DNA of 64,000 bases from Geodermatophilus sabuli (GTDB lineage Bacteria; Actinomycetota; Actinomycetes; Mycobacteriales; Geodermatophilaceae), in the NCBI RefSeq assembly GCF_010686765.1, contig NZ_JAAGWF010000004.1:62001-126000 (forward strand), in the 5' to 3' direction. Positions within the stretch are counted from its first letter, which is position 1. Each line of letters opens with the position of its first letter. The position numbers and the translations under genes are program-made. Below are positions 1-64,000 of this stretch, in pieces. The notes under the pieces are model-generated. The model was not told the origin of the DNA and searched no databases. It saw nothing but the letters and a program-made list of their open reading frames with translations.

Positions 1-1616
1 GCCCGCAGCCGGCGGACCGCGGCGCCGATCGGCCCGTAGGTCGATCCCCAGCCGAGCACGAGCACGTCGGCGTCGGGATCCTGGACCTCCAGGTCCGGCA
101 CGGGGATCCCGTCGATCTTGGCCTGCCGAACCCGGACCATGAACTCGTGGTTGGCCGGGTCGTAGGAGATGTCGCCGGTCTTGTCGGCCTTCTCCAGTCC
201 GCCGATCCGGTGCGCCAGCCCGGGCGTGCCGGGCACGGCCCAGGGACGCGCGAGGGTCTCGGGGTCGCGCAGGTAGGGCAGGAACCGCCCGTCAGTACCG
301 TCGGCCTCGCTGCCGTTCGGCGCGGTGGCGAAGGTGACGGTCAGGTCGGGCAGCGCGTCCTCCTCCGGCAGCCGCCACGGCTCCGAGCCGTTGGCGATCG
401 CGCCGTCGGAGAGCAGCAGCACTGGCGTGCGGTAGGTCAGGGCCAGGCGGGCGGCCTCGACGGCGACGTCGAACGCGTCCGATGGTGACCGCGGGGCGAC
501 CACGGGCAGCGGCGCCTCGCCGTTGCGGCCGAACAGCGCCTGCAGCAGATCCGCCTGCTCGGTCTTGGTCGGCAGCCCGGTCGACGGGCCGCCGCGCTGG
601 ACGTCGACCACGAGCAGCGGGAGTTCGGTCATGACGGCCAGCCCGATCGCCTCGCTCTTGAGCGAGATGCCCGGCCCGGATGTCGTCGTCACCCCCAGCG
701 CCCCGCCGTAGGAGGCGCCGATCGCCGCGCCGACGCCAGCGATCTCGTCCTCGGCCTGGAACGTCGTCACACCGAAGCGCTTGAGCCCGGCGAGCTCGTG
801 CAGGATGTCGGAGGCCGGGGTGATCGGGTACGAGCCGAGGAACACCGGCAGACCCGACCGGCGGCCGGCGGCGACGATGCCGTAGGCCAGCGCCGTGTTC
901 CCGGTGATCTGCCGGTACGTGCCGTCCGGCAGCACCGCCGGGGCCACCTCGTAGGTGACCGCGAACGCTTCCGTCGTCTCTCCGTACGCGTGCCCGGTGC
1001 GGAACGCGACGACGTTAGCCTCGGCGACCTCGGGACGGCGGGCGAACTTGCTCCGCAGCCAGCGCTCAGTCTCCTCGGTGGGCCGGGAGTACATCCACGA
1101 CAGCAGGCCGAGCGCGAACATGTTCTTGGACCGGTCGGCGTCCTTGCGACCGACCCCCAGGGGTTCCAGCGCCCCGGCGGTCAGCGCGGCCATCGGCACC
1201 TGGTGGACCGTGTACGGCTCGAGTGAGGAGTCCTCGAGCGGATTGCCCGCGTACCCGGCCTTCGCCAGGTTGCGCGGGGTGAACTCGTCGACATTGACGA
1301 TCAGCACCGCGCCGCGCGGCAGGTCCCCGAGATTCGCCTTCAGCGCCGCCGGGTTCATCACTACCAGCACGTCAGGCCGGTCGCCCGGGGTCAGGATGTC
1401 GTAGTCGGCGAAGTGCAGCTGGAAACTGGAGACCCCGGCCAGCGTCCCCGCCGGTGCCCGGATCTCCGCCGGGAAGCTCGGGAACGTCGCCAGGTCGTTG
1501 CCGAACGCCGCTGCCTCTGCCGTGAACCGATCACCGGTCAGCTGCATCCCGTCGCCGGAGTCCCCGGCGAACCGGATCACCACCCGAGCGCGGCGCTCAA
1601 CCCTCTGCTGGACCAT
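1..1616 (-). CDS. korA: 2-oxoacid:ferredoxin oxidoreductase alpha subunit (KorA), 3' end cut by window edge
   Basis: Fused gamma/alpha subunit of a 2-oxoglutarate:ferredoxin oxidoreductase, which decarboxylates a 2-oxoacid to its acyl-CoA and passes electrons to ferredoxin. About 538 residues are visible; the family is usually 600-650, so the C-terminus lies left of the window, where korB would be expected next. The gamma domain opens with the glycine-rich stretch RFAGDSGDGMQ near residue 15, and the alpha domain carries GVTTTSGPGISL, a family hallmark. The ATG at 1616-1614 is preceded by GGAGGA at a good distance. It is divergent from the glyoxalase-fold operon, and the shared promoter region carries two copies of the block's recurring motif. 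Substrate specificity for 2-oxoglutarate rather than another 2-oxoacid is inferred. Confidence 0.88.
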   Translation of the reverse strand, partial: MVQQRVERRARVVIRFAGDSGDGMQLTGDRFTAEAAAFGNDLATFPSFPAEIRAPAGTLAGVSSFQLHFADYDILTPGDRPDVLVVMNPAALKANLGDLPRGAVLIVNVDEFTPRNLAKAGYAGNPLEDSSLEPYTVHQVPMAALTAGALEPLGVGRKDADRSKNMFALGLLSWMYSRPTEETERWLRSKFARRPEVAEANVVAFRTGHAYGETTEAFAVTYEVAPAVLPDGTYRQITGNTALAYGIVAAGRRSGLPVFLGSYPITPASDILHELAGLKRFGVTTFQAEDEIAGVGAAIGASYGGALGVTTTSGPGISLKSEAIGLAVMTELPLLVVDVQRGGPSTGLPTKTEQADLLQALFGRNGEAPLPVVAPRSPSDAFDVAVEAARLALTYRTPVLLLSDGAIANGSEPWRLPEEDALPDLTVTFATAPNGSEADGTDGRFLPYLRDPETLARPWAVPGTPGLAHRIGGLEKADKTGDISYDPANHEFMVRVRQAKIDGIPVPDLEVQDPDADVLVLGWGSTYGPIGAAVRRLR

Positions 1617-1776
1617 GTGTAGTTCCTCCAGTCGCGGAGCCCTGACCATGCGCTTTGCGGACGCACCACCTCGGGTGGGTGTGCGCCGGTTCGGCGGCGA
1701 GGCGCGGGCCTCCACCCGCCTCTGCCGCATCGACCACGAGGGGCTCGTCTCGGATTCGAGCAGGAACGCGAGGCAA

Positions 1777-1798
1777 AATGCTACACCAAGCTAAGCAT
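1777..1798 (-). promoter_or_regulatory. Operator-like motif copy D, korA side
   Basis: This 22-bp site ends in GCTAAGCAT and has 5-bp inverted arms ATGCT/AGCAT. It matches sites at 1865-1886, 14699-14720, 19782-19803 and, more loosely, 11041-11062. The match to the 19782 copy is close (TGCTTAGC, then TGGT, then TA). It is a likely binding site for a shared regulator acting on korA. No regulator gene is in the block. Confidence 0.45.
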
Positions 1799-1864
1799 AG
1801 GGCCGGGCGTCGTGCAATCCCCCGCTGACGACGGATCGGGCGGTGCGACGGGGCTTGTCTCCAG

Positions 1865-1886
1865 ATGCTTAACCGTGTGTACTACC
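1865..1886 (+). promoter_or_regulatory. Operator-like motif copy A, upstream of glyoxalase-fold operon
   Basis: The site begins ATGCTTAACC and continues GTGTGTACTACC. Aligned to the 14699 copy, about 15 of 19 central positions agree. Its first ATG (1865) is an in-frame upstream start for the next gene, but since it lies in the motif and lacks a ribosome site it is probably not used. Confidence 0.45.
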
Positions 1887-1909
1887 GATGGTCGAGCCGA
1901 GGAGATCTC

Positions 1910-2419
1910 ATGAATCCCGCCCCGCTCATGCGGCTGTATCACACCGGCATCATCGTCAACGACTTGGACAAGGCCATGTCTCAGATGGGGACGGCGCTGG
2001 GACTCCTGTGGGCTCCGCCGAAGACGTCGACAGCACCCCTGCTGTGCCCTGACGGCATCGTGGACCGAGAGGTGCGCTTCACGTACTCGCTCCAAGGGCC
2101 GCACTTCATCGAACTGCTCGAACAGGTCAATGCCGCGCCCTACCTCAACCTGACCGGCGGGCGCTACGTCCACCACCTCGGATACTTCACCGACGACCTC
2201 CCGGGGGCGGCCGACTACCTGGAGCAGCAGGGATACCGCCGAGAACTGTCAGGTGCTCCGGAGAACGGTGCGATCACCCGCGCCTCCTTCCACTACAACC
2301 CCGAAGCGCCTGGAATGTGGATCGAACTGGTGTCACACGAGATCGCCGGCGAGATCGGCGACTGGATCGCGGAGGCCGCCGCCGAGGCCGGCCTTCCCTA
2401 TCAGTCGCCCTTCGAGTGA
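1910..2419 (+). CDS. VOC (glyoxalase/dioxygenase fold) family protein
   Basis: A 169-residue vicinal-oxygen-chelate protein, first gene of a rightward operon. The beta-alpha-beta-beta-beta pattern is clear: a first His in RLYHTGIIVNDLDKA, a second in VHHLGYFTDDL, and a final acidic strand in GMWIELVS. This fits a metal site made of His, His and Glu. Members isomerise or epimerise CoA esters (methylmalonyl-CoA epimerase type), cleave aromatic rings or bind ligands; a CoA-ester epimerase role would fit the next gene but is not proven. The ATG at 1910 is preferred over 1865 because AGGAGA sits just upstream. The stop overlaps the GTG of the CoA transferase by 4 bp (GTGA). Confidence 0.78.
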   Translation: MNPAPLMRLYHTGIIVNDLDKAMSQMGTALGLLWAPPKTSTAPLLCPDGIVDREVRFTYSLQGPHFIELLEQVNAAPYLNLTGGRYVHHLGYFTDDLPGAADYLEQQGYRRELSGAPENGAITRASFHYNPEAPGMWIELVSHEIAGEIGDWIAEAAAEAGLPYQSPFE

Positions 2420-3666
2420 AGAGCGTGGCCGGGCCGCTGAGTGACCTGCACATCGTCGATCTCTCCACCTATGTGGCGGGGCCGTCGGCAGCCCTGGCCC
2501 TCGCCCAGCTCGGGGCTGACGTCGTTCGCATCGATCCGCTCGGTGGCGCCACCGACACCCGGCGTCTGCCGCTGGCACCGGACGGAACCAGCCTGTACTG
2601 GGCCGGCCTGAACCGCTACAAGCGCTCGGTCGAGGTCGACCTGCGCACTGCCCAGGGGCGCGATCTGGTCCGGAGCCTCCTCGCGTGCGGTGGTGACGGC
2701 CACGGCATCCTGATCACCAACGCGGTGGGGCAGAGCTGGCTCGACTACGAAGATCTGCGACGGTCTCGCCCCGACCTGATCATGATCCACATCGCGGGTC
2801 GGGTGGACGGAAAGCCCGCGGTCGACTACACGGTCAACGCCGAGGTCGGCCTGCCGTGGCTCACGGGGCCGTCCGATTCCAGCGCACCCGTCAATCACGT
2901 TCTGCCGGCCTGGGACCTCCTGACCGGCCTACATGCCTCGCTGGCCTTGGTCACGGCCGACCGGGAACGGCGCCGTAGTGGCAACGGCCAGTACATCCGC
3001 ATCAATCTCTCCGACGTCGCGGTCACCACAATGGCTCATCTGGGATTCATCGCTGACGCAGCGGTCAACGGCAGTCAGCGGCTACGAGAGGGCAACTACC
3101 TCTACGGGAGCTACGGCAGCGACTTCGCCACACGTGATGGCCGGCGGGTCATGGTCGTCGCACTCACGGCTCGGCACTGGGCGAAGCTCGTCCAGTTGAC
3201 CGGCGTGGGGGACGTCATCACCGCGCTCGAACACTCGTTGCGCGTCGACTTCTCCCAAGAACAGGTTCGGTACGAACACCGGGACGTCATCACTGCCCTG
3301 CTCACGCCCTGGTTCGCCGCCCGGGCTCACGCCGACGTGGTCCGAGAGCTGGATGACGGGCAAGTGCTCTGGGGCGACTACCGGCGCGTCGACGAACTGG
3401 GCCGCCACGGCGATTCTCCCGTCAGCACCAGCGGTCTCTTCGTCGACGTCGACCAGCCCGGGGCCGGGCGTTACCCGGTGCCCCGGTCGGCGCTGCGCAC
3501 GAGCGGATGGGAAGGCCCCACTCCCCGTCCCCCTGCGAGGGTCGGGCAGGACACCGCCGACATCCTCCAGGAGTGGCTCCAGATGCCTCGGGAGAAGCTC
3601 GTCGAACTCCAGCACGCCGGCGTCATCGCAGGTGCATCCCCCCGTCGAGAGGGACAGCTCACATGA
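2416..3666 (+). CDS. Family III CoA transferase, resembling mesaconyl-CoA C1-C4 CoA transferase (Mct)
   Basis: A 416-residue CaiB/BaiF-fold CoA transferase starting at GTG 2416 in a GTGA overlap; the longer reading from 2317 only adds an arginine-rich shadow. The sequence recalls 2-methylfumaryl-CoA isomerase (Mct) of the 3-hydroxypropionate bi-cycle: SLYWAGLNRYKRS near residue 60, VDYTVN and GLPWLTGPS near 140-153, VNHVLPAWD with a candidate catalytic Asp at about 167, and GNYLYGSYGSDF further on. Mct moves CoA within mesaconate from C1 to C4. A conventional intermolecular CoA transferase is the alternative. A CitE-like lyase and a MaoC-like hydratase in the same block would be the next two steps. 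Placement in the family is firm, the exact reaction inferred. Confidence 0.8.
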   Translation: MKSVAGPLSDLHIVDLSTYVAGPSAALALAQLGADVVRIDPLGGATDTRRLPLAPDGTSLYWAGLNRYKRSVEVDLRTAQGRDLVRSLLACGGDGHGILITNAVGQSWLDYEDLRRSRPDLIMIHIAGRVDGKPAVDYTVNAEVGLPWLTGPSDSSAPVNHVLPAWDLLTGLHASLALVTADRERRRSGNGQYIRINLSDVAVTTMAHLGFIADAAVNGSQRLREGNYLYGSYGSDFATRDGRRVMVVALTARHWAKLVQLTGVGDVITALEHSLRVDFSQEQVRYEHRDVITALLTPWFAARAHADVVRELDDGQVLWGDYRRVDELGRHGDSPVSTSGLFVDVDQPGAGRYPVPRSALRTSGWEGPTPRPPARVGQDTADILQEWLQMPREKLVELQHAGVIAGASPRREGQLT

Positions 3667-4433
3667 CCGTCCGACGGATGTTCCTGTCCATGACGTCGCT
3701 CGCCGACAGCACGCACCACGCGGAGTACAACGCCTGGCACCAGCTCGACCACCTACCGGAGAACCTCCTGCAGCCGGGGGTCGTGTGGGGTGACCGTTGG
3801 GTGTGCACCCCGGACTGTGCCCCCTACGTCGTCGGCAGGGACCGGGGCGCGGGGCACCAGTACGCGATCATGTACTGGTTCCGGGCTCCCGTCGAGGAGA
3901 GCGTCGCTCGCTGGACCGAGCTGAACCAGACAGCCGTGTGGTGGGGACGGCGCCCGGAGCTCGATTGGACCCGACGAGCGCCTGTGGGCTTCTTCGCGCC
4001 GGTCAAGTCCTACGCAGCGGCGTCCGCGCTGGTCGCACCCGACGCGATCCCCCTGCGCCCTCATCGCGGGGTCCACCTGACGATCTCGCGGTTGCTCGAC
4101 CCCGGGAGTTCCGCGGCTGTCATGCACATGTCCGACTACGACCGAGCCCGACTGCCGAACCTCCTGGCGTTGCCGGGAGTGGCCGGGGCAGCGACGTACT
4201 CCTTCCACTCGTCGGCGCAGGGCTTCGGATCCGCGGAAATCGACGACACCGACAGAGGTCTGCTGATCCGACTGCTGCACCTCGACGGGGACCCGGTCGA
4301 GACCACCGAGCGCGTCCTGTCGGTGGACCCGGGCTGGACGTCGGACACCGAGCAGGAGCAGGTCCTGTGGGCAGCCCCCCTCCGTTCGATCACACCGCAC
4401 GCGTGGGACTGGTTCGCCGGCACCGCTACCTGA
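3663..4433 (+). CDS. Hypothetical protein, EthD-like dimeric alpha/beta-barrel tandem
   Basis: A 256-residue protein starting at ATG 3663, overlapping the previous stop by 4 bp. I do not recognise a named family. The N-terminal segment YNAWHQLDHLPENL and the half-repeat DYDRARLPNLLALPGV in the second half resemble the start of EthD or ABM-like dimeric alpha/beta-barrel domains, so it may be two such domains in one chain. It has no signal peptide or membrane segment. EthD-like proteins often accompany P450 or ring-modifying pathways. Its place between a CoA transferase and a P450-type ferredoxin implies a part in the same catabolic route, possibly as an isomerase or monooxygenase-like helper. 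Confidence 0.6.
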   Translation: MTVRRMFLSMTSLADSTHHAEYNAWHQLDHLPENLLQPGVVWGDRWVCTPDCAPYVVGRDRGAGHQYAIMYWFRAPVEESVARWTELNQTAVWWGRRPELDWTRRAPVGFFAPVKSYAAASALVAPDAIPLRPHRGVHLTISRLLDPGSSAAVMHMSDYDRARLPNLLALPGVAGAATYSFHSSAQGFGSAEIDDTDRGLLIRLLHLDGDPVETTERVLSVDPGWTSDTEQEQVLWAAPLRSITPHAWDWFAGTAT

Positions 4434-4533
4434 GTCCAGAGAACCGGCACCACGACTGCCCCATCTCGTGCGGCATGCACGGTCGGGATCTCGCCCTCCG
4501 ACGCGAGATCGACAACGAGGAAGGAAGCACCCC

Positions 4534-4731
4534 GTGAAGATCACCGTCGACCGCGATGCCTGCATCTCCAGTGGGATCTGCGCACTCGATGCACCAACAC
4601 TGTTCGACCAGGACGACGAGGGCGTCGTGCTGCTCCGCACCGACAGGCCGGCCGCAGAGGACGAGCAGCTCGCCCGAGACGCCGCCTTGGCCTGCCCCGC
4701 GTCGGTGATCACCGTGACAGAGGTCGAGTGA
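4534..4731 (+). CDS. Ferredoxin of the bacterial P450 partner type
   Basis: A 65-residue single-cluster ferredoxin. Cluster ligands fit Cxx(X)xxC(n)CP: CISSGIC at residues 10-16 and ACPAS near 50, with Ser at the variable position. This arrangement is common in [3Fe-4S] or [4Fe-4S] ferredoxins that feed electrons to actinobacterial P450s. The GTG start at 4534 follows AGGAAGG; a longer in-frame reading from 4468 is arginine-rich and unlikely. The partner P450 is probably the gene at 12573-13820, about 8 kb away on the other strand. No ferredoxin reductase is visible in the window. Confidence 0.85.
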   Translation: MKITVDRDACISSGICALDAPTLFDQDDEGVVLLRTDRPAAEDEQLARDAALACPASVITVTEVE

Positions 4732-5987
4732 CCCCTGATCCAGGCCCCTCCGGTCACGAGGGAAAGGTCGGCGAGGGCCCGCCGGGTGCGCGATCCGGTC
4801 TGCCGTGGTTGGTCCCCACACTGCTGATGACGGCGGCAGCCGGGCTCGCCCAAGGCGTGTCGCGGATGACCTTCGCGTTCGTCCTGCCAGACATGACCGA
4901 GCAGGTCCTCGGCACGTACAGCGTGGCGGGCTTCCTCGGGGCAGCCAACCTGGGTGGCTACCTGATCGGGGTTCTCGTCAGTGCCACCCTCACCCACATC
5001 CGACCGACGAGCCAGGTCAAGGCGGGGGTCGGCCTCACCCTGCTGGGCTTCGCACTCATGGCCCTCTCCCCCACCGTGTGGCTGCTCTTCGTGGGCATGC
5101 TCACCCTGGGAATGGCGAGCGGCATCGTCTGGATCGCCGTCATCCCCGTCGTGGCGGCGCACGCGCCGAGTCGGCGCCGAGGCCTGGCGTACGGACTGAT
5201 GATGTCGGGAGTCGGCGCAGGGATCGCCTCCATCGGCCTGTTCGTCCGGGCGGCCGACTCCTGGTTCGGCCCGAGCTCCTGGCGGGAGACCTGGCTGCTC
5301 GAGCTCGCCTTCGGTGGCATCGTCCTCCTGCTCCTGGTCCTGCTGCTGGAACCCGTCGCGGGCGTGCCACGACGCCCCCGACGCACGGGCGACCGTCCTC
5401 GGCGACTCGGCATCCATTGGTTGTTCGTCTGCTACACCTGTTTCGGCGTCAGCCATGCCCTGTTCACGCACTTCCTTGTCGCCGCGTTGCGCGAGGACGC
5501 CGGATTCACGCTGGCCGAGTCGATCAACGTCTACTCACTACTGGGACTGGCCAACATCGTCGGCGGGTTGCTCCTCGGCCGGCTCTCCGACCGCGTCGGC
5601 AGACGACCCATCCTCGTGGGCGCGATGTTCGCCATCTCCGCGTGCGCCAGCACCATCGCGCTGGCCCACGGCGCGCTGCTGACGTCGTCCGGAGTGTTCT
5701 ACGGACTGCTGATGAGCGGGTTCTCCACCGTGGTGATCGCATACCTCGGCGACGTGGTGGGGCCCGACCGACTCCCGGGCGCGTATGCGGCGATCACGGT
5801 CGCGATCGGTGTCGGCCAGATGGTCGGGCCACCGATCGGCGGCGCGCTGGCCGACGTCTCCGGCTCCTTCGAGAGCACCTACCTCCTCTGCGGCCTCGTT
5901 GCGGCGGTCGGCGGTATCGCAGCCACGAGGATGGCCGACGACCGCACGTTGCGGCGGACGGGCAGCAGCACCACGGCGCTCGGCTGA
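4728..5987 (+). CDS. MFS transporter, YbfB/YjiJ-like
   Basis: A 419-residue inner-membrane major facilitator with about 12 hydrophobic segments. The sequence from LPWLVPTLLMTAAAGLAQG onward resembles the YbfB/YjiJ group. The cytoplasmic loop motif GRLSDRVGRRP (around residue 285) is the MFS loop 8-9 signature. GTG 4728 overlaps the ferredoxin stop (GTGA), so it belongs to the same transcript, and uptake or export of the pathway substrate is the likely role. It ends the rightward operon. The next genes converge from the right. Confidence 0.85.
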   Translation: MTPDPGPSGHEGKVGEGPPGARSGLPWLVPTLLMTAAAGLAQGVSRMTFAFVLPDMTEQVLGTYSVAGFLGAANLGGYLIGVLVSATLTHIRPTSQVKAGVGLTLLGFALMALSPTVWLLFVGMLTLGMASGIVWIAVIPVVAAHAPSRRRGLAYGLMMSGVGAGIASIGLFVRAADSWFGPSSWRETWLLELAFGGIVLLLLVLLLEPVAGVPRRPRRTGDRPRRLGIHWLFVCYTCFGVSHALFTHFLVAALREDAGFTLAESINVYSLLGLANIVGGLLLGRLSDRVGRRPILVGAMFAISACASTIALAHGALLTSSGVFYGLLMSGFSTVVIAYLGDVVGPDRLPGAYAAITVAIGVGQMVGPPIGGALADVSGSFESTYLLCGLVAAVGGIAATRMADDRTLRRTGSSTTALG

Positions 5988-6037
5988 CCGTCGGAGGAGG
6001 GCTGTTCCGGGCACGCCTCGTGTCGCCGAGCTGCAGG

Positions 6038-7132
6038 TCAGTCCGGCGTGGACGGCCGGGCGCTCCAGATCGGCGGTGGGGAGCCGTCGGTCGCTACGAG
6101 CCCGCGAGCTGCCAGTTCCCGGAGGTGCGCCAGCGTCTCGGCAAGAGCCATCCGACGGCGCCCACCCAGCGTCTGCTCCCAGGTGCGCGACCACGGGATG
6201 CCGGCGGCGATCTCCCAGACGGTTCCACCGCCGATCTCGAGGAGTCGCGCCCGGATCTCCGCCGCCCGCTGTTCGTGGTGGCGGCCCAGGGCGGACACAC
6301 GGGTCCGGACGCCACGGAAGCGATACTCGTGCGCGGGGAGTACCTCGGGGTCGAGTTCGCCGACCCAGGTCACAAGGGCATCCAGAGAGTGCAGGTACTC
6401 GCCGAGCACATCCGGTCCGCCCGCGTCGTAGGTGCCGACGTGTGAGGTGATGCGCGGCAGCAGATGGTCCCCTGTGAACAGGACTCCAGCCTCGCGGTCC
6501 ACGAAGCAGAGGTGGCCGGGAGTGTGACCCGGCGTCCACCGGGCGTGGAGATCGCGGCCGGGTACCAGCCCAACCGCGCCGTCCTCGACGAAGCGGTCGG
6601 GTGTCAGCTCCCCGATGCGTGCGTGCCACGCAGGATCGACCAGAAGCGCGGTCTGCTCCTCGGCCGGCACGCCGCAGAGCCGCAGGAAGTCCCCGTTGCG
6701 TTTCTCGGCTTCGCTTCCGTCCCTGTAGGTGGCGAGCAGTTTCGCGTCCTCGCGGTGCATGCCCACCCACGCTCCTGATGCCTCGCGGACGCGCGCGGCC
6801 AGTCCGTGATGGTCGCTGTGGGCGTGGGAGATCAACACGCCGTGGACGTCCGTCACCGCCCAGCCGGCGGTGCCGATGCCATGCGCCAGGGCATCCCAGC
6901 TCACGTCGGTGGGCCAGCCCGGGTCCAGCAGCACCGGCCCCGACGAGCTCTCCATCAAGTAGCAGACGACGTAGCGCATCGGGTGGCCGGGCATGGGGAC
7001 CGGAATGGACCAGATGCCCGTAGCCACACGTTCCACGCGCGGCAACTGTTGCTTTTGCCACGCCTCCCATTGGGCCCGACCCGTGACCACGACGCCCGGC
7101 GCTGGCACCTCAGACCGTTCCGACGGGGGCAT
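6038..7132 (-). CDS. MBL-fold metallo-hydrolase
   Basis: A 364-residue metallo-beta-lactamase-fold hydrolase. The dinuclear zinc motif SHAHSDHHGL lies near residue 110, followed by HTPGH (about 215) and TGDH (about 235), then a C-terminal helical or winged segment as in LACTB2-like proteins. It is a candidate thioesterase or lactonase for a pathway intermediate. ATG 7132 was chosen because GGAGG precedes it; the longer start at 7204 would add a serine/proline tail deep in the upstream gene. It overlaps the end of the TIM-barrel gene by 23 bp and is the last gene of a three-gene leftward operon. Confidence 0.82.
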   Translation of the reverse strand: MPPSERSEVPAPGVVVTGRAQWEAWQKQQLPRVERVATGIWSIPVPMPGHPMRYVVCYLMESSSGPVLLDPGWPTDVSWDALAHGIGTAGWAVTDVHGVLISHAHSDHHGLAARVREASGAWVGMHREDAKLLATYRDGSEAEKRNGDFLRLCGVPAEEQTALLVDPAWHARIGELTPDRFVEDGAVGLVPGRDLHARWTPGHTPGHLCFVDREAGVLFTGDHLLPRITSHVGTYDAGGPDVLGEYLHSLDALVTWVGELDPEVLPAHEYRFRGVRTRVSALGRHHEQRAAEIRARLLEIGGGTVWEIAAGIPWSRTWEQTLGGRRRMALAETLAHLRELAARGLVATDGSPPPIWSARPSTPD

Positions 7133-8009
7133 GTCGTGGGCCTCCGATGACCCGCTGGATGACGTCGCGAGTTGCGGCACCGGCCCGCTGGGCGGCGGCA
7201 GCACTGCTCATGCGGGTCAACTCGTCGGAGTACACCTCCACCGAGACCGACGCCGCGAGACCGGGCCGGTTCATCGCGGCGAGCCAGCGAGCCAGGTCGA
7301 ACTCCCCCTCTCCCGGGCAGCGGCGGTGATGGACGGAGTCCACGGCGCGGTTGCTGTCCACGGGCACGACGGGTCCGTCGTTGATCTGGATCATGCGGAT
7401 GATCGCGGGATCCACAGCCTCGAGAGCGTCGAAGTCGGCGCTTCCGCGGAAGAAGTGCCAACTGTCCACGCACAGGCCGCCGTTGGGCCGCCCCGCGTCG
7501 GCCACGATCTGGGCGGCGGCGGCGAGATCGGGGATGTCGGTGTAAGGGACGAACTCCAGAGCGACCGCCATGCCGTGCTCGGCCGCCCGGTCACAGAGGG
7601 AACTGAAGGCGTCGGTGGTTCCGGATCTAGTCGGTGGCGACGCGAAGCGGCCGGTGGTCTGGACGTTGCGCACGCCGAACACGTCGCCCATGTGGAACGC
7701 GGCCAGCTCCGCCTCCGCGTCCGCATAGACCAGGCCCGGCCGCTCGGGGATGTTCGCCGGCCCGGACGGGCCGGCGAAGCCGAACAGGACCTCCACCTCG
7801 TCGATCGTCACGTCGTGCTGCTGCAGCACATCCAGCAGTTCCTCGTCGGTCCACCCAGCCTTCCGCAGAGCCAGGTAGTCACCGATCATGAGTCCGATCG
7901 ACGGGATCCCGGCGGCTGCAGCTGCGGCGACGCGGTCCGGGAAGGCGGCAGCGCGGACGGTCCCCCAGGCCAGCACCAGGCGGGCATCGGCGAGCGGTGA
8001 GCTGGTCAT
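7110..8009 (-). CDS. Sugar phosphate isomerase/epimerase family TIM-barrel protein
   Basis: A 299-residue AP-endonuclease-2-type TIM barrel. The motifs GIPSIGLMIGDYLAL, ALEFVPYTD (metal Glu), GLCVDSWHFFRGS (Asp and His) and SVEVYSDE (terminal Glu) match the metal ligands of xylose-isomerase-like epimerases and dehydratases. Members in catabolic clusters act on keto- or hydroxy-acids, inositols or sugars. Nothing here fixes the substrate. It starts 3 bp after the CitE-like gene stop and runs into the MBL gene, so the three are co-translated. Confidence 0.78.
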   Translation of the reverse strand: MTSSPLADARLVLAWGTVRAAAFPDRVAAAAAAGIPSIGLMIGDYLALRKAGWTDEELLDVLQQHDVTIDEVEVLFGFAGPSGPANIPERPGLVYADAEAELAAFHMGDVFGVRNVQTTGRFASPPTRSGTTDAFSSLCDRAAEHGMAVALEFVPYTDIPDLAAAAQIVADAGRPNGGLCVDSWHFFRGSADFDALEAVDPAIIRMIQINDGPVVPVDSNRAVDSVHHRRCPGEGEFDLARWLAAMNRPGLAASVSVEVYSDELTRMSSAAAAQRAGAATRDVIQRVIGGPRHAPVGTV

Positions 8010-8012
8010 CCA

Positions 8013-8879
8013 TCACTCCATGTCTGCGGGGGTTTCGCGGGCATCGCGCCCGAGGCTCATCACGATTCGGCGTGCTCGTTCCAGGACGGGCCGGTCGACC
8101 ATCTGCCCACGCACCGCCACGGCCCCGCCTGCGACGTCGGCGCGTAGCACCTCCCGTGCCCACTCCAGCTCGTCACCATCGGGGGCAAATGCCGCATGGA
8201 CCACGGGGACCTGACGCGGATGGATGCACAACTTGGCGCCGAAACCCAGCGCGCGGGCCCGCCGGGTTGCCGCAGTCAGGACACCGTCGTCGCGAAGCTC
8301 CACGGTGACCCCGTCCACGGGCGCGGCGAGCCCTACGCTCCGCGAGACCACGACCAGCCTCGAGCGGGCATAGATCAGCGCTTCCCAGCTCTCCTGGGCG
8401 CCGAGATCCAGGGCCAGGTCGACCGATCCGAAGGCCAGCCGCGGAATGCCCGGCGCCGTCACGAGGTCTGCGAGCCGCTCGATGCCGACCGCGGTCTCCA
8501 CGAGAGGCACCACCGGCCGCGCCGTCGCCGCGGCGACGCGGCGTACCTGCTCCGGATCCTCTGCCTTGGGCACCATGACACCGAGCAGTCCCGGGAGCCC
8601 CCCGATGGCATCGACGTCGTCGCGCGACCACGGGGAATCGAGGCCGTTGATCCGCACCACGACCGGTGGGCCGTGGTGCAGGTGGGCGCGGACGCCACGG
8701 CGGGCCGCGGCCTTGGCATCAGGGTCGACGGCATCCTCGAGATCGAGGATCACGACGTCGGCCCCGCTGGCCACCGCTTTTCCGAAGCGGTCGGGACGGT
8801 TGCCCGGCACGAACAGGAAGCTTCGCGCGGACGCCAAGCGCTCGACGCCGAGCAGGAACCGGTCGTGGCGCGACGTCAT
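8013..8879 (-). CDS. HpcH/HpaI-CitE family CoA-ester lyase (citramalyl/malyl-CoA lyase-like)
   Basis: A 288-residue CitE-like aldolase. Visible are RSFLFVPGNRPDRF (residues 19-32), ADVVILDLEDAV (metal Glu/Asp region), VVVRINGLDS with the active Arg, and GIPRLAFGSVDLALDLG. Such enzymes split malyl-CoA, beta-methylmalyl-CoA or citramalyl-CoA to acetyl-CoA plus a 2-oxoacid. With a Mct-like transferase and a mesaconyl-CoA hydratase-like protein in the same block, citramalyl-CoA cleavage to acetyl-CoA and pyruvate is the favoured guess. Only a weak ribosome site precedes ATG 8879, and 124 bp separate it from the hydratase gene upstream, so it may have its own promoter. Confidence 0.82.
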   Translation of the reverse strand: MTSRHDRFLLGVERLASARSFLFVPGNRPDRFGKAVASGADVVILDLEDAVDPDAKAAARRGVRAHLHHGPPVVVRINGLDSPWSRDDVDAIGGLPGLLGVMVPKAEDPEQVRRVAAATARPVVPLVETAVGIERLADLVTAPGIPRLAFGSVDLALDLGAQESWEALIYARSRLVVVSRSVGLAAPVDGVTVELRDDGVLTAATRRARALGFGAKLCIHPRQVPVVHAAFAPDGDELEWAREVLRADVAGGAVAVRGQMVDRPVLERARRIVMSLGRDARETPADME

Positions 8880-9003
8880 GGCCCGTCCATCGGCGAGATC
8901 CTCGTCTTCAGGGACAGCCGAACGACGCGGTCGTCGACAACGACGGGAATCACCAGCACGGCTCGTCCGCCCTGTCTCCCTCCGGCTGTCCGCATGAGTC
9001 AGG

Positions 9004-9945
9004 TCAGATCTCCTCGAGACGGCCTCGCGAGACCAGTCCCTGCCGTGCCGCCCAGACCTCTACCGAGTCCAGGACCCCGCGGTCGCCGGTCGGATCCGGA
9101 GGAACCCGGTAGGCAGAGAGTCGCTGGGACCCGACCGCCGGACTCAGCAGGCGGTAGGCGAACCGGCGCTCGTGAAGGCGTAGTCCCGACCGGCGGAGCA
9201 CCTCCGCTGCCAGGATGATCTGCAGCGGGCCGTGGATCACGAGGCTGGGATAGCCCTCGTGCGCGGCGTACTCCTTGTCGTAGTGGATGCGGTGCGCGTT
9301 GTACGTCAGAGCCGAGAAGCGGAACAACAGCACAGGGTCGACCGAGAGTTCCAGCCGTCCCGAGCCGGCCCCGGGAGCGGGCAGGTCTCCTTCGGGCTCC
9401 AGGTGGGGTACGCCCCCGTCCGCCGGCGGCTCCGGCTTGTAGACGATGTCCTGCTCGTCCACGACGCAGAGCCGCCCGCTCTGCGTGATGTCGTGCCGAA
9501 CGGTGACGAAGGTGAGCCTGCCGGACCGCCCGGACTTGGTGACCGACTCCACGATCCGGCTGGTCCGCAGTGCGGGCGCGCCGATCTCCAGGCCGTGGTG
9601 GTGGACCGTGCGCCCACCTGCGAACATCCGTCGACTGCCCGGTACGGGAGGGGACGGAAGTCCGCTGAGCGAGTGCCCGTCGGGCCCGAGATCCGACTGA
9701 GGGCTCGCCTCCAGCAGGTGGACCAGATGCCACATCGGGGGCAAGACCCCGCCGTCGAGCAGCGGCTGCGGAGCTACCCCGAGGAGACCGGCAAGGGCTC
9801 GGGTGTGGAACTCGTCCACGGTGCCCGCGCGCCGCACCGGATCGGCCGTCCGCTCCTGCGCCGCATCAGGAACCCTCGTCGGGATCACCGGCCGCTCACG
9901 GCCCGGAGGATCGTGGCGACCGGTGATCGGCGACGGGTCGGACAT
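9004..9945 (-). CDS. MaoC/FAS1-like acyl-CoA hydratase, resembling mesaconyl-C4-CoA hydratase (Meh)
   Basis: A 313-residue hot-dog-fold protein of the group with a FAS1-like N-terminal half and a MaoC-like C-terminal half. The diagnostic stretch RFSALTYNAHRIHYDKEY, followed by GYPSLVIHGPLQ, lies near residues 215-250 and contains the hydratase Asp/His-type residues. It resembles mesaconyl-C4-CoA hydratase and the related HTD2/itaconyl-CoA hydratase proteins. The predicted reaction is hydration of mesaconyl- or itaconyl-CoA to citramalyl-CoA. ATG 9945 shares one base with the upstream stop (TGATG), so it is coupled to the SnoaL-like gene; the longer reading to 10098 overlaps that gene wholly. 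Confidence 0.8.
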   Translation of the reverse strand: MSDPSPITGRHDPPGRERPVIPTRVPDAAQERTADPVRRAGTVDEFHTRALAGLLGVAPQPLLDGGVLPPMWHLVHLLEASPQSDLGPDGHSLSGLPSPPVPGSRRMFAGGRTVHHHGLEIGAPALRTSRIVESVTKSGRSGRLTFVTVRHDITQSGRLCVVDEQDIVYKPEPPADGGVPHLEPEGDLPAPGAGSGRLELSVDPVLLFRFSALTYNAHRIHYDKEYAAHEGYPSLVIHGPLQIILAAEVLRRSGLRLHERRFAYRLLSPAVGSQRLSAYRVPPDPTGDRGVLDSVEVWAARQGLVSRGRLEEI

Positions 9946-10415
9946 CAGAAGGGCGACAGCAGCGGGATGTCCGTCGGAGCGCTCACGAACCACCTGTTGA
10001 CCACGCGCTCCGCGATCTTCCAGACCCCGGCACGACGCTCGAACACGTCGTTGTACGTGCCGCCGACCAAGCACACGAGTCCCTCGTGCTGCTCGCACAT
10101 CGCGTACACGTCGCTGCGTCCCACCGCGCGATCCTCAGACTCGAAGCCGACCACGAGGTTGGTCGTCCAGTGGTAGGTCTGCTTCCATGCCTTCGCGATG
10201 ACCTCCTGGGATTCCCGAATGCGCTCGATCCCCACGAAGTCACCTCGGCCGCCGGGAATGAGATAGGAGGCGTCGTCGTGCCACAGGGACATGAACAGGT
10301 CGAGGTTCTGTCGGTCCACCCCCTCGCAGTAGCCGGCGACGAGTTCGGCGATGGCGGTCCGGCTCTCGATCCTGTCGAGGCGCGCGGCCAGTGTCGTGGT
10401 GTCGACGTCGGACAT
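9945..10415 (-). CDS. SnoaL/NTF2-like protein
   Basis: A 156-residue cone-fold protein. TAIAELVAGYCEGVDRQNLD, then LWHDDASYLIPG, and the end pattern VWKIAERVVNRWF match SnoaL-like polyketide-cyclase or ring-hydroxylating dioxygenase beta-like domains. These act as isomerases, dehydratases or small-subunit scaffolds in steroid, terpene and aromatic catabolism. ATG 10415 was chosen for the GAGG at about 9 bp upstream, which overlaps the stop of the preceding NTF2-like gene. Substrate unknown. Confidence 0.72.
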   Translation of the reverse strand: MSDVDTTTLAARLDRIESRTAIAELVAGYCEGVDRQNLDLFMSLWHDDASYLIPGGRGDFVGIERIRESQEVIAKAWKQTYHWTTNLVVGFESEDRAVGRSDVYAMCEQHEGLVCLVGGTYNDVFERRAGVWKIAERVVNRWFVSAPTDIPLLSPF

Positions 10416-10426
10416 GGGAGCTGACC

Positions 10427-10993
10427 TCACTTCTTCGTGCGGAACTGGGCCGGGTAGTTGTCGGGGAGGTCCTCCTCGGCGAGGGGCTGCAGCTGGTGGC
10501 AGAAGACCGCCCGGTCCTCCCCCTTGGCCTTCCCCTCCTCGTCGAAGTCCCAGAAGACGATCGTGCGCGCCGCCAGGACGTAGAAGTCGCTCTGGGGGGT
10601 GTCCGGCTTCACGAAGCCCATCTTCTCGGCGACGGCGGCCGTCAGGATCTGCCGAAAGGTGCCTTCGGTGACGATCTCGTCGTCGGCCACGACGACGCGC
10701 GTCTTCTTCGACTCGATGACGTAGGAGCCGTTCGCGACCATCTCGGAGTAGTTGGCCTTGACGGCAGCCATCCCCTTGGGTCCCGTGTCCTCGAGAGTGT
10801 CGGCGAAGACGCCGTACTCGTGGTACTGGGGATCCTCGGACAGCGTCGGCAGCACCATGTCGAGGTCGGCGGAGACCTCGCCCTTCGAGTGATGCACGAC
10901 GGTCTCGAGGTTCGCCCGCTGCCGCGGGGTCTTCGCCTTGTGCATGTGCTGCTCGAAGCTGGTGTACGTCAGCTCGGGCCTGAGGTCCTTCAT
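10427..10993 (-). CDS. NTF2-like protein of unknown function
   Basis: A 188-residue soluble protein, first gene of a three-gene leftward operon (NTF2-like, SnoaL-like, Meh-like). An N-terminal helix (RQRANLETVVHHSKGEVSAD) leads into a cone-like beta pattern, DLDMVLPTLSEDPQYHEY, GMAAVKANYSEMV, then DEIVTEGTFRQIL and RTIVFWDFDEEGKAKGE. This is the layout of large SnoaL-like domains with an unusually long middle. I do not know the reaction. The ribosome site GGAGG lies just before ATG 10993, and the motif copy at 11041-11062 lies upstream. Confidence 0.68.
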   Translation of the reverse strand: MKDLRPELTYTSFEQHMHKAKTPRQRANLETVVHHSKGEVSADLDMVLPTLSEDPQYHEYGVFADTLEDTGPKGMAAVKANYSEMVANGSYVIESKKTRVVVADDEIVTEGTFRQILTAAVAEKMGFVKPDTPQSDFYVLAARTIVFWDFDEEGKAKGEDRAVFCHQLQPLAEEDLPDNYPAQFRTKK

Positions 10994-11040
10994 CTTGTGT
11001 CCTCCCTCGTCACGCCCCCCGGCTCGGGCAGCGCAGCAGA

Positions 11041-11062
11041 TATATAGCCATGTAAACTAATC
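11041..11062 (-). promoter_or_regulatory. Operator-like motif copy E, weaker match
   Basis: AT-rich site (TATATAGCC, then ATGTAAACTAATC) between the MFS stop and the NTF2-like operon. About 11 of 19 positions agree with copy A. It sits where the promoter of the leftward NTF2-SnoaL-Meh operon should be. It is the least certain of the five copies. Confidence 0.3.
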
Positions 11063-12556
11063 GCCGCGGGTGACGGTCGCAATAGCGATCGGCTGGGAAC
11101 TTGGAGTCTGCGAGCCGGCGTCGAGCAGAGGCCGCAAAGGCCGGGCACGCAAGCCGGCCGGGCGCTCCGCCAGTCGGTCACGGCGCTCAGGGACGGTCAG
11201 GCTGACGAGCATCGACGCCAGGCAGGCTGCCGCACACAGCCCCAGCGCGAGGTCCACCCCCGACTCTGTGGCGAATCCTTCCAGAGCGCCCGGGTGCGCA
11301 CCGAGAACGGCCGCTGTGCCGGCACTACCGAGCGCTCCTCCGACCGCGCGGAGCAGGATGTTGAAGCTGGTGGCGCTCCCTGTCTCGGACGGCTCGACGG
11401 CGGCCACGATCAGGTTCGGCATCGTCCCGAAGGTCGCACCGGAGCCTAGGGACGACACGGTGATCGACGCGACGAGTGCCCAGACCTGCCCTTCGCCGGC
11501 GATCAGTACGACAGGACCGGCGCATGCGAGCAGGCCGCCGGCAGCCAAGGCGAAACGCGGGCCCACAGCGCCGGTCAGGATGCCCGACGCCCAACTGCCG
11601 ACCAAGTTTCCCGGCGCGATCGCGATCATGACCAGCCCGATCGTCGCGAGGCCGAGAGCCGCTCCGTAGCCCGTCGCGTGCGGAGCCTGCCCCATCCGGC
11701 TGATCAGGACCGGCAGGCTGTACAGGCTCACGCCCATCAGCACCGCCGTGAGGTTCGCCGCCATGACGTTCCGGTGGCGTAAGAGGCGCAGGTCCACGAG
11801 CGGCGCTGCGACCCTCAGTTCGACCCACCACCACGACGACAGGGCGCAGACGCAGACTCCCGCGAGTGCCAGGACGCGCGGGTCGAGCCACCCCCACGCA
11901 TTTCCCTGACTCAATGCGAGCAGTCCGGCGGATGACCCGGTGATGAGCAGCACGGCCCCGCCGACGTCCACGCGGCGTCGCCGAGATGGGCCATCGGCAC
12001 GTGGCAGGCCGGCACACCCGGCCAGCGTCACCAGGACGCTCAGTGCCGCCGCTCCGCCAAAGGCGACAGCAAGCCCGAAGGTCTCGGTGACCCACGTCGT
12101 CAACGGATAGCTGAAGCCGGCGCCCATCGCCGTGGTGACCGACAGCAGCGCGACCACCCCGGGGACCCGACCGGGAGCCACATGGTCCCGGGCGGTGGCG
12201 ATCGTCATCGCCACCAGTGCCACGGCCAGACCTTGCAGGGATCGCCCGGCGATGAAGACGGCGAACGACGGGGCGAAGCCCGACAACCCACACCCGACGG
12301 CGACCAGACCGCTGACGGCGATCGTGGCCGGCCTCCGCCACCCCCCGTCGGCGAGTCTCCCGAGCAGCGGCGTACACGTCGCGCCCACCAGCAGCGTGAT
12401 CGTGTACGACCACTGGGCACTCTCCTCCGAGACGCCGAACTCGGCCTGGATCTCGGGGACGAGCGGCGCCCCCAACGTGACGACTGCCGCCGAGATCAGC
12501 GCGGTCGCGACCAGCGTGGGAACGAGCGGGAAGCGTCCTCCTGCATCGCCTCTCAT
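11057..12556 (-). CDS. MFS transporter, DHA2 (EmrB/QacA)-like
   Basis: A 499-residue membrane transporter with about 14 hydrophobic segments. GRLADGGWRRP (about residue 60) is the MFS loop 2-3 motif, and ISAAVVTLGAPLVPEIQAEFG opens the first segment. The size and topology fit the drug:H+ antiporter-2 family, but substrates of pathway transporters in this family vary. It lies 16 bp downstream of the P450 gene in the SDR-P450-MFS operon, so it may move the P450 substrate or product. Its TAG stop lies within the motif copy at 11041-11062. Confidence 0.83.
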   Translation of the reverse strand: MRGDAGGRFPLVPTLVATALISAAVVTLGAPLVPEIQAEFGVSEESAQWSYTITLLVGATCTPLLGRLADGGWRRPATIAVSGLVAVGCGLSGFAPSFAVFIAGRSLQGLAVALVAMTIATARDHVAPGRVPGVVALLSVTTAMGAGFSYPLTTWVTETFGLAVAFGGAAALSVLVTLAGCAGLPRADGPSRRRRVDVGGAVLLITGSSAGLLALSQGNAWGWLDPRVLALAGVCVCALSSWWWVELRVAAPLVDLRLLRHRNVMAANLTAVLMGVSLYSLPVLISRMGQAPHATGYGAALGLATIGLVMIAIAPGNLVGSWASGILTGAVGPRFALAAGGLLACAGPVVLIAGEGQVWALVASITVSSLGSGATFGTMPNLIVAAVEPSETGSATSFNILLRAVGGALGSAGTAAVLGAHPGALEGFATESGVDLALGLCAAACLASMLVSLTVPERRDRLAERPAGLRARPLRPLLDAGSQTPSSQPIAIATVTRGD

Positions 12557-12572
12557 CCCGCGAAGCCGACGA

Positions 12573-13820
12573 TCAGAGAGTGACAGGCAGCGACTCCACC
12601 GATCGCATCTTCAATCCGGCCCATCTGGGCGCGACCCCGTCCGCGAACTGCATGTCGGGGAACTTGTCCAGGAGCGTGTTGAGAGCAATCTGCAGCTCAC
12701 CCCTGGCCAGCATGGCGCCGAGGCAGAAGTGGCGACCGAAGCCGAACGCGAAGTGCTCCCCGCTGGCAGCGAAAGCCTTGGAGTGGTCGAGGTCGGAGCG
12801 GTCCGGATCGAAGGTCTCCGAGTTGGCGAAACGGCGCTCGTCCCGATTCGCCGAGGCAATCAGCAGCATCACCACAGATCCCTTCGGAATGGTGACGCCC
12901 TCGATCTCGACGTCCTCGGTGACCTTGCGGCCGTTCATCTGCGACGGCGGCGTGAACCGGAGCGTCTCGCTGACCGCGGCCATCAGATAGTCCCGATCGC
13001 TCAGAGCTCGCTCAAACAACTCCCGCTCGGTGAGGAGGTGCGTGACCGCGCTGGCCAACGTCTTGCCGGTTGTCTCGGACCCGGCATTGAGCAACTGCGT
13101 GATGTGCGTCCGGACCTCCGCGTCGTCCAGCGACTCACCGTCGATCTCTGCCGTGACCAGCGCGGAGATCAGATCCTCCCCCGGATTCCGGCGGCGTTCC
13201 TGGATCACTGGTGTCAGGTACTCCCACAGCTCGGCCGTCGCCTGCCGACCAAGGGCATCGATCCCGGGATCGCGTCCCAGATTGCCGAGGAAGTTGACCT
13301 GGGCCGTGTACCACCCCAAGAAGCGGTCGTAATCGCTGTGCGGGAGACCGAGCATGTCCGTGATGACGTAGACCGGGAGGTAGTAGGCGAACTCGCCCAG
13401 CAGGTCGACGGTCTTCCCCGGCCGGAATCCGCTGACGAGCATGTCCGTTGCGTTCTGGACCGACCGGTCGAGGATCAGGTTGACGTTCCGCGCGATCACC
13501 GGCAGCCACGACTCCAGGCCCTTGCCGCGGAAGTGGGGAGTCACCAGCCCCCGCTTCCGGCTGTGTTCGCTCCCGTCCATCTGCAGCAACGAGCGTCCGA
13601 AGACCGGTTCGAGATGGACCTCGTAGTTCTGCGTCGAGAACACGCTGTTGCGATACGCGGCCCCGACGTCGGCGTGCCGACTGAGCAGGAACCCACCGAA
13701 GTTCTGATCCCAGTGGACGGGTGCTTCCGCCCGGAGCCGGCGGTAGAAGGCGTAGGGATCCGCCGCGACCTCGGGCCCGAGGAACGCCGGGAGCGTGGTC
13801 GAGGTCGAGGTCGAGGTCAT
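12573..13820 (-). CDS. Cytochrome P450
   Basis: A 415-residue soluble class I P450. The heme loop FGFGRHFCLG lies at residues 359-368 with the axial Cys at 366. The I-helix has LNAGSETTGKT (the usual acid/alcohol pair seen as E-T), and the K-helix ExxR appears as SETLRF. It would hydroxylate or epoxidise the pathway substrate with electrons from the ferredoxin at 4534-4731. Its ATG overlaps the SDR stop (ATGA), so a P450-made alcohol may be oxidised directly by the SDR. The N-terminus has an odd run of Thr-Ser repeats (TSTSTSTT) from a short GAGGTC DNA repeat. Confidence 0.92.
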   Translation of the reverse strand: MTSTSTSTTLPAFLGPEVAADPYAFYRRLRAEAPVHWDQNFGGFLLSRHADVGAAYRNSVFSTQNYEVHLEPVFGRSLLQMDGSEHSRKRGLVTPHFRGKGLESWLPVIARNVNLILDRSVQNATDMLVSGFRPGKTVDLLGEFAYYLPVYVITDMLGLPHSDYDRFLGWYTAQVNFLGNLGRDPGIDALGRQATAELWEYLTPVIQERRRNPGEDLISALVTAEIDGESLDDAEVRTHITQLLNAGSETTGKTLASAVTHLLTERELFERALSDRDYLMAAVSETLRFTPPSQMNGRKVTEDVEIEGVTIPKGSVVMLLIASANRDERRFANSETFDPDRSDLDHSKAFAASGEHFAFGFGRHFCLGAMLARGELQIALNTLLDKFPDMQFADGVAPRWAGLKMRSVESLPVTL

Positions 13821-14656
13821 GCTGACACCTCCGCGTACTGGCTGTTGAGCTGATCGAGTCGGTAGCCGGGGGCACCGCCGGCCAGCGGCATGACCGAGAG
13901 GCTGACGCCACCATCCACAGGGAGGTCCACCCCGGTGATCTGCGATGCCTGCGGACCGGCGAGGAAGAGCACCGCGTCGGCGACGTCGTCCGGACGTCCG
14001 ATCTTGCGCAGCGGGATGAGCGCCTCGCGATAGGCGCGATTCTGCTCGGATGCCGAGCTGACACCCGCTCCGAAGGAGTTCCGCGTGAGCGAGGTGTCCG
14101 TCGGGCCGGGAGACACGCAGTTCGCCCGGATGCCGTACTTACCCCACTCCAACGCCATCTGCTTGATCAGCATGACCAGCGCGGCCTTGCTGGGACTGTA
14201 GAGCCCGGCCGGAGGAGTCGGATGCGTCGCCGAGATCGAGGCCGTCGCCACGATGGAGCCGCGCGACTCCTTCAGCGCAGGGAACGCCGCCTTCCCGAGC
14301 AGCCACGTGACCCGGGTGTTGATCGCGAAGGTCTTCTCGTAGGCATCGAGCTCGATGTCCTCGAGCGGACCGCCGAGGAGCACCCCGGCGTTGCTGATGA
14401 TCGCATCCAGGCCGCCGAAGGCCTCGATCGCGGATCGTACGGATCCCGCGGGGGCGACCGGGTCCTCGAGGTCGACCACCAACGGCAGGATGGTCACACC
14501 GCTACCGGCCAGTTCCTCCGTCAAGGCGCCGAGGGCTTCCTGGTCACGATCGATCAGTGCGAGCGAGACAGGGTGATCACCCGTGGCTCGACGGACCGCC
14601 TGGGTGGCAACGGCACGGCCGATCCCACTGGCGGCACCCGTGATCAAGTAGCGCAT
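13817..14656 (-). CDS. Short-chain dehydrogenase/reductase
   Basis: A 279-residue classical SDR and first gene of the SDR-P450-MFS operon. The cofactor loop TGAASGIG lies at residues 6-13, NAG at 89-91, the catalytic Ser near 140-142, and Tyr153/Lys157 in LYSPSK. The Asp after the second strand (LIDRD) favours NAD(H) over NADP(H). It probably oxidises an alcohol made by the P450 translated next. Motif copy B sits about 45 bp upstream. Confidence 0.88.
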   Translation of the reverse strand: MRYLITGAASGIGRAVATQAVRRATGDHPVSLALIDRDQEALGALTEELAGSGVTILPLVVDLEDPVAPAGSVRSAIEAFGGLDAIISNAGVLLGGPLEDIELDAYEKTFAINTRVTWLLGKAAFPALKESRGSIVATASISATHPTPPAGLYSPSKAALVMLIKQMALEWGKYGIRANCVSPGPTDTSLTRNSFGAGVSSASEQNRAYREALIPLRKIGRPDDVADAVLFLAGPQASQITGVDLPVDGGVSLSVMPLAGGAPGYRLDQLNSQYAEVSA

Positions 14657-14914
14657 GGACCATCCTCCTGCGGCCTGATGACTGGAGTACCCGGGTGAAT
14701 CATTAACCTTGTGAAGTACCTTCCATCGTCCCCGTGATGGCGCTCACTCGTCAAGCCCCCGCTCCGAGCGTCAGGCGAGAGCGAGACGGTGCCCGGTGCG
14801 TGGGTCGGCTCGGCGCAGAACCACTGCGGCAACCCCGCACGCGCGTTGTGGGGCGCGTCTCGACTCGCTCTGCAACCCCACCGGCACGGGCCCGCCGACC
14901 GCTCGGGTCACCGG
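14657..14914. other. Promoter region of the SDR-P450-MFS operon
   Basis: A 258-bp gap between the crotonase operon end and the SDR start. It contains a ribosome site (GGAGGATGG) before ATG 14656 and motif copy B at 14699-14720. The rest (14721-14914) shows short runs but no gene I can support. Confidence 0.45.
14699..14720 (+). promoter_or_regulatory. Operator-like motif copy B
   Basis: The site ATCATTAACCTTG, then TGAAGTACC, matches copy A at about 15 of 19 central positions. It is placed about 45-65 bp upstream of the SDR start, consistent with a regulator site at the promoter of the SDR-P450-MFS operon. Confidence 0.45.
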
Positions 14915-15790
14915 TCAGGAGTGACTTCGTGACCGCGCGAGGGCGGCGTCGGTTCCGTTGTCCCTCGCGTCCTTGAGGAAGTTGTACTCGTCCGGCTGGA
15001 AATGGATGTTGCTCAGGGATGCACTGACCACCGTCGCTGCCGCGAACGAGTGAGTGACACCCATCTTCGCCAAGGAGGCGAACACGGCGTACTTCTCGGT
15101 CACGATCCCGTCGCGCATGATCGACGCACACATGCCCGCGAACTCAGCAGTGGCAGTTGCCGGATCGATCGACAGCTTGTCCACCAGGCCGTACCGATGG
15201 GCGTCGGAGGCACTCCACGGCCGTCCCCCGTACATCATCTCCTTGGCGCGCTTGAGGCCGACCGTGGCGATGAGGAGGGACAGATCCCCGTCGGCACCGA
15301 CGTTCTGCCACCTCGGACACGCGAATCGCGCATCGGGCGAGGCGACGACGAGGTCGCTGCAGAGGGTCAGATAGAGCCCCGTCTCGAAGCAGTCGCCGAC
15401 CGCTTGGGTGATCGTGACCTTCCGACAGTGGAGCAGTCGCGAGTAGAGCCCGTCCGGTCCCCACCAGTAGTCGTCGAGGGCGATCAAGCGGGCGCGCTGG
15501 CTCGGGTGCTTGCGGACGGCCCCTCCCGGAGCGTCCTGATACTGCTGCCACGCATCGTCCGGATCCCAGCCGCTGGACAGGTGCTCACCTTCACCGCGGA
15601 TGACGACCACCTTGACCTCGTCGTCACCGTCGACGACGTCGAGGTGACGCACGAAATCGCGCGCCATCGTCCTGGTCAAAGCGTTGCGGCGCTCGGCCCG
15701 GCGCAGAACGATGTCGGCCCGGTGGCTCTCCCGGTCGATCAAGAGATCGACCAGCGGCGCGGGCGTGCCCACGACATCGCTCGCGCTCAC
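14915..15790 (-). CDS. Enoyl-CoA hydratase/isomerase (crotonase) family protein
   Basis: A 291-residue crotonase-fold protein, last gene of the acyl-CoA synthetase operon. RNALTRTMARDFVRHL and VVIRGEGEHLSSGWDPDD mark the N-terminal fold and the first oxyanion-hole strand; DCFETGLYLTLCSDLVVA marks the second. The first oxyanion segment reads LSSGWD rather than the usual CSG-D, and the position where hydratases carry the second Glu is not clear, so isomerase, hydrolase or C-C lyase chemistry is possible. GTG 15790 in a GTGA overlap is preferred; the reading to 15949 would lie inside the upstream gene. Confidence 0.8.
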   Translation of the reverse strand: MSASDVVGTPAPLVDLLIDRESHRADIVLRRAERRNALTRTMARDFVRHLDVVDGDDEVKVVVIRGEGEHLSSGWDPDDAWQQYQDAPGGAVRKHPSQRARLIALDDYWWGPDGLYSRLLHCRKVTITQAVGDCFETGLYLTLCSDLVVASPDARFACPRWQNVGADGDLSLLIATVGLKRAKEMMYGGRPWSASDAHRYGLVDKLSIDPATATAEFAGMCASIMRDGIVTEKYAVFASLAKMGVTHSFAAATVVSASLSNIHFQPDEYNFLKDARDNGTDAALARSRSHS

Positions 15791-16485
15791 TTTCCGCCCC
15801 ACAGGTCGCGGGCGTAGTGGGGGGCCATGTCGAACTCCCGCCCGACGCCATGACCATCGAGCACGGCTTGGAGAAGCATCTTCGACATCGTGATCCCGTC
15901 GAGTGGCATTCGGCAGACGTCCTGGGCAAGGGAGGCGGTTCTCGACCACACCTGGTCGACGGGCTCGAGAAAGTTCACCAAACCGATGGCATGCGCCTGC
16001 TCGGCCGGCAACACGTCGTCGGTGAGGGCCCAGGCCTTGGCTCGGTTGAGTCGCATCGTCAGCGACGCGAGGGCGAAGTTGGCCTCGGGTATGGCGGCGA
16101 AGGGTGACCCGAACGTGCTGTCTTCCCCGGCGACCGTGAGATCCGAGCAGAGCACGAGCACGGTACCCGCGCCGGTGCAGCGCCCCTGGACCTCGGTGAC
16201 CACCACCTTCTTCGAGAAGCAGAGCGTCTGATAAATGGCGGCCGAGCCGGCGAAGTCACGACGCCAGGCGGGCAGTCCGCTCGGCCGATCCTGGTCGCCT
16301 GCGGCGCCCGGCGGTGCGAAGTCCGGGCCGGTCGCCCTCAGCAGCACGACCTTGACGTCGTCGTGATCGTTGAGCTCCAGCACGGCGTCGCGCAGGTCGT
16401 GCGCGAAGTCGTGGTCGTACCGGCTGAGAGGGCTGAAGTCGTCGACCTCGATCGTCCCCACCCCCACAGCCAGCGATGTGTTCAT
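15787..16485 (-). CDS. Short crotonase-fold protein
   Basis: A 232-residue member of the enoyl-CoA hydratase superfamily, shorter than the usual 255-290. Recognisable are DVKVVLLRATGPDFAPPG at the first oxyanion strand, GRCTGAGTVLVLCSDLTVAG at the second, and FGSPFAAIPEANFA. The N-terminal strand (TxNRPxxxNA) is missing, so the protein begins late in the fold. It could be a divergent partner subunit of a neighbouring crotonase rather than an independent enzyme. ATGA overlaps couple it to genes on both sides. Confidence 0.72.
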   Translation of the reverse strand: MNTSLAVGVGTIEVDDFSPLSRYDHDFAHDLRDAVLELNDHDDVKVVLLRATGPDFAPPGAAGDQDRPSGLPAWRRDFAGSAAIYQTLCFSKKVVVTEVQGRCTGAGTVLVLCSDLTVAGEDSTFGSPFAAIPEANFALASLTMRLNRAKAWALTDDVLPAEQAHAIGLVNFLEPVDQVWSRTASLAQDVCRMPLDGITMSKMLLQAVLDGHGVGREFDMAPHYARDLWGGK

Positions 16486-17402
16486 CGAGGACGCTCCGCG
16501 ACGGCACGAGGATCGGCTGCACCCTTGCGCTTCTTGTCCGCGTCCAACGCGCCACCCACCCCGACTTCCTTGGCTGTCTTCCAGAAATCCATCTCGTCGG
16601 GCGCGGACTGCAGGAAGTGCGACACGAGCAGACCGGTGATCGACGGCACACTGGTGTCCATGAGCCCCTCCGCAGCTCGGATCCGCCGCACCAGGTACTG
16701 CTGGTGATGCGTCGGGGTGGCGGCCAACCGCCGGGCGAGCGTCGCCGTCACGTCGGGAAGCTGGTCAGCGGTCGTGACGGCGTACACCAGGCCGAGTGAC
16801 TGAGCCTCGGACCCGCTCATCGCCTGGGCCGTGAATCCAGTCCGGCGAGCGGCCTTCATGCCGAGGATCCGGTTGATGTGGACGCTGGCGACCGCGCCGG
16901 CCGGCCCCAGAAATCGCGCCTCGAGCGCACCGATGCGGGCGTCGTCGGCCGCCACGACGAGGTCGCACTTGCAGGCAATCATGAAGTACGCCGCGGCCGC
17001 ACAGTATCCGTGGAGCTGGGCGATGGTGATCTTCGAGGAGCGAGAGATCGCCTGGCTGAAGCCCAGGCGACCCCACGCCATGTCCGCGCCGTATCGGTAG
17101 CCGACGGTCAACGTGCGACGCCGCTCGTGCGGTCGCCGCTGACCCCACTCCTCGTTGATCTCGTTCCCGCTGCAGAACGACCGGCCGGCACCGCGGAACA
17201 CGACGACCTTGATGTCGTCGTCGAACTCGATCTGGCCCATGAGATCGGTGATCCGATCCCGCATGGGGACGCTCATCGCGTTGTGCTTCTCGGGGCGATT
17301 CAGCGTGATGGTGGCGACGCCGCTGTCCCGGTCGACGTCGAATTGAACCTGGTCCTCGGCCGCAGCGATGCTCTCGTCGGTGCCGTACCTCTTGGCAGCC
17401 AT
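16482..17402 (-). CDS. Enoyl-CoA hydratase/isomerase family protein
   Basis: A 306-residue crotonase with a full N-terminal strand (ATITLNRPEKHNAMS), the first oxyanion segment RSFCSGNEINEEWG and the second QLHGYCAAAAYFMIACKCDLVVA. The spacing is typical, but the helix contributing the second catalytic Glu reads RFLGPAGAVAS, which does not show the usual Glu pair, so double-bond isomerisation or ring hydrolysis may suit better than plain hydration. ATG 17402 with GAGG a few bases upstream is preferred to GTG 17408. It is followed by a second crotonase in ATGA overlap. Confidence 0.82.
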   Translation of the reverse strand: MAAKRYGTDESIAAAEDQVQFDVDRDSGVATITLNRPEKHNAMSVPMRDRITDLMGQIEFDDDIKVVVFRGAGRSFCSGNEINEEWGQRRPHERRRTLTVGYRYGADMAWGRLGFSQAISRSSKITIAQLHGYCAAAAYFMIACKCDLVVAADDARIGALEARFLGPAGAVASVHINRILGMKAARRTGFTAQAMSGSEAQSLGLVYAVTTADQLPDVTATLARRLAATPTHHQQYLVRRIRAAEGLMDTSVPSITGLLVSHFLQSAPDEMDFWKTAKEVGVGGALDADKKRKGAADPRAVAERPR

Positions 17403-17404
17403 GC

Positions 17405-17497
17405 TCACCTCACCCCGGCGCTGAGTTCGAGGCAGAGCCGGGGAGTCGGGCCGCCACCCATCTGCCTGCCGATGACAGTGATGTCGAATTCACGCAT
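17405..17497 (-). CDS. Possible 30-residue small protein between acyl-CoA synthetase and crotonase genes
   Basis: A small ORF reads MREFDITVIGRQMGGG and then a Pro/Leu-rich tail to TGA. Its ATG overlaps the stop of the acyl-CoA synthetase by 8 bp, and its own stop lies 2 bp before the ATG of the next crotonase, so it fills the gap exactly, as translationally coupled genes do. No family is recognised. It may be a real micro-protein, or simply a ribosome bridge that keeps the operon coupled. Confidence 0.35.
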   Translation of the reverse strand: MREFDITVIGRQMGGGPTPRLCLELSAGVR

Positions 17498-19697
17498 CGG
17501 TCGGCACTCCCGTCTGCTCAGCAGGCTTGTCCCCCACGGTCACCACGAGGACGTCGAGACCCTCGACGACGCTTCCGTCGACCCGGAGGGGGTTGACCTC
17601 CAGAGTCTCCAACCGATCTCCCAGCGCGAGAGCGGCCTGGGCGATCTGCACGATCACGTCGCTCACCGCGTCGACGTCCGCGGGCGTGGCCCCTCGCGCT
17701 CCCTGGAGCAACGAGACGGCTGTGAGCTCGAGCAACATGTCCTTGACCGTGGCCGCATCGACCGGCAGGACGCGCAGGCTGACGTCCCGCAGGATCTCCA
17801 CCCAGATGCCACCGAGTCCCACGGCGAGCACCGGACCGAAAGTCGGATCCATGGTGATCCCGACGAGGAGTTCCTGTCCGCCCGTGCGCATGGGCGAGAC
17901 GAGCACTCCCCGGAGGTCAGCGTCCGGGACTTTCCGGCGGACGGCGGTGGAGATCCGCTCGTACGCGGCATGAACAGCCTCCGAGCCGTCGACCCCCAGG
18001 ACGACGCCGCCGACGTCCGACTTGTGCGTGATCGCGCGGGAACAGATCTTCATGGCGGCCGCGCCGTCGAACCGCAGCGCTGCGGCTGCCGCGTCGTCGG
18101 CCGTGGTCACCAGCTCGGCCGGAACCATCGGCACACCGTTCGAGGCGAGGAGCGCCCGGCCCTCGTCCTCGGCCCACGCACCCTCGATGGCGGGCGCCGA
18201 GTCATCGCCTGCGCGGACTGCAGTCTTCCCCCTCGCAAGTATGCGGTCCCGCTGGTCGATCCAGCGCATCATGCTGCCGAGCGAGGACATCGCCAGATCG
18301 CCACCGGGCATGAGGAACAAGCCGGAGGACGCGAGCAGGCGTTGTGGGTACTCCGGGACGTCCAAGCAGGTGTTGGACGATAGGAAAACCGGCACGGGCG
18401 AGTTCTTGACGATGTCACCGAGGATCTCGAGCCGACTCTCGATGAACGTCGGATCGTCGGGCCGGGTCGCCGGCAATGGCGTCATCATCGTGAACATGAA
18501 GTCGATCCCGGGGTCCTGGACGGCGATCTCCATCAGGTCGTCCTCGGCCTTCGTTGGTCGGGGCCGCGCCCGGGCGTGCCCGTAGCCCGTCGTGTCGAGA
18601 GGGTTGAGGATCGAAGCGAACGGCGGCAGGTGCTCGCTCAGGTTCGCCACGGTCTTCTCGTCCCACGGCGGTAGCTCGAGTCCGTTGGCCACTGCGAGGT
18701 CGGCGATGATGTTGCAGCCACCCCCCGAAGAGGTCACCACCCCCATCCGGCGGCCAGTGGGCCGGCGACCGTGATAGCCCAGCAATGCCGCCGTCGACAC
18801 CAGTTCTTCGATGCTCTCGACCCTGACGATCCCCGCCTGCCGGAATGCCGCGTCCACGACTGCGTCATCGGTCGCCACAGCGCCGGTGTGGGCCGAGGCC
18901 GACCGCTTGCCCTCTTCGCTGCGTCCTGCCTTGAACGCGACGATGGGCTTGTCGAGTTCGAGCGACTTACGACCGAGCTCCATCAGGCGCTCGGGCTCAC
19001 GCACGCTCTCCAGGAAGAGCGCGACTGACTTCGTCGCCTCGTCCTCCAACAAGTATTCGAGGATGTCCAGACTGGTCATGACGGCGGAGTTCCCGACGGA
19101 TGCCCACAACGTCGAACCGACGCCGTGCGCCTGGGCGAACTCGTGCGTCGCCCGAGCCATCGATCCGCTCTCGAACACCGCCCCGACCGGACCACGGAGC
19201 GGGGCACGGTTGGTCGCCACCGCCCATGGGGCCACGCCCGCCGGGGCGTTGATGAATCCGATCGTGTTCGGACCCATGATCGTGATGTCGAGGCCCAAGG
19301 CGAGCTGAGCGAGGCCGTGCTGGCGAGCGCGCCCGTCGTCGCCCGTCTCGCCATATCCGGCTGCCAGGATCACCGCGTTCTTCACGCCGGCCGCGGCGGC
19401 GTCCTCGAGGATCTCCTCGACCCGGGTCGGTCCCACCAGGATGAACGCCATGTCTGCCGGTTCGTCCAGGTCCCGAAGGTTTGGGATGGTGGGCTGGCCG
19501 AAGAGTTCGTTGTGCTTCGGGTGGACGAAGGTCAGCTCCTTGTGCCCACCGGCATGACGCAGGCTGCCCATGAGGTTGACAGCCCAGCTCGAGGAGTCAG
19601 ACGCACCGACGACGGCGATCCGACGAGACCCGAAGAAGCGGTGAAGCCGCTCTGGGGTGACCAGCCGCCGCCGATCCTGGTAGTCGAGTGATGACAC
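17490..19697 (-). CDS. ADP-forming acyl-CoA synthetase (acetate-CoA ligase ADP-forming-like)
   Basis: A 735-residue single-chain NDP-forming acyl-CoA synthetase that makes acyl-CoA from acid, CoA and ATP. Order: CoA-binding Rossmann domain (RIAVVGASDSSSWAVN near residue 30), succinyl-CoA-ligase-like flavodoxin domains with the phosphorylated His in RSASAHTGAVATDD, then a C-terminal ATP-grasp domain (SRAITHKSDVGGVVLGVDG and LAVGLGGIWVEIL). Keeping this His suggests an active enzyme, unlike the paralogue at 33462-36245. GTG 19697 follows AGGAAGG; the longer reading to 20012 crosses a tandem repeat. It heads the operon with the crotonases and is the likely entry step. Confidence 0.88.
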   Translation of the reverse strand: MSSLDYQDRRRLVTPERLHRFFGSRRIAVVGASDSSSWAVNLMGSLRHAGGHKELTFVHPKHNELFGQPTIPNLRDLDEPADMAFILVGPTRVEEILEDAAAAGVKNAVILAAGYGETGDDGRARQHGLAQLALGLDITIMGPNTIGFINAPAGVAPWAVATNRAPLRGPVGAVFESGSMARATHEFAQAHGVGSTLWASVGNSAVMTSLDILEYLLEDEATKSVALFLESVREPERLMELGRKSLELDKPIVAFKAGRSEEGKRSASAHTGAVATDDAVVDAAFRQAGIVRVESIEELVSTAALLGYHGRRPTGRRMGVVTSSGGGCNIIADLAVANGLELPPWDEKTVANLSEHLPPFASILNPLDTTGYGHARARPRPTKAEDDLMEIAVQDPGIDFMFTMMTPLPATRPDDPTFIESRLEILGDIVKNSPVPVFLSSNTCLDVPEYPQRLLASSGLFLMPGGDLAMSSLGSMMRWIDQRDRILARGKTAVRAGDDSAPAIEGAWAEDEGRALLASNGVPMVPAELVTTADDAAAAALRFDGAAAMKICSRAITHKSDVGGVVLGVDGSEAVHAAYERISTAVRRKVPDADLRGVLVSPMRTGGQELLVGITMDPTFGPVLAVGLGGIWVEILRDVSLRVLPVDAATVKDMLLELTAVSLLQGARGATPADVDAVSDVIVQIAQAALALGDRLETLEVNPLRVDGSVVEGLDVLVVTVGDKPAEQTGVPTDA

Positions 19698-19709
19698 GAG
19701 GGCTTCCTT

Positions 19710-19779
19710 CCTGTGGTCCACCTGGACCAGCAACCGCTCGGGACCCTGTGGTCCACCTGGACCAGCAACCGCTCGGGAC
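19710..19779. repeat. Perfect 2 x 35-bp tandem repeat containing a 16-bp near-palindrome
   Basis: Positions 19710-19744 and 19745-19779 are identical. Each copy holds TGGTCCACCTGGACCA (19714-19729 and 19749-19764), inverted arms TGGTCCA/TGGACCA around CC. Its TGGT and ACCA ends recall sites of GntR/FadR-type repressors. It lies in the leader just upstream of the acyl-CoA synthetase ribosome site, so it could be a duplicated operator; a recent duplication with no role cannot be excluded. Confidence 0.75.
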
Positions 19780-19781
19780 AG

Positions 19782-19803
19782 TTGCTTAGCGTGGTTTACT
19801 TTT
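19782..19803 (+). promoter_or_regulatory. Operator-like motif copy C
   Basis: The site TTGCTTAGCGTGG, then TTTACTTTT, shares TGCTTAGC, TGGT and TA with the korA-side copy at 1777-1798. It sits directly upstream of the tandem operator-like repeat and is probably near the promoter of the acyl-CoA synthetase operon. Confidence 0.45.
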
Positions 19804-19964
19804 TCACGGCACCGGCTCGCACACAAGGACATCGGGGCGGAAATTCCCGCTCCACACCGCGTAACCGGTCCGAACGGGGCTGCTCCTCGCTGACTTGCGT
19901 GACTACCTGGTAAGACCCACGTGAAGATCGACGGGATGGCCGCCTCGGGACCGGCGCGGCCTCG

Positions 19965-20100
19965 GGACTGGGGGCCGCCACGGGTTGCCGCTCTGGCCGA
20001 ACAGGGAGCCATCGTCTACGGCCCCGACCTCCAACCCGCGGCGGAAGACGCCAGCCGCCTTCTCGAGGGACGACACCTGCCTTACGCCGACGTCACTGCC
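19965..20100 (+). pseudogene. Fragment of a short-chain dehydrogenase gene
   Basis: The reading frame contains VAALAEQGAIVYGPDL, then QPAAEDASRLLEGR and HLPYADVTA. This matches the second strand and following acidic loop of an SDR, but the cofactor glycine loop ahead of it is destroyed and the rest is missing. The frame then joins an IS30 fragment. It is the leftover of a gene interrupted by transposition. Confidence 0.55.
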
Positions 20101-20412
20101 CGACGGGCACAGCGCGGAAGGGCTGCGGATGACGATGCTGCCGGTCCTCACCGACCTCCCGACCTCGCCCGGCAGACCCTCACCTGGGGCCAGGGCTAGG
20201 AGATGGCCTGCCACCACCTGCTCGAGGAGTACTTCGCCGACGGCATCTTCTTCGCACTACCGGGCAGCCCCTGACTGCGCAGCACGAACGAGAACATCAT
20301 CGGGCTCCTCCGCCAGCACTTGCCCAGAGGCAGCCCCCTGAGCGCCTTCACCGACGATCTGGAAGCGGTCGATCAGCGCATCAACGGCCGTCCTCGGAAG
20401 CGACGTGGCTGA
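20093..20412 (+). pseudogene. IS30-family transposase C-terminal remnant
   Basis: It starts as LPDGHSAEGLR in one frame, shifts near 20150-20170, and then reads RQTLTWGQG, a stop, EMACHH, IFFALPGSP, a stop, STNENIIGLLRQHLP and DQRINGRPRKRRG. Intact IS30 transposases have TWDQG, SPWQRGTNEN and LNGRPRK at these places, so the second stop replaces the SPW tryptophan. With a frameshift and two in-frame stops it cannot be active. Confidence 0.75.
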
Positions 20413-20449
20413 GCCGCCAGTCCCGCAGGTCGGCGCCGTTGCTCCGTGA

Positions 20450-20805
20450 CCCCGAAGACGGCCTGCGGGTCTTCGCCGGCTACCCGTCGCACTGGGAGGG
20501 AGTCGGTCGACCAACCCGCTCGAGCGGCTGAGCGAGGAGATCAAGCGCCGCACCGATGTCGTCGGTGCCTTCCCCAATCCCGAGGCCCTGCTGCGCCTCG
20601 CCGGCGTGGCGCTGGTCGAGGCGCACGACGAATGGCAGGTCTCCGACCGCCGCTACGTCTCCGAAGGCTCCATAGCCCTGACTCAACCGGCCCGAGAACC
20701 CGACCAAGGAGGTGGCGCAACCGGCCCTGTCCGTCATAGGCATCACACAGCTGACCAACACGGTGAGGGCTGCACATCCACCACTCAGCGGGACGTGACC
20801 TCCGG
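20450..20805 (+). pseudogene. IS256-family (Mutator-type) transposase C-terminal remnant
   Basis: Fragments in two frames read RVFAGYPSHW and then TNPLERLSEEIKRRTDVVG, FPNPEALLRLAG and EAHDEWQVSDRRYVSEGS, which follow the C-terminus of IS256-type transposases. A frameshift lies between the first and second pieces (about 20495-20510). All the N-terminal DDE part is gone. It directly follows the IS30 remnant. Confidence 0.78.
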
Positions 20806-20856
20806 CCCCACCTCCAGGATCTATGCAGCTCTCAAGATCACAAGGCATCACACCTC

Positions 20857-21435
20857 ATGCACGCGGGGTCGGCCAACTCGTCGGACGGGTTTCAGGAGGA
20901 TGCCCCGGACGCTGAGTGCATGGCAGTTGGAGGGTGCGCCGACGACCGAGCTCGCAGGCGCGAGTCTGAACGGCGACGTCGGGAGCGCACCGCGCAGCGA
21001 GGCGTCACCGGCCAGTCCGCGCCGGCCGACGTACCGGCGAGCACATCGTCTGTTGGCGGCGACCGACGGGCAGCCGCTGTGTCTTGCGCCTGGTGCGGCG
21101 GCGCCATCTTGCCTCGGCCTCGAGGACCCATCCCGAAGTGGTGCTCGGCCAGTTGCCGTCGCCGCGCCTGGGAGCAGGGCCGCGCGGCGGCCTCCGGGCG
21201 GTCGGCTGTCGCAGTCGTCGAGCGTCGGGTCAAGGTTCACGTGCCGATGTCGCCAACGCGCCGGGACTGGGCGCCGCTGCTGAGCGAGCTGACCCGCCAA
21301 CTGGAGGATGGCCGCGTCTACGACCGCGACCTCGCGGATCTCGCCGCGGCGCTGAGGACTGTCCTCGACGCCTACGGCCGACGGCCGTACGTGCGGGACC
21401 GGAGCGTCGGAGGTCACTCCGCCGATCTGTGGTGA
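20857..21435 (+). CDS. Conserved-looking hypothetical protein with a four-Cys zinc knuckle
   Basis: Up to 192 residues. A central CAWCGG...WCSASCRRRAWEQ segment (about residues 77-107) has CxxC and CxxxC pairs that probably bind zinc and resemble the short zinc knuckle of HNH or mobile-element proteins. A basic N-terminal third and a C-terminal helical half (LLSELTRQLEDGRVYDRDLADLAAAL) follow. The start is uncertain; ATG 20920 is a shorter option and neither has a strong ribosome site. It lies between the transposon scar and the proposed island edge. Function unknown; DNA binding is a guess. Confidence 0.6.
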   Translation: MHAGSANSSDGFQEDAPDAECMAVGGCADDRARRRESERRRRERTAQRGVTGQSAPADVPASTSSVGGDRRAAAVSCAWCGGAILPRPRGPIPKWCSASCRRRAWEQGRAAASGRSAVAVVERRVKVHVPMSPTRRDWAPLLSELTRQLEDGRVYDRDLADLAAALRTVLDAYGRRPYVRDRSVGGHSADLW

Positions 21436-21692
21436 AGGTCGAGCCGGTTCAACCGTCGACAGTGGTTCGGCGCCTCGACCGGCCGCGTGAGTCGAACCAA
21501 GGTCTCCAGTCATCCTGCAGCGCAGACGACGACTCCAGAACGAACTGGAGCCGAGGAGTCCGCGGCTGCCCGATGTCACGGGCAGCAGGGCTGGAGAACA
21601 ACAGGACCTCCCATTCCGCTGCCGTCCGGCAGGTCGGCGCGCAGACAACTCGCCTCAAGGCGAACTGGAGGAGGGCGAGCAGCCTTCGTGGC

Positions 21693-21989
21693 ATGACGGC
21701 CGACCGCTTCCTGATCGCGCGGCTCGCCGCGCACCAGTCGTGGGCCAACACGGCCGACCGCAGCGCGCGTACCGCACCGGCACGACGCGCCATGCTGGAC
21801 CGCTTCGAGAACCAGGTCGACCCCGACGGCGTGCTGTCGCCGGCCGAGCGGGCGCGTCGAGCCGGGCACGCTCGTAAGGCCTACTTCACCCGCCTCGCGC
21901 TCCGGTCGGCGCAAGCGCGACGCAGGAAGCTCGGGTCATCGGCGGGGGATGGTCGTGCCGATGCTTCGGGCCAGGACCAAGCGCGGTAG
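21693..21989 (+). CDS. Small conserved hypothetical protein (about 98 residues)
   Basis: A basic, helical protein, MTADRFLIARLAAHQSWAN, then DRFENQVDPDGVLSPAERARRAGHARKAYF. I recognise the pattern as a small uncharacterised actinobacterial protein that names neither enzyme nor fold. It has no signal or membrane segment. ATG 21693 was chosen because similarity begins there; the longer reading from 21084 runs through an unrelated frame. With the zinc-knuckle protein it forms a pair at the island's right end. Confidence 0.58.
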   Translation: MTADRFLIARLAAHQSWANTADRSARTAPARRAMLDRFENQVDPDGVLSPAERARRAGHARKAYFTRLALRSAQARRRKLGSSAGDGRADASGQDQAR

Positions 21990-22350
21990 TTCAGCCCGGC
22001 CAACCGCAGCGAGAGACGCCCCTAGGGGCCTGCGGCCGTCAAGGCGGCACTCGGCGGCGCAACCAACCCCAGCCTCAGTACAGCGGACACAACCCGACGC
22101 CAAGACTGCGTCACTGCGTGAGCGGCCCAACGAGGGCGCTCCTGTAGCCCGCTCAGGAACACAACGGACCGAGACCCCCGAAGGGATGCCATGCCCGCTC
22201 GGCCCGGGCCACATAGAATTGGCCACTTCCGCCAACCGGTAGCGAATATCTCAACTGAGCTGGGCTCTCAGTCCAGGATATTCCACTGCACAGCGCTTCT
22301 CACCAGGACGCTTGATCGCAGGTCAGCACAGCGCTCAGGCCTGCCTAGTG
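21990..22350. other. Non-coding stretch at the right end of the proposed island
   Basis: No gene can be supported. Base composition changes from the mixed pattern of the block to the GC-rich pattern of the right part within this stretch and the next 100 bp. There is no tRNA or integrase in it. Confidence 0.4.
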
Positions 22351-22368
22351 CGCGACTACCTGGACTGA
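22351..22368 (+). pseudogene. Last codons of a primary sigma factor gene (rpoD/sigA 3' remnant)
   Basis: The 18 bases encode RDYLD and a stop, the usual C-terminus of actinobacterial primary sigma factors. Together with the next bases TGAAGAAGGACCCC they match the 3' end and terminator start of the intact sigB gene at 33340-33370, which ends RDYLA. The codons before RDYLD do not match a sigma factor, so only the tail is here. The next gene is DUF7455, the normal rpoD neighbour. It is probably one end of an insertion. Confidence 0.6.
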
Positions 22369-22435
22369 AGAAGGACCCCTCTCCTCGCCCCGCCTCGCGA
22401 GCTCGGCGCGGGCCCAGGGAGAGGAGCCGTCGCGC
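22369..22435 (+). terminator. Terminator-like palindromic element after the rpoD tail
   Basis: The element opens AGAAGGACCCCTCTCC and closes GGGAGAGGAG, with core CCTCGCGAGCTCGGCGCGGG between. It is a copy of the repeat family also present at 28741, 33358, 36180 and 47645, which sits immediately after stop codons. Confidence 0.6.
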
Positions 22436-22437
22436 CC

Positions 22438-22464
22438 GGCCCCCGACCAGTGCGGTCGGGGGCC
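22438..22464 (+). terminator. Strong hairpin, 11-bp perfect stem
   Basis: The arms GGCCCCCGACC and GGTCGGGGGCC enclose AGTGC. It directly follows the palindromic element. No T-run follows, as usual in high-GC actinobacteria. Confidence 0.65.
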
Positions 22465-22807
22465 GTCGGCTGTGTGTCGGTCAGGTCACGATCTCACCCT
22501 TCGGTACCGGGTGGGTCGTGTACGCCGTCGCCCGCCGGGTAAGCGGCGTAGCGTGGGGGACGTCAAAGACAGCAGCGGACCCACTGCCGGACCGAGCCCG
22601 GCGCAACGGAACCGATCACGACGACAGATCAGCATCATCCAGGCACGGCGTCCCTGCTGACCGACCCACCGGCACCTCTGGCCCCGGACTCACCACTCAT
22701 GGCGAGTCCACCGGCCGGAACGCCCGGGTCGGGAACACAGGGGTCCATCCTGGCGCTGTGCAGGAGGCCGATCCGCAGCCGCGGGTCCGTGCGGTAGAGA
22801 GCGAGTG
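22465..22807. other. Leader region of the DUF7455 gene
   Basis: This 343-bp region has no supported gene. One open frame here (22191-22808) is a low-complexity shadow. A -10-like TAGCGTGG lies near 22550. The ribosome site before 22808 is weak. Confidence 0.35.
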
Positions 22808-23032
22808 ATGACCCAGATGACCCAGACGCTGACGACGACCCCGCCCGCCGACGACCTGGTCGTCCCCTTCCACTGTGACCGCTGCGGTGCGCTGGCCAAG
22901 GTGCGGGTGGTCCTCGCCAGCGGCAGCGACCTCGTGTTCTGCGGGCACCACGCCCGTGAGTACGAGGGGAAGCTCCGCGACATCGCGGCCGACATCATCG
23001 AGACTGACGGCGAACAGCGCGTCACCTCCTGA
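22808..23032 (+). CDS. DUF7455 small zinc-ribbon-like protein
   Basis: A 74-residue protein with CDRCGALAKVRVVL (CxxC) near residue 20 and a second metal pair in VFCGHHAREY. It matches the small DUF7455 proteins commonly encoded just downstream of the primary sigma factor gene in actinobacteria. Here only the last codons of that gene lie upstream, 440 bp away. ATG 22808 is preferred to GTG 22805. The function is not known; the metal site and the neighbourhood suggest a part in transcription. Confidence 0.75.
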   Translation: MTQMTQTLTTTPPADDLVVPFHCDRCGALAKVRVVLASGSDLVFCGHHAREYEGKLRDIAADIIETDGEQRVTS

Positions 23033-23175
23033 CCGAGGCGCTATCGTCGCGCACAGCGATGAAGCCCTCACCCGACGCCGCCGCCGGCGTCCCTGCTCCG
23101 CCTGGTGCGGACGGGGCGCCGGCGGCTCCGTCGTTCCCGGGGTCCCCCGGTCGACGGCCACCCGGAGATCCCCCC

Positions 23176-25383
23176 ATGCCGCAGTCCCCCAGCCAGCAGG
23201 ACGAGACCGCCCGGCTCGACGCCGAGATCCTGTCCGACGACACCCGGCCGGTGCCGCGCGACCGCGGCCCGGTCGGCCCCGAGGGCTCCGGTCCGGCGGT
23301 GCCCCCTGCACCAGCCGGCCCCGCGCCCGCCCCGGCTGACGTCCCCGCCGACGATCCCCCTGCCCCCCGGGCCGACGATCCGGCGGTAGCGGGGATCCCG
23401 GCGCCCGGCGTCGCTGCCGACCCGGCCGACGAGGGCGAGACCCAGGACATCCGCTTCGCCCCCGGCGAGGAGCCCGGCCGCCTGCCGCCGCCCACCGCGG
23501 ACGACGCCGGCTCGACGACCGCCCTGCTCCCCCGCGACCAGCCGACCCCCGTCCCCGCGGAGCACACCGACCCGTCCGCCGGCAGCTCCCTCCCGGACGG
23601 CGGTGGCCCCGGCGGACCGCCCGACGCCGGTTCCCCGCGACCGGCCCGCCCGTGGTGGCGCCGTCCGGCCGTGCTGGCCCCCGTCGCCGCCGTCGGTGTC
23701 CTGGCCGCCGCCTACGGGGTGGACCTGCTCGTGGCCGGCGACGACGTGCCCCGCAACACCGTGGTCGCCGGCATCGACGTCGGCGGCCTGTCCCCCGCCG
23801 CCGCGGCCGAGCGGCTGGAGTCCGACCTCGCGCCGCGGGTGACGGCCGACCACGTCGTCGTCGCCGACGACGTGGAGGGCACCCTCTCCCCCGCGACGGC
23901 CGGCATCACCCTCGACGTCGACAGCACCGTGGAGTCGGCCGGCGACCAGCCGCTGAACCCGTGGACGCGGCTGGTGTCGCTGTTCACCGAGCGCGAGATC
24001 GACCCGGTCATCACCGGTGAGGACACGGCGCTGGCCGCGCAGATCGACACGATCGCCGAGCAGGTCGACCGCGCCCCGGTCGACGCCACGATCACCATCG
24101 AGGGGACGACGGCCCAGGTCGTCGCGCCCGAGGACGGCCGCACGCTGGACCGCGAGGGGGCCGCCGACGCGGTGACCGCCGCGCTGGCCTCGGGCGGAGA
24201 CCCCACCACCCCCATCGACCTGCCCGTCGACGTCACCGAGGTGTCGGTGGACGCGGCGGAGGCCGAGCGGGTGCTGGCCGGGACGGTCACCCCGGGCCTG
24301 GCCGCGCCGGTCACCGTCGTCAGCCAGGACGGCGCGACGTCGGTGGAGGTGCCCGAGACCGCGATCGGCGCCTCCCTGACCTTCACCCCGCAGGAGGACG
24401 GCACCCTCGCCGTCGCGGTGGACCCCGCCGCGCTGCAGGAGGCCATGGGGGACGACTTCGCCGCGTTCGGCACCCCCGCGGAAGACGCCCGCTTCGAGCT
24501 CTCCGGCGGGGCGGTGACGGTCGTCCCGTCCGTCGACGGGACCGGTGTCGACCCCGCCGCGCTGGCCGGTCAGCTGCTGGAGGTGCTCCCGGCGGCCGCG
24601 CCGCGCACGGTCACGGCGCAACTGGGGCCGGTCGAGGCCGAGTTCAGCACCGCGGACGCCGAGGCGCTCGGCATCCGGGAGCAGATCAGCACGTTCACGA
24701 CCAACTTCACCAGCGCGGCCAGCGGCACCAACATCCGCGTGGGCGCCGCGGAGATCGACGGCGCGCTCGTCCGGCCCGGCGAGACGTTCAGCCTCAACGA
24801 CTACACCGGGCCCCGCGGCACGGCGCAGGGCTACGTCGAGGCTGGCGTCATCAACAACGGCCAGTTCACGACCGCCGTCGGCGGCGGCATGAGCCAGGTG
24901 GCCACGACGCTGTTCAACGCGGTGTTCTTCGCCGGCCTCGAGGACGTCTTCCACAAGCCGCACAGCTACTACATCAGCCGCTACCCGGCCGGCCGCGAGG
25001 CGACCGTCTACTACGACTCGATCGACCTCGCGTTCCGCAACGACAGCGACACCGGCGTGTACATCGACACCCAGTGGACGCCGAGCTCGCTGACCGTCTC
25101 CTTCTACGGGACCAAGCGCTACGACATCGAGTCGATCAGCAGCAACCGGTTCAACCTCCGCCAGCCGGTGGTGCAGGAGAAGCCCGACGACGGCAGCTGC
25201 AGCCCGCAGGGCGGGTCCACCGGTTTCGACATCACGGTGACCCGGGTGTTCAAGGACCCGCAGAACGGCGCGGAGGTCCGGCGGGAGGACTTCCGGACCC
25301 GCTACGCCGCCGAGCCGGTCATCCGCTGCGTCCCGCCGGCCGCCCCGGCCGCTCCGGAGGGCACCGCACCCGTCCCCGGCTGA
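23176..25383 (+). CDS. VanW-family cell-wall protein with peptidoglycan-binding domains
   Basis: A 735-residue protein. A long Pro/Ala-rich cytoplasmic N-terminus (about 1-165) leads to one membrane segment (RPAVLAPVAAVGVLAAAYG) near 165-185, then an extracellular part with two PG-binding-4-like domains and a C-terminal VanW domain. The VanW core is visible as GETFSLNDYTGPRG, GGGMSQVATTLFNAVFFAGL and SRYPAGREATVYY. Such proteins act at the envelope but have no settled activity. ATG 23176 follows GGAGA; the frame stays open to ATG 23059, which lacks a ribosome site. Confidence 0.85.
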   Translation: MPQSPSQQDETARLDAEILSDDTRPVPRDRGPVGPEGSGPAVPPAPAGPAPAPADVPADDPPAPRADDPAVAGIPAPGVAADPADEGETQDIRFAPGEEPGRLPPPTADDAGSTTALLPRDQPTPVPAEHTDPSAGSSLPDGGGPGGPPDAGSPRPARPWWRRPAVLAPVAAVGVLAAAYGVDLLVAGDDVPRNTVVAGIDVGGLSPAAAAERLESDLAPRVTADHVVVADDVEGTLSPATAGITLDVDSTVESAGDQPLNPWTRLVSLFTEREIDPVITGEDTALAAQIDTIAEQVDRAPVDATITIEGTTAQVVAPEDGRTLDREGAADAVTAALASGGDPTTPIDLPVDVTEVSVDAAEAERVLAGTVTPGLAAPVTVVSQDGATSVEVPETAIGASLTFTPQEDGTLAVAVDPAALQEAMGDDFAAFGTPAEDARFELSGGAVTVVPSVDGTGVDPAALAGQLLEVLPAAAPRTVTAQLGPVEAEFSTADAEALGIREQISTFTTNFTSAASGTNIRVGAAEIDGALVRPGETFSLNDYTGPRGTAQGYVEAGVINNGQFTTAVGGGMSQVATTLFNAVFFAGLEDVFHKPHSYYISRYPAGREATVYYDSIDLAFRNDSDTGVYIDTQWTPSSLTVSFYGTKRYDIESISSNRFNLRQPVVQEKPDDGSCSPQGGSTGFDITVTRVFKDPQNGAEVRREDFRTRYAAEPVIRCVPPAAPAAPEGTAPVPG

Positions 25384-25473
25384 CCGGGCCGGAGTTCGCC
25401 CGTTCGGGCGAGCGCCGTCGGGCCCACCGGCCGGCCCGCCGTCCCCCGGGCTCCCGGCGTGCACACTGGGCCG

Positions 25474-26544
25474 GTGAGCACGGTCCTGCCCGGGGGGTCA
25501 CCGGCCCGAACCGGGAGCGGTCCGGACGACGCGACCGGTGACGGGGACAGCGGCGCGGCCGGCGCCACCGCTGCGGCCACCCCCGCGCCGGCCGGGCGAC
25601 TGGCCCGCTGGCCGGCCGCGCTCCGGGTCCCGCTGCAGGTGCTCGGCCGGACCCTGGCCAAGGCGTGGCAGGACCGGATCCTGGGGCTGTCGGCCGAGGC
25701 GGCGTTCTGGCAGATCCTGTCGGTGCCCCCGCTGCTCATCGGGTTGCTGGGCTCGCTGGGCTACCTGGGCAGCTTCATCGGCGCCGGGTCGGTCGCCGAG
25801 ATCGAGGACCAGCTGCTCACGGCCTCGGCCCAGGCGCTGACCCCCGACGTCGTCGACTCCCTGGTGCGGCCGACGCTGGCCGACATCCTCGGCTCGGGGC
25901 GGCTGGACCTGGTCAGCGTCGGCTTCCTGCTGTCGCTGTGGGCCGGCTCGTCCGCGACGGCGACCTTCATGAACACCATCGTCATCGCCTACGACCAGCG
26001 CGACGTGCGCGGCCCGATCCGGACCCGGCTCAAGGCCCTGTGGCTGTTCGTCGTCGGGATGGTCGTGGCGGTGCTGACCCTGCCGCTGCTCGTGCTGGGC
26101 CGCGAGGTGCTGGTCGGCTTGCTGCCGGTGACCTGGCGGGACACCGCCACCGTGCTGGTCAACGCCGTCTACTGGCCGGTGGTGCTGGTCGGCCTCGTCC
26201 TGGCCCTGACCAGCTTCTACCACGTGGTGCTGCCCCGCCGGCTGCCGTGGAAGCGGCACCTGCCGGGGACCCTGCTGGCGGTCGCCTTCTTCCTCGTCGC
26301 GGTGCTGCTGCTGCGCGCATACGTCGCCGACATCCTCACCGCGACGCTCCCCTACGGGGCACTGGCCACCCCGATCGCGGCGCTGCTCTTCTGCTTCTTC
26401 TTCGGCATGGCGGTGCTGCTGGGCGCCGAGCTCAACGCCACCGTCCAGGCCCGCTGGCCGGCACCGCTGCGCCGGCACGAGCGGAGGCGTCAGGAGCGGC
26501 GGGCGGCGAAGCTCGAACAGGCCCGCCGCCTGGACTTGATGTGA
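25474..26544 (+). CDS. YihY/BrkB-family membrane protein
   Basis: About 356 residues with six hydrophobic segments. The family pattern DRILGLSAEAAFWQILSVPP opens the first segment, WAGSSATATFMNTIVIAYD follows, and a basic cytoplasmic tail (RRHERRRQERRAAKLEQ) ends the chain. These were once called ribonuclease BN but are integral membrane proteins of unknown function. GTG 25474 is chosen; GTG 25459 adds five residues. It lies about 90 bp downstream of the VanW gene and converges on DUF3039. Confidence 0.82.
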   Translation: MSTVLPGGSPARTGSGPDDATGDGDSGAAGATAAATPAPAGRLARWPAALRVPLQVLGRTLAKAWQDRILGLSAEAAFWQILSVPPLLIGLLGSLGYLGSFIGAGSVAEIEDQLLTASAQALTPDVVDSLVRPTLADILGSGRLDLVSVGFLLSLWAGSSATATFMNTIVIAYDQRDVRGPIRTRLKALWLFVVGMVVAVLTLPLLVLGREVLVGLLPVTWRDTATVLVNAVYWPVVLVGLVLALTSFYHVVLPRRLPWKRHLPGTLLAVAFFLVAVLLLRAYVADILTATLPYGALATPIAALLFCFFFGMAVLLGAELNATVQARWPAPLRRHERRRQERRAAKLEQARRLDLM

Positions 26545-26605
26545 CACCGACAGGCGGCCCGCTGCAGGGTCCCGCCGCGGTCCCGCCCCGGGCAGCGGGG
26601 TCCTG
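26545..26605. terminator. Terminator-like repeat between convergent genes
   Basis: The arms CCCGCTGC (26558-26565) and GCAGCGGG (26592-26599) can pair across a GC-rich loop. It is located between the stops of the YihY and DUF3039 genes and could end both transcripts. Confidence 0.4.
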
Positions 26606-26833
26606 CTACTTCTTGAGCTGCTCGTAGACCTCCTTGCAGGCCGGGCACACCGGGCTGCCGGGCTTGGGGCTCTTGGTCACCGGGAAGACCTCGCCGCACA
26701 GGGCCTCGACCATCGTGCCCATGACCGCGCTCTCGGCGATCTTGTTCTTGCGGACGTAGTGGAAGACCTCGTTGGCGCTGCCGGTGTCGCCCTCGCGGAC
26801 GTCGGGCTTCTCGAGGAGGTCGGTGTTGCTCAC
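26606..26833 (-). CDS. DUF3039 family protein
   Basis: A 75-residue protein with NEVFHYVRKNKIAES (residues 21-35), LCGEVFPVTKSPKPGS and CPACKEVYEQL. The Cys residues of LCGE and CPAC, with the His near 25, are a likely zinc site. It matches the DUF3039 family, found widely in actinobacteria near the primary sigma factor region. Function unknown. Confidence 0.85.
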   Translation of the reverse strand: MSNTDLLEKPDVREGDTGSANEVFHYVRKNKIAESAVMGTMVEALCGEVFPVTKSPKPGSPVCPACKEVYEQLKK

Positions 26834-26925
26834 GGTGCTCCCTCAGGTCGCGGACGGCGGCCGGGAGGCGCCCGGCCACCCAACGGCGGCGACGGGCACG
26901 CTCCGCCGCCCACCATGATGGCAGG

Positions 26926-27855
26926 GTGCAGCCCGACTCCCCCGCCCTTCCCCTGCGGCTCTCCCCCGAGGTCGCCGACGCGCTCGCCGATGCCCGGCCG
27001 GTGGTCGCCCTGGAGAGCACCCTGCTGGCGCACGGCCTCCCCCGGCCGGCGAACCGCGCCGCGGCCGACCAGGTCGAGGGCGCCGTCCGGGCCGGCGGGG
27101 CCGTGCCCGCGACCATCGCCGTCCTCGACGGCGTGGCGCACGTCGGACTGACGCCCGACGAGACCGACCGGGTGTGCGCCGACCCGGACCTCGCCAAGCT
27201 CGGCGTCCGTGACCTGCCGGTCGCCCTGGCCCTGGGCGGCAGTGGGGCCACGACGGTCTCCAGCACCGCGCTGCTGGCCGCCCGGGCGGGCATCGAGGTG
27301 TTCGCCACCGGCGGCCTCGGCGGGGTGCACCGGCAGGCGGCCGACACCTTCGACGAGTCCGCCGACCTGACGGCCCTGGCCCGCACGTCGCTGGTCGTCG
27401 TCTGCGCGGGGGTGAAGTCGATCCTGGACGTGCCGGCGACCCTGGAGCGGCTGGAGTCCCTGTCGGTCACCGTCGTCGGCCACCGCACCCGCGTCTTCCC
27501 GGGCTTCTACGTCGCCGACTCCGGCTCCGTGCTGGACTGGTCGGTGGACGACGCGGAGCAGGCCGCCGCCGTGTTCGCCGCCCGGCGCGGACTCACGCCG
27601 GGCGCGGTGGTCGTGGCCAACCCGCTGCCGGTCGCCGAGCAACTGGACCGAGAGCTGCACGACCGCGTCATCGCCGGGGCGCTGGCCGCCGCCGAGGCCG
27701 CCGGCGTCCGTGGCAAGGAGGTGACCCCCTTCGTGCTCGACCACCTGCACCGGGCCAGCGAGGGGGCGACGCTCGCGGTCAACGTGCGCCTGGTCCTGCA
27801 CAACGCGGAGCTGGCCGGGCGGATCGCCGCAGCCCTCGCCGCGCTCCCCCGCTGA
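26926..27855 (+). CDS. psuG: Pseudouridine-5'-phosphate glycosidase
   Basis: A 309-residue enzyme that splits pseudouridine-5'-phosphate to uracil and ribose-5-phosphate. Conserved stretches are VVALESTLLAHGLPRP (residues 26-41, catalytic Glu), GATTVSSTALLAARAGIEVF, ATGGLGGVHR (near 130) and SVTVVGHRTRVFPGFY. The usual partner is the PfkB-type pseudouridine kinase PsuK, and such a kinase gene follows after 8 bp, but here it is frameshifted. GTG 26926. Confidence 0.93.
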   Translation: MQPDSPALPLRLSPEVADALADARPVVALESTLLAHGLPRPANRAAADQVEGAVRAGGAVPATIAVLDGVAHVGLTPDETDRVCADPDLAKLGVRDLPVALALGGSGATTVSSTALLAARAGIEVFATGGLGGVHRQAADTFDESADLTALARTSLVVVCAGVKSILDVPATLERLESLSVTVVGHRTRVFPGFYVADSGSVLDWSVDDAEQAAAVFAARRGLTPGAVVVANPLPVAEQLDRELHDRVIAGALAAAEAAGVRGKEVTPFVLDHLHRASEGATLAVNVRLVLHNAELAGRIAAALAALPR

Positions 27856-27863
27856 GCTCCGCC

Positions 27864-28740
27864 GTGGCCCGCGTCGTCGTCGTCGGGGACCTGGCCTCCG
27901 ACGTCGTCGTCGTCCTGCACGGGCAGCCGGCGCCCGGCTCGGACCGGCCCGCCTCGATCGCCACCCGCGGCGGCGGGGCCGGGGCCAACGTCGCGGCGCA
28001 CCTGGCCGCGCTGGGTACGCCGGTGGTCTTCGCCGGGTGCGCCGGCGACGACGCCGCGGGCGCCGGCCTGGTCGCGGAGCTGGTGGCCGGCGGGGTCACC
28101 GCGGCGGTGCGGGCGGTCCCCGGCGCCGCGACCGGCACGATCGTCAGCCTGGTCGAGCGGGACGGGCAGCGCAGCATGCTGGCCGACCGAGGCGCCAACC
28201 TGGCGCTGCGAGGCCGCTGACGTGCCGGCACCGGAGGCGGGCGGGCACCTGTACCTGTCCGGCTACACCCTGCTGCACCCGGACCCTCGGACCGCGGGGC
28301 TGTCCGCGCTGGCCGCGGCCGTCGCCGCCGGCTGCACGACCTCGGTCGACCCCGCCTCGACCGGGCCCCTGGCCCGCTACGGCGTCGAGGACTGGCTGGC
28401 GGACACGGCCGCGGCGACGCTGGTGCTGCCGAACGAGGCGGAGGCCGCGCTGCTCACCGGCTGCACCGACCCGGCCGACGCCGCCCGGGCCCTCGCCGGC
28501 CGGTACCCGGTCGCGGTGGTGAAGCTGGGTGCCGACGGCGCGCTGTGGGCCTCCGGCGACGTGCTGGTGCACCGGCCGGCCCATCGGGCGCGGGTGGTCG
28601 ACACCACCGGCGCGGGTGACGCGTTCGCCGCCGGTCTGCTCTCGGTCTGGCTGGCCGATCGCGGCGGGGACCCGGTGCACGCGCTGGAGGCCGGCCTGGC
28701 ACGCGCGGCCGCCGTGGTCGGCCGGCCGGGCGCCCGCTGA
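27864..28740 (+). pseudogene. PfkB-family sugar (pseudouridine?) kinase, split by a frameshift
   Basis: Two open frames, 27864-28220 and one closing at 28740, together make one PfkB kinase of about 290 residues. The first piece has the N-terminal motif GGGAGANVAAHLAALG and runs to LADRGANLAL; the second holds the substrate and ATP lids and the catalytic DTTGAGDAFAAGLLS. At about 28210 the frame breaks; restoring CGCGAG in place of CGAG would give LREAADVPAPE without a gap, so a 2-bp loss in a CG run is likely. Being next to psuG, it is probably the pseudouridine kinase. A sequencing error is the main alternative. Confidence 0.75.
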
Positions 28741-28798
28741 GGCCCCCTGCAGGGGTCCGCCGGGGTCGTGCGAGCGGTGGAGGGCAGGACGTCCTCCG
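28741..28798. repeat. Palindromic repeat between convergent genes
   Basis: It contains the perfect palindrome CCCCTGCAGGGG (28744-28755). On the reverse strand it reads CCACCGCTCGCACG, like the copy at 47645. It is placed between the PfkB stop and the DUF3099 stop. Likely a two-way terminator. Confidence 0.55.
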
Positions 28799-29140
28799 TC
28801 AGTGCTCGATGACCCGGTCCGGCCGCGCGGGGTTCTCGAGGATCCGGTCGGGGCGCGGCGGGGCGTAGCGGTTGACGTCGAGCCGCTTCTTCGGCGGCGC
28901 GTCGTTGGCCATCATCACCGCGACCCACGGCAGCACGGTGCCCAGGAACGCGAAGATCAGCGCCAGCCACAACGTCTGGTAGAAGACCGCGGCGAGCACC
29001 AGGCTGACGCCGCGGACGGCCATCGTCAGCACGTAGCGCTTCTTCCGCGCCGCGTGCTGCTCCTCCCGGCTCAGCTGGGCCTCGGTGATGAGGACCGGCT
29101 GCGGCCGGCGGGGACGCGCGGGCTGCTGGCTCGTGGCCAC
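28799..29140 (-). CDS. DUF3099 family membrane protein
   Basis: A 113-residue protein with two hydrophobic segments (VLTMAVRGVSLVLAAVFY and LALIFAFLGTVLPWVAVMM) between a basic N-terminus and a Pro/Arg-rich tail. The layout and the start (PVLITEAQLSREEQHAARKKRY) match DUF3099. GTG 29140 follows GGAAGG; the longer reading to 29266 is not coding-like. Function unknown. It shares the DUF3039/psuG neighbourhood usual for actinobacteria. Confidence 0.8.
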   Translation of the reverse strand: MATSQQPARPRRPQPVLITEAQLSREEQHAARKKRYVLTMAVRGVSLVLAAVFYQTLWLALIFAFLGTVLPWVAVMMANDAPPKKRLDVNRYAPPRPDRILENPARPDRVIEH

Positions 29141-29304
29141 GGACTTCCTTCCCTCCGCCGACCGGGTGACCGGCACTCGGCAGATCCCTCCGCAGCTGTG
29201 CGTGCCCGGCGTCCCGACGGCGCCTGGGTCCCGGCACAACCCCGGGTCCGTCGCCCATCGTGCCACCGGATCCCGGGCGGTGCAGGCACCCCGGAGTTGC
29301 GTTC

Positions 29305-29889
29305 TCAGCCGCCCGCAGCGGCCTTCGCGGCCTGCTTGGCGGCCTGCTTGGACGAGCGCACCTCGGCCAGGGACTCAGGGCCGGTGATGTCGGCGACCGA
29401 ACGGCGGGAGCCCTCCTCGCCGTAGGCGCCGGCGGCCTCCCGCCAGCCGGGCGGGGTCACGCCGTACTGCTTGCCGAGCAGGGCCACGAAGATCTTCGCC
29501 TTCTGCGCGCCGAAGCCCGGCAGCTCCCCGACCCGCGCCAGCAGCGCCGCGCCGTCCGGGGCGTCGGTCCAGAGCGCCTCGGCCCTGCCGTCGTACCGCT
29601 CGACCAGCAGCCGGCACAGCGCCTGGGTCCGGGCGGCCATCGAGCCCGGGTACCGGTGGACGGCCGGCGGTCCCCGGAACACGCGCGTCAGGTCGTCGGG
29701 GTCGTGGGTGGCGAGCCGCGCGGCGTCCAGGTGGTCGATCCCCAGCCGGTCGGCCAGCAGACGAGGACCACCGAAGGCGCGTTCCATCGGGAACTGCTGG
29801 TCGAACAGCATGCCGAGGAGCAGGGCCAGCGGGTCGCGGCCGAGCAGCTCGTCGGCGGCGTCGTCCTGGGTGATGTGGAGTGTCGGCAC
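29305..29889 (-). CDS. HhH-GPD-type base-excision DNA repair protein
   Basis: A 194-residue protein of the uncharacterised actinobacterial HhH-GPD group. The helix-hairpin-helix reads LARVGELPGFGAQKAKIFVALL (about 115-135). The N-terminus, DPLALLLGMLFDQQFPMERAF, is the usual fold start. It lacks the Cys-rich FeS motif of Nth/MutY. A lysine/alanine-rich tail (SSKQAAKQAAKAAAGG) may bind DNA. GTG 29889. Confidence 0.82.
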   Translation of the reverse strand: MPTLHITQDDAADELLGRDPLALLLGMLFDQQFPMERAFGGPRLLADRLGIDHLDAARLATHDPDDLTRVFRGPPAVHRYPGSMAARTQALCRLLVERYDGRAEALWTDAPDGAALLARVGELPGFGAQKAKIFVALLGKQYGVTPPGWREAAGAYGEEGSRRSVADITGPESLAEVRSSKQAAKQAAKAAAGG

Positions 29890-29960
29890 GCGAGGATCCT
29901 GCCGCACCCCGGGCCCAGACGGTCCGGGCTGACGCCGGCTTCCCCGGCCGGACCGGACCG

Positions 29961-30587
29961 TCAGCCGCTGGTGAACCGCGCCGCGCTCGGACCGGAGAGC
30001 GACCCGGCCGGCAGGCGGCGGTCCATGAGGACCAGGAGGAGGTGGCGGGCTCGCCCGCGCAGCGGTTCACCGTCCCCGAAGGCCCAGTCGAGGTCGTCCG
30101 CCTCGAGCCGGGTCCCGGTCAGGTCCAGACCGGAGTGCCGCAGGCTCAGCGGGGTCGTCGCGTGGTCGAGGACGACGCGCAGGGCCCGCTCGCTGACCGG
30201 GTGCTCGACGCCCAGCGGGACGGTGACGTCCAGACCGTGGACGACGTCGTGGGTGAGCGCACCCGCCAGCCCGCCGCCCGGGGGCTTCCACGGGTGGGCC
30301 ACGTTGGTCCGCCAGCCGTCGAGGAGCACGCCGATCGGCGCCTGGGCGTCCCGGCGGGCGACCCGGTCGGCCATCCGCGCGAAACTCCCCCGGGACCGCA
30401 GCAGCTCGGCGAGGAACCGTGGGGCCGGGTAGCGGAAGGGCATCGTCATGTGCGCGACGACCTCGCGCACGCGCCAGCCCGAGCACAGCGACGGGGTGTT
30501 CCAGTCGGACTCGGACAGGCCGTCGAGCACGTCGCCGAACGACGCGCGCTCGGTCGTGATCGTGGCCATCAGATCGGTGGTCGTCAT
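29961..30587 (-). CDS. Mycothiol-type DinB/maleylpyruvate isomerase family protein
   Basis: A 208-residue four-helix DinB-like protein. SLCSGWRVREVVAHMTMPF (residues about 35-53) and ALTHDVVHGLDVTVPLG carry the His residues that usually bind metal in mycothiol-dependent enzymes. A conserved C-terminal part (DLDWAFGDGEPLRGRARHLLLVLM) follows. It may conjugate or isomerise with mycothiol. Its ATG overlaps the stop of the SRPBCC gene (ATGA). Confidence 0.8.
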   Translation of the reverse strand: MTTTDLMATITTERASFGDVLDGLSESDWNTPSLCSGWRVREVVAHMTMPFRYPAPRFLAELLRSRGSFARMADRVARRDAQAPIGVLLDGWRTNVAHPWKPPGGGLAGALTHDVVHGLDVTVPLGVEHPVSERALRVVLDHATTPLSLRHSGLDLTGTRLEADDLDWAFGDGEPLRGRARHLLLVLMDRRLPAGSLSGPSAARFTSG

Positions 30588-31030
30588 GACCGTTCCGCCC
30601 GGGTCAGCCGGTCCAGGTGGGCGGCGAAGCGGTCGAGGGAGGTGCGGAAGCCCGCCTGCGCACCCGGGTCCAGCATCTGCGCCGGCACGTGGGCCTGTTC
30701 GATGTCGACCTGGGTGCGGTCGTCGCCGAGGTCGGTGAACCGGACGGTGACGGTCATCCCGGAGTGGGCCTCGACCCACGACAGCCGCTCCGGCGCGCTG
30801 ACCTCGGTGTAGCGGGCGCTCGTCGGGTAGGTGCTGCCGTCCGCGTCGTTGACCATGACCGTCGTGAAGGCGCCGCCGGGACGGGCGTCGACGGTGATCT
30901 GGTCCAGCGGCGTGGTGACGCCGATGGGACCCCAGAAGTGGGTCATGTGCTCCGGTTCCACCATGCAGCTGAAGACCAGCTCCCGAGGAGCGTCGAAGAC
31001 GCGGGTGTAGCGCAGGACGTGCTCAGTCAC
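30584..31030 (-). CDS. SRPBCC/AHSA1-like protein
   Basis: A 148-residue START-like domain, RYTRVFDAPRELVFSCMVEP and MTHFWGPIGVTTP at the N-terminus and a long C-terminal helix (DRFAAHLDRLTRAERS). Proteins of this type are almost always encoded beside an ArsR-type regulator, as here. Ligand unknown. GTG 31030 overlaps the ArsR stop by 8 bp. Confidence 0.83.
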   Translation of the reverse strand: MTEHVLRYTRVFDAPRELVFSCMVEPEHMTHFWGPIGVTTPLDQITVDARPGGAFTTVMVNDADGSTYPTSARYTEVSAPERLSWVEAHSGMTVTVRFTDLGDDRTQVDIEQAHVPAQMLDPGAQAGFRTSLDRFAAHLDRLTRAERS

Positions 31031-31379
31031 GGTGATCTCCGTTCGAGGGCGTGTGCACGGTGCGGAGGTGCTCGTCGAGCTTGTCGAAGCGCTCGGACCA
31101 CAGGCGCCGATTCGTCTCGATCCAGTCCACGGCGGCGTCCAGGGCCTCCCTCTCCAGGTGGCAGGGACGGAACTGCGCCTCGCGGCGTCTGGTGATCAGC
31201 CCCGAGCGCTCGAGCACCTTCAGGTGCTTGGAGATCCCGGGGAGGCTCAGGGCGAACGGTTCGGCCAACTCGTTCACCGTCGCGTCGCCGGTCGCCAGCC
31301 GGGCCAGGATGGCCCGTCGGGTCGGATCGGCCAGCGCGGCGAACGTGGCGTCGAGCCGCTGCTCGAGCGCCGACGTCAC
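31023..31379 (-). CDS. ArsR-family transcriptional regulator
   Basis: A 118-residue winged helix-turn-helix. FAALADPTRRAILARLATG (residues 13-31), LSLPGISKHLKVLERSGLI (recognition helix) and RPCHLEREALDAAVDWIE are typical of the SRPBCC-linked ArsR group, which lack metal Cys sites. It heads the ArsR-SRPBCC-DinB operon and probably controls it through the AT-rich site just upstream. Confidence 0.87.
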   Translation of the reverse strand: MTSALEQRLDATFAALADPTRRAILARLATGDATVNELAEPFALSLPGISKHLKVLERSGLITRRREAQFRPCHLEREALDAAVDWIETNRRLWSERFDKLDEHLRTVHTPSNGDHRD

Positions 31380-31406
31380 GCCGTGACCCCGGTTGCCGCC
31401 ATGGAT

Positions 31407-31435
31407 GTTAGTTAACCGTGTAGCTAATTAACCGT
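31407..31435 (-). promoter_or_regulatory. AT-rich operator-like site upstream of the ArsR operon
   Basis: An AT-rich island in a GC-rich region. TTAACCGT occurs twice (31412-31419 and 31428-31435), 16 bp apart, within a loose dyad GTTAGTTA...TAATTAAC (31407-31432). It lies 28 bp from the ArsR GTG start. It is probably both promoter and autoregulation site. Confidence 0.5.
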
Positions 31436-31691
31436 CAAGCTGAATGGGCCGGTCGACCAGCACAGCGCGTCGCGATGGCGTTCGACTCTGCCCGGACGGG
31501 TAGGGCACGTCCACGGCCGTCCGGATCCCGGGGTGCGGACGACCCAGACCCGGCGGTCCAGAACCGTGGCCGCCGGGTCGCCCCGCTCCGCTCGGGTCAC
31601 TCCCGTCGGCACGTCGCCCGCGGGATCCCGGCACCGCGGGCGTCGGCACGCCGGTGGCCCGGTCCGGCGGGCGCCGGGCGAGGATGGCCGG
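31436..31691. other. Gap between the ArsR operon and dtd
   Basis: No gene supported. Both-strand open frames here are GC shadows without ribosome sites. The dtd promoter is presumably near its right end. Confidence 0.35.
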
Positions 31692-32123
31692 GTGCGCGCG
31701 GTGGTCAGCAGGGTCGCGACGGCGGCGGTGCGGGTGGACGGCGAGGTCGTCGGCGAGATCGGGTCGGGACTGCTGGCGCTCGTGGGCGTCGGCCGGGCGG
31801 ACGACGCCGACCGGGCCCGGCTGCTGGCCCGCAAGGTGCACGAGCTGCGGGTCTTCCCCACCGACGACGGCGCCCGGTCGGTGGCCGACCTGGGCCTGCC
31901 GGTGCTCGTCGTCAGCCAGTTCACGCTCTACGCCGACACCCGCAAGGGCCGCCGTCCCTCGTGGGACGCCGCCGCGCCCGGTGACGTGGCCCAGCCGCTG
32001 GTGGAGGAGCTCGTCGCTGAGCTGCGCCGACGTGGGAGCGAGGTGGCGACGGGGGTGTTCGGGGCCCGGATGGCGGTGTCGTCGGTCAACGACGGCCCGA
32101 TGACCTTGCTGCTGGAGGTCTGA
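31692..32123 (+). CDS. dtd: D-aminoacyl-tRNA deacylase
   Basis: A 143-residue enzyme that removes D-amino acids and glycine from mischarged tRNA. All family marks are present: [18 protein letters not shown] at the start, the catalytic [17 protein letters not shown] (about 78-94) and the cross-subunit [18 protein letters not shown] near the C-terminus; the last has MA where many have MQ. GTG 31692 fits the family length. Monocistronic. Confidence 0.95.
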
Positions 32124-32370
32124 GTCCCGCAGCCCGGGGTATCAGACGGTGACGCAACACACGGCCTGTGCATCTGCTGTCAACCGGGTGCTCGTGGAAC
32201 ACCAGGGCGGGTCCGGGCCGTTGTGCAGTGCGTACCACATCGGATCACAGAGGGCTGAGGCCGGCTGACGGAGCCGGTCCCCGGGCCCCACCCACGACGC
32301 GCGGATGCGCCACCGCCTCACCGACGACCGGCGGCTGCATCCGAACCGAAGGCAAGGACGAAGACAGATC

Positions 32371-33357
32371 GTGACGCTGCTGCAGTCTTCCCCCACCGAC
32401 ACTCTCGAGGTCCGCTCGCCGCGGCGCGAGCCCGACACGAGCGGCCTGGTCTCGACCGACCTCGTCCGGGTGTACCTGAACACCATCGGCAAGACGGCGC
32501 TGCTGACCGCCGAGCAGGAGGTCGAGCTCGCCAAGCGGATCGAGGCCGGCCTCTACGCCGAGCGGCTGCTCGCCGAGAAGCAGGGCCTCTCCCCCACCTA
32601 CCAGCGCGACTACAAGGCGCTCGCGATCGACGGCAAGGCGGCCAAGCGGCACCTGCTGGAGGCCAACCTCCGGCTGGTCGTGTCGGTGGCCAAGCGCTAC
32701 ACCGGCCACGGCATGACGTTCCTGGACCTGATCCAGGAGGGCAACGTCGGTCTCATCCGGGCGGTCGAGAAGTTCGACTACACCAAGGGCTTCAAGTTCT
32801 CGACGTACGCGACGTGGTGGATCCGCCAGGCCATCACCCGCGCGATGGCCGACTCCGGCCGCACCATCCGGCTGCCCGTGCACCTGGCCGAGCAGGTCAA
32901 CAAGGTCGTCCGCACCCGGCGCCGGATCCACCAGGAGCTGGAGCGCGAGCCCACCGCCGAGGAGCTGGGTCTCGAGCTGGACATGACCCCCGAGCGGATC
33001 ACCGAGCTGCTGGAGTACAGCCGCGACCTGGTCAGCCTCGACCAGACCGTCGGTGCCGACGAGGAGTCCCGGCTCGGTGACTTCATCGAGGACGCCGACG
33101 CCGCCGTCGCCGAGGACGCCGTCGCCTTCCAGATGATGAAGGGCGACGTGCGGACGGTGCTCTCGACGCTCGAGGACCGGGAGCGCGACGTCGTCGTCCT
33201 CCGCTTCGGGCTCGACGGTGGCCAGCCGCGCACGCTGGAGCAGATCGGCAAGCAGTTCGGTCTGTCCCGCGAGCGGGTGCGCCAGATCGAGCGCGAGACG
33301 ATGGCCAAGCTGCGCGACCCGCAGCGCGCCGACGCGCTGCGCGACTACCTCGCCTGA
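32371..33357 (+). CDS. sigB: RNA polymerase sigma-70 factor, SigB-like
   Basis: A 328-residue group 1/2 sigma factor. Region 1.2 begins at [21 protein letters not shown], region 2 has [15 protein letters not shown] (residues about 145-160), and region 4.2 ends [19 protein letters not shown]. The long acidic region 1.1 of primary sigma factors is missing, so this is the SigB-type paralogue rather than RpoD. The usual place for it is near ideR, which lies 4 kb right. GTG 32371 follows AAGGACGA; the longer reading to 32305 is basic and unlikely. Confidence 0.9.
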
Positions 33358-33420
33358 AGAAGAGGACCCCGTCCCTCTCCCCCCTCGCGAGCTCGGGGCG
33401 AGCCTCCGGACGGGGCCACG
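33358..33420 (+). terminator. Terminator repeat after sigB
   Basis: Directly after the stop: AGAAGAGGACCCCGTCC, core CTCGCGAGCTCGGGGCGAGCC, then GGACGGGGCC. The outer arms pair (GACCCCGTCC with GGACGGGGCC). It belongs to the family at 22369, 28741, 36180 and 47645. Confidence 0.7.
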
Positions 33421-33423
33421 GCC

Positions 33424-33453
33424 GGAGCCGGTCACCCCACGGTGACCGGCTCC
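33424..33453 (+). terminator. Hairpin with 13-bp perfect stem
   Basis: The stem GGAGCCGGTCACC / GGTGACCGGCTCC has a CCAC loop. It lies between the converging sigB and acyltransferase genes and is likely active in both directions. Confidence 0.7.
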
Positions 33454-33461
33454 CCTCGTCT

Positions 33462-36245
33462 CTAGACCCCCGGTGTGCGCATGCGGCGGGGGCCGGCGTC
33501 GACGCGGGCGGTCGGCGGACCGACCCGCACCGTGGCCCCGGCGACGACCAGGGACCGCCCGCCGTGCCACGGCTCGGCCGGGCCGACGATCACCGGCTCC
33601 AGCGTCAGCTGGAGCACCTCGGGCAGGTCGTCGGCCAGCCGGGCGACGCGGAGCAGCAGGTCCTCCAGCGCCGCGACGTCGACCGGCTCCGAGCCCCGGT
33701 AGCCGTCCAGCAGCGGCCACGCCCGCGGTGCGCGGACCAGCTCCGCGGCGTCCAGGTCGGTCAGCGGCAGGGTCCGGTAGGCCCGGTCGCCGAGCAGGTC
33801 GGTGGCCACCCCGCCGAGTCCGAAGCTGACCAGCGCGCCGAACGACGGGTCGTCGACGATCTCCACGACGGTCGCCACCCCGGGCGCGGCCATCTCCTGC
33901 ACGATCACGGGATCCCCGGAGGGGATGGCGGCGAAGGCCGAGCGCACGGCGTCGGCGTCGGCCAGGTCCAGCCGGACCCCGCCCAGGTCGGAGCGGTGCC
34001 GCAGCCAGGGCGCCGTCGACTTGAGCACCACCGGGTAGCCGACCGCCTCGGCGGCGGCGACGGCGGCGTCCGCGTCGCTCACCGTGCGGGTGCCCAGCAG
34101 CGGCACCCCGTAGGCGGCCAGCAGCGCGATCGTCTCGTCGTCGCCCAGGTGCCGCCCGGCGGGTGTGTCGGCGAGTGCGCCGAGGACGACGTCCCGCGCG
34201 GCCGGCTCGTCGACGCCCGGGAGCTCGGGGAGGGCCCCGACCGGCCGGCGGCGCCACCGGGCGTACTGCGCCACCTTGGCCAGCGCGATGACGGCGCGTT
34301 CGGGCGTGGAGAAGGAGGGCACCGAGCCGCGGTCCGGCGTCCCGTCCTCACCCGGGATGGCCAGCTCCGCCGGGATGCCCTCGGTGGAGAGGAAGGTGGC
34401 GACGACCGGCTTGCCGGCGTCCCTCGCCACCTCGAGGAGCGCGCGGCCGAACTCGTCCGACCCGCGGCTCAGCGGCGGCAGGAACACCGCGACGACGGCG
34501 TGCACCGACTCGTCGTCCACCGCCTCCTGGAGGGCGGCGCGGAACTCCGCGGCCGTGCCGCTGGCACCGATGTCCACGGGCGCCTCCCGGGCCAGCTGCA
34601 GGCCCTCCTCCAGGACGGCGTCGGCCACCAGCACGCCCATCGCCGTGGAGTTGCCGACGACGGCGACCCGGTCGCCCTCGGGCAGCGGCTGGTGGGCCAG
34701 CAGCGTGCCGACGTCGAACAGCTGCGCCAGCGTCTCGACCCGGATGACACCGGCGGAGGCGAACAACGCCGCCACCGACTCCTCCGGCACCGCCACCGAC
34801 GTCCCGGCCAGTCCCTCGGTCATGCGGACGTGCCGGCCGCTCTTGACCGCCACCACCGGCTTGGTGCGGCCCACCCGGCGGGCCAGCCGGGCGAACTTGC
34901 GCGGGTTGCCGAAGCTCTCCAGGTGCAGCAGCACGACCTCGGTGCCGGGGTCGGTGGCCCAGTACTGCAGCAGGTCGTTGCCGCTGACGTCGGCGCGGTT
35001 GCCGGCGGAGACGAAGCTGGACAGGCCGATGTTGCGGGTCCGCGCCTGCTCGAGCAGGGCCGACCCGAGCGCGCCCGACTGGGCGAAGAAACCCACCCGG
35101 CCGCGGCCCGGGATCCGCGGCGCGAGGCTCGCGTTCAGCCGCACCTGGGTGTCGGTGTTCACGATGCCCAGGCAGTTGGGGCCGACCACCCGCATCCCCG
35201 ACGCGCGGGCGGCGGCGACCAGCGCCCGCTCGGCGACCCGCCCACCGGGACCGGCCTCCCCGAAGCCGCCGGAGATCACCACCAGCCCACGGACCCGCTT
35301 GCGCCGGCAGGCCTCGACCACCCCGGCAACCTCGTCGGCCGGCACGGCGAGGACGGCGAGGTCGACGTCGTCGGGGATGGACTCGATGGAGGCGTACGCC
35401 GGCACGCCACGGACGTGCCGGGTGCCCGGGTTGACGGGGTAGACGGGGCCGCGGAAGCCGAAGTCCAGCAGGTGCCGCAGGACGGCGTGCCCCATCTTGC
35501 CCTCGTCGTTGGAGGCACCCACGACGGCGACCGACGACGGGGTGAGCAGCCGGGCGATCGACCGGGACTCGCTGCGCTGCTCACGCTCGTAGACCACCGC
35601 CAGCGCGGTCTCGGTCGGCGCGATGGGGAAGGTCAGGTGCACCACGCCCTCCTCGTAGGTGCGCTCGGGGGTGTACCCGGCGTCGAGGAAGACCCGGACC
35701 ATCCGGTTGTTCTGCGCCAGCACCTCGGCGACGAACCGCTCGATGCCCCGCTCCCGCGCCGCCGCGGCCAGGTGCTCCAGCAGCACCGACCCCAGCCCCC
35801 GGCCCTGGTGGGCGTCCTCGATGAGGAAGGCCACCTCGGCATCGCTGGTGTCCGGGTACCGGTCGTAGCGACCGACGCCGACGACCTGGTCGCCGAGCAC
35901 CAGCACGAAGGCCACGCGGGAGTCGTGGTCGACGTGGGTGAACCGGTACAGCTCCTTGTCCGACAGCCGCTTCAGCGGGCCGAAGAACCGGTAGTAGCGG
36001 GTCTGGTCGGAGCTGCGGTCCATGAGACCCACCAGCCCGTCGCCGTCCTCGGGCCGGATCGGGCGCAGGTGCACGGTGCCGCCGTCGGCGGCGATGATGT
36101 CGGCCTCCCAGTGCGCCGGCGCCTGCGGCGGCGGGGGTTCGTCGTCCCGGGTCGCGGGTGGCCCCGCCGCAGCGCCCGCGGCCCCGTCCAGAGGCTCGCC
36201 GCGAGCCTGCGAGTGGTGAGGAGGACGGGGCCCTTTCTCAGTCAC
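33462..36245 (-). CDS. GNAT acetyltransferase fused to an ADP-forming acyl-CoA synthetase-like protein (Pat-type)
   Basis: A 927-residue two-part protein. The N-terminal GNAT domain carries the acetyl-CoA loop EDAHQGRGLGSVLLEHL (about residues 150-165), followed by a CoA-binding Rossmann domain (SVAVVGASNDEGKMGH), ligase domains and a C-terminal ATP-grasp part. At the spot where the active synthetase at 19697 has SAHTGA, this one reads GLAGTSVAVPE with no His, so the synthetase part is probably a ligand sensor and the GNAT the enzyme, as in Pat protein acyltransferases. The only start found, GTG 36245, overlaps the acuC stop; residues 4-22 are encoded by a terminator repeat. Confidence 0.85.
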   Translation of the reverse strand: MTEKGPRPPHHSQARGEPLDGAAGAAAGPPATRDDEPPPPQAPAHWEADIIAADGGTVHLRPIRPEDGDGLVGLMDRSSDQTRYYRFFGPLKRLSDKELYRFTHVDHDSRVAFVLVLGDQVVGVGRYDRYPDTSDAEVAFLIEDAHQGRGLGSVLLEHLAAAARERGIERFVAEVLAQNNRMVRVFLDAGYTPERTYEEGVVHLTFPIAPTETALAVVYEREQRSESRSIARLLTPSSVAVVGASNDEGKMGHAVLRHLLDFGFRGPVYPVNPGTRHVRGVPAYASIESIPDDVDLAVLAVPADEVAGVVEACRRKRVRGLVVISGGFGEAGPGGRVAERALVAAARASGMRVVGPNCLGIVNTDTQVRLNASLAPRIPGRGRVGFFAQSGALGSALLEQARTRNIGLSSFVSAGNRADVSGNDLLQYWATDPGTEVVLLHLESFGNPRKFARLARRVGRTKPVVAVKSGRHVRMTEGLAGTSVAVPEESVAALFASAGVIRVETLAQLFDVGTLLAHQPLPEGDRVAVVGNSTAMGVLVADAVLEEGLQLAREAPVDIGASGTAAEFRAALQEAVDDESVHAVVAVFLPPLSRGSDEFGRALLEVARDAGKPVVATFLSTEGIPAELAIPGEDGTPDRGSVPSFSTPERAVIALAKVAQYARWRRRPVGALPELPGVDEPAARDVVLGALADTPAGRHLGDDETIALLAAYGVPLLGTRTVSDADAAVAAAEAVGYPVVLKSTAPWLRHRSDLGGVRLDLADADAVRSAFAAIPSGDPVIVQEMAAPGVATVVEIVDDPSFGALVSFGLGGVATDLLGDRAYRTLPLTDLDAAELVRAPRAWPLLDGYRGSEPVDVAALEDLLLRVARLADDLPEVLQLTLEPVIVGPAEPWHGGRSLVVAGATVRVGPPTARVDAGPRRMRTPGV
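36180..36238 (-). repeat. Terminator repeat lying inside the acyltransferase reading frame
   Basis: The reverse strand reads GAAAGGGCCCCGTCC, CACCACTCGCAGGCTCGCGG, CGAGCCTCTGGACGGGGCC directly after the acuC stop, the same layout as after sigB. It is translated in the next gene, as KGPRPPHHSQARGEPLDGA. If it terminates acuC transcripts it attenuates expression of the acyltransferase. Confidence 0.7.
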
Positions 36246-37419
36246 GGGGGTCGTCCGGGTCCAGGCCGAAGTACGGGAACGCCGCGGTGCGGGTGCGGGA
36301 GATCGCGCGGTCGACGCGGGACTCGGTGAACGGGTCCCAGCGTGCGAACCCGGTGTAGCCGCCCTCGGTCATGTGCGTCGGCGGCCGCGCCCGCAGCCCC
36401 CGCCGGACGACGTCCTCCCGCCAGCTCTCCGGGATCTCGGTGGCCGGCTCCAGGCGGCTGCCGCTGACCTCGGCGATCAGGTGCGTCCACGCGCGGGGGA
36501 CGCAGCGGACCAGGCCGTAGCCGCCGCCGCCGAGGGCGATCCAGCGGCCGTCGCTGACCTCGTGCGCCAGGTCGTGCAGCGCCCGGTAGCTGGCCCGCTG
36601 CCCGTCGACGGTGAGCGCCAGGTCGGCCAGCGGGTCCTCGTGGTGGGCGTCGCACCCGCACTGGGTGACCAGGATCTGCGGCGCGAAGGCCCGGACCACG
36701 CTCGGCACCACGGCGTGGAAGGCCCGCAGCCAGCCGGAGTCGTCGGTGCCGTTGGGGAGGGCGAGGTTGACCGCGCTGCCCAGCGCCTCGTCCGGGTCCC
36801 CCGTCTCCTCCGGGAACCCGGTGCCCGGGAACAGGGTGAGCGGCGTCTGGTGGATGCTCACGGTCAGCACCCGCGGGTCCTCGTAGAACGCCGCCTGGAC
36901 GCCGTCCCCGTGGTGGACGTCGATGTCGACGTAGGCGATCCGCTCGTACCCCCGGTCGAGCAGCCACCGGATGGCGATGGCGGCGTCGTTGAAGACGCAG
37001 AACCCCGACGCGCGGTCGGCCATGGCGTGGTGCAGCCCGCCGGAGATGTTGACCGCGTGCTGGGCGCGGCCACTGTGCACCTGCTCAGCGGCGAGCACGC
37101 TGCCCCCGGTGATCAGCGCCGCCGCGTCGTACATGCCCGCGAAGATCGGGTTGTCGGCCGTGCCGAGGCCGTGGCCGACGTCGGGGTGCTCCGGTGCCCG
37201 CCGCACCGCCTCGAGGTAGGCGGGGTCGTGGACGAGTTGCAACGTGGCGGCGTCGGCCGGTGTCGGGCGCAGCACCTGCAGCCGGTCGCTCGCCAGCACG
37301 CCGAGGGCGTCGGCCAACCGCATCGTGAGATCGAGGCGGATCGGGTGGAGGGGGTGGTCCCCACCCATCGTGTAGCCGAGCAGCGCGTCGTCCCAGACGA
37401 CCGTGACCGAGTCGCTCAC
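36238..37419 (-). CDS. acuC: Acetoin utilisation deacetylase AcuC-like (histone deacetylase superfamily)
   Basis: A 393-residue zinc deacetylase. Hallmarks: NISGGLHHAMADRASGFCVFN (catalytic His pair), YVDIDVHHGDGVQ (Asp and His metal ligands) and QCGCDAHHEDPLADL (metal Asp). It removes acyl groups from lysine of proteins such as acetyl-CoA synthetase. The next gene in the same direction is a Pat-type acyltransferase, so acylation and deacylation are encoded together. GTG 37419. Confidence 0.9.
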   Translation of the reverse strand: MSDSVTVVWDDALLGYTMGGDHPLHPIRLDLTMRLADALGVLASDRLQVLRPTPADAATLQLVHDPAYLEAVRRAPEHPDVGHGLGTADNPIFAGMYDAAALITGGSVLAAEQVHSGRAQHAVNISGGLHHAMADRASGFCVFNDAAIAIRWLLDRGYERIAYVDIDVHHGDGVQAAFYEDPRVLTVSIHQTPLTLFPGTGFPEETGDPDEALGSAVNLALPNGTDDSGWLRAFHAVVPSVVRAFAPQILVTQCGCDAHHEDPLADLALTVDGQRASYRALHDLAHEVSDGRWIALGGGGYGLVRCVPRAWTHLIAEVSGSRLEPATEIPESWREDVVRRGLRARPPTHMTEGGYTGFARWDPFTESRVDRAISRTRTAAFPYFGLDPDDPRD

Positions 37420-37612
37420 CGGCTCTCCTCACTGACCGTGGCGGCGCCGGCGGCCCACTCCGGGCGCCCGACCGCTCGGGAGGCGACGCTACCGCCGGGC
37501 CACCGGCACCGTGCCCTGCAGCGCCCCGGCCGGCGGCGTGACGCCGGCCGGTCGGCGAGCCGGTTGCACGGGCCGGACCCCCGTACCATCAGGGCCGACA
37601 CGGAGGAGACCT

Positions 37613-38320
37613 GTGAACGACCTGATCGACACCACCGAGATGTACCTCCGGACGATCTTCGAGCTGGAGGAGGAGGGGATCGTCCCCCTCCGCGCCCGCA
37701 TCGCCGAACGGCTGCACCAGAGCGGCCCCACGGTCAGCCAGACGGTCGCCCGGATGGAGCGCGACGGCCTGCTGACGGTCGAGGGCGACCGGCACCTGCA
37801 GCTGTCCGACGAGGGCCGTCAGCTGGCCACGGCCGTCATGCGCAAGCACCGGCTGGCCGAGTGCCTGCTCGTGGACGTCATCGGCCTGGACTACGCCGAC
37901 GTGCACGAGGAGGCCTGCCGCTGGGAGCACGTGATGAGCGAGGCGGTGGAGCGCAAGCTGCTCAACCTCCTCGGGAACCCGACGGTGTCGCCGTTCGGGA
38001 ACCCCATCCCGGGCCTGGACGCCCTCGGCGGGGAGACCTCCGCGGTGCTGGACTCGCTGACGCTGCTGTCGACCACGGCCACGCCGGAGGGGCGCCGGGT
38101 GGAGATCAAGCGGATCAGCGAGCAGCTGCAGGAGGACTCCGAGCTGCTGCGCCTGCTGGCCGACCACGGCCTTCGACCCGGCGCCACCGGAGTGGCCCAG
38201 CTGGTCGCCGGCACGGTCAGCCTCGACGGCCAGGTGCTGCCCGCCGGAGTGGCCCAGCACGTGTTCGTCAGCGCGCTGGACGAGGAGCTCACCCCGGTCG
38301 AGGCGGCGCCGCGCCTCTGA
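37613..38320 (+). CDS. ideR: Iron-dependent repressor, DtxR/IdeR type
   Basis: A 235-residue metal-dependent repressor. The N-terminal helix-turn-helix contains [20 protein letters not shown]. Metal ligands fall at exactly the DtxR positions, Met10, His79, Cys102, Glu105 and His106 (CRWEH), so iron sensing is intact. A C-terminal SH3-like domain follows (about 150-225). GTG 37613 follows GGAGGAG. It is divergent from acuC. Confidence 0.9.
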
Positions 38321-38413
38321 CGGGGCACCGCCCGCTCGGGGACACGCGCGCGCTCGCGGTGGGACCCGGCACGCGGGCCACCGCGTTCCCGGGGCGGTCA
38401 CTACGGTGACCGG

Positions 38414-40510
38414 GTGAGCGAACCGCCCGCCGCCCCCGACGCCACCGCCGACAGCTCCGCCGACGAGTCGCCGGTGTCCCCGTTCGCCGACCTCGGCGCG
38501 TTCGCCGCCCTCCCCCGCGTGGCCGGGCTGGCCCTCTCGGCGGACGGCCGCCGGCTGGCCGTCGGGGTGCAGACACTGGACCCCGAGCGGACCAAGTGGC
38601 TGTCGGCCCTGTGGGAGGTCGACCCGGAGGGCCGGCGGGCGGCCCGCCGGCTGACCCGCAGCGCTCCCGGCGAGTCCGCACCCGTGTGGGCGCCCGACGG
38701 CTCGCTGCTGTTCACCTCCGCCCGGCCCGACCCCGCCACCAAGCCCGGCGGCGAGGACCCCCAGCCCGCGCTGTGGAGCCTGCCGGCCGACGGCGGTGAG
38801 GCCCGACAGGTGCTCACCCACCCCGGTGGGATCGGCCGGGTGGCCGTCGCCGCCGACACCGGGGACGTCGTCGTCGTCGCCGCCACCCTGCCGGGGGTGG
38901 CGGACGCCGAGGCCGACGCCGCCCGCCGCAAGGAGCGCAAGGAGGCCGGGGTGACGGCGATCCTGCACGAGGCCTACCCCGTGCGGTACTGGGACGCGGA
39001 CCTGGGCCCCGCCGCGCCGCACGTGTTCTGGGCCGGCCGGCTGCCCGCCGATCCGCCGGCCGGTGCCGCGCCGGATCCGGTCGGGCTGCGCGACCTGACC
39101 CCCGATGCCGTCCCGCCGATCGGGTCCGGTGACGACGTGGCGCTCTCCCCCGACGGCGCCCTGCTGGTGCGCACCGAGGCCGTCCCGGACGGCCCCGCCG
39201 GACGCCGCGATCGGCTGGTCGCGGTGGAGACGGCCACGGGCGGCACGCGGGTGCTCGTCGACGACCCGCTGGCCGACGTCGGCTCCGCCCGCTTCTCCCC
39301 CGACGGGACCGCGCTGGTGTGCGTGCGCGAGTCGTTGACGACCTACGACGAGCCGCCGGACTACACGCTGCTGCACGTCGACGTCGCCACCGGCGCCGTC
39401 CGGGACCTCACCGCCGGATTCGACCGCTGGCCCAGCGCACCGCAGTTCGGCGCCGACGGGTCGTGCGTCTACTTCCTCGCCGACGAGGACGGCCGGCACG
39501 CGGTGTTCCGGGTGCCGGTGGACGGCGGCGAGCCCGTGCGGCTCACGGCTGACGGCGCCTACAGCGACCTGCAGGTGGCGCGGGACGGCAGCGCCCTCTA
39601 CGCCCTGCGCTCGGCCTACGACGAGCCGCCGGCACCGGTGCGGCTGGACCCGGAGACCCCCGGTCAGCACCCGGACCCGCTGCCGAACCCCGGGACGCTC
39701 CCGCAGCTGCCGGGCACCCTGCACGAGGTCGAGGCGACCGCGGCCGACGGCACGCGGGTCCAGTCCTGGCTGGTGCTGCCCGAGGGCGCCTCGGCCGACC
39801 AGCCGGCTCCGCTGCTGCTGTGGATCCACGGCGGACCGCTGATGAGCTGGAACTCCTGGTCGTGGCGGTGGTGCCCCTGGGTGATGGCCGCCCGCGGCTA
39901 CGCCGTCCTGCTGCCCAACCCCGCCCTGTCGCAGGGCTTCGGCCAGGACTTCGTCCGCCGCGGCTGGGGGGAGTGGGGCGAGGCGCCCTACACCGACCTG
40001 ATGGCCGCGGTCGACGCCGTGGAGCAGCGTGCGGACGTCGACGCCACGCGCACCGCGGCCATGGGTGGCTCGTTCGGTGGCTACATGGCCAACTGGGTGG
40101 CCACCCAGACCGACCGGTTCCGCGCCATCGTCACGCACGCCAGCCTGTGGGACCTCGACTCGTTCACCGGGACGACCGACGCGGCCTACTACTGGGAGCG
40201 GGAGTGGGGGGACCCGCTGTTGCACCCCAAGCGCTACGAGCAGAACTCCCCGCACCGGTTTGCCGACGCCATCCGGACGCCGATGCTGGTCATCCACGGC
40301 GACCGGGACTACCGGGTGCCGATCGGTGAGGCGCTGCGCCTCTGGTACGACCTGCAGAAGCGCGGCGTGCCGTCGAAGTTCCTCTACTTCCCCGACGAGA
40401 ACCACTGGGTGCTCACGCCGGGAAACGCGACGGTCTGGTACGAGACGGTGCTGGCCTTCCTCGCCGAGCACGTGCTGGGCGAGGGGTGGCAGCGGCCCGG
40501 GCTGCTCTGA
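38414..40510 (+). CDS. S9-family prolyl oligopeptidase-like peptidase
   Basis: A 698-residue cytosolic serine peptidase with an N-terminal beta-propeller (about 30-420) and a C-terminal alpha/beta hydrolase. Catalytic residues: Ser in GGSFGGYMANW, Asp in HGDRDYRVP, His in PDENHWV. No signal peptide. It fits acyl-aminoacyl-peptidase-like S9C members. GTG 38414. Confidence 0.92.
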   Translation: MSEPPAAPDATADSSADESPVSPFADLGAFAALPRVAGLALSADGRRLAVGVQTLDPERTKWLSALWEVDPEGRRAARRLTRSAPGESAPVWAPDGSLLFTSARPDPATKPGGEDPQPALWSLPADGGEARQVLTHPGGIGRVAVAADTGDVVVVAATLPGVADAEADAARRKERKEAGVTAILHEAYPVRYWDADLGPAAPHVFWAGRLPADPPAGAAPDPVGLRDLTPDAVPPIGSGDDVALSPDGALLVRTEAVPDGPAGRRDRLVAVETATGGTRVLVDDPLADVGSARFSPDGTALVCVRESLTTYDEPPDYTLLHVDVATGAVRDLTAGFDRWPSAPQFGADGSCVYFLADEDGRHAVFRVPVDGGEPVRLTADGAYSDLQVARDGSALYALRSAYDEPPAPVRLDPETPGQHPDPLPNPGTLPQLPGTLHEVEATAADGTRVQSWLVLPEGASADQPAPLLLWIHGGPLMSWNSWSWRWCPWVMAARGYAVLLPNPALSQGFGQDFVRRGWGEWGEAPYTDLMAAVDAVEQRADVDATRTAAMGGSFGGYMANWVATQTDRFRAIVTHASLWDLDSFTGTTDAAYYWEREWGDPLLHPKRYEQNSPHRFADAIRTPMLVIHGDRDYRVPIGEALRLWYDLQKRGVPSKFLYFPDENHWVLTPGNATVWYETVLAFLAEHVLGEGWQRPGLL

Positions 40511-40516
40511 GCGCGC

Positions 40517-41605
40517 TCACCCGACGCTCCGGGACCCGTCGAGGTCGGCGGCCGTCGCCGCGATCAGGTCGCGCAGCGCGGCGGGCGGCAGGCAGGTGGC
40601 CAGGCCCTGCGCCAGCAGGCCCGCGAGGGTGTAGGTCGGGCGGCTGTCCAGCGCCCGCTCGAGGGCGACGTTGGCCATGGCGCCGTCCCCGCGCAGCCAG
40701 GCGCTGACCGCCAGCAGCGTGGCCGGTGCCGCGTCGAGCGGCGCCGGCGCCCGCCGGGTGCACTCCGTCCACAGCGTCTCGGCGGCGGCCGCGTCCTCCC
40801 CGAGCGCGAGGCCGAGCGCCCGGTCGCGCACCCGGACGTCGGCCAGCGCCCACAGCACCCCGGCCACGTCCCGGTCGGGCACCGGGGCGACGCCCGCCCG
40901 GCCCGGTCGGCAGCGCGCCACCACCCGCCGGACCGTCGCCCACGACCGTTCCGCCTCGGCGTCCGGATCGGCCAGGGCTCCTCGGGCGTGCCGGTCCCCG
41001 ACCCGCCAGACCAGGGCCTCCATCGCGGCCATCGCCGCGCCGTCGGGACGGCGGATCCGGCGATCCAGCGCCGCGCGGTCCCGCTCGACGACGGCGCCGA
41101 CGGCCACCGACGCCGCCGCCAGCTCGGTCACGCCCCCGGGCAGAGGTGTCCCGGCGTCGGGCGCGCAGCACGGGTGCGGGCAGTCGTAGGACCACCACCG
41201 GCCCCGGCGGACCAGCAGTGCGTCCCGCACCGGGATGTCCCGCGCGGCCAGGGCCACGACCGCGTCGTGCACGACGGCGCGGTGCGGCAGGCCGGCCACG
41301 GCCTCTCCGGGCGGCTGACCGGGGAGCGGTGCGCAGTCGTCCGGGGCCTCGGACACCACGGCGACGACGACCGCGGCCGGATCGTCGGTGGCGACGCTGC
41401 GGACCAGCGCCTCGACGACCCCCGGTGCCGCCGCCCGGACGGGCAGGTCGCCGCGGACGGGCAGTCCGACCCGGCCGCCGCTGGGGCCGCCGAGGGCGAC
41501 CAGCAGGAGCGACTCGTGCGGGTGGAAGCCGATCAGGTGCGGCAGCGCCGCGGCCACCTCACCGGGATCGGCGATGCGGACCTCGGCGCGGAGGGGTTCG
41601 TCCAT
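40517..41605 (-). CDS. DUF4192 family protein
   Basis: A 362-residue actinobacterial DUF4192 protein. LPHLIGFHPHESLLLVAL (about 20-37) is the family hallmark, and RGRWWSYDCPHPCCAPDAGTPL in the middle holds a Cys cluster. The C-terminal third is helical with TPR-like flavour (GDGAMANVALERALDSRPTY). Function unknown. It converges with the peptidase gene. Confidence 0.88.
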   Translation of the reverse strand: MDEPLRAEVRIADPGEVAAALPHLIGFHPHESLLLVALGGPSGGRVGLPVRGDLPVRAAAPGVVEALVRSVATDDPAAVVVAVVSEAPDDCAPLPGQPPGEAVAGLPHRAVVHDAVVALAARDIPVRDALLVRRGRWWSYDCPHPCCAPDAGTPLPGGVTELAAASVAVGAVVERDRAALDRRIRRPDGAAMAAMEALVWRVGDRHARGALADPDAEAERSWATVRRVVARCRPGRAGVAPVPDRDVAGVLWALADVRVRDRALGLALGEDAAAAETLWTECTRRAPAPLDAAPATLLAVSAWLRGDGAMANVALERALDSRPTYTLAGLLAQGLATCLPPAALRDLIAATAADLDGSRSVG

Positions 41606-41739
41606 GCGACCGACCCTGTCCGCGCCGGACGTCCCCGCGGTCCCGGCGCGGTCATCTGTGGACCGGCGGACGGCTGTGGACGGAGCCGGGCGGAACCGTC
41701 GGCGCCTTGTGCCCGGCGGCGCCTCGTGCCCGCGGCGGC

Positions 41740-42498
41740 TCAGTCGAGCGCCGCGGCCTGCGTCTCGTACGCCCGGGTCAGGAGCGCACCGAACGCCGCC
41801 TGGTCGACGGGCCCGCCCCTCGCGTCACCGGTCGCCAGCGCGACGAGCCGGTCGCCGTCCGGCACCAGGCCGACCAGCCCGGAGAGGGTGACCTGCCGGC
41901 CGTCGGGCGTGCGCGCCGTCGCGGTCAGCGCGAGACCCAGCGCGTCGTCCCCCAGCTCCTCCGGCAGGTCGACCGGGGTGACGACGACGGTGCCGCTGCC
42001 GTGCCCGGGTGCCTCGACGGTGGCGTCGGAGCACGCCGCGGCGGCCCGCTGGAGCGTGGGGACGGCGTCGGCGGTGGCCGGCCCGGCGACCAGTGCCTGC
42101 ACGGTGGCCGAGGTCCCGGTCACGGCCACCTGCGCCGCGAACTCCGGGACGTCCCCGTCGGGTGTGGGCAGGGTCGCCAGCACGTCGGCGCACTCCTGCG
42201 GGGTGACGGTCAGGTCGGTCGGCAGCCCGGCGCCCGGCAGTCCGCCCATGGGCAGCCCCGACCCGGCGAGCAGGTCGGGGGTCAGCGGCACGACCCGCGC
42301 GCCGGGACCGAAGGCGTCCGCGGGCAGGAGCCCCTCGGCCAGGTCGGTCGCGGGGTCGGTGGCGGCGGCCGGCACGGCCGCCGGAGCGGTCGCCCCCGCC
42401 TCCTCCACGCCGGGCTCTCCTCCGCAGCCGGCGAGCACGCCGGCGAGCAGCCCGGTGGCGAGGACGGGGACCAGACGGGAGCGCACGGGACCGGCCAT
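41740..42498 (-). CDS. Putative lipoprotein
   Basis: A 252-residue protein with a lipoprotein signal, ending LAGVLAGCGG, in which Cys 25 would be lipidated. The mature part is Ala/Pro-rich and has two Cys (QECADVLA and AAACSDATVE) that may pair. It resembles DUF5642 or sensor-like actinobacterial lipoproteins, but I do not name a family. ATG 42498 places the lipobox at the normal distance; ATG 42534 would add 12 residues. Confidence 0.72.
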   Translation of the reverse strand: MAGPVRSRLVPVLATGLLAGVLAGCGGEPGVEEAGATAPAAVPAAATDPATDLAEGLLPADAFGPGARVVPLTPDLLAGSGLPMGGLPGAGLPTDLTVTPQECADVLATLPTPDGDVPEFAAQVAVTGTSATVQALVAGPATADAVPTLQRAAAACSDATVEAPGHGSGTVVVTPVDLPEELGDDALGLALTATARTPDGRQVTLSGLVGLVPDGDRLVALATGDARGGPVDQAAFGALLTRAYETQAAALD

Positions 42499-42732
42499 GC
42501 GACCGACGGTAGACGCGGCCGGCGCGCCGCGCACCGGCCTCCGACCTCGTGCTCGGCGCCCGCCCGGGGCGGCGACGCGGGAGGCGACGCGGGGGTGACG
42601 CGCGGGTCCACGTCGCCGGACCGGGTGGACAGCGCGACGCGGCGCCGCAGGCCGGCACCCCGCGACCCGGCGTCGCGCGGCCCCGGCATCGGGACACGGG
42701 CACGCGACGACCGGCCGTTAGAGTCCCCGGCC

Positions 42733-43986
42733 ATGGGACGGTCGCTGCGCATCGCACTGCTGTCCTACCGGAGCAAGCCGCACAGCGGCGGCCAGGGCGT
42801 CTACGTCCGGGCCCTCTCCCGCGAGCTCACCGCCCTCGGCCACGCCGTCACCGTGCTCAGCGGGCAGCCCTATCCGGAACTGGACGACGGCGTCCCGCTG
42901 ACCCCGCTGCCCAGCCTCGACCTGTACCGCGAGCCCGATCCCTTCCGCACGCCGCGGCCCGGCGAGTTCCGCGACTGGGTGGACGTCGCGGAGTGGGCCA
43001 CGATGTGCACCGCCGGGTTCCCGGAGCCGCTGACCTTCAGCCTGCGCGCGGCCCGGGAGCTGCTCCCCCGCGCCGCCGAGTTCGACGTGGTGCACGACAA
43101 CCAGTCCCTCGGCTACGGGCTGCTGCGGCTGGCCCGCGCGGGGATCCCGACCGTCGCCACGGTCCACCACCCGGTGGCCATCGACCGCGACCTGGAGCTC
43201 GCCGCCGCGCCGTCCCGCCGCCGGCGGCTGACCCTGCGCCGCTGGTACGCCTTCACCGCGATGCAGGCCCGCGTCGCGCCGCGGCTGGACGGCATCACGA
43301 CGGTGTCGGAGAGCTCCCGGGCCGACATCGAGACCCACCTGGGCGTGCCCGCCGCCGCGGTCGACGTCGTCCCCGTGGGCATCGACCCCGACGTCTTCAC
43401 CCCACCGCCGGCCGGCCGCCCGCGCGACCCCGCCTCCATCGTGGTCGTCACCAGCGCCGACGTGCCGCTCAAGGGGCTGGTGCACCTGCTGGAGGCGGTG
43501 GCCAAGCTGCGCACGGAGCGGGCGGTGCGGCTGACCGTCGTCGGCACCGCGCGACCGGGCGGGCCCGCCGAGGCGGCCCTCGACCGGCTGGCGTTGCGCG
43601 AGGCGGTCCGCTTCACCGGCCCGGTGCCGGAGGCCGAGCTGGTCGGGCTGCTCCAGGACGCCGCCGTCGTGGCCATCCCGTCCCTGTACGAGGGCTTCTC
43701 CCTGCCGGCGATCGAGGCCATGGCCTGCGGCACGCCGCTGGTCACCACCGACGCCGGCGCGCTGCCCGAGGTGGTGGGCAGCAAGGCCGGGCTCCGGGTG
43801 CGGGCCGGCGACGTCGGCGAGCTGACCGCCGCACTGGCGCTGGTCCTCGACTCGCCGTCCCTCGGCGAGCAGCTGGGCCGGGCCGGGCGGCGCCGGGTGC
43901 TCGCCGACTACACCTGGCGGGCAACGGCCGAGCGGACCGCGGAGTGGTACGCGGAGGTCCTGCAGCGGAAGGGGCGCGCGTGCTGA
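42733..43986 (+). CDS. GT4-family glycosyltransferase
   Basis: A 417-residue GT-B enzyme and first gene of a five-gene cassette. The N-terminal glycine loop is HSGGQGVYVRALSREL (about 17-32), the C-terminal donor domain has VPVGIDPDVFTPP, then VAIPSLYEGFSLPAIEAMACG with the E-x7-E motif. It transfers a sugar from a nucleotide donor to an unknown acceptor. It ends inside the next gene (7-bp overlap). Confidence 0.88.
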   Translation: MGRSLRIALLSYRSKPHSGGQGVYVRALSRELTALGHAVTVLSGQPYPELDDGVPLTPLPSLDLYREPDPFRTPRPGEFRDWVDVAEWATMCTAGFPEPLTFSLRAARELLPRAAEFDVVHDNQSLGYGLLRLARAGIPTVATVHHPVAIDRDLELAAAPSRRRRLTLRRWYAFTAMQARVAPRLDGITTVSESSRADIETHLGVPAAAVDVVPVGIDPDVFTPPPAGRPRDPASIVVVTSADVPLKGLVHLLEAVAKLRTERAVRLTVVGTARPGGPAEAALDRLALREAVRFTGPVPEAELVGLLQDAAVVAIPSLYEGFSLPAIEAMACGTPLVTTDAGALPEVVGSKAGLRVRAGDVGELTAALALVLDSPSLGEQLGRAGRRRVLADYTWRATAERTAEWYAEVLQRKGRAC

Positions 43987-44783
43987 CCGTCGACTACGAC
44001 CTGCTCGACCTCCGGCCGGGGATGACCGTCCTCGACCTGGGCTGCGGGGAGGGCCGGCACGCGTTCGAGGCCTACCGCCGCGGCGCGCACGTGGTCGCCG
44101 TCGACCGGGGCGTACCCGAGGTGGAGACGACCAAGCGCTGGCTGGGCGCGATCGCCGCGGCCGGTGAGGCCGGCCGGGCGGACGACGGCACGGCCGCGCG
44201 CTACGAGGTCGTCCGCGGCGACCTGCTGGCCCTGCCCTTCCCCGACGCCAGCGTGGACCGGGTGATCGCGGCCGAGGTGCTCGAGCACATCCCCGACGAC
44301 GCCGCCGCGCTCGCCGAGATCACCCGCGTGCTCGCGCCCGGCGGCCGGGTGGCGGTGACCGTCCCCCGGTTCTTCCCCGAGCGGGTCTGCTGGGCGCTGT
44401 CGGACGCCTACCACGCGAACGAGGGCGGCCACATCCGCATCTACCGCGCCGACGTGCTGCGCACCCGGCTGGCGGCGGCCGGCCTCGAGCCCGGCGACCA
44501 GCACCACGCGCACGCGCTGCACGCCCCGTTCTGGTGGCTCAAGTGCGCGGTCGGGGTCGAGAAGGACAACGCCGCCGTCCGCGCCTACCACCGGATGCTG
44601 GTCTGGGACCTCGTGCGGCGCCCGTGGCTCACCCGGACCGCCGAGCGGCTGCTGGACCCGGTACTCGGCAAGAGCCTGGTCGTCTACGCCGACAAGCCCG
44701 GCGCCGCGGGGTCGCCGGCCCGCACGGTGTGGACGACGGAGACGGCGGCAGCGGACCGGGAGCGGATCCCTGCCCGGCGCTGA
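43980..44783 (+). CDS. Class I SAM-dependent methyltransferase
   Basis: A 267-residue methyltransferase. MTVLDLGCGEGRHAFEAYRRG is motif I, VVAVDRG motif II, and ASVDRVIAAEVLEHIPDD motif III/IV, as in UbiE/UbiG-like proteins. Acceptor unknown; possibly a sugar hydroxyl or lipid quinol-like head. GTG 43980 overlaps the GT4 gene by 7 bp, so they are co-translated. Confidence 0.85.
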   Translation: MLTVDYDLLDLRPGMTVLDLGCGEGRHAFEAYRRGAHVVAVDRGVPEVETTKRWLGAIAAAGEAGRADDGTAARYEVVRGDLLALPFPDASVDRVIAAEVLEHIPDDAAALAEITRVLAPGGRVAVTVPRFFPERVCWALSDAYHANEGGHIRIYRADVLRTRLAAAGLEPGDQHHAHALHAPFWWLKCAVGVEKDNAAVRAYHRMLVWDLVRRPWLTRTAERLLDPVLGKSLVVYADKPGAAGSPARTVWTTETAAADRERIPARR

Positions 44784-44802
44784 GCTGCCCGACCTGCCCG
44801 GT

Positions 44803-45861
44803 GTGCTGACCGGGAGGCAGGTGCGGGCGACGGTCGCCGCGATCGCCGCGGAGCAGGACGCCGACGGGTCGCTGCCCTGGTTCCGCGGCGGGCAGCTGGA
44901 CCCCTGGGACTCCGTCGAGGCCGCGATGGCCCTCGACGTCGGCGGTGCGCACGACCGCGCCCGGGCCGCCTACCGCTGGCTGGCCGCGCGGCAGCGTCTC
45001 GACGGCTCCTGGGCCAGCGAGTACCGCGCCGGCGCCGAGACCGCGCCCGCCGCGGAGAGCAACCACGCCGGGTACCTCGCCGTGGGCCTCTGGCACAGCT
45101 GGCTGTGCACCGCCGACGAGGCCCTGGTCAGCGAGCTCTGGACGGTCGTCCGCCGAGGGCTGGACCTGGTCACCCGGATGCAGCTGCCCGGCGGCGCGGT
45201 GGCGTGGGCGCTGCGCCCCGACGGCACCCCCGACGACACCGCGCTGCTGACCGGCAACGCGAGCCTGTTCCAGGCGCTGCGCTGCGGCGTGGCGCTGGCC
45301 GGCCTGACGGGTGAGCCGCAGCCGGACTGGGAGCTGGCGGTGACCGACCTCGGCGCCGCCCTCCGCGAGCGGTCCGACGCCTTCGCCGACCGCAGCCGTT
45401 ACTCGATGGACTGGTACTACCCGGTGCTCGCCGGCGCGGTCACCGGCGGGGCGGCCCGTGACCGGCTGGCCGGCGACTGGGCCCGCTTCGTGGTCCCCGG
45501 CCTGGGCGTCCGGTGCGTGGCCGACCAGCCGTGGGTGACCGGCGCGGAGACCTGCGAGCTGGCGCTCGCCCTGGCCGCGGCCGGGCAGACCGACGCGGGA
45601 CTGGAGCAGCTGGCCGCCATGCAGCACCTGCGGCACGACGACGGCTCCTACTGGACCGGGTTCGTCTACCCCGACGACGCCCGCTGGCCGGTCGAGCGGA
45701 CCACGTGGACCGCCGCGGCCGTCGTCCTCGCCGCCGACGCGCTGGCCGGCACCGGTCCGGCGTCGGGGCTGTTCACCGACCCGTCGGCGCTGCCGGCGGC
45801 GGGAACGTCACAGGAGAGCGCCGGTTGGCTGCCCGGAGGTGCGGGCACGGTGACCCCGTGA
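44803..45861 (+). CDS. Alpha/alpha-toroid (prenyltransferase/terpene-cyclase-like) protein
   Basis: A 352-residue protein of repeated helical units with tryptophan/aspartate-rich turns: QDADGSLPWF, QRLDGSWASEY, DDGSYWTGF. These QxxDGSW-type repeats are the mark of squalene cyclase and prenyltransferase toroids, but the acidic DxDD or zinc ligand set of those enzymes is not seen. It may bind a polyprenyl carrier or be an enzyme of a new type. It begins 19 bp after the methyltransferase. GTG 44803. Confidence 0.7.
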   Translation: MLTGRQVRATVAAIAAEQDADGSLPWFRGGQLDPWDSVEAAMALDVGGAHDRARAAYRWLAARQRLDGSWASEYRAGAETAPAAESNHAGYLAVGLWHSWLCTADEALVSELWTVVRRGLDLVTRMQLPGGAVAWALRPDGTPDDTALLTGNASLFQALRCGVALAGLTGEPQPDWELAVTDLGAALRERSDAFADRSRYSMDWYYPVLAGAVTGGAARDRLAGDWARFVVPGLGVRCVADQPWVTGAETCELALALAAAGQTDAGLEQLAAMQHLRHDDGSYWTGFVYPDDARWPVERTTWTAAAVVLAADALAGTGPASGLFTDPSALPAAGTSQESAGWLPGGAGTVTP

Positions 45862-46709
45862 GCACCGCGGACGTCACCGTCGTCGTCATGAGCCGCAACC
45901 GGCGGGAGGACCTGCTCGACTCGCTGCCGCGTCACGAGGCGCCGGTCGTGCTGGTGGACAACGCCTCCACCGACGGCACGGTGGACGCCGTCCGGACGGC
46001 GCTGCCGCACGTGACCGTGCTGCCCATGGGGCGCAACGAGGGGGCGAACGCCCGCACCGTCGGCGTCCGGCACGCCCGGACGCCGTTCGTCGCGTTCGCC
46101 GACGACGACTCCTGGTGGGCGCCCGGCGACCTCGCACGGGCCGCCGGGATCATGCGCGCGCACCCGCGGCTGGCGGTGCTCAACGCCCGCATCCTCGTCG
46201 GTCCCGAGGAGCGGCTGGACCCCGTGTGCACGGAGATGGCCGACAGCCCGCTGGGCACGCCGCCGGACCTGCCCGGTCCCGCCCTGCTCGGGTTCGTCGC
46301 CTGTGGCGCGATGGTGCGCCGCGACGCGTTCCTGGCCGTGGGTGGCTTCGACACGGTGGTGCGCTTCCCCGGCGAGGAGGAGCGGCTGGCCCTCGACCTG
46401 GCCACCGCGGGCTGGGGCATGGCCTACGTCGACGAGGTCACCGTCCACCACCACCCGTCGGTGCACCGGCACGCCCCCGCGCGCCGCCGGACGGCGATCT
46501 CGCGGAGCAAGGTGCTCACCGCGCTCATGCGCCATCCCGTCCCCGAGGTGGGCCGGGTCGTGGTCAGCGCGCTCCGCACCGGGGGGCCCGAACGGGAGGG
46601 GTTGGTGCGGGCACTGCCCGACGTACCCGCCGCCCTCCGCCGGCGCCGGCCCATCCCGGCCGCCGTCCGCGCCGACGTCCGGCTGCTGGCCGCGGAGCCC
46701 GACGCATGA
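45858..46709 (+). CDS. GT2-family glycosyltransferase (first of two)
   Basis: A 283-residue GT-A enzyme: VTVVVMSRNRRED at the start, VDNASTDGT, FADDDSWWAPGD with the metal DxD, and FPGEEERLALDL (ED motif) before the C-terminus. It has no membrane segment, so it is cytosolic. GTGA overlap with the toroid gene and ATGA with the next glycosyltransferase. Confidence 0.87.
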   Translation: MSTADVTVVVMSRNRREDLLDSLPRHEAPVVLVDNASTDGTVDAVRTALPHVTVLPMGRNEGANARTVGVRHARTPFVAFADDDSWWAPGDLARAAGIMRAHPRLAVLNARILVGPEERLDPVCTEMADSPLGTPPDLPGPALLGFVACGAMVRRDAFLAVGGFDTVVRFPGEEERLALDLATAGWGMAYVDEVTVHHHPSVHRHAPARRRTAISRSKVLTALMRHPVPEVGRVVVSALRTGGPEREGLVRALPDVPAALRRRRPIPAAVRADVRLLAAEPDA

Positions 46710-47644
46710 CGGCGACCGAGGCACGGCCGGACACCCTGCAGGGGGGCCGGCCGGACCCGCGGGTGGCCGTCGTCGTCATCACCCACCAGCGCCGCGACGA
46801 GGTGCTGCTGGCGCTGTCCCGGCTCCGGGCGCTGCCCGAGCAGCCGCACGTGGTCGTCGTGGACAACGGCTCCACCGACGGGACGGCGGCGGCGATCGCC
46901 GAGCGCTTCCCCGAGGTCGAGCTCGTCGCCAGCCCGGAGAACCTCGGCGCGATCGGCCGCAACGTGGGCGTGGCCCGGGTGGACACCCCCTACGTGGCCT
47001 TCTGCGACGACGACACGTGGTGGGACCCGGGGTCGCTGCGCATCGCCGCCGACGTCCTCGACACCCACCCCCGGCTGGCCGTGCTGACCGCCCGGATCCT
47101 GGTCGAGCCCGCCGGGACCGAGGACCCGATCGTCCCGGAGCTGCGCGACTCGCCGGTCCAGGGTGCCGACTGGCTGCCCGGCCCGGCGCTGGGCTCCTTC
47201 CTCGCCGGCGCCTCCGTCCTGCGGCGGGAGGCGTTCGTCGAGGTCGGCGGCTTCTCCGAGCGGCTGTGGCTGGGCGGTGAGGAGGAGCTGATGGCCGGCG
47301 ACCTCGCGGCCGCCGGCTGGGAGCTGTGCTACCTGCCGCAGCTGACCGTGCACCACCAGGCCAGCACCGCCCGCGATCCGCACAAGCGCCGCCGCGACGG
47401 CATCCGGAACACCCTGTGGACGACGTGGCTGCGGCGGCCGCTGCGGCCGGCGGCGCGCCGCACCCTGCACCTGGTGCGCACGGTGCCCCGCGACCGGCTG
47501 AGCGTGCTCGGCGTCCTCGACGCGGTGCGCGGGCTGCCGTGGGTGCTCCGCGAGCGGCGGGTGCTGCCCCCGCACGCCGAGGCCCGGTTCGCCGCGCTGG
47601 AGGAGGCCCAGCGCACCTCGACCGCCCGCCGCTACGTCAGCTGA
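46706..47644 (+). CDS. GT2-family glycosyltransferase (second of two)
   Basis: A 312-residue paralogue of the preceding gene, sharing VVDNGSTDGT, CDDDTWWDPG and GGEEELMAGDL, so probably arisen by tandem duplication. Positions 46730-46755 encode PDTLQGGRPD, a stretch that looks like part of the intergenic CCCTGCAGGGG repeat. Last gene of the cassette; the next gene converges. Confidence 0.87.
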   Translation: MTATEARPDTLQGGRPDPRVAVVVITHQRRDEVLLALSRLRALPEQPHVVVVDNGSTDGTAAAIAERFPEVELVASPENLGAIGRNVGVARVDTPYVAFCDDDTWWDPGSLRIAADVLDTHPRLAVLTARILVEPAGTEDPIVPELRDSPVQGADWLPGPALGSFLAGASVLRREAFVEVGGFSERLWLGGEEELMAGDLAAAGWELCYLPQLTVHHQASTARDPHKRRRDGIRNTLWTTWLRRPLRPAARRTLHLVRTVPRDRLSVLGVLDAVRGLPWVLRERRVLPPHAEARFAALEEAQRTSTARRYVS

Positions 47645-47709
47645 CGGAGGACCTCCGTGCTCCCCACCGCTCGCAGGCTCGCGGCGGGCCCCTGCACGGG
47701 GGCCGTCAG
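47645..47709. terminator. Terminator repeat between the glycosyltransferase cassette and DksA-like gene
   Basis: Outer arms CTGACGG (47641-47647) and CCGTCAG (47703-47709) overlap both stop codons. Inside are CGGAGG/CCTCCG, the core CTCGCAGGCTCGCGGCG and GGCCCC/GGGGCC arms (47687-47704). Member of the repeat family seen at 36180. Likely works in both directions. Confidence 0.68.
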
Positions 47710-48038
47710 CGGGCGCAGGTGATGCAGGTGCGGGCCGCCGGCCGGGCGGCCAGCCGCTCGGGCGCGATCGGCCGCCCGCAGCTCTCGCAGACGCCGTAGT
47801 CGCCGCTCGCCCGGCGGGCCAGCGCGGCGTCGACGTCGGCCAGCCGGCGACGGGCGGCGTCGAGCAGCGCCGCGACCTGCTGGCGCTCGAAGGCGATCGT
47901 CGCGCCCTCGGGGTCGTGCTCGTCGTCGGCGTTGGACGCCCGGGACGCGGCGACGACCTCCTCGAACTCGCCCGTCAGCGCCTCGATCTGGCTCAGCACG
48001 GCCGCGCGCTCGGCGAGCAGCCGGTCCCCCTCACCCAC
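47706..48038 (-). CDS. DksA/TraR-type zinc-finger protein
   Basis: A 110-residue protein with a coiled-coil N-terminal two-thirds and a C-terminal CESCGRP...CITC four-Cys zinc finger (residues about 83-107). DksA-like proteins reach the RNA polymerase secondary channel, but this one lacks the acidic tip Asp pair I would expect (tip reads NADDEHDPEG), so the activity is uncertain. GTG 48038 overlaps the methyltransferase stop by 8 bp. Confidence 0.82.
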   Translation of the reverse strand: MGEGDRLLAERAAVLSQIEALTGEFEEVVAASRASNADDEHDPEGATIAFERQQVAALLDAARRRLADVDAALARRASGDYGVCESCGRPIAPERLAARPAARTCITCAR

Positions 48039-48669
48039 GGCGGAGCAGCCGCAGGGAGCCGGTGCCGGGCATCTCCGTGAACTCCCCCGAGGCCAGCACC
48101 CGCGAGTAGACGCCGAAGGGGGCCTGTCCCCCGTCGGCCGGGTCGGGGAAGACGTCGTGGATGGCCAGCGTGCCGTCGACGGCCACCTTGGCGACCCAGG
48201 CGTCCTGGTCGCGCCGGGCCGACTCCTCGGTGTGGCTCCCGTCGAGGAACAGCAGGGCCAGCGGCGTCGACCACAGCGGAGCCAGCACCTCGGAGCGGGC
48301 GACGACGGCCAGCACGACGTCCTCGGCGCCGGCGTCGGCGATCGTGCGGCGGAACCGCGGCAGGGTGTCGACCAGCCCGACGGCCGGGTCGACCAGCGAG
48401 GGGTCGTGGTACTCCCAGCCCGGCTGGTGCTCCTCGGAGCCCCGGTGGTGGTCGACGGTGACCACCTGCCTGCCGGTCTCGCGGGCGGCGGCCGCCAGGT
48501 ACAGCGCGGACTTGCCCATCCAGCTGCCGATCTCCAGCAGCGGGCCGGGCACGGTCACGGCGCGGGCGGCCTCGTAGAGCGCCCGGCCCTCGTCGTCGGG
48601 CATGAACCCGGGCGCGGCCCGGGCGGCGGTCAGCAAGTCGGGCGGGGGCACGGGACCAGCCTGGCTCAC
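48031..48669 (-). CDS. Class I SAM-dependent methyltransferase (CmcI/MT24-like)
   Basis: A 212-residue protein with GPLLEIGSWMGKSALYLAAAA (motif I), QVVTVDHHRGSEEHQPG (motif II) and LALLFLDGSHTEESARRDQD. This matches cephalosporin-hydroxylase-like or MT24 methyltransferases often beside glycosyltransferase loci. GTG 48669 overlaps the YibE stop (GTGA). Confidence 0.8.
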   Translation of the reverse strand: MSQAGPVPPPDLLTAARAAPGFMPDDEGRALYEAARAVTVPGPLLEIGSWMGKSALYLAAAARETGRQVVTVDHHRGSEEHQPGWEYHDPSLVDPAVGLVDTLPRFRRTIADAGAEDVVLAVVARSEVLAPLWSTPLALLFLDGSHTEESARRDQDAWVAKVAVDGTLAIHDVFPDPADGGQAPFGVYSRVLASGEFTEMPGTGSLRLLRRG

Positions 48670-49949
48670 CGGGCGAACCGGCTGCGCAGGGCGGTCAGCC
48701 GCCGCTCGGTGCTCGCGCCCGCCTGGGTGTCGGCGGCCTTGGCGAAGAACGCGCCGGCCGCCGTCGTCACGGGGACGGCGAGCACGAGGGCGATGGACCC
48801 GACCAGCGTCCGGATCACCTCCTCCGCCATCGCCGAGCTGGTGAGGACGACGTCCCACGGCTGGGCGTAGAGCTCGAACAGCATGAGCAACGGCAGGGAG
48901 GCGCCGGCGTAGGCGAACACGATCGTGTAGACCGTCGAGGCGATGTGGTCGCGGCCGACGGCCATCCCGCGGCGGTAGAGGTCCCGCCAGGTCATCCCCG
49001 GGTCGACCTCGTGCAACTGCCAGATCGCCGAGGCCTGCGTGATGGTGACGTCGTTGAGTACGCCGAGCCCGGCGACGACGACCCCGGCGAGCACCAGTCC
49101 CGAGAAGTCCAGAGCCGGGTCGTACTGCAGCAGCGTGGTGGTCTCCTCGCTGGTCAGCCCGGTCAGACGCGCGACGTCGACCGACACCGCCCCGAGGACG
49201 GCGACCAGGGCGAGGCCGAAGAGGGTCCCCACCAGCGCCGTCGTGGTCCGCGCCGAGAAGCCGTGGGCCAGGTAGAGGACGACGAACATGATCGCCGCCG
49301 AGCCGACCAAGCTGATCAGCGTGGGCGAGCTGTCGCCCAGCAGGCCCGGCAGCAGGAACTGCAGCATCACGAAGAAGGCGAACGCCAGGCCGAGGAGGGC
49401 GGCCAGCCCGCGCAGCCGGGCGACGGCCACGGTGGCGACGGCGAAGACGACGGTCAGGACGACGATGGGGACGTCACGGTCGTAGTCGCGGAAGGAGTAC
49501 CCGCCGCCTTCCTCCGCGGCCGCGTCGCGGTTCAGCACGAGCACGTCGCCCGTCTCGACACCCGCGGCGTACACCTCCGCCGGGATCTCCAGTTGCTGGA
49601 ACTCCCCCGCACCTTCCCCGTCGAGCACCTCGACGACGACGATGGCGCACGTCAGCTCCTGCGCCGGCCCCCCGGCGCCGGGCAGCGAGCAGTCGAACGG
49701 CTCGACCGACGACACCCGCCCCTCGGGGTAGGTGGTACCCGGCGGGAGGAACAGCTCGGCCGCCTGCTGCGCGCGGGTCGGCTCGTCCCCCGGCCACAGG
49801 GCGACCAGGCCGATGACCGTGGCCAGCCCCACCGGGACGAGCAGCAGCAGCATCAACCACACGGCACGGCGCCGGCGGGTGCGCACCTCGGGGCTCGGCG
49901 GCGGTGCGTCCGGGTCGGGACCGTGGCTGTGGGGATGGCTGGGCGGCAC
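48666..49949 (-). CDS. YibE/F-family membrane protein
   Basis: A 427-residue protein. After a His/Pro-rich N-terminus comes one membrane segment (AVWLMLLLLVPVGLATVIGLV), then an extracellular domain of about 120 residues, then seven or so membrane segments with GLGVLNDVTITQASAIWQL near 290, the family signature. Function unknown; found in actinobacteria and firmicutes. Confidence 0.85.
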   Translation of the reverse strand: MPPSHPHSHGPDPDAPPPSPEVRTRRRRAVWLMLLLLVPVGLATVIGLVALWPGDEPTRAQQAAELFLPPGTTYPEGRVSSVEPFDCSLPGAGGPAQELTCAIVVVEVLDGEGAGEFQQLEIPAEVYAAGVETGDVLVLNRDAAAEEGGGYSFRDYDRDVPIVVLTVVFAVATVAVARLRGLAALLGLAFAFFVMLQFLLPGLLGDSSPTLISLVGSAAIMFVVLYLAHGFSARTTTALVGTLFGLALVAVLGAVSVDVARLTGLTSEETTTLLQYDPALDFSGLVLAGVVVAGLGVLNDVTITQASAIWQLHEVDPGMTWRDLYRRGMAVGRDHIASTVYTIVFAYAGASLPLLMLFELYAQPWDVVLTSSAMAEEVIRTLVGSIALVLAVPVTTAAGAFFAKAADTQAGASTERRLTALRSRFAR

Positions 49950-50024
49950 CCCGTCAGGCTAGGAGTCGACCCCGCCCGGCACCGAGCCGACACCGGCACC
50001 GGCACCCGGCACCGGGACGGCGGA

Positions 50025-50486
50025 TCACCCCTCGTCGACGGGGAACCGCAGCCACAGCCCGGACAGCTGCAGGGGCCGGGCCACCGCCGGCGGCGGGTCG
50101 ACCAGCACCAGTTCCACGCCCCGCGGCTGCCCCAGCTTCTGCAGCTGGACCAGCACCGCCATGCCGGCCGAGTTGAGGTAGTCGACCCCGCGGGTGTCCA
50201 GCCGCACGCGGTGCAGCGGGGTCCCGGCCAGCAGGAGGTCGGTCACGGCGCGCACGAGCGGGCGCCGCGCCTCCTCGGTCAGCTCCCCGGTGACGGTCAG
50301 GGTGGCCACGTCCCCGTCGAGGGTCGTGGCCACGTCCGGAGTCCTCCCGGTGGGTCGCGGCGGCACGGGCGCGGGCTGGGTCGTCTCGTCCACGACGTCC
50401 CACTGCCCCGCGCGGGCCCGGATCACGCCTTGCGGCAGCCGGACCCGGAACAGTTCTCCGCGACTGATGTTTACACCAGCGCACAA
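50025..50486 (-). CDS. STAS-domain protein (anti-sigma factor antagonist-like)
   Basis: About 153 residues; the STAS domain spans about 50-150 with GVDYLNSAGMAVLVQLQKL, in which Ser in NSAG is the site that anti-sigma kinases phosphorylate in the SpoIIAA family. The start is uncertain: GTG 50486, 50426 and 50393 are all possible, none with a good ribosome site. It lies divergent to the Hsp20 gene, and no kinase partner is visible. Confidence 0.72.
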   Translation of the reverse strand: MCAGVNISRGELFRVRLPQGVIRARAGQWDVVDETTQPAPVPPRPTGRTPDVATTLDGDVATLTVTGELTEEARRPLVRAVTDLLLAGTPLHRVRLDTRGVDYLNSAGMAVLVQLQKLGQPRGVELVLVDPPPAVARPLQLSGLWLRFPVDEG

Positions 50487-50567
50487 CCGAGGTAATCTGT
50501 AGTCGCCAGTTGAGGTTCATCCCTCCGGCAGCGAACAGACCGCACCGACCACAGGAGGTTGCCAGCC

Positions 50568-51065
50568 ATGGCGATGCTGACCGCCTACGACCCGTTCGCC
50601 GCCACGTCCGCCGCCTTCCGCGCGCTGGACCAGCTCACCGGCCGTTCGGGCTCGATGACCGCCCGCCCGCTCTCGGGCATGCCGATGGACGCCTACCGCG
50701 TGGGTGACAACTTCGTCGCCCACTTCGACCTGCCGGGCGTCGACCCCGGCTCGATCGACCTGTCGGTCGAGGGCACGACCCTGACCGTCACGGCCGAACG
50801 CTCGGTGCCCCAGCTGGAGAACGCCGAGTGGAGCGTCGCGGAGCGGCCCTACGGGAGCTACACCCGGCAGTTGGTGCTCGGCCGCAGCCTGGACACCGAC
50901 CGGCTCGAGGCCAGCTACCACGACGGCGTCCTGACCCTCAGCATCCCGGTCGCCGAGAAGGCGCGGGCCCGCAAGATCACCGTGACCCGTGCCGACACCC
51001 CGACATCGGTCGGGAGCCGCACCATCGAGGGCGAGCAGTCCTCGGCCAAGGCGGTCGAGAGCTGA
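50568..51065 (+). CDS. Hsp20/alpha-crystallin-family small heat shock protein
   Basis: A 165-residue chaperone. The alpha-crystallin domain runs from about residue 40 (DAYRVGDNFVAHFDLPGVD) to 135, with the A-x-x-x-G-V-L motif as SYHDGVLTLSIPV. It holds unfolding proteins in large oligomers. AGGAGG precedes ATG 50568 at 9 bp. The next gene is a MerR-type regulator, and a strong terminator lies between them. Confidence 0.92.
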   Translation: MAMLTAYDPFAATSAAFRALDQLTGRSGSMTARPLSGMPMDAYRVGDNFVAHFDLPGVDPGSIDLSVEGTTLTVTAERSVPQLENAEWSVAERPYGSYTRQLVLGRSLDTDRLEASYHDGVLTLSIPVAEKARARKITVTRADTPTSVGSRTIEGEQSSAKAVES

Positions 51066-51077
51066 TCGACGATCCCC

Positions 51078-51117
51078 CGCGCAGGGGCCGGGTCCGCACG
51101 GACCCGGCCCCTGCGCG
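51078..51117 (+). terminator. Strong hairpin, 18-bp perfect stem
   Basis: The arms start CGCGCAGGGGCCGGGTCC and pair fully around a GCAC loop. It ends the Hsp20 transcript or reduces read-through into the MerR gene. Confidence 0.88.
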
Positions 51118-51141
51118 CATCGGGCACCACGAGGAGCCTCC

Positions 51142-51492
51142 ATGACCGACGGCACCGCAGGGAGCGACCGGCTCCGGCGCCTGGACGACCCGGACTTCCC
51201 CGCGCTCACGATGAGCCAGGCCGCCGCCCTGCTCGGGGTGCAGGCGGCCTTCCTGCGCAGCCTGGACAGCTCCGGCGTCCTACAGCCGCACCGCTCCCCC
51301 GGCGGTCACCGTCGCTACTCCCGCCACCAGCTCGCCCTGGCCGCCCGCCTGCGGGAGCTGCTCGACGACGGGCACACCCTCGCCTCCGCCGAGGTGATCC
51401 TCGGCCTGCAGGACGAGCTGGCCGACGCCCGCGCCGACACCGAGCGGCTGCGCGCCGCGGTGGACCGGTTGCAGGCCGGCGACGAGGGGTGA
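51142..51492 (+). CDS. MerR-family regulator
   Basis: A 116-residue protein: LTMSQAAALLGVQAAFLRSLD, then GVLQPHRSPGGHRRYSRHQL, the winged MerR helix-turn-helix, then a coiled coil (ELADARADTERLRAAVDRLQ). It resembles HspR-type or Hsp18-linked repressors and probably controls the Hsp20 gene. A CTTGAGT-type HAIR site is not obvious near either gene. ATG 51142 follows GAGGAG. Confidence 0.82.
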   Translation: MTDGTAGSDRLRRLDDPDFPALTMSQAAALLGVQAAFLRSLDSSGVLQPHRSPGGHRRYSRHQLALAARLRELLDDGHTLASAEVILGLQDELADARADTERLRAAVDRLQAGDEG

Positions 51493-51515
51493 CGCAGACC
51501 TCGCTGCACGAGGAA

Positions 51516-51531
51516 CCCTAGGGGGGTATAG
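51516..51531 (+). promoter_or_regulatory. CsoR-type copper operator
   Basis: CCCTAGGGGGGTATAG matches the G-tract flanked by TA and TATA ends in known CsoR operators (read in reverse, TATACCCCCCTAGGG). It lies about 40 bp upstream of the csoR GTG start, over the probable promoter of the copper operon. Confidence 0.72.
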
Positions 51532-51569
51532 TTCCGGTTCGACAGCCCCCGAGCCGCCTGGAGGACCCC

Positions 51570-51863
51570 GTGGAGTCGGCCCCGCACGGCTACATCCACC
51601 GCAAGGACGACTACCTCAAGCGTCTGCGCCGGATCGAGGGCCAGGCCCGCGGACTGCAGCGGATGGTCGAGGACGAGAAGTACTGCATCGACATCCTGAC
51701 CCAGGTCTCGGCCATGACGAAGGCGCTCCAGTCGGTCGCCCTCGGACTGCTCGAGGAGCACATGAGCCACTGCGTCGTCCAGGCGGCGCAGGCCGGCGGC
51801 CGCGAGGCCGACGAGAAGGTCCGCGAGGCCTCCGAGGCCATCGCCCGCCTCGTCCGATCCTGA
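51570..51863 (+). CDS. csoR: Copper-sensing transcriptional repressor CsoR
   Basis: A 97-residue all-helical repressor. The copper ligands are Cys39 (KYCIDIL), His64 and Cys68 (HMSHC), the exact C-H-C set. It releases DNA on binding Cu(I). It heads the csoR-copZ-secreted protein-copA operon. GTG 51570 follows GGAGGA. Confidence 0.93.
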   Translation: MESAPHGYIHRKDDYLKRLRRIEGQARGLQRMVEDEKYCIDILTQVSAMTKALQSVALGLLEEHMSHCVVQAAQAGGREADEKVREASEAIARLVRS

Positions 51864-51886
51864 CCCCACCCTCCGAGGGAGCACCC

Positions 51887-52096
51887 ATGAGCACCGCCAC
51901 GTACACCGTCGTCGGCATGACCTGCAGTCACTGCGTCAGCGCCGTCACCGAGGAGGTCGGCGGCCTGCCCGGCGTCACCGAGGTCGCCGTCGACCTGCCC
52001 AGCGGCGGCCTGACCGTCACCAGCGACGCCCCGGTCGACGAGGGTGCCGTGCGCGCCGCCGTCGAAGAGGCCGGCTACGAGGTCGCCGGCAGCTGA
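51887..52096 (+). CDS. copZ: Copper chaperone CopZ-like (HMA domain)
   Basis: A 69-residue ferredoxin-like HMA domain, GMTCSHC with Cys13 and Cys16 binding Cu(I). It passes copper to CopA or CsoR. It starts 23 bp after csoR. Confidence 0.92.
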   Translation: MSTATYTVVGMTCSHCVSAVTEEVGGLPGVTEVAVDLPSGGLTVTSDAPVDEGAVRAAVEEAGYEVAGS

Positions 52097-52134
52097 CCGC
52101 CGGTCCCACCCAGATCATCCCGAGAGGACGCCCG

Positions 52135-53052
52135 ATGAACGCCCCCGCAAGGCTCGCCGCGGTCGCCCTCGGCCTGGTCGCCGTCTTCGGCGCCGCCGTC
52201 GGCGTGGGGTCGCTGGTGGGCCCCGTCGGCACCGTCGGGACGGCCGCAGCCGCGTCCCCGGCTGAGGGACACGGGGACGACGGGCACGAGAGCGCCCCGG
52301 CCGAGCCGCCGGCCACGTCCCTGCCGGCCGGGCTCGCGGTGGCCGCCGACGGCTACACCCTCGAGCTCGGGACGCCGACCGCCCCCGCCGGGCCGGCCAC
52401 CGAGGTCCGCTTCCGCGTGCTCGGCCCCGACGGAGCACCGGTGACCGCCTTCGAGGTGGCGCACGAGCAGGACCTGCACCTGGTCGCCGTCCGCCGTGAC
52501 CTCAGCGGCTTCCAGCACGTGCACCCCGAACGCGTTGAGGACGGCGTCTGGCGGGCCACGCTCGGCCTGACCCCCGGCGCGTGGCGACTGTTCGCCGACT
52601 TCGTGCCCGCCGCGGACGGCGAGAACCGGGTGCTGGGCGCCGACCTGTCCGTGCCCGGCGGTTACGCCCCCGAGCCGCTGCCCGCGCCGTCGGCGGTCGC
52701 GGAGGTGGACGGCTACACCGTCGTCCTGACCGGGGACCTGGTGCCGGGCCGGGAGTCGGAGCTGACGCTGAGCGTCAGCCGCGACGGCCGCCCGGTCACC
52801 GACCTGCAGCCCTACCTCGGCAGCTACGGGCACCTCGTCGTGCTGCGCAGCGGCGACCTGGGCTATCTGCACGTGCACCCCGCCGACGGGCCGGCCGGTG
52901 CGGCGCCCGCGCCCGGGCCGCACGTCGGCGTGCTCACCACCGCGCCCACCGCCGGCACCTACCGGGTCTTCCTGGACTTCCGCCACGGCGACGCCGTGCA
53001 CACCGCCGCGTTCACCGTGACCACCACTGCGCCCGAGGAGGCCGGCTCGTGA
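52135..53052 (+). CDS. Secreted copper-operon protein with HVHP motifs
   Basis: A 305-residue protein with a signal peptide (about 1-40) and two beta-rich domains. Each has a His motif: [20 protein letters not shown] in the first, [11 protein letters not shown] in the second, plus a His/Asp-rich segment [10 protein letters not shown] after the signal. These look like metal sites for periplasmic copper, similar to YtkA-like domains. No curated function is known to me. Stop overlaps the copA GTG (GTGA). Confidence 0.75.
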
Positions 53053-55274
53053 GCGTCGACGCCCCGCCCACCGAGCTCGAGCTCGCCATCGGCGGCATGA
53101 CCTGCGCCTCCTGCGCCTCCCGCATCGAGAAGAAGCTCAACCGCCTCGACGGCGTCACCGCCACGGTGAACTACGCGACCGAGAAGGCGCGGGTCAGCTA
53201 CGGCGGCGACGTCACCGCCGCCGACCTGATCGCCACCGTGGAGAAGACCGGCTACACCGCGCGGCTGCCCGAGCCCCCCGCCGCCGCGGCTCCGGAGGAG
53301 CCGGGCGGCGACGGGCTGCGCACCCGGTTGCTGGTCTCCACGCTGCTGACCGTGCCGGTCGTGGCGATGGCCATGGTGCCGGCCCTGCAGGTGGAGTACT
53401 GGCAGTGGCTGTCGCTGACGCTGGCGGCCCCGGTCGTCGTCTGGGGCGGGCTGCCGTTCCACCGCGCGGCGTGGACCAACCTCCGGCACGGCGCGGCGAC
53501 GATGGACACCCTCGTCTCCCTCGGCACCGGCGCGGCGTTCGCCTGGTCGCTGTACGCGCTCGTCCTCGGCACCGCCGGCGAGCCGGGGATGACCCACCCG
53601 TTCGAGCTCACGATCGCCCGCACCGACGGCAGCGCCACCATCTACCTGGAGGCCGCCGCCGGGGTGACCACGTTCCTGCTGGCCGGCCGGTACGCCGAGG
53701 CCCGCTCGAAGCGGCGGGCGGGCGCGGCCCTGCGCGCCCTGCTGGAACTGGGCGCGAAGGACGTCGCGGTGCTCCGCGGTGGCGTCGAGCACCGGGTCCC
53801 GGTCGACCGGCTGGCCGTCGGGGACCTGTTCGTCGTCCGGCCCGGTGAGAAGATCGCCGCCGACGGCGAGGTCACCGAGGGCGCGTCCGCGGTGGACGCG
53901 GCCCTGCTCACCGGCGAGTCGGCACCGGTCGAGGTCGGGCCCGGGGACGCCGTCGTGGGCGCCACCGTGAACGTCGGCGGGCGGCTGGTGGTGCGCGCCA
54001 CCCGGATCGGCGCGGAGACCCAGCTGGCCCAGATGGCCCGTCTGGTCGAGGAGGCGCAGCACGGCAAGGCCGCCGTGCAGCGCCTGGCCGACCGGGTGTC
54101 GGGCGTGTTCGTCCCCGTCGTCCTGGCCCTGGCGGCGGCGACGCTCGGGTTCTGGATCGGCACCGGCGCCGGACTGCCCGCTGCCTTCACCGCAGCCGTG
54201 GCGGTGCTGATCATCGCCTGCCCGTGCGCCCTCGGGCTGGCCACCCCGACCGCGCTCATGGTCGGCACCGGCCGGGGTGCCCAGCTCGGCATCCTGATCA
54301 AGGGCCCCGAGGTGCTGGAGTCGACCCGCGCCGTGGACACCGTGGTGCTCGACAAGACGGGCACCGTCACCACCGGCCGGATGACCCTGCACGACGTCGT
54401 CCCCGCTCCGGGTGTCGACGCGGACGCGGTGCTGCGGCTGGCCGGCGCCCTGGAGCGGGCCTCCGAACACCCCGTCGCACGGGCGGTCGCGGCCGCCGCG
54501 GCGGAGCGCACCGGCCCGCTGCCCGCCGTCGCGGACTTCGCCAACGTCGCCGGGCTCGGCGTGCGGGGCGTGGTGGAGGGCGCGGCCGTGGTCGTGGGCC
54601 GGGCCGCCCTGCTGCAGCAGGGCTCGGTGCCCGTGCCCGCCGGGCTGACCCGCGCCCTGACCGCGGCCGAGGCCGAGGGGCGGACCGCCGTCCTCGTCGC
54701 CGCGGACGGCACCGCCCTCGGCGTCCTCACCGTCGCGGACGCGGTGAAGGAGACGTCGGCCGCGGCCGTCGCCCGGCTGCGGGGCCTGGGCCTGCACCCG
54801 ATCCTGCTGACCGGGGACAACGCGGCGGTGGCGCGGTCGGTCGCCGCCGAGGTCGGCATCGACGAGGTCGTCGCGGAGGTGCTGCCGCGGGACAAGGTGG
54901 ACGTCGTCCGGCGACTGCAGGCCGAGGGGCGCGTCGTGGCGATGGTCGGCGACGGGGTCAACGACGCCGCCGCGCTCGCGCAGGCCGACCTGGGGCTGGC
55001 GATGGGCACCGGGACCGACGTCGCCATCCAGGCCTCGGACCTCACCCTGGTGCGCGGCGACCTGCGGGCGGCGGCCGACGCCATCCGGCTGGCGCGGCGC
55101 ACGCTGGCCATCATCCGGGGCAACCTCTTCTGGGCGTTCGCCTACAACGTCGCCGCGATCCCGCTGGCCGCCGCCGGGCTGCTCAACCCGATGATCGCGG
55201 GCGCGGCGATGGCGCTGAGCTCGGTGTTCGTGGTGACCAACAGCCTGAGACTGCGCCGCTTCGCCCCGCTCTGA
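53049..55274 (+). CDS. copA: Cu(I)-translocating P-type ATPase CopA
   Basis: A 741-residue P1B-1 ATPase. One N-terminal HMA domain (GMTCASC, residues about 15-21), then the transmembrane copper site [15 protein letters not shown], the phosphorylation motif [25 protein letters not shown] and [14 protein letters not shown]. It exports Cu(I). GTG 53049 overlaps the secreted-protein stop. Confidence 0.95.
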
Positions 55275-55319
55275 CATCCGCGGCGGACTCTCGGCGCCGA
55301 GAGTCCGCCGCGGGTGTCA
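55272..55319. terminator. Long perfect palindrome between copA and the M56 peptidase gene
   Basis: An 18-bp arm on each side of the centre (55278-55313, core GGACTCTCGGCGCCGAGAGT), and with one mismatch it extends through TGACA/TGTCA to 55272-55319, so both stop codons lie in it. It serves as a two-way terminator. The core recurs inside cydDC. Confidence 0.85.
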
Positions 55320-56246
55320 GAGGGCGGGGAGGAGGAGCAGGGCGGTCGGGACCAGCAGCAGCAGGACGGCCGACGCCAGCGCCAGCACCCGGGCCCAGCC
55401 GGGCAGGGGGGACGGCGGCGCGAGCAGCCGGACCACCCGCTCGCGCACGGCTCCCCCGGCCACCGCCAGCGCTCCGCTGGGGACCGCCGCTCCCCCGGCC
55501 CCGCCAGCGGCCGCGACGATCGCCCGCGCCAGCGTGCGCCGCCGGTCGGGCCCCGACAGCGAGCGCAGGGCCACGTCGTCGGCCCGCATCTCCACCAGCG
55601 TGCGCACCGCCGCGTGCGCCCCGGCCGCGGCCGGCAGCACCGGCAGCGCCGCCTCCCACGCCACGAACGGCAGCAGGTAGAGGTGGTGGTGCTCGCGCAG
55701 GTGGGCCCGCTCGTGCGCGACGACGGCGGCCAGCTGCGCGTCGTCGAGCTCGGCGACCATGCCGGAGGAGAGCACCAGCATCGGCCGCCCGCCGGGGATG
55801 CAGAAGGCGACCGGCGCCGGGTGCTCCAGCAGCCGGGCCTCGGGCTGCGCGGCGGGCCGGACGACGAGCTCCAGCAGCTCCCGGTGCCGCCGGCGGGTGC
55901 GGGTCGTGCGCAGCCAGGACAGCAGCAGCACGCCGACCAGCTCGGCGGCCAGCACACCGGCCAAGGTCAGGGTGACCCAGTGGTCGCCCCGGACGACGGC
56001 GTCCGCCGGGTGCCCGGTGAGCACCGACCAGGCCGCCTCCGGCAGCGAGTGGCCCCAGGGCGCCAGCCCGTGCACCAGCAGCGCGCCGATGATCGACAGC
56101 CCGCCGGCCAGGCCGACCGCCTGCCAGCAGACCAGGGCCACCAGGGGGTCACGGCGCGGCCACCGGGCCCGCTCGAGCAGTGCGGGCACCGGCCAGGCGA
56201 GCAGTGCGGCCAGCACGGCCAGCGCCGCGGCGGTGGCGGGCAGCAC
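55317..56246 (-). CDS. M56-family (BlaR1-type) membrane metallopeptidase
   Basis: A 309-residue protein with about four membrane segments and the zinc motif AAVVAHERAHLREH (HExxH as HERAH) near residue 180. M56 proteins cleave a cognate BlaI repressor when triggered. It has no penicillin-binding sensor domain, so the signal is not a beta-lactam by that route. It lies downstream of blaI in the same operon (4-bp gap). Confidence 0.85.
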   Translation of the reverse strand: MLPATAAALAVLAALLAWPVPALLERARWPRRDPLVALVCWQAVGLAGGLSIIGALLVHGLAPWGHSLPEAAWSVLTGHPADAVVRGDHWVTLTLAGVLAAELVGVLLLSWLRTTRTRRRHRELLELVVRPAAQPEARLLEHPAPVAFCIPGGRPMLVLSSGMVAELDDAQLAAVVAHERAHLREHHHLYLLPFVAWEAALPVLPAAAGAHAAVRTLVEMRADDVALRSLSGPDRRRTLARAIVAAAGGAGGAAVPSGALAVAGGAVRERVVRLLAPPSPLPGWARVLALASAVLLLLVPTALLLLPAL

Positions 56247-56250
56247 CGGG

Positions 56251-56595
56251 TCAGCCGCGGTCGAGCAGCTCGCGCAGCAGGCGGGCCTCGTCCGCGTCGA
56301 CCCCGCCGACGAACCGGGCCAGGGCGGCCTGCCGGTCCCCGGCCTGGCCGAGCACCTCGTGCATGAGCTCGGCGGCGTGCTCCTCCCGCGTGGCCCGCGG
56401 GCGGAAGCGCCGCGGCCGGGCCTCGTCGTGGACCACGAAGCCCTTCTGCTCCAGCCGGGTCAGGACCGTGTGCACGGTGGTGAGCGCCAGCCCGCGGTCG
56501 GCCAGGCCCTCCCGGAGCTCGGCGGCCGAGACCGGGCCCGACGCCGACCACAGGCGGTCCATCACGGTCCGCTCCAACTCCCCCAGCGACGCCAC
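56251..56595 (-). CDS. blaI: BlaI/MecI/CopY-family transcriptional repressor
   Basis: A 114-residue winged-helix repressor: LGELERTVMDRLWSASGPVS, then LALTTVHTVLTRLEQKGFV (recognition helix), and a dimerising, protease-sensitive C-terminal helix. GTG 56595 follows GGAGGG. It is probably cleaved by the adjacent M56 peptidase. Two dyads in its upstream region lie between it and cydA. Confidence 0.88.
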   Translation of the reverse strand: MASLGELERTVMDRLWSASGPVSAAELREGLADRGLALTTVHTVLTRLEQKGFVVHDEARPRRFRPRATREEHAAELMHEVLGQAGDRQAALARFVGGVDADEARLLRELLDRG

Positions 56596-56628
56596 GGGCC
56601 CTCCTGTCCGGCAGATCACACGGGCTTC

Positions 56629-56668
56629 TTCTACGTGTCGTAGAACTGTACTTCTACTCGGCGTAGAA
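56629..56668. promoter_or_regulatory. Two perfect dyads (BlaI-type operators) between blaI and cydA
   Basis: TTCTACGTGTCGTAGAA (56629-56645) and TTCTACTCGGCGTAGAA (56652-56668), each TTCTAC-N5-GTAGAA, 23 bp apart. They stand out in a GC-rich region. The two genes start 34 and 43 bp away, so one repressor could block both the blaI-M56 and cyd promoters. Confidence 0.82.
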
Positions 56669-56710
56669 AGAAGTCGACCGATCGTACGTCGCTGGTGAGG
56701 GAGACAGGCC

Positions 56711-58252
56711 GTGGACGTCCTGGACGTGGCGCGCTGGCAGTTCGGGATCACCACCGTCTACCACTTCCTGATGGTCCCGCTGACGATCGGGCTCGGGATC
56801 CTGGTCGCGGTCATGCACACCATGTGGGTGCGCACCGACAAACCCGAGTGGCTGCGGATGACCCGGTTCTGGGGCCGCATCTACCTGATCAACTTCGTCC
56901 TCGGCGTGGCCACCGGCCTGGTGCAGGAGTTCCAGTTCGGCCTGGCGTGGAGCGAGTACTCGCGCTTCGTCGGCGACGTCTTCGGCTCGCTGCTGGCGCT
57001 CGAGGCGCTGCTGGCCTTCTTCCTCGAGTCGACCTTCCTCGGCCTCTGGATCTTCGGCTGGGGCCGCATCCCGAAGCGGGTGCACCTGGCCGCGCTGTGG
57101 GCGGCGGTCATCGGCTCGATCGTCAGCGCGTACTTCATCATCGCCGCCAACTCGTGGATGCAGCACCCGGTCGGGGTGGTCACCGACGACGCCACCGGCC
57201 GGCCGGTGCAGGTCGACTTCCTCGCGGTCCTGACCAACAACACCGCGCTGGCCGCCTTCGGCCACGCCATCGTCGCGGCGCTCATGGTGGCCGGCGCGCT
57301 GCTCGTGGGCATCGGGCTGTGGCACCTGCGCCGGCGGACGCTGGCCGCGCAGCCCCAGGACGTCGATCACCGGGTCTGGCGCCGGTCGGTCCGGCTCGGC
57401 GGCTGGGTCTCGCTGGCCGCCTTCGTGCTGGTCGCCCTCACCGGTGACTGGCAGGGCAAGCTCATGTACCAGCAGCAGCCGCTGAAGATGAGCTCGGCCG
57501 AGGCGCTCTGCGAGACCGAGGCGCCGGCGTCCTTCTCGATCTTCGCCTGGGGGAAGCTCGGCTCGAACGAGTGCGACGACGTCCACTCGATCACCGTCCC
57601 GTACCTGCTCAGCTACCTGGCACACGGCGACTTCTCCACCGCCGTCCCCGGTGTGCACGACCTGCAGGAGGAGTACGCGGCCGTCTACGGCGAGACCTAC
57701 CCCGACGACCCGTCGCGCTTCGGGGACCGGGCCGGCGAGCCGATCGACTACACCCCGGTGCTGGCGGTCACCTACTGGAGCTTCCGGCTCATGATCGGCA
57801 TGGGTGCGGTGTCGGCGGGCGTCGCGGCGTACGCGCTGTGGGCGACGCGGCGGGGACGGGTGCCGACCTCGCGGATCGGCGTGTACGGCGCCCTGCTCGC
57901 GGTCGCCGCGCCGTTCGCCGGCAACGCCACCGGCTGGATCTTCACCGAGATGGGCCGGCAGCCCTTCGTCGTCCACCCGAACCCCGACGTGCCGGTCGAC
58001 GAGCAGGTGTGGTTCTTCACCGCGCAGGCCGTCTCACCGGGCATCTCCGCCGCCGAGGTCTGGACGTCGCTGACCGTGCTGACCCTCGTCTACGGCGCGC
58101 TGGCCGTCGTCGAGCTGTGGCTGATCGGCCGCTTCGTCCGCCGCGGGGTGACCACCGGGGACGGCGCACCGACGCCCGGCACTCCTCCCAGGGGCACGCC
58201 GGACGACGGCGGCGCCCGCCGCGACGACGACGTCCTCTCCTTCGCCCACTGA
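56711..58252 (+). CDS. cydA: Cytochrome bd ubiquinol/menaquinol oxidase subunit I
   Basis: A 513-residue membrane subunit. TTVYHFLMVPLTIG has His18 as heme ligand, GLVQEFQFGLAWSEYSRFVG the first core, GWIFTEMGRQPFVV the quinol-site Arg-Gln. The hydrophilic Q-loop is short, the S-type of actinobacteria. It reduces O2 to water with high affinity. GTG 56711. The C-terminus is Thr/Pro/Gly-rich. Confidence 0.95.
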   Translation: MDVLDVARWQFGITTVYHFLMVPLTIGLGILVAVMHTMWVRTDKPEWLRMTRFWGRIYLINFVLGVATGLVQEFQFGLAWSEYSRFVGDVFGSLLALEALLAFFLESTFLGLWIFGWGRIPKRVHLAALWAAVIGSIVSAYFIIAANSWMQHPVGVVTDDATGRPVQVDFLAVLTNNTALAAFGHAIVAALMVAGALLVGIGLWHLRRRTLAAQPQDVDHRVWRRSVRLGGWVSLAAFVLVALTGDWQGKLMYQQQPLKMSSAEALCETEAPASFSIFAWGKLGSNECDDVHSITVPYLLSYLAHGDFSTAVPGVHDLQEEYAAVYGETYPDDPSRFGDRAGEPIDYTPVLAVTYWSFRLMIGMGAVSAGVAAYALWATRRGRVPTSRIGVYGALLAVAAPFAGNATGWIFTEMGRQPFVVHPNPDVPVDEQVWFFTAQAVSPGISAAEVWTSLTVLTLVYGALAVVELWLIGRFVRRGVTTGDGAPTPGTPPRGTPDDGGARRDDDVLSFAH

Positions 58253-58282
58253 ACGCCCACTGAGCCCGCTGGAGCCCTGACC

Positions 58283-59299
58283 ATGGACCTGCAGACCCTC
58301 TGGTTCGCCGCCGTCGCGGTGCTCTGGACCGGCTTCCTGCTGCTCGAGGGGTTCGACTTCGGCGTCGCCGCGCTGCTGCCGGTGCTCGGCCGCCGACCCG
58401 CCGACCGGCACCTGGTGCTGCGCACCATCGGCCCGCTGTGGGACGGCAACGAGGTGTGGCTGATCACCGCCGTCGGCGCGGTGTTCGCGGCCTTCCCCGG
58501 CTGGTACGCCACCTGGCTGCCCGCGCTGTACCTGCCGTTCGTGCTGGTGCTCTTCGGCCTGATCGTCCGGGCCGTCGCCTTCGAGTGGCGGCACTCCCAC
58601 TCCGCCCCCGCCTGGGACGCGACGTGGACGCACGTCATCACCGCCGGCTCGCTGATCGCCGCGCTGGGCATCGGCGCCGCGCTCGGTGCCACGACCCTCG
58701 GTCTGCCCGTCGACGCCGACGGCAGCCGGGTCGGTGGCGCACTCTCCGGCCTGGGCTGGCCGGCGCTGGTGGGGGCGGTCGCCGTCCTGGCGTTCTCGGT
58801 CGTGCACGGGGCGGTGTTCCTCGCGCTCAAGACCGACGGGCCGGTGCGGGTCGCGGCCCGGGCGTTCGCGCTCCGCTGGGCACCGGTGGCCGCGTTGCCC
58901 CTGCTCGGCTGGGCGGCGGTGGTGCACCTGCGGTACGGGACGCCGGTCACCGCGGCGCTGTGGCTGGTCGCCGCCGTCTCGGTGGTCGTGGCCTGGGCCC
59001 GGCTGAAGGTCGGTCGCGAGGGCCAGGGCTTCGCCGCGTGGGGGACGACGCTCGTCGCCGCGGCCGCCACCATCTTCGGCGCTGCCTACCCGGTCGTGCT
59101 GCCCTCGACGATCGACCCGGCCTTCGACGTCACGGTCCCCGACGCCTCGGTCAGCGACTACACGCTGACGGTCATGACCTGGGCGGCCGGGATCGGGCTG
59201 CCCGTGGTGCTGGCCTACCAGGCGTGGACCTACTGGGTGTTCCGGAAGCGGCTGACCGCCGAGCCCCTCTCCGAGCCGCCCGCCCAGGTGCCCGCATGA
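58283..59299 (+). CDS. cydB: Cytochrome bd oxidase subunit II
   Basis: A 338-residue membrane protein: TLWFAAVAVLWTGFLLLEGFDFGV, then WDGNEVWLI, the diagnostic start. Eight to nine membrane segments. It packs beside CydA. ATG 58283; its stop overlaps the ABC transporter ATG. Confidence 0.94.
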   Translation: MDLQTLWFAAVAVLWTGFLLLEGFDFGVAALLPVLGRRPADRHLVLRTIGPLWDGNEVWLITAVGAVFAAFPGWYATWLPALYLPFVLVLFGLIVRAVAFEWRHSHSAPAWDATWTHVITAGSLIAALGIGAALGATTLGLPVDADGSRVGGALSGLGWPALVGAVAVLAFSVVHGAVFLALKTDGPVRVAARAFALRWAPVAALPLLGWAAVVHLRYGTPVTAALWLVAAVSVVVAWARLKVGREGQGFAAWGTTLVAAAATIFGAAYPVVLPSTIDPAFDVTVPDASVSDYTLTVMTWAAGIGLPVVLAYQAWTYWVFRKRLTAEPLSEPPAQVPA

Positions 59300-62200
59300 C
59301 CGGCCGGAGTGGCCACGGAGGCCGTCCCGAGACCGCCCGGAGTGGCCACGAAGGCCGGCTCCGGGGGCCGCTGGGGGCGCTGGACGGGGTCCCGGGGATG
59401 CGCGGAGCGCTCGTCCGCGCCGCCCTGGCCGCGCTCGGGCAGACCGCCGGGCTGGTGCTGCTCGCCGCCGGGCTGGCGCACGCGGTGGCCCGTGCGGCCG
59501 GTCAGGCCGAGGGACCGGTGACCGGCCCGCTGGCCCTGGCCACCGCCGGGGTGGCGCTGCGGGCCGCGGCCGGGACCGTCGGCGAGCTGCTGGCCGACCG
59601 CGACGCCCGCCGCGCCGAGGAGTCGCTGCGGGCCCGGCTGGTCGCCCGGCTGGCCGACTCACCGGCGGCGGTGGCGGCCGCCGGTGGCCCCGGCCCCGCG
59701 GCGGTGCTGGCCACCACCCGGTTGGCCGACCTGGGCCCCGGGCTGGCGGCGTACCTGCCCGCGCTGGCCCAGACGCTCGTCGTCCCCCCGGTGCTGCTGG
59801 TGGTCCTCGCCGCGACCGACCTGCTCTCGGCCGGTCTGGTCGCGGTCACCCTGCCGCTGGTGCCCGTGTTCATGGTGCTGGTGGGCCTGACCACCCGGGA
59901 CCGCACGACGGCCGCCGCCCGCGCGCTGGACCGGATCGCTGCGCACGTCGCGGAGCTGGTCCGGGGCCTGCCGGTGCTGGTCGGCCTGGGCCGGGCCGCC
60001 GAGCAGGCCGCCGCGCTCGCCGAGCTCGGGGAGACCTCCCGGCGGCGGACCCTGTCGACGCTCCGCCTGGCCTTCCTCTCCTCGCTGGTGCTGGAGCTGG
60101 TCGCCACGCTGTCGGTCGCGCTGGTCGCCGTGACGGTGGGCCTGCGGCTGGTGCACGGTGACCTGGCGCTGGCCGTCGGGCTGACCGCGCTGCTGCTGGC
60201 ACCCGAGGCGTTCGCCCCCCTCCGGGCGCTGGGGTCGGCCCACCACGCCACCGAGGACGCCGTCCTGGCCGCCGCCGAGGCGCGCGCCGTGCTCACCGCC
60301 GCCGCCCCCGCCGACCCTCGCGCCGGAGGTGCGGACGACGACCCGCGCGGCGCCGACCTGGCCGTCACGGGGCTCACCGTCCGCTACCCGGGCCGGACCG
60401 TGCCCGCGCTGCCGCGGGTGGGCCTCGCCGTCCGCCCCGGCGAACTGGTCGCCGTCCGCGGGGCGAGCGGTGCCGGCAAGTCGACGCTCCTGGCGACCCT
60501 CGCCGGGCTGGTCGCGCCGGACGCGGTGGTCGAGGGCGCGGTCACCGGCGTCCCGGCCGGTGGGGTGGCCGCCGTCCCACAGCACCCGCGGACCACCGGC
60601 GAGACCGTCGCCGACGAACTGCGCCGGCACGCGGCCTCCGAGCCGGGCGTGGACGAGGTCGTCGGGGAGGCGTTCGTGGTCGAGGCGCTGGCGCGGGTGG
60701 GCGCGGAGCCGCTGGCCGGCCGCCGCTGCGACACCCTCTCCCCCGGTGAGCTGCAGCGGGTGGCGCTGGCCCGCGCGCTGGTGCGGGTCCGCCGCGGCGC
60801 TCGGCTGCTGCTGCTCGACGAGCCGACCGCGCACCTGGACGCCGACGCCGCCGCCCGGGTCGCCGCCGTCCTCGCCGGGCTGCGCGGCACGGTGTCGATG
60901 CTGCTGGTCACGCACGACCCGGCCCTGGCCGCACTGGCCGACCGCACGGTGACCCTCCCTTCCCCCGCCGCACCGGACGGGACTCCCGGCGCCGCAAGTC
61001 CGCCTCGAGGGACCCCCGGCGTCTGGAGCTCGGTACCGGTCCGGACTCCCGGCGCCGAGAGTCCCGAACCCCGACGGACTTCCGGCGCCGCAAGTCCGGG
61101 AGCGCGGGTGCGGGGTGGGCACCGGTGGCCGCGCCGGGCGCTGGTGCGGGCGGTCGCGGCCGGCACGGCGTCGGCCGGTGCGGGTGTCGCGCTCACCGCG
61201 GTCTCCGGCTGGCTGATCGTGCGGGCGGCGGAGACGCCGCCGGTGCTGACGCTGCTGGTGGCGATCGTGGGCGTGCGCGCCTTCGGCCTCGGCCGCGCCG
61301 GCCTGCGGTGGGTGGAGCGGATGACGGCGCACGACGCCGCCCTGCGCCTGGCCGCCGGTCTGCGGGTACGGGTGTGGCGGGCGCTGGCGGCGCAGGGCAT
61401 CGCCGCGGACCGGACGCCGGGGGCCGCGCTCGCCCGGGTGGTCGGTGACGTCGGGCTGGTGCAGACCCTCTCGGTGCGGGTCGTGCCGCCCGCGGCCGTC
61501 GCGGGCACGGTCACTGCCGGCACCGTCGCGGCGCTGGCGCTGGTCTCTCCCGCGGCCGCCGGCGCCGCCGGGCTGGTGCTCGGCGCAGCCGCCGGGCTGG
61601 TCGTCGCGGTGCACCGGCGGGTGGACGCCGGCGCCGCCCGCGCGGAGGGAGCGCTGCGGGTGGAGCAGCTGCGGGACACCAGCACCGCGCTGGAGGGGGC
61701 GGCCGACCTCCGCGCCCACGGCCTGGCTGCCCGGACCGCCGCCGACCTCGGCCGGCTCGCGCGGTCGCGGTCGCGCGCGGCGCGCACCGGCAGCCGGGCC
61801 GGGGCCCTCGGTGCCGGGCTGGTCGGGCTGGGCACCGGGCTGGCCGCGATCGCCGCGGCGTGGGTGGGCTCGCGGCAGGGCGTCGCCGGTCCGCAGGTCG
61901 CCGTCCTCGCCCTCGCGCCGCTCGCCCTGGCCGAGCCGCTGGCCGGCCTGGTCGGGGCGCTGCAGCGGCGCGGCGCGCTGGCCGACGCCCGCGACCGGCT
62001 CGGCGCCGTCCTGACCGCGCCCGTGCCCACCGATCCCACCGACCCGTTGCCGGTGCCCGTGCCGGTGCGGCGGCTGACGACGACCGACCTCACCGCCGGC
62101 TGGCCCGGTGGCCCCGACGTGCTGCGCGGGCTGGACGCCGAGGCCCGCGCCGACGGTCGCTGGCTGGTGCTCCGTGGCCCGTCGGGAGCGGGCAAGTCGA

Positions 62201-62748
62201 CCGTCCTCGCGGTGCTGCTCGCGGCGCTGCGCCCCCGCGGCGGCAGCTACACGCTCGAGGACGTGCCCGCCGACCGGCTGACAGGCGACGGCGTGCGGTC
62301 ACGGATGGCCTGGCTGCCGCAAGAGACGCACGTGTTCGCCTCGACGATCCGGGCCAACCTGGCCGTGGCCGCCCCCCGGGGCGAGCTGAGCGGACCCGGC
62401 GGCGAGGCGCGGATGCGGGCCGCCCTCGGTGCCAGCGGCCTGGGCGGCTTGCTCGCCGGGCTGCCCGACGGGCTGGACACCCCGGTCGGCGCGGGCGGCA
62501 CGGCGCTGTCGGGCGGTGAGCGGCGGCGGCTCGCGGCCGCACGGGCGCTGCTGGCCGACCGCGACGTCGTGCTGCTCGACGAGCCGACCGCCCACCTGGA
62601 CCCGCCGACCGCCGCGGCACTGGTGCGCGACCTGCGGGCGGCGCTGGCCGGCCGGGTCGTGGTCTGCGTGACCCACGACGACGCCGTGGAGCAGCCCGGG
62701 GACACCGTCGTCCGCCTGGGGGAGCCGGTCGCGACGCTGACGCGCTGA
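59296..62748 (+). CDS. cydDC: Fused CydD-CydC ABC exporter
   Basis: A 1150-residue single-chain ABC exporter needed for cytochrome bd assembly (thiol/heme export). First half: six membrane segments (about 50-290), Walker A GASGAGKST, signature LSPGELQRV, Walker B LLLLDEPTAH. Second half: membrane segments from about 620, Walker A GPSGAGKST, signature LSGGERRRL, Walker B VVLLDEPTAH. The two halves are normally separate genes in enterobacteria, and fused in many actinobacteria. N-terminal residues 4-24 and linker residues about 560-600 are in-frame repeats. ATG 59296 overlaps cydB. Confidence 0.92.
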   Translation: MTGRSGHGGRPETARSGHEGRLRGPLGALDGVPGMRGALVRAALAALGQTAGLVLLAAGLAHAVARAAGQAEGPVTGPLALATAGVALRAAAGTVGELLADRDARRAEESLRARLVARLADSPAAVAAAGGPGPAAVLATTRLADLGPGLAAYLPALAQTLVVPPVLLVVLAATDLLSAGLVAVTLPLVPVFMVLVGLTTRDRTTAAARALDRIAAHVAELVRGLPVLVGLGRAAEQAAALAELGETSRRRTLSTLRLAFLSSLVLELVATLSVALVAVTVGLRLVHGDLALAVGLTALLLAPEAFAPLRALGSAHHATEDAVLAAAEARAVLTAAAPADPRAGGADDDPRGADLAVTGLTVRYPGRTVPALPRVGLAVRPGELVAVRGASGAGKSTLLATLAGLVAPDAVVEGAVTGVPAGGVAAVPQHPRTTGETVADELRRHAASEPGVDEVVGEAFVVEALARVGAEPLAGRRCDTLSPGELQRVALARALVRVRRGARLLLLDEPTAHLDADAAARVAAVLAGLRGTVSMLLVTHDPALAALADRTVTLPSPAAPDGTPGAASPPRGTPGVWSSVPVRTPGAESPEPRRTSGAASPGARVRGGHRWPRRALVRAVAAGTASAGAGVALTAVSGWLIVRAAETPPVLTLLVAIVGVRAFGLGRAGLRWVERMTAHDAALRLAAGLRVRVWRALAAQGIAADRTPGAALARVVGDVGLVQTLSVRVVPPAAVAGTVTAGTVAALALVSPAAAGAAGLVLGAAAGLVVAVHRRVDAGAARAEGALRVEQLRDTSTALEGAADLRAHGLAARTAADLGRLARSRSRAARTGSRAGALGAGLVGLGTGLAAIAAAWVGSRQGVAGPQVAVLALAPLALAEPLAGLVGALQRRGALADARDRLGAVLTAPVPTDPTDPLPVPVPVRRLTTTDLTAGWPGGPDVLRGLDAEARADGRWLVLRGPSGAGKSTVLAVLLAALRPRGGSYTLEDVPADRLTGDGVRSRMAWLPQETHVFASTIRANLAVAAPRGELSGPGGEARMRAALGASGLGGLLAGLPDGLDTPVGAGGTALSGGERRRLAAARALLADRDVVLLDEPTAHLDPPTAAALVRDLRAALAGRVVVCVTHDDAVEQPGDTVVRLGEPVATLTR
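59304..59357 (+). repeat. In-frame 33-bp-spaced direct repeat at the start of cydDC
   Basis: CCGGAGTGGCCACGGAGGCC (59304) recurs with one change at 59337, offset 33 bp. It encodes RSGHGGRPETA and RSGHEGRLRGP. Confidence 0.75.
60980..61097 (+). repeat. Palindromic elements translated in the CydD-CydC linker
   Basis: Three clear copies of GGACT(C/T)CCGGCGCCG(A/C)(G/A)AGTCC start at 60980, 61043 and 61076, with a degraded one at 61010. Spacing is 30, 33 and 33 bp, all multiples of three. Translation gives GTPGAASPPR, GTPGVWSSVPV, RTPGAESPEPR and RTSGAASPGAR. The same core is in the copA terminator. Confidence 0.8.
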
Positions 62749-62778
62749 ACTGTCCGACGTCTCGGGCAGGCTGCCGGC

Positions 62779-63333
62779 ATGGCGTCCTTCACCGGTTCGG
62801 TCTTCCTCGGCATGAGCGTCGACGGGTTCATCGCCCGCCTCGACGGCGACATCTCCTGGCTCACCGGCGGCGACGAGGGCGGCGGCGCCCCCGACGACGG
62901 AGCCGGCGGCGACTTCGGCTTCACGGAGTTCGTGGCCGGCATCGACGCCCTGGTCATGGGCCGCGGGACCTACGAGGTCATCGCACCGTTCGCCGAGTGG
63001 CCCTACCAGGGGCGGCCGGTGCACGTGCTCAGCTCGACCCTGACCGAGGGCGCCGATCCGCGCATCACCGCGGTGCACCGCTCCTTCGACGACGCCGTGG
63101 CAGCACTGTCCGCGGCCGGCTACCGGCGGGTGTACGTGGACGGCGGGCGGACCGTGCACGCCTTCCTCACCGCCGGGCTGATCGCCGATCTCACCCTCTC
63201 CCGGGTCCCGGTGCTCATCGGCACCGGTCACACCCCGTTCGGCGAGCTGCCCGCCGACGTCCTCCTCGAGCACGCCGCGACGCAGACCTTCCCCGGCGGC
63301 ATGGTGCAGACCACCTACCGCGTCCGCCGGTAG
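62779..63333 (+). CDS. Dihydrofolate reductase-fold (RibD C-terminal) protein
   Basis: A 184-residue protein, VFLGMSVDGFIARLDGDISWL at the start, ALVMGRGTYEVI and RRVYVDGGRTVHAFL later, the pattern of the RibD C-terminal/DHFR superfamily used by many actinobacteria as general NADPH reductases. Substrate unknown. ATG 62779 is 30 bp after cydDC. Confidence 0.85.
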   Translation: MASFTGSVFLGMSVDGFIARLDGDISWLTGGDEGGGAPDDGAGGDFGFTEFVAGIDALVMGRGTYEVIAPFAEWPYQGRPVHVLSSTLTEGADPRITAVHRSFDDAVAALSAAGYRRVYVDGGRTVHAFLTAGLIADLTLSRVPVLIGTGHTPFGELPADVLLEHAATQTFPGGMVQTTYRVRR

Positions 63334-63346
63334 GGCTGCGCGCGGC

Positions 63347-63985
63347 TCAGGCGGCGGGGACGTCGACGGGGATCTCCGGACCGAGCCGCGCCCCGAGCTG
63401 CAGCTGCAGGTCGTTCCCGGACCAGAAGCTGCCCGGGTCGTAGGCGTTGCGCGGCAGGCTCCCGTCGAGCAGTCCCATGGCGGTGTAGGTCGCCGCGACC
63501 AGCTCGGCGCAGAACACCGTCTCGGCCGTCGTCCCACGGCGCAGCCGGCCGTTGACCCAGCCACGGACCAGCCCCCGCGTGGTCGGGAAGGGCCGGCCGT
63601 CCAGGCGGGCGACGGTGCGCAGGACGGCGTCCTCCATCTCGGGCGTCACGCCGCCGTCGTCGGCCGGGCCGACCAGCTGCCGGAGCCACGCTCGCTGGCC
63701 GTAGCGGTGGGCCCAGGTGCGGACGGCGTCGGCGAGGTCGTGCAGCTGGACGCCGCGCTGGTGCTCGCCGGTCCAGGCGTCGGGCAGCGACCGGCCGAGC
63801 TCGGCGTGCCAGAGCAGCGGCGGCAGGTCGTCGAGCACCAGCGCCATGCCGACGTGGTTGACCGGCGCGTTGGTCAGGGCGCGGATGGCGCGGTCGGCGA
63901 CCGATGCGCCGCGGAACACCCAGACGTCGCCGGTGCGGGTGAGCTCGACCGCGTCGTCCAGCGGGAGGGCGCGGGGCGGGGGCAC
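63347..63985 (-). CDS. Putative permuted NlpC/P60-type (YiiX-like) hydrolase
   Basis: A 212-residue protein. GDVWVFRGASVADRAIRALTNAPVNHVGMALV holds a candidate catalytic His (NHVG), and AETVFCAELVAATYTAMG a candidate Cys. That order, His before Cys, fits permuted papain-fold amidases and acyltransferases. No signal peptide. Function unknown. ATG 63985 is near the right window edge. Confidence 0.65.
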   Translation of the reverse strand: MPPPRALPLDDAVELTRTGDVWVFRGASVADRAIRALTNAPVNHVGMALVLDDLPPLLWHAELGRSLPDAWTGEHQRGVQLHDLADAVRTWAHRYGQRAWLRQLVGPADDGGVTPEMEDAVLRTVARLDGRPFPTTRGLVRGWVNGRLRRGTTAETVFCAELVAATYTAMGLLDGSLPRNAYDPGSFWSGNDLQLQLGARLGPEIPVDVPAA

Positions 63986-64000
63986 GCGGCTACGTTAGGG

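Follow-up and report, generated by a model that had tools for sequence, protein, structure and literature searches.

The analyzed window, a stretch of 64,000 nucleotides of Geodermatophilus sabuli (C30:62001-126000 of genome G000, an assembly of 4.79 Mb in 122 contigs), contains a junction at which a long block of accessory genes ends shortly before a conserved host gene (Table 1). The G+C content shifts at this point from ~0.69 on the left to ~0.75 on the right. The junction itself is marked by 20 bases (22349-22368) that were found by sequence comparison to be identical to the 3' end of rpoD at C100:263824-263843, i.e., on a different contig. Positions 22351-22368 thereof (CGCGACTACCTGGACTGA) encode RDYLD and a stop codon and are followed by AGAAGGACCCC; the bases to the left of the tail represent non-sigma-factor sequence. 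This 18-mer exists in exactly two copies within the 4.79 Mb assembly, the other one (C100:263826-263843) being the stop-codon end of the intact rpoD, and the match is thus not a matter of chance. An earlier note on this DNA had already recognized the RDYLD tail, the unrelated codons in front of it, the compositional shift and DUF7455 as the next gene, all of which our data confirm, although the repeat starts at 22349 instead of 22351. Its equation of the tail with the end of the nearby sigB (32371-33357) did not hold: sigB ends in CGCGACTACCTCGCCTGA (RDYLA) followed by AGAAGAGGACCCC, carries two mismatches in the core and was discarded as repeat source, the true partner being rpoD on C100. A tRNA gene was likewise rejected as target, with no tRNA detected in the window or in 15 further loci.

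Table 1. Features at the junction, with coordinates of the window unless a contig (C) is named.
Feature	Position	Strand	Remarks
Right-hand 22.3 kb of the probable ~92 kb island	1..22348		Scanned genes mostly CoA-dependent catabolic; G+C ~0.69
Decayed transposase remnants with stops	20200..20660	+	By-eye reading of the sequence, near the right end
Right-end open frame	20857..21435	+	Start provisional; zinc-finger-like CAWC...CSASC stretch
Second putative arm-type site GCACAGCGCTT	22288..22298	+	One mismatch; -61 from the core
Putative arm-type integrase site GCACAGCGCTC	22326..22336	+	23 bases left of the core
Probable attR core TGCGCGACTACCTGGACTGA	22349..22368	+	Duplicated last codons and stop of rpoD; distal attachment site
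Former rpoD 3' flank and terminator region	22369..22440	+	Now ~92 kb from rpoD, as inferred; continuous with rpoD in relatives
DUF7455 gene	22805..23032	+	PF24254, E 3e-21; first conserved host gene right of the island
fdxA pieces at four contig ends	C30:1-101; C100:271312-271405; C5:151065-151166; C60:387006-387390		

To the right of the core, the former rpoD flank folds at -34 kcal/mol, which is not better than shuffled sequences, and 58 of 60 other genomes contain a match to the DUF7455 gene. To its left, the right-end open frame yielded no Pfam match; its called part (21247-21435) shares 79% identity over 52 residues with positions 15715-15894 of G024b, and the right ends of the G000 and G024 elements align over 1128 bp at 73%. 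The transposase remnants near this end are presumably IS30-like and IS256-like.

On contig C100, rpoD is intact and codes for 419 residues comprising sigma-70 regions 1.2, 2, 3 and 4, so that an intact copy with the same tail is present elsewhere in the genome, as the note had anticipated. A tyrosine integrase with the Pfam domains PF00589 (Phage_integrase) and PF02899 (SAM-like) begins 116 bp past the rpoD stop. It would lie beyond the left edge of the window, where it had been expected, but this copy is frame-broken, the frame changing near L010:2330 towards the catalytic end. Full-length relatives exist in G. chilensis (G017) and in Modestobacter, and the integrase of G. africanus (G003) seems to be frame-broken too. 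Residues H240, R243 and Y275 are invariant in eight aligned integrases, and we take H240/R243 (HxxR) and the C-terminal Y275 to hold catalytic roles of tyrosine recombinases. The first 62 bases after the rpoD stop fold into a hairpin at -45 kcal/mol (z -6.4). Among the loci folded, such a hairpin is strong in Geodermatophilaceae, most Streptomyces and several Nocardia; being weak or missing in some, it was dismissed as a universal part of these elements.

Of the four right ends tested, three carry the motif GCACAGCGCTC at -23 with at most two mismatches, and six of seven Geodermatophilaceae left ends carry it at +75/+76 of their integrase side with at most one; the chance of encountering it in a shuffled arm is 0.02-0.07. 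A counterpart of the second putative arm-type site is located at -62 in G024 with two mismatches, and Streptomyces phage Kromp carries copies resembling GCACAGCGCTC at +64 and -22, each with two mismatches.

Comparison with relatives revealed the locus in its unoccupied form, with rpoD no more than 1.5 kb upstream of DUF7455 in 19 of 29 relative loci. Joined flanks (the rpoD side of C100 and the window from 22369) aligned unbroken across the joint in 16 of the 29 relatives; the left junction (attL) was crossed in none and the right one (attR) in a single relative, G024, which contains the same kind of element. These counts refer to a cut-off of 30 bases on each side and change to 15, zero and one, respectively, at 60 bases. 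Short insertions between rpoD and DUF7455 in G001, G004, G020, G022, G025 and G031 were rejected as elements, having no second core. The comparison of island DNA with sister genomes covered 9000-19600, C30:2001-14600 and metF. Of 25 sister genomes, 3 match 9000-19600 (10.6 kb), and these only in fragments of 64-80% identity, whereas all 25 match the right flank control (23000-33600). The note had called the 22 kb to the left foreign, which is correct where sampled, but the block extends over ~92 kb if our contig join holds, the window containing its last 22.3 kb. Stretches of C30:2001-14600 are 83-90% identical to sister genomes and to paralogues within the own genome; hence, not all of the cargo is exotic, and part of it may originate from close relatives or later exchange. 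In the data examined, we encountered neither the 22 kb as a stable core region nor an intact rpoD devoid of a matching tail at a boundary.

Two repeats, an adjacent integrase, an empty site in relatives and, where sampled, foreign inner DNA are thereby established at the level of sequence comparison. We are highly confident that the block is an integrated genomic island, which a phage-type tyrosine integrase inserted at the rpoD 3' end. The 20-base repeat pair supports the proposal of the note that the rpoD end served as attachment site, leaving a duplicate at the right end. A circular element would have borne a copy of the last rpoD codons beside its integrase gene, and recombination in the shared core, probably inside TGCGCGACTAC, would have yielded attL and attR. 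Between the two end copies, the core diverges from position 12 onward in G024 and from position 14 in G009; provided that these differences predate integration, the crossover falls within TGCGCGACTAC. At attL, the reading frame of rpoD would be kept intact with a 3' flank that is now element-derived, the hairpin just past the stop possibly acting as an element-supplied terminator; at attR (22349-22368), the old rpoD tail and terminator would have been left in front of DUF7455. Both the strand-exchange reaction and the arm sites are what we infer from the DNA. With its integrase frame-shifted, the island is probably fixed now, unless the frameshift represents a sequencing error. The broken frame counts against the assignment, which does not depend on an integrase that works at present.

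The two ends of the island are located on different contigs, which is a point against this assignment. The end of C100 (at 271405) consists of the 3' part of fdxA and the start of C30 of its 5' part, both on the minus strand. The native fdxA is likewise split, with the 5' part and the native upstream region at the end of C60 and the 3' part and the native downstream region at the end of C5. Once the fdxA halves are assigned by their native flanks, C100 and C30 remain to be paired with each other, across a gap of ~134 bp. The C100-C30 join and the length of ~92 kb would thus follow from assembly logic (fdxA), not from reads, the island amounting to 7,582 + ~134 + 84,368 bases, i.e., ~92.1 kb with both core copies included. 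Further ferredoxin-like matches on C30 are situated at 54597-54919 and 17016-17182.

A Pfam scan covered 41 of the 73 called island genes. Its content comprises metF, a split B12-type methionine synthase behind a SAM-IV riboswitch, P450s, aldehyde and alcohol dehydrogenases, a thiolase, enoyl-CoA hydratases, acyl-CoA synthetases, CoA-transferases and a branched-chain-type transporter; neither conjugation genes nor phage structural genes, capsid included, were found among these 41 genes. The SAM-IV riboswitch, metF and the methionine synthase distributed over two genes occupy L017:14134-18876 (C100:265633-270375) inside the island. The island metF has no second DNA match in its own genome (E 1e-20), and its 79-84% likeness to a metF situated elsewhere in all 25 sister genomes is a point against the assignment. 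A decayed C-terminal piece of a second, distant tyrosine integrase is also located inside the island (C100:270582-270784; L017 ~19083-19285).

Within Geodermatophilus and Modestobacter, an element-type hairpin flank follows rpoD in G000, G003, G009, G016, G017, G024 and G131; G015 has a degraded version of it. The integrase is present at rpoD in five of these (G000, G003, G017, G024 and G131) and was not found next to rpoD in G009, G015 and G016. Right ends with the core were detected in G000 and G009 and, with two mismatches and one mismatch, respectively, in G016 and G024; in G003 and G015, no right core was found at up to four mismatches, which speaks against the assignment. The same host gene (93% identical) is located beside the occupied site of G016 and the empty site of G025, and G009 (occupied) shows the same pattern versus G001 and G020 (empty). 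A conserved core of Geodermatophilus-type elements was considered and rejected, as little is common besides the integrase and the ends: two small genes in G009 and G024 (93-95%), one in G003 and G016 (72-75%), the right-end frame in G000 and G024 (79%) and otherwise weak matches of common families (25-45%). Defence genes as general cargo were dismissed as well, with one strong candidate and a weak TIR match (G024) among ten proteins. In the rpoD-site region of G015, a protein (L107:4785-5888) matches the PADLOC candidate family PDC-S02 (E 9e-143), and G028 possesses two rpoD-like genes (C7:468988-469344 and 188747-189103) with 100% and 94% identity to the C-terminal 119 residues of the query. 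In G024, rpoD with the integrase (C1:1937887) and attR with DUF7455 (C1:3737798) reside on one contig 1.8 Mb apart, which suggests that a breakpoint of a large inversion or rearrangement falls within the element, and indicates that rearrangement can separate element ends.

Extension of the integrase search to the family level gave a match (E 1e-20) in 25 of 112 genomes, five of which, the own one included, have an integrase of at least 72% identity adjoining rpoD. On order level (397 genomes), rpoD/sigA is directly upstream in all ten genomes with an integrase of at least 67% identity (own included) and in none of the 13 weaker matches; rpoD is also upstream in G003 and, for a contig-end fragment, in G102 (60%), both originating from the family search. 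A named integrase scan was evaluated for the best 80 of 99 loci. The principal sigma gene is adjoined by 59 of them (58 counted, including cases of 78-80% identity, plus L149, whose sigma piece is short), another sigma factor by one, and 19 are placed elsewhere, with one locus too short; that 21 of the best 80 are not shown to be placed at the principal sigma gene is a further point against the assignment. The 59 include Streptomyces, Mycobacterium, Nocardia, Rhodococcus, Dietzia, Pseudonocardia, Nocardioides, Janibacter, Actinotalea, Actinomyces and Glutamicibacter, and in many genomes the distance from the sigma gene to the integrase is 105-394 bp. Twenty genomes were picked from the 59, mostly for long contigs, and all of them contain a same-strand core pair (at most two mismatches) on one contig, 4.9-32.9 kb apart. 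Some of these genomes also show one or two weaker hits at other places; with the reversed pattern as control, each strand of a genome yielded 0 to 2 hits. As judged from these comparisons, the arrangement at the rpoD/sigma gene end is shared by many other genomes.

These distributions bear on two different explanations of the locus. The tail at 22349 might have been left by an ordinary rearrangement (a duplication, an inversion or an IS-mediated event) instead of an integrase, in agreement with the transposase-like remnants read by eye near the right end, the distant ends in G024 and the broken integrase of G000. We regard this as highly improbable in view of the similar spacing of integrase and sigma gene in many genomes, the presence of a second repeat in all 20 genomes tested, the fixed spacing of the putative arm motifs and the isolated phage Kromp with the tail beside its integrase. 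That the integrase is a resident gene beside rpoD and unrelated to the island would fit an integrase phylogeny partly tracking host families, yet it is scarcely credible given the presence of the integrase in a minority of family genomes, the closeness of rpoD and DUF7455 in most relatives and the distal repeat in every genome tested. The site-specifically integrated island remains our preferred explanation.

An integrase tree was built from 79 of the 80 loci (L217, a short piece, was dropped), Kromp and five outgroups. Sigma adjacency is clustered on this tree, with 7 changes versus 23.1 in shuffles, without forming one clade. Sister integrases follow other open frames, e.g., ones ending in KYVERL or GGYLD; thus, the wider clade seems to favour protein-gene ends. 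In L194, L198, L204, L207, L210 and L218, the integrase is located after a different open frame with a product ending in or near YVERL (frame end in L194, KYVERLTTRYIASEQ), which is possibly another conserved protein-gene target. In L186 (Actinomadura geliboluensis), a clade integrase follows a different sigma-70 factor (64% identity, ending in LREYLE).

The same combination of tail and integrase was found in phages. Kromp, an isolated phage, has an integrase that is 62% identical to the one of G. chilensis, with the sigma tail GTGCGCGACTATCTCGACTGA just upstream of it. From 35 IMG/VR loci, 28 contigs were examined, applying, as for Kromp, a limit of four mismatches in 21 to the tail. Ten of them (among which two pairs look near-identical) have the tail beside the integrase on a non-sigma left flank and are attP-like, an attL-like tail follows the principal sigma gene in four and another sigma factor in one, and in 13 of the 28 the core is absent within four mismatches, several of these contigs starting at the integrase.

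Examination of 58 sigma-adjacent loci led to the analysis of 24 elements with both ends in the sequenced locus, a selection that favours short elements; L164 was left out of the 25 second-core loci, as its second hit (3 mismatches) is not the pair found in the core-pair search. The bracketed elements span 3.0-10.9 kb, with 18 of the 24 at 9.1-10.9 kb. A capsid-type cluster is present in 14 of 24, its members being identified as Phage_capsid (Pfam) in nine of nine tested cases and as a major head protein (PHROGs) in one more. A replication-type cluster (D5_N, AAA_25 or DUF3631) likewise occurs in 14 of 24, three of them via DUF3631 only; one further cluster, with no Pfam match for its tested member, was left out of this count. 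Both cluster types coincide in seven elements. Satellites of the phiRv1/phiRv2 type and capsid-forming satellites are ~10 kb in size and contain an integrase, a primase or helicase and their own capsid. Judged by the genes scanned, many relatives at the sigma site look like capsid-bearing phage satellites of this kind; the window island differs in that the 41 scanned genes, out of 73 called, include no capsid gene.

This size range suggests a refinement, to which we assign slightly less than an even chance: a small element (~10-25 kb) alone would have used the rpoD site, and most of the 92 kb would have accreted by nested insertions and homologous exchange. The predominance of short bracketed relatives points in this direction, given a sample of elements short enough to fit the loci and a range of 4.9-32.9 kb in the 20-genome set, as do the decayed second-integrase fragment and the second fdxA past the integrase on C100 and the near absence of cargo common to G000 and sister elements. 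The outer repeats, however, still enclose the whole block. Such accretion is a refinement of the attachment site assignment and not an alternative to it.

A site-specific element targeting a sigma factor gene is known from Bacillus, where the skin element interrupts sigK and excises to restore the gene. Here, the target is likewise a sigma factor gene, but rpoD stays intact. Islands and prophages at tRNA 3' ends (mycobacteriophages, AICEs) show the same direct repeats, an integrase beside attL, a restored target 3' end and putative arm sites; the difference lies in the principal sigma factor gene as target. In the parts of the literature accessed, the Int-Y phages of M. smegmatis are described with tRNA-overlapping sites only (review PMC9262239), and the vast majority of tyrosine-type AICEs with tRNA genes (PMC3218068). 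For one non-tRNA site of M. abscessus prophages, the accessed passages report that a host protein loses its final seven residues and gains eight encoded by the prophage (PMC8092301); other genes and elements are concerned, with no sigma factor site in these passages. Helper-embedded PICIs, as far as described in the text available, similarly have one integrase clade with subclades per protein-gene site and a satellite gene content (PMC10111431). The 3' end of rpoD/sigA/hrdB as a named attachment site did not appear in the titles, abstract openings and passages searched, a body of text with subscription papers and supplements outside it, and is also unnamed in passages of PMC9934374, PMC5704250, PMC8191103 and PMC12924846. 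Many islands sit in protein-coding genes according to the accessed part of PMC12884075, and the sigma site may consequently well stand unnamed in island databases. The suspicion of a new integration site in the note is thus sustained with regard to the literature searched, but the site is used in many Actinomycetota and is not special to G. sabuli. A site-specific island with attachment site repeats represents an ordinary class of mechanism; the target and its breadth are what is new.

The most interesting point is that integration hands the housekeeping sigma gene a new 3' flank. This raises the question whether the swapped flank alters sigma factor expression. As a broader view, which we put forward tentatively and consider rather unlikely, the principal sigma gene would offer at its 3' end a phylum-wide docking site of Actinomycetota for phages, capsid-bearing satellites and cargo islands with one integrase clade. 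Each integration would then also exchange the terminator and downstream RNA of the housekeeping sigma factor, so that the elements could tune or sense host transcription, and rivals would compete for one spot. Given the essential role and strong conservation of the principal sigma factor, its gene end can be expected as a target in every host, comparable to tRNA genes. For clade integrases, attB should therefore exist in many actinobacteria, offering a possible basis for vectors, and the downstream side of sigA/hrdB/rpoD is a ready place to find more such elements. A broad clade at the sigma gene end would account for the entry of phages, satellites and metabolic islands into many actinobacteria.
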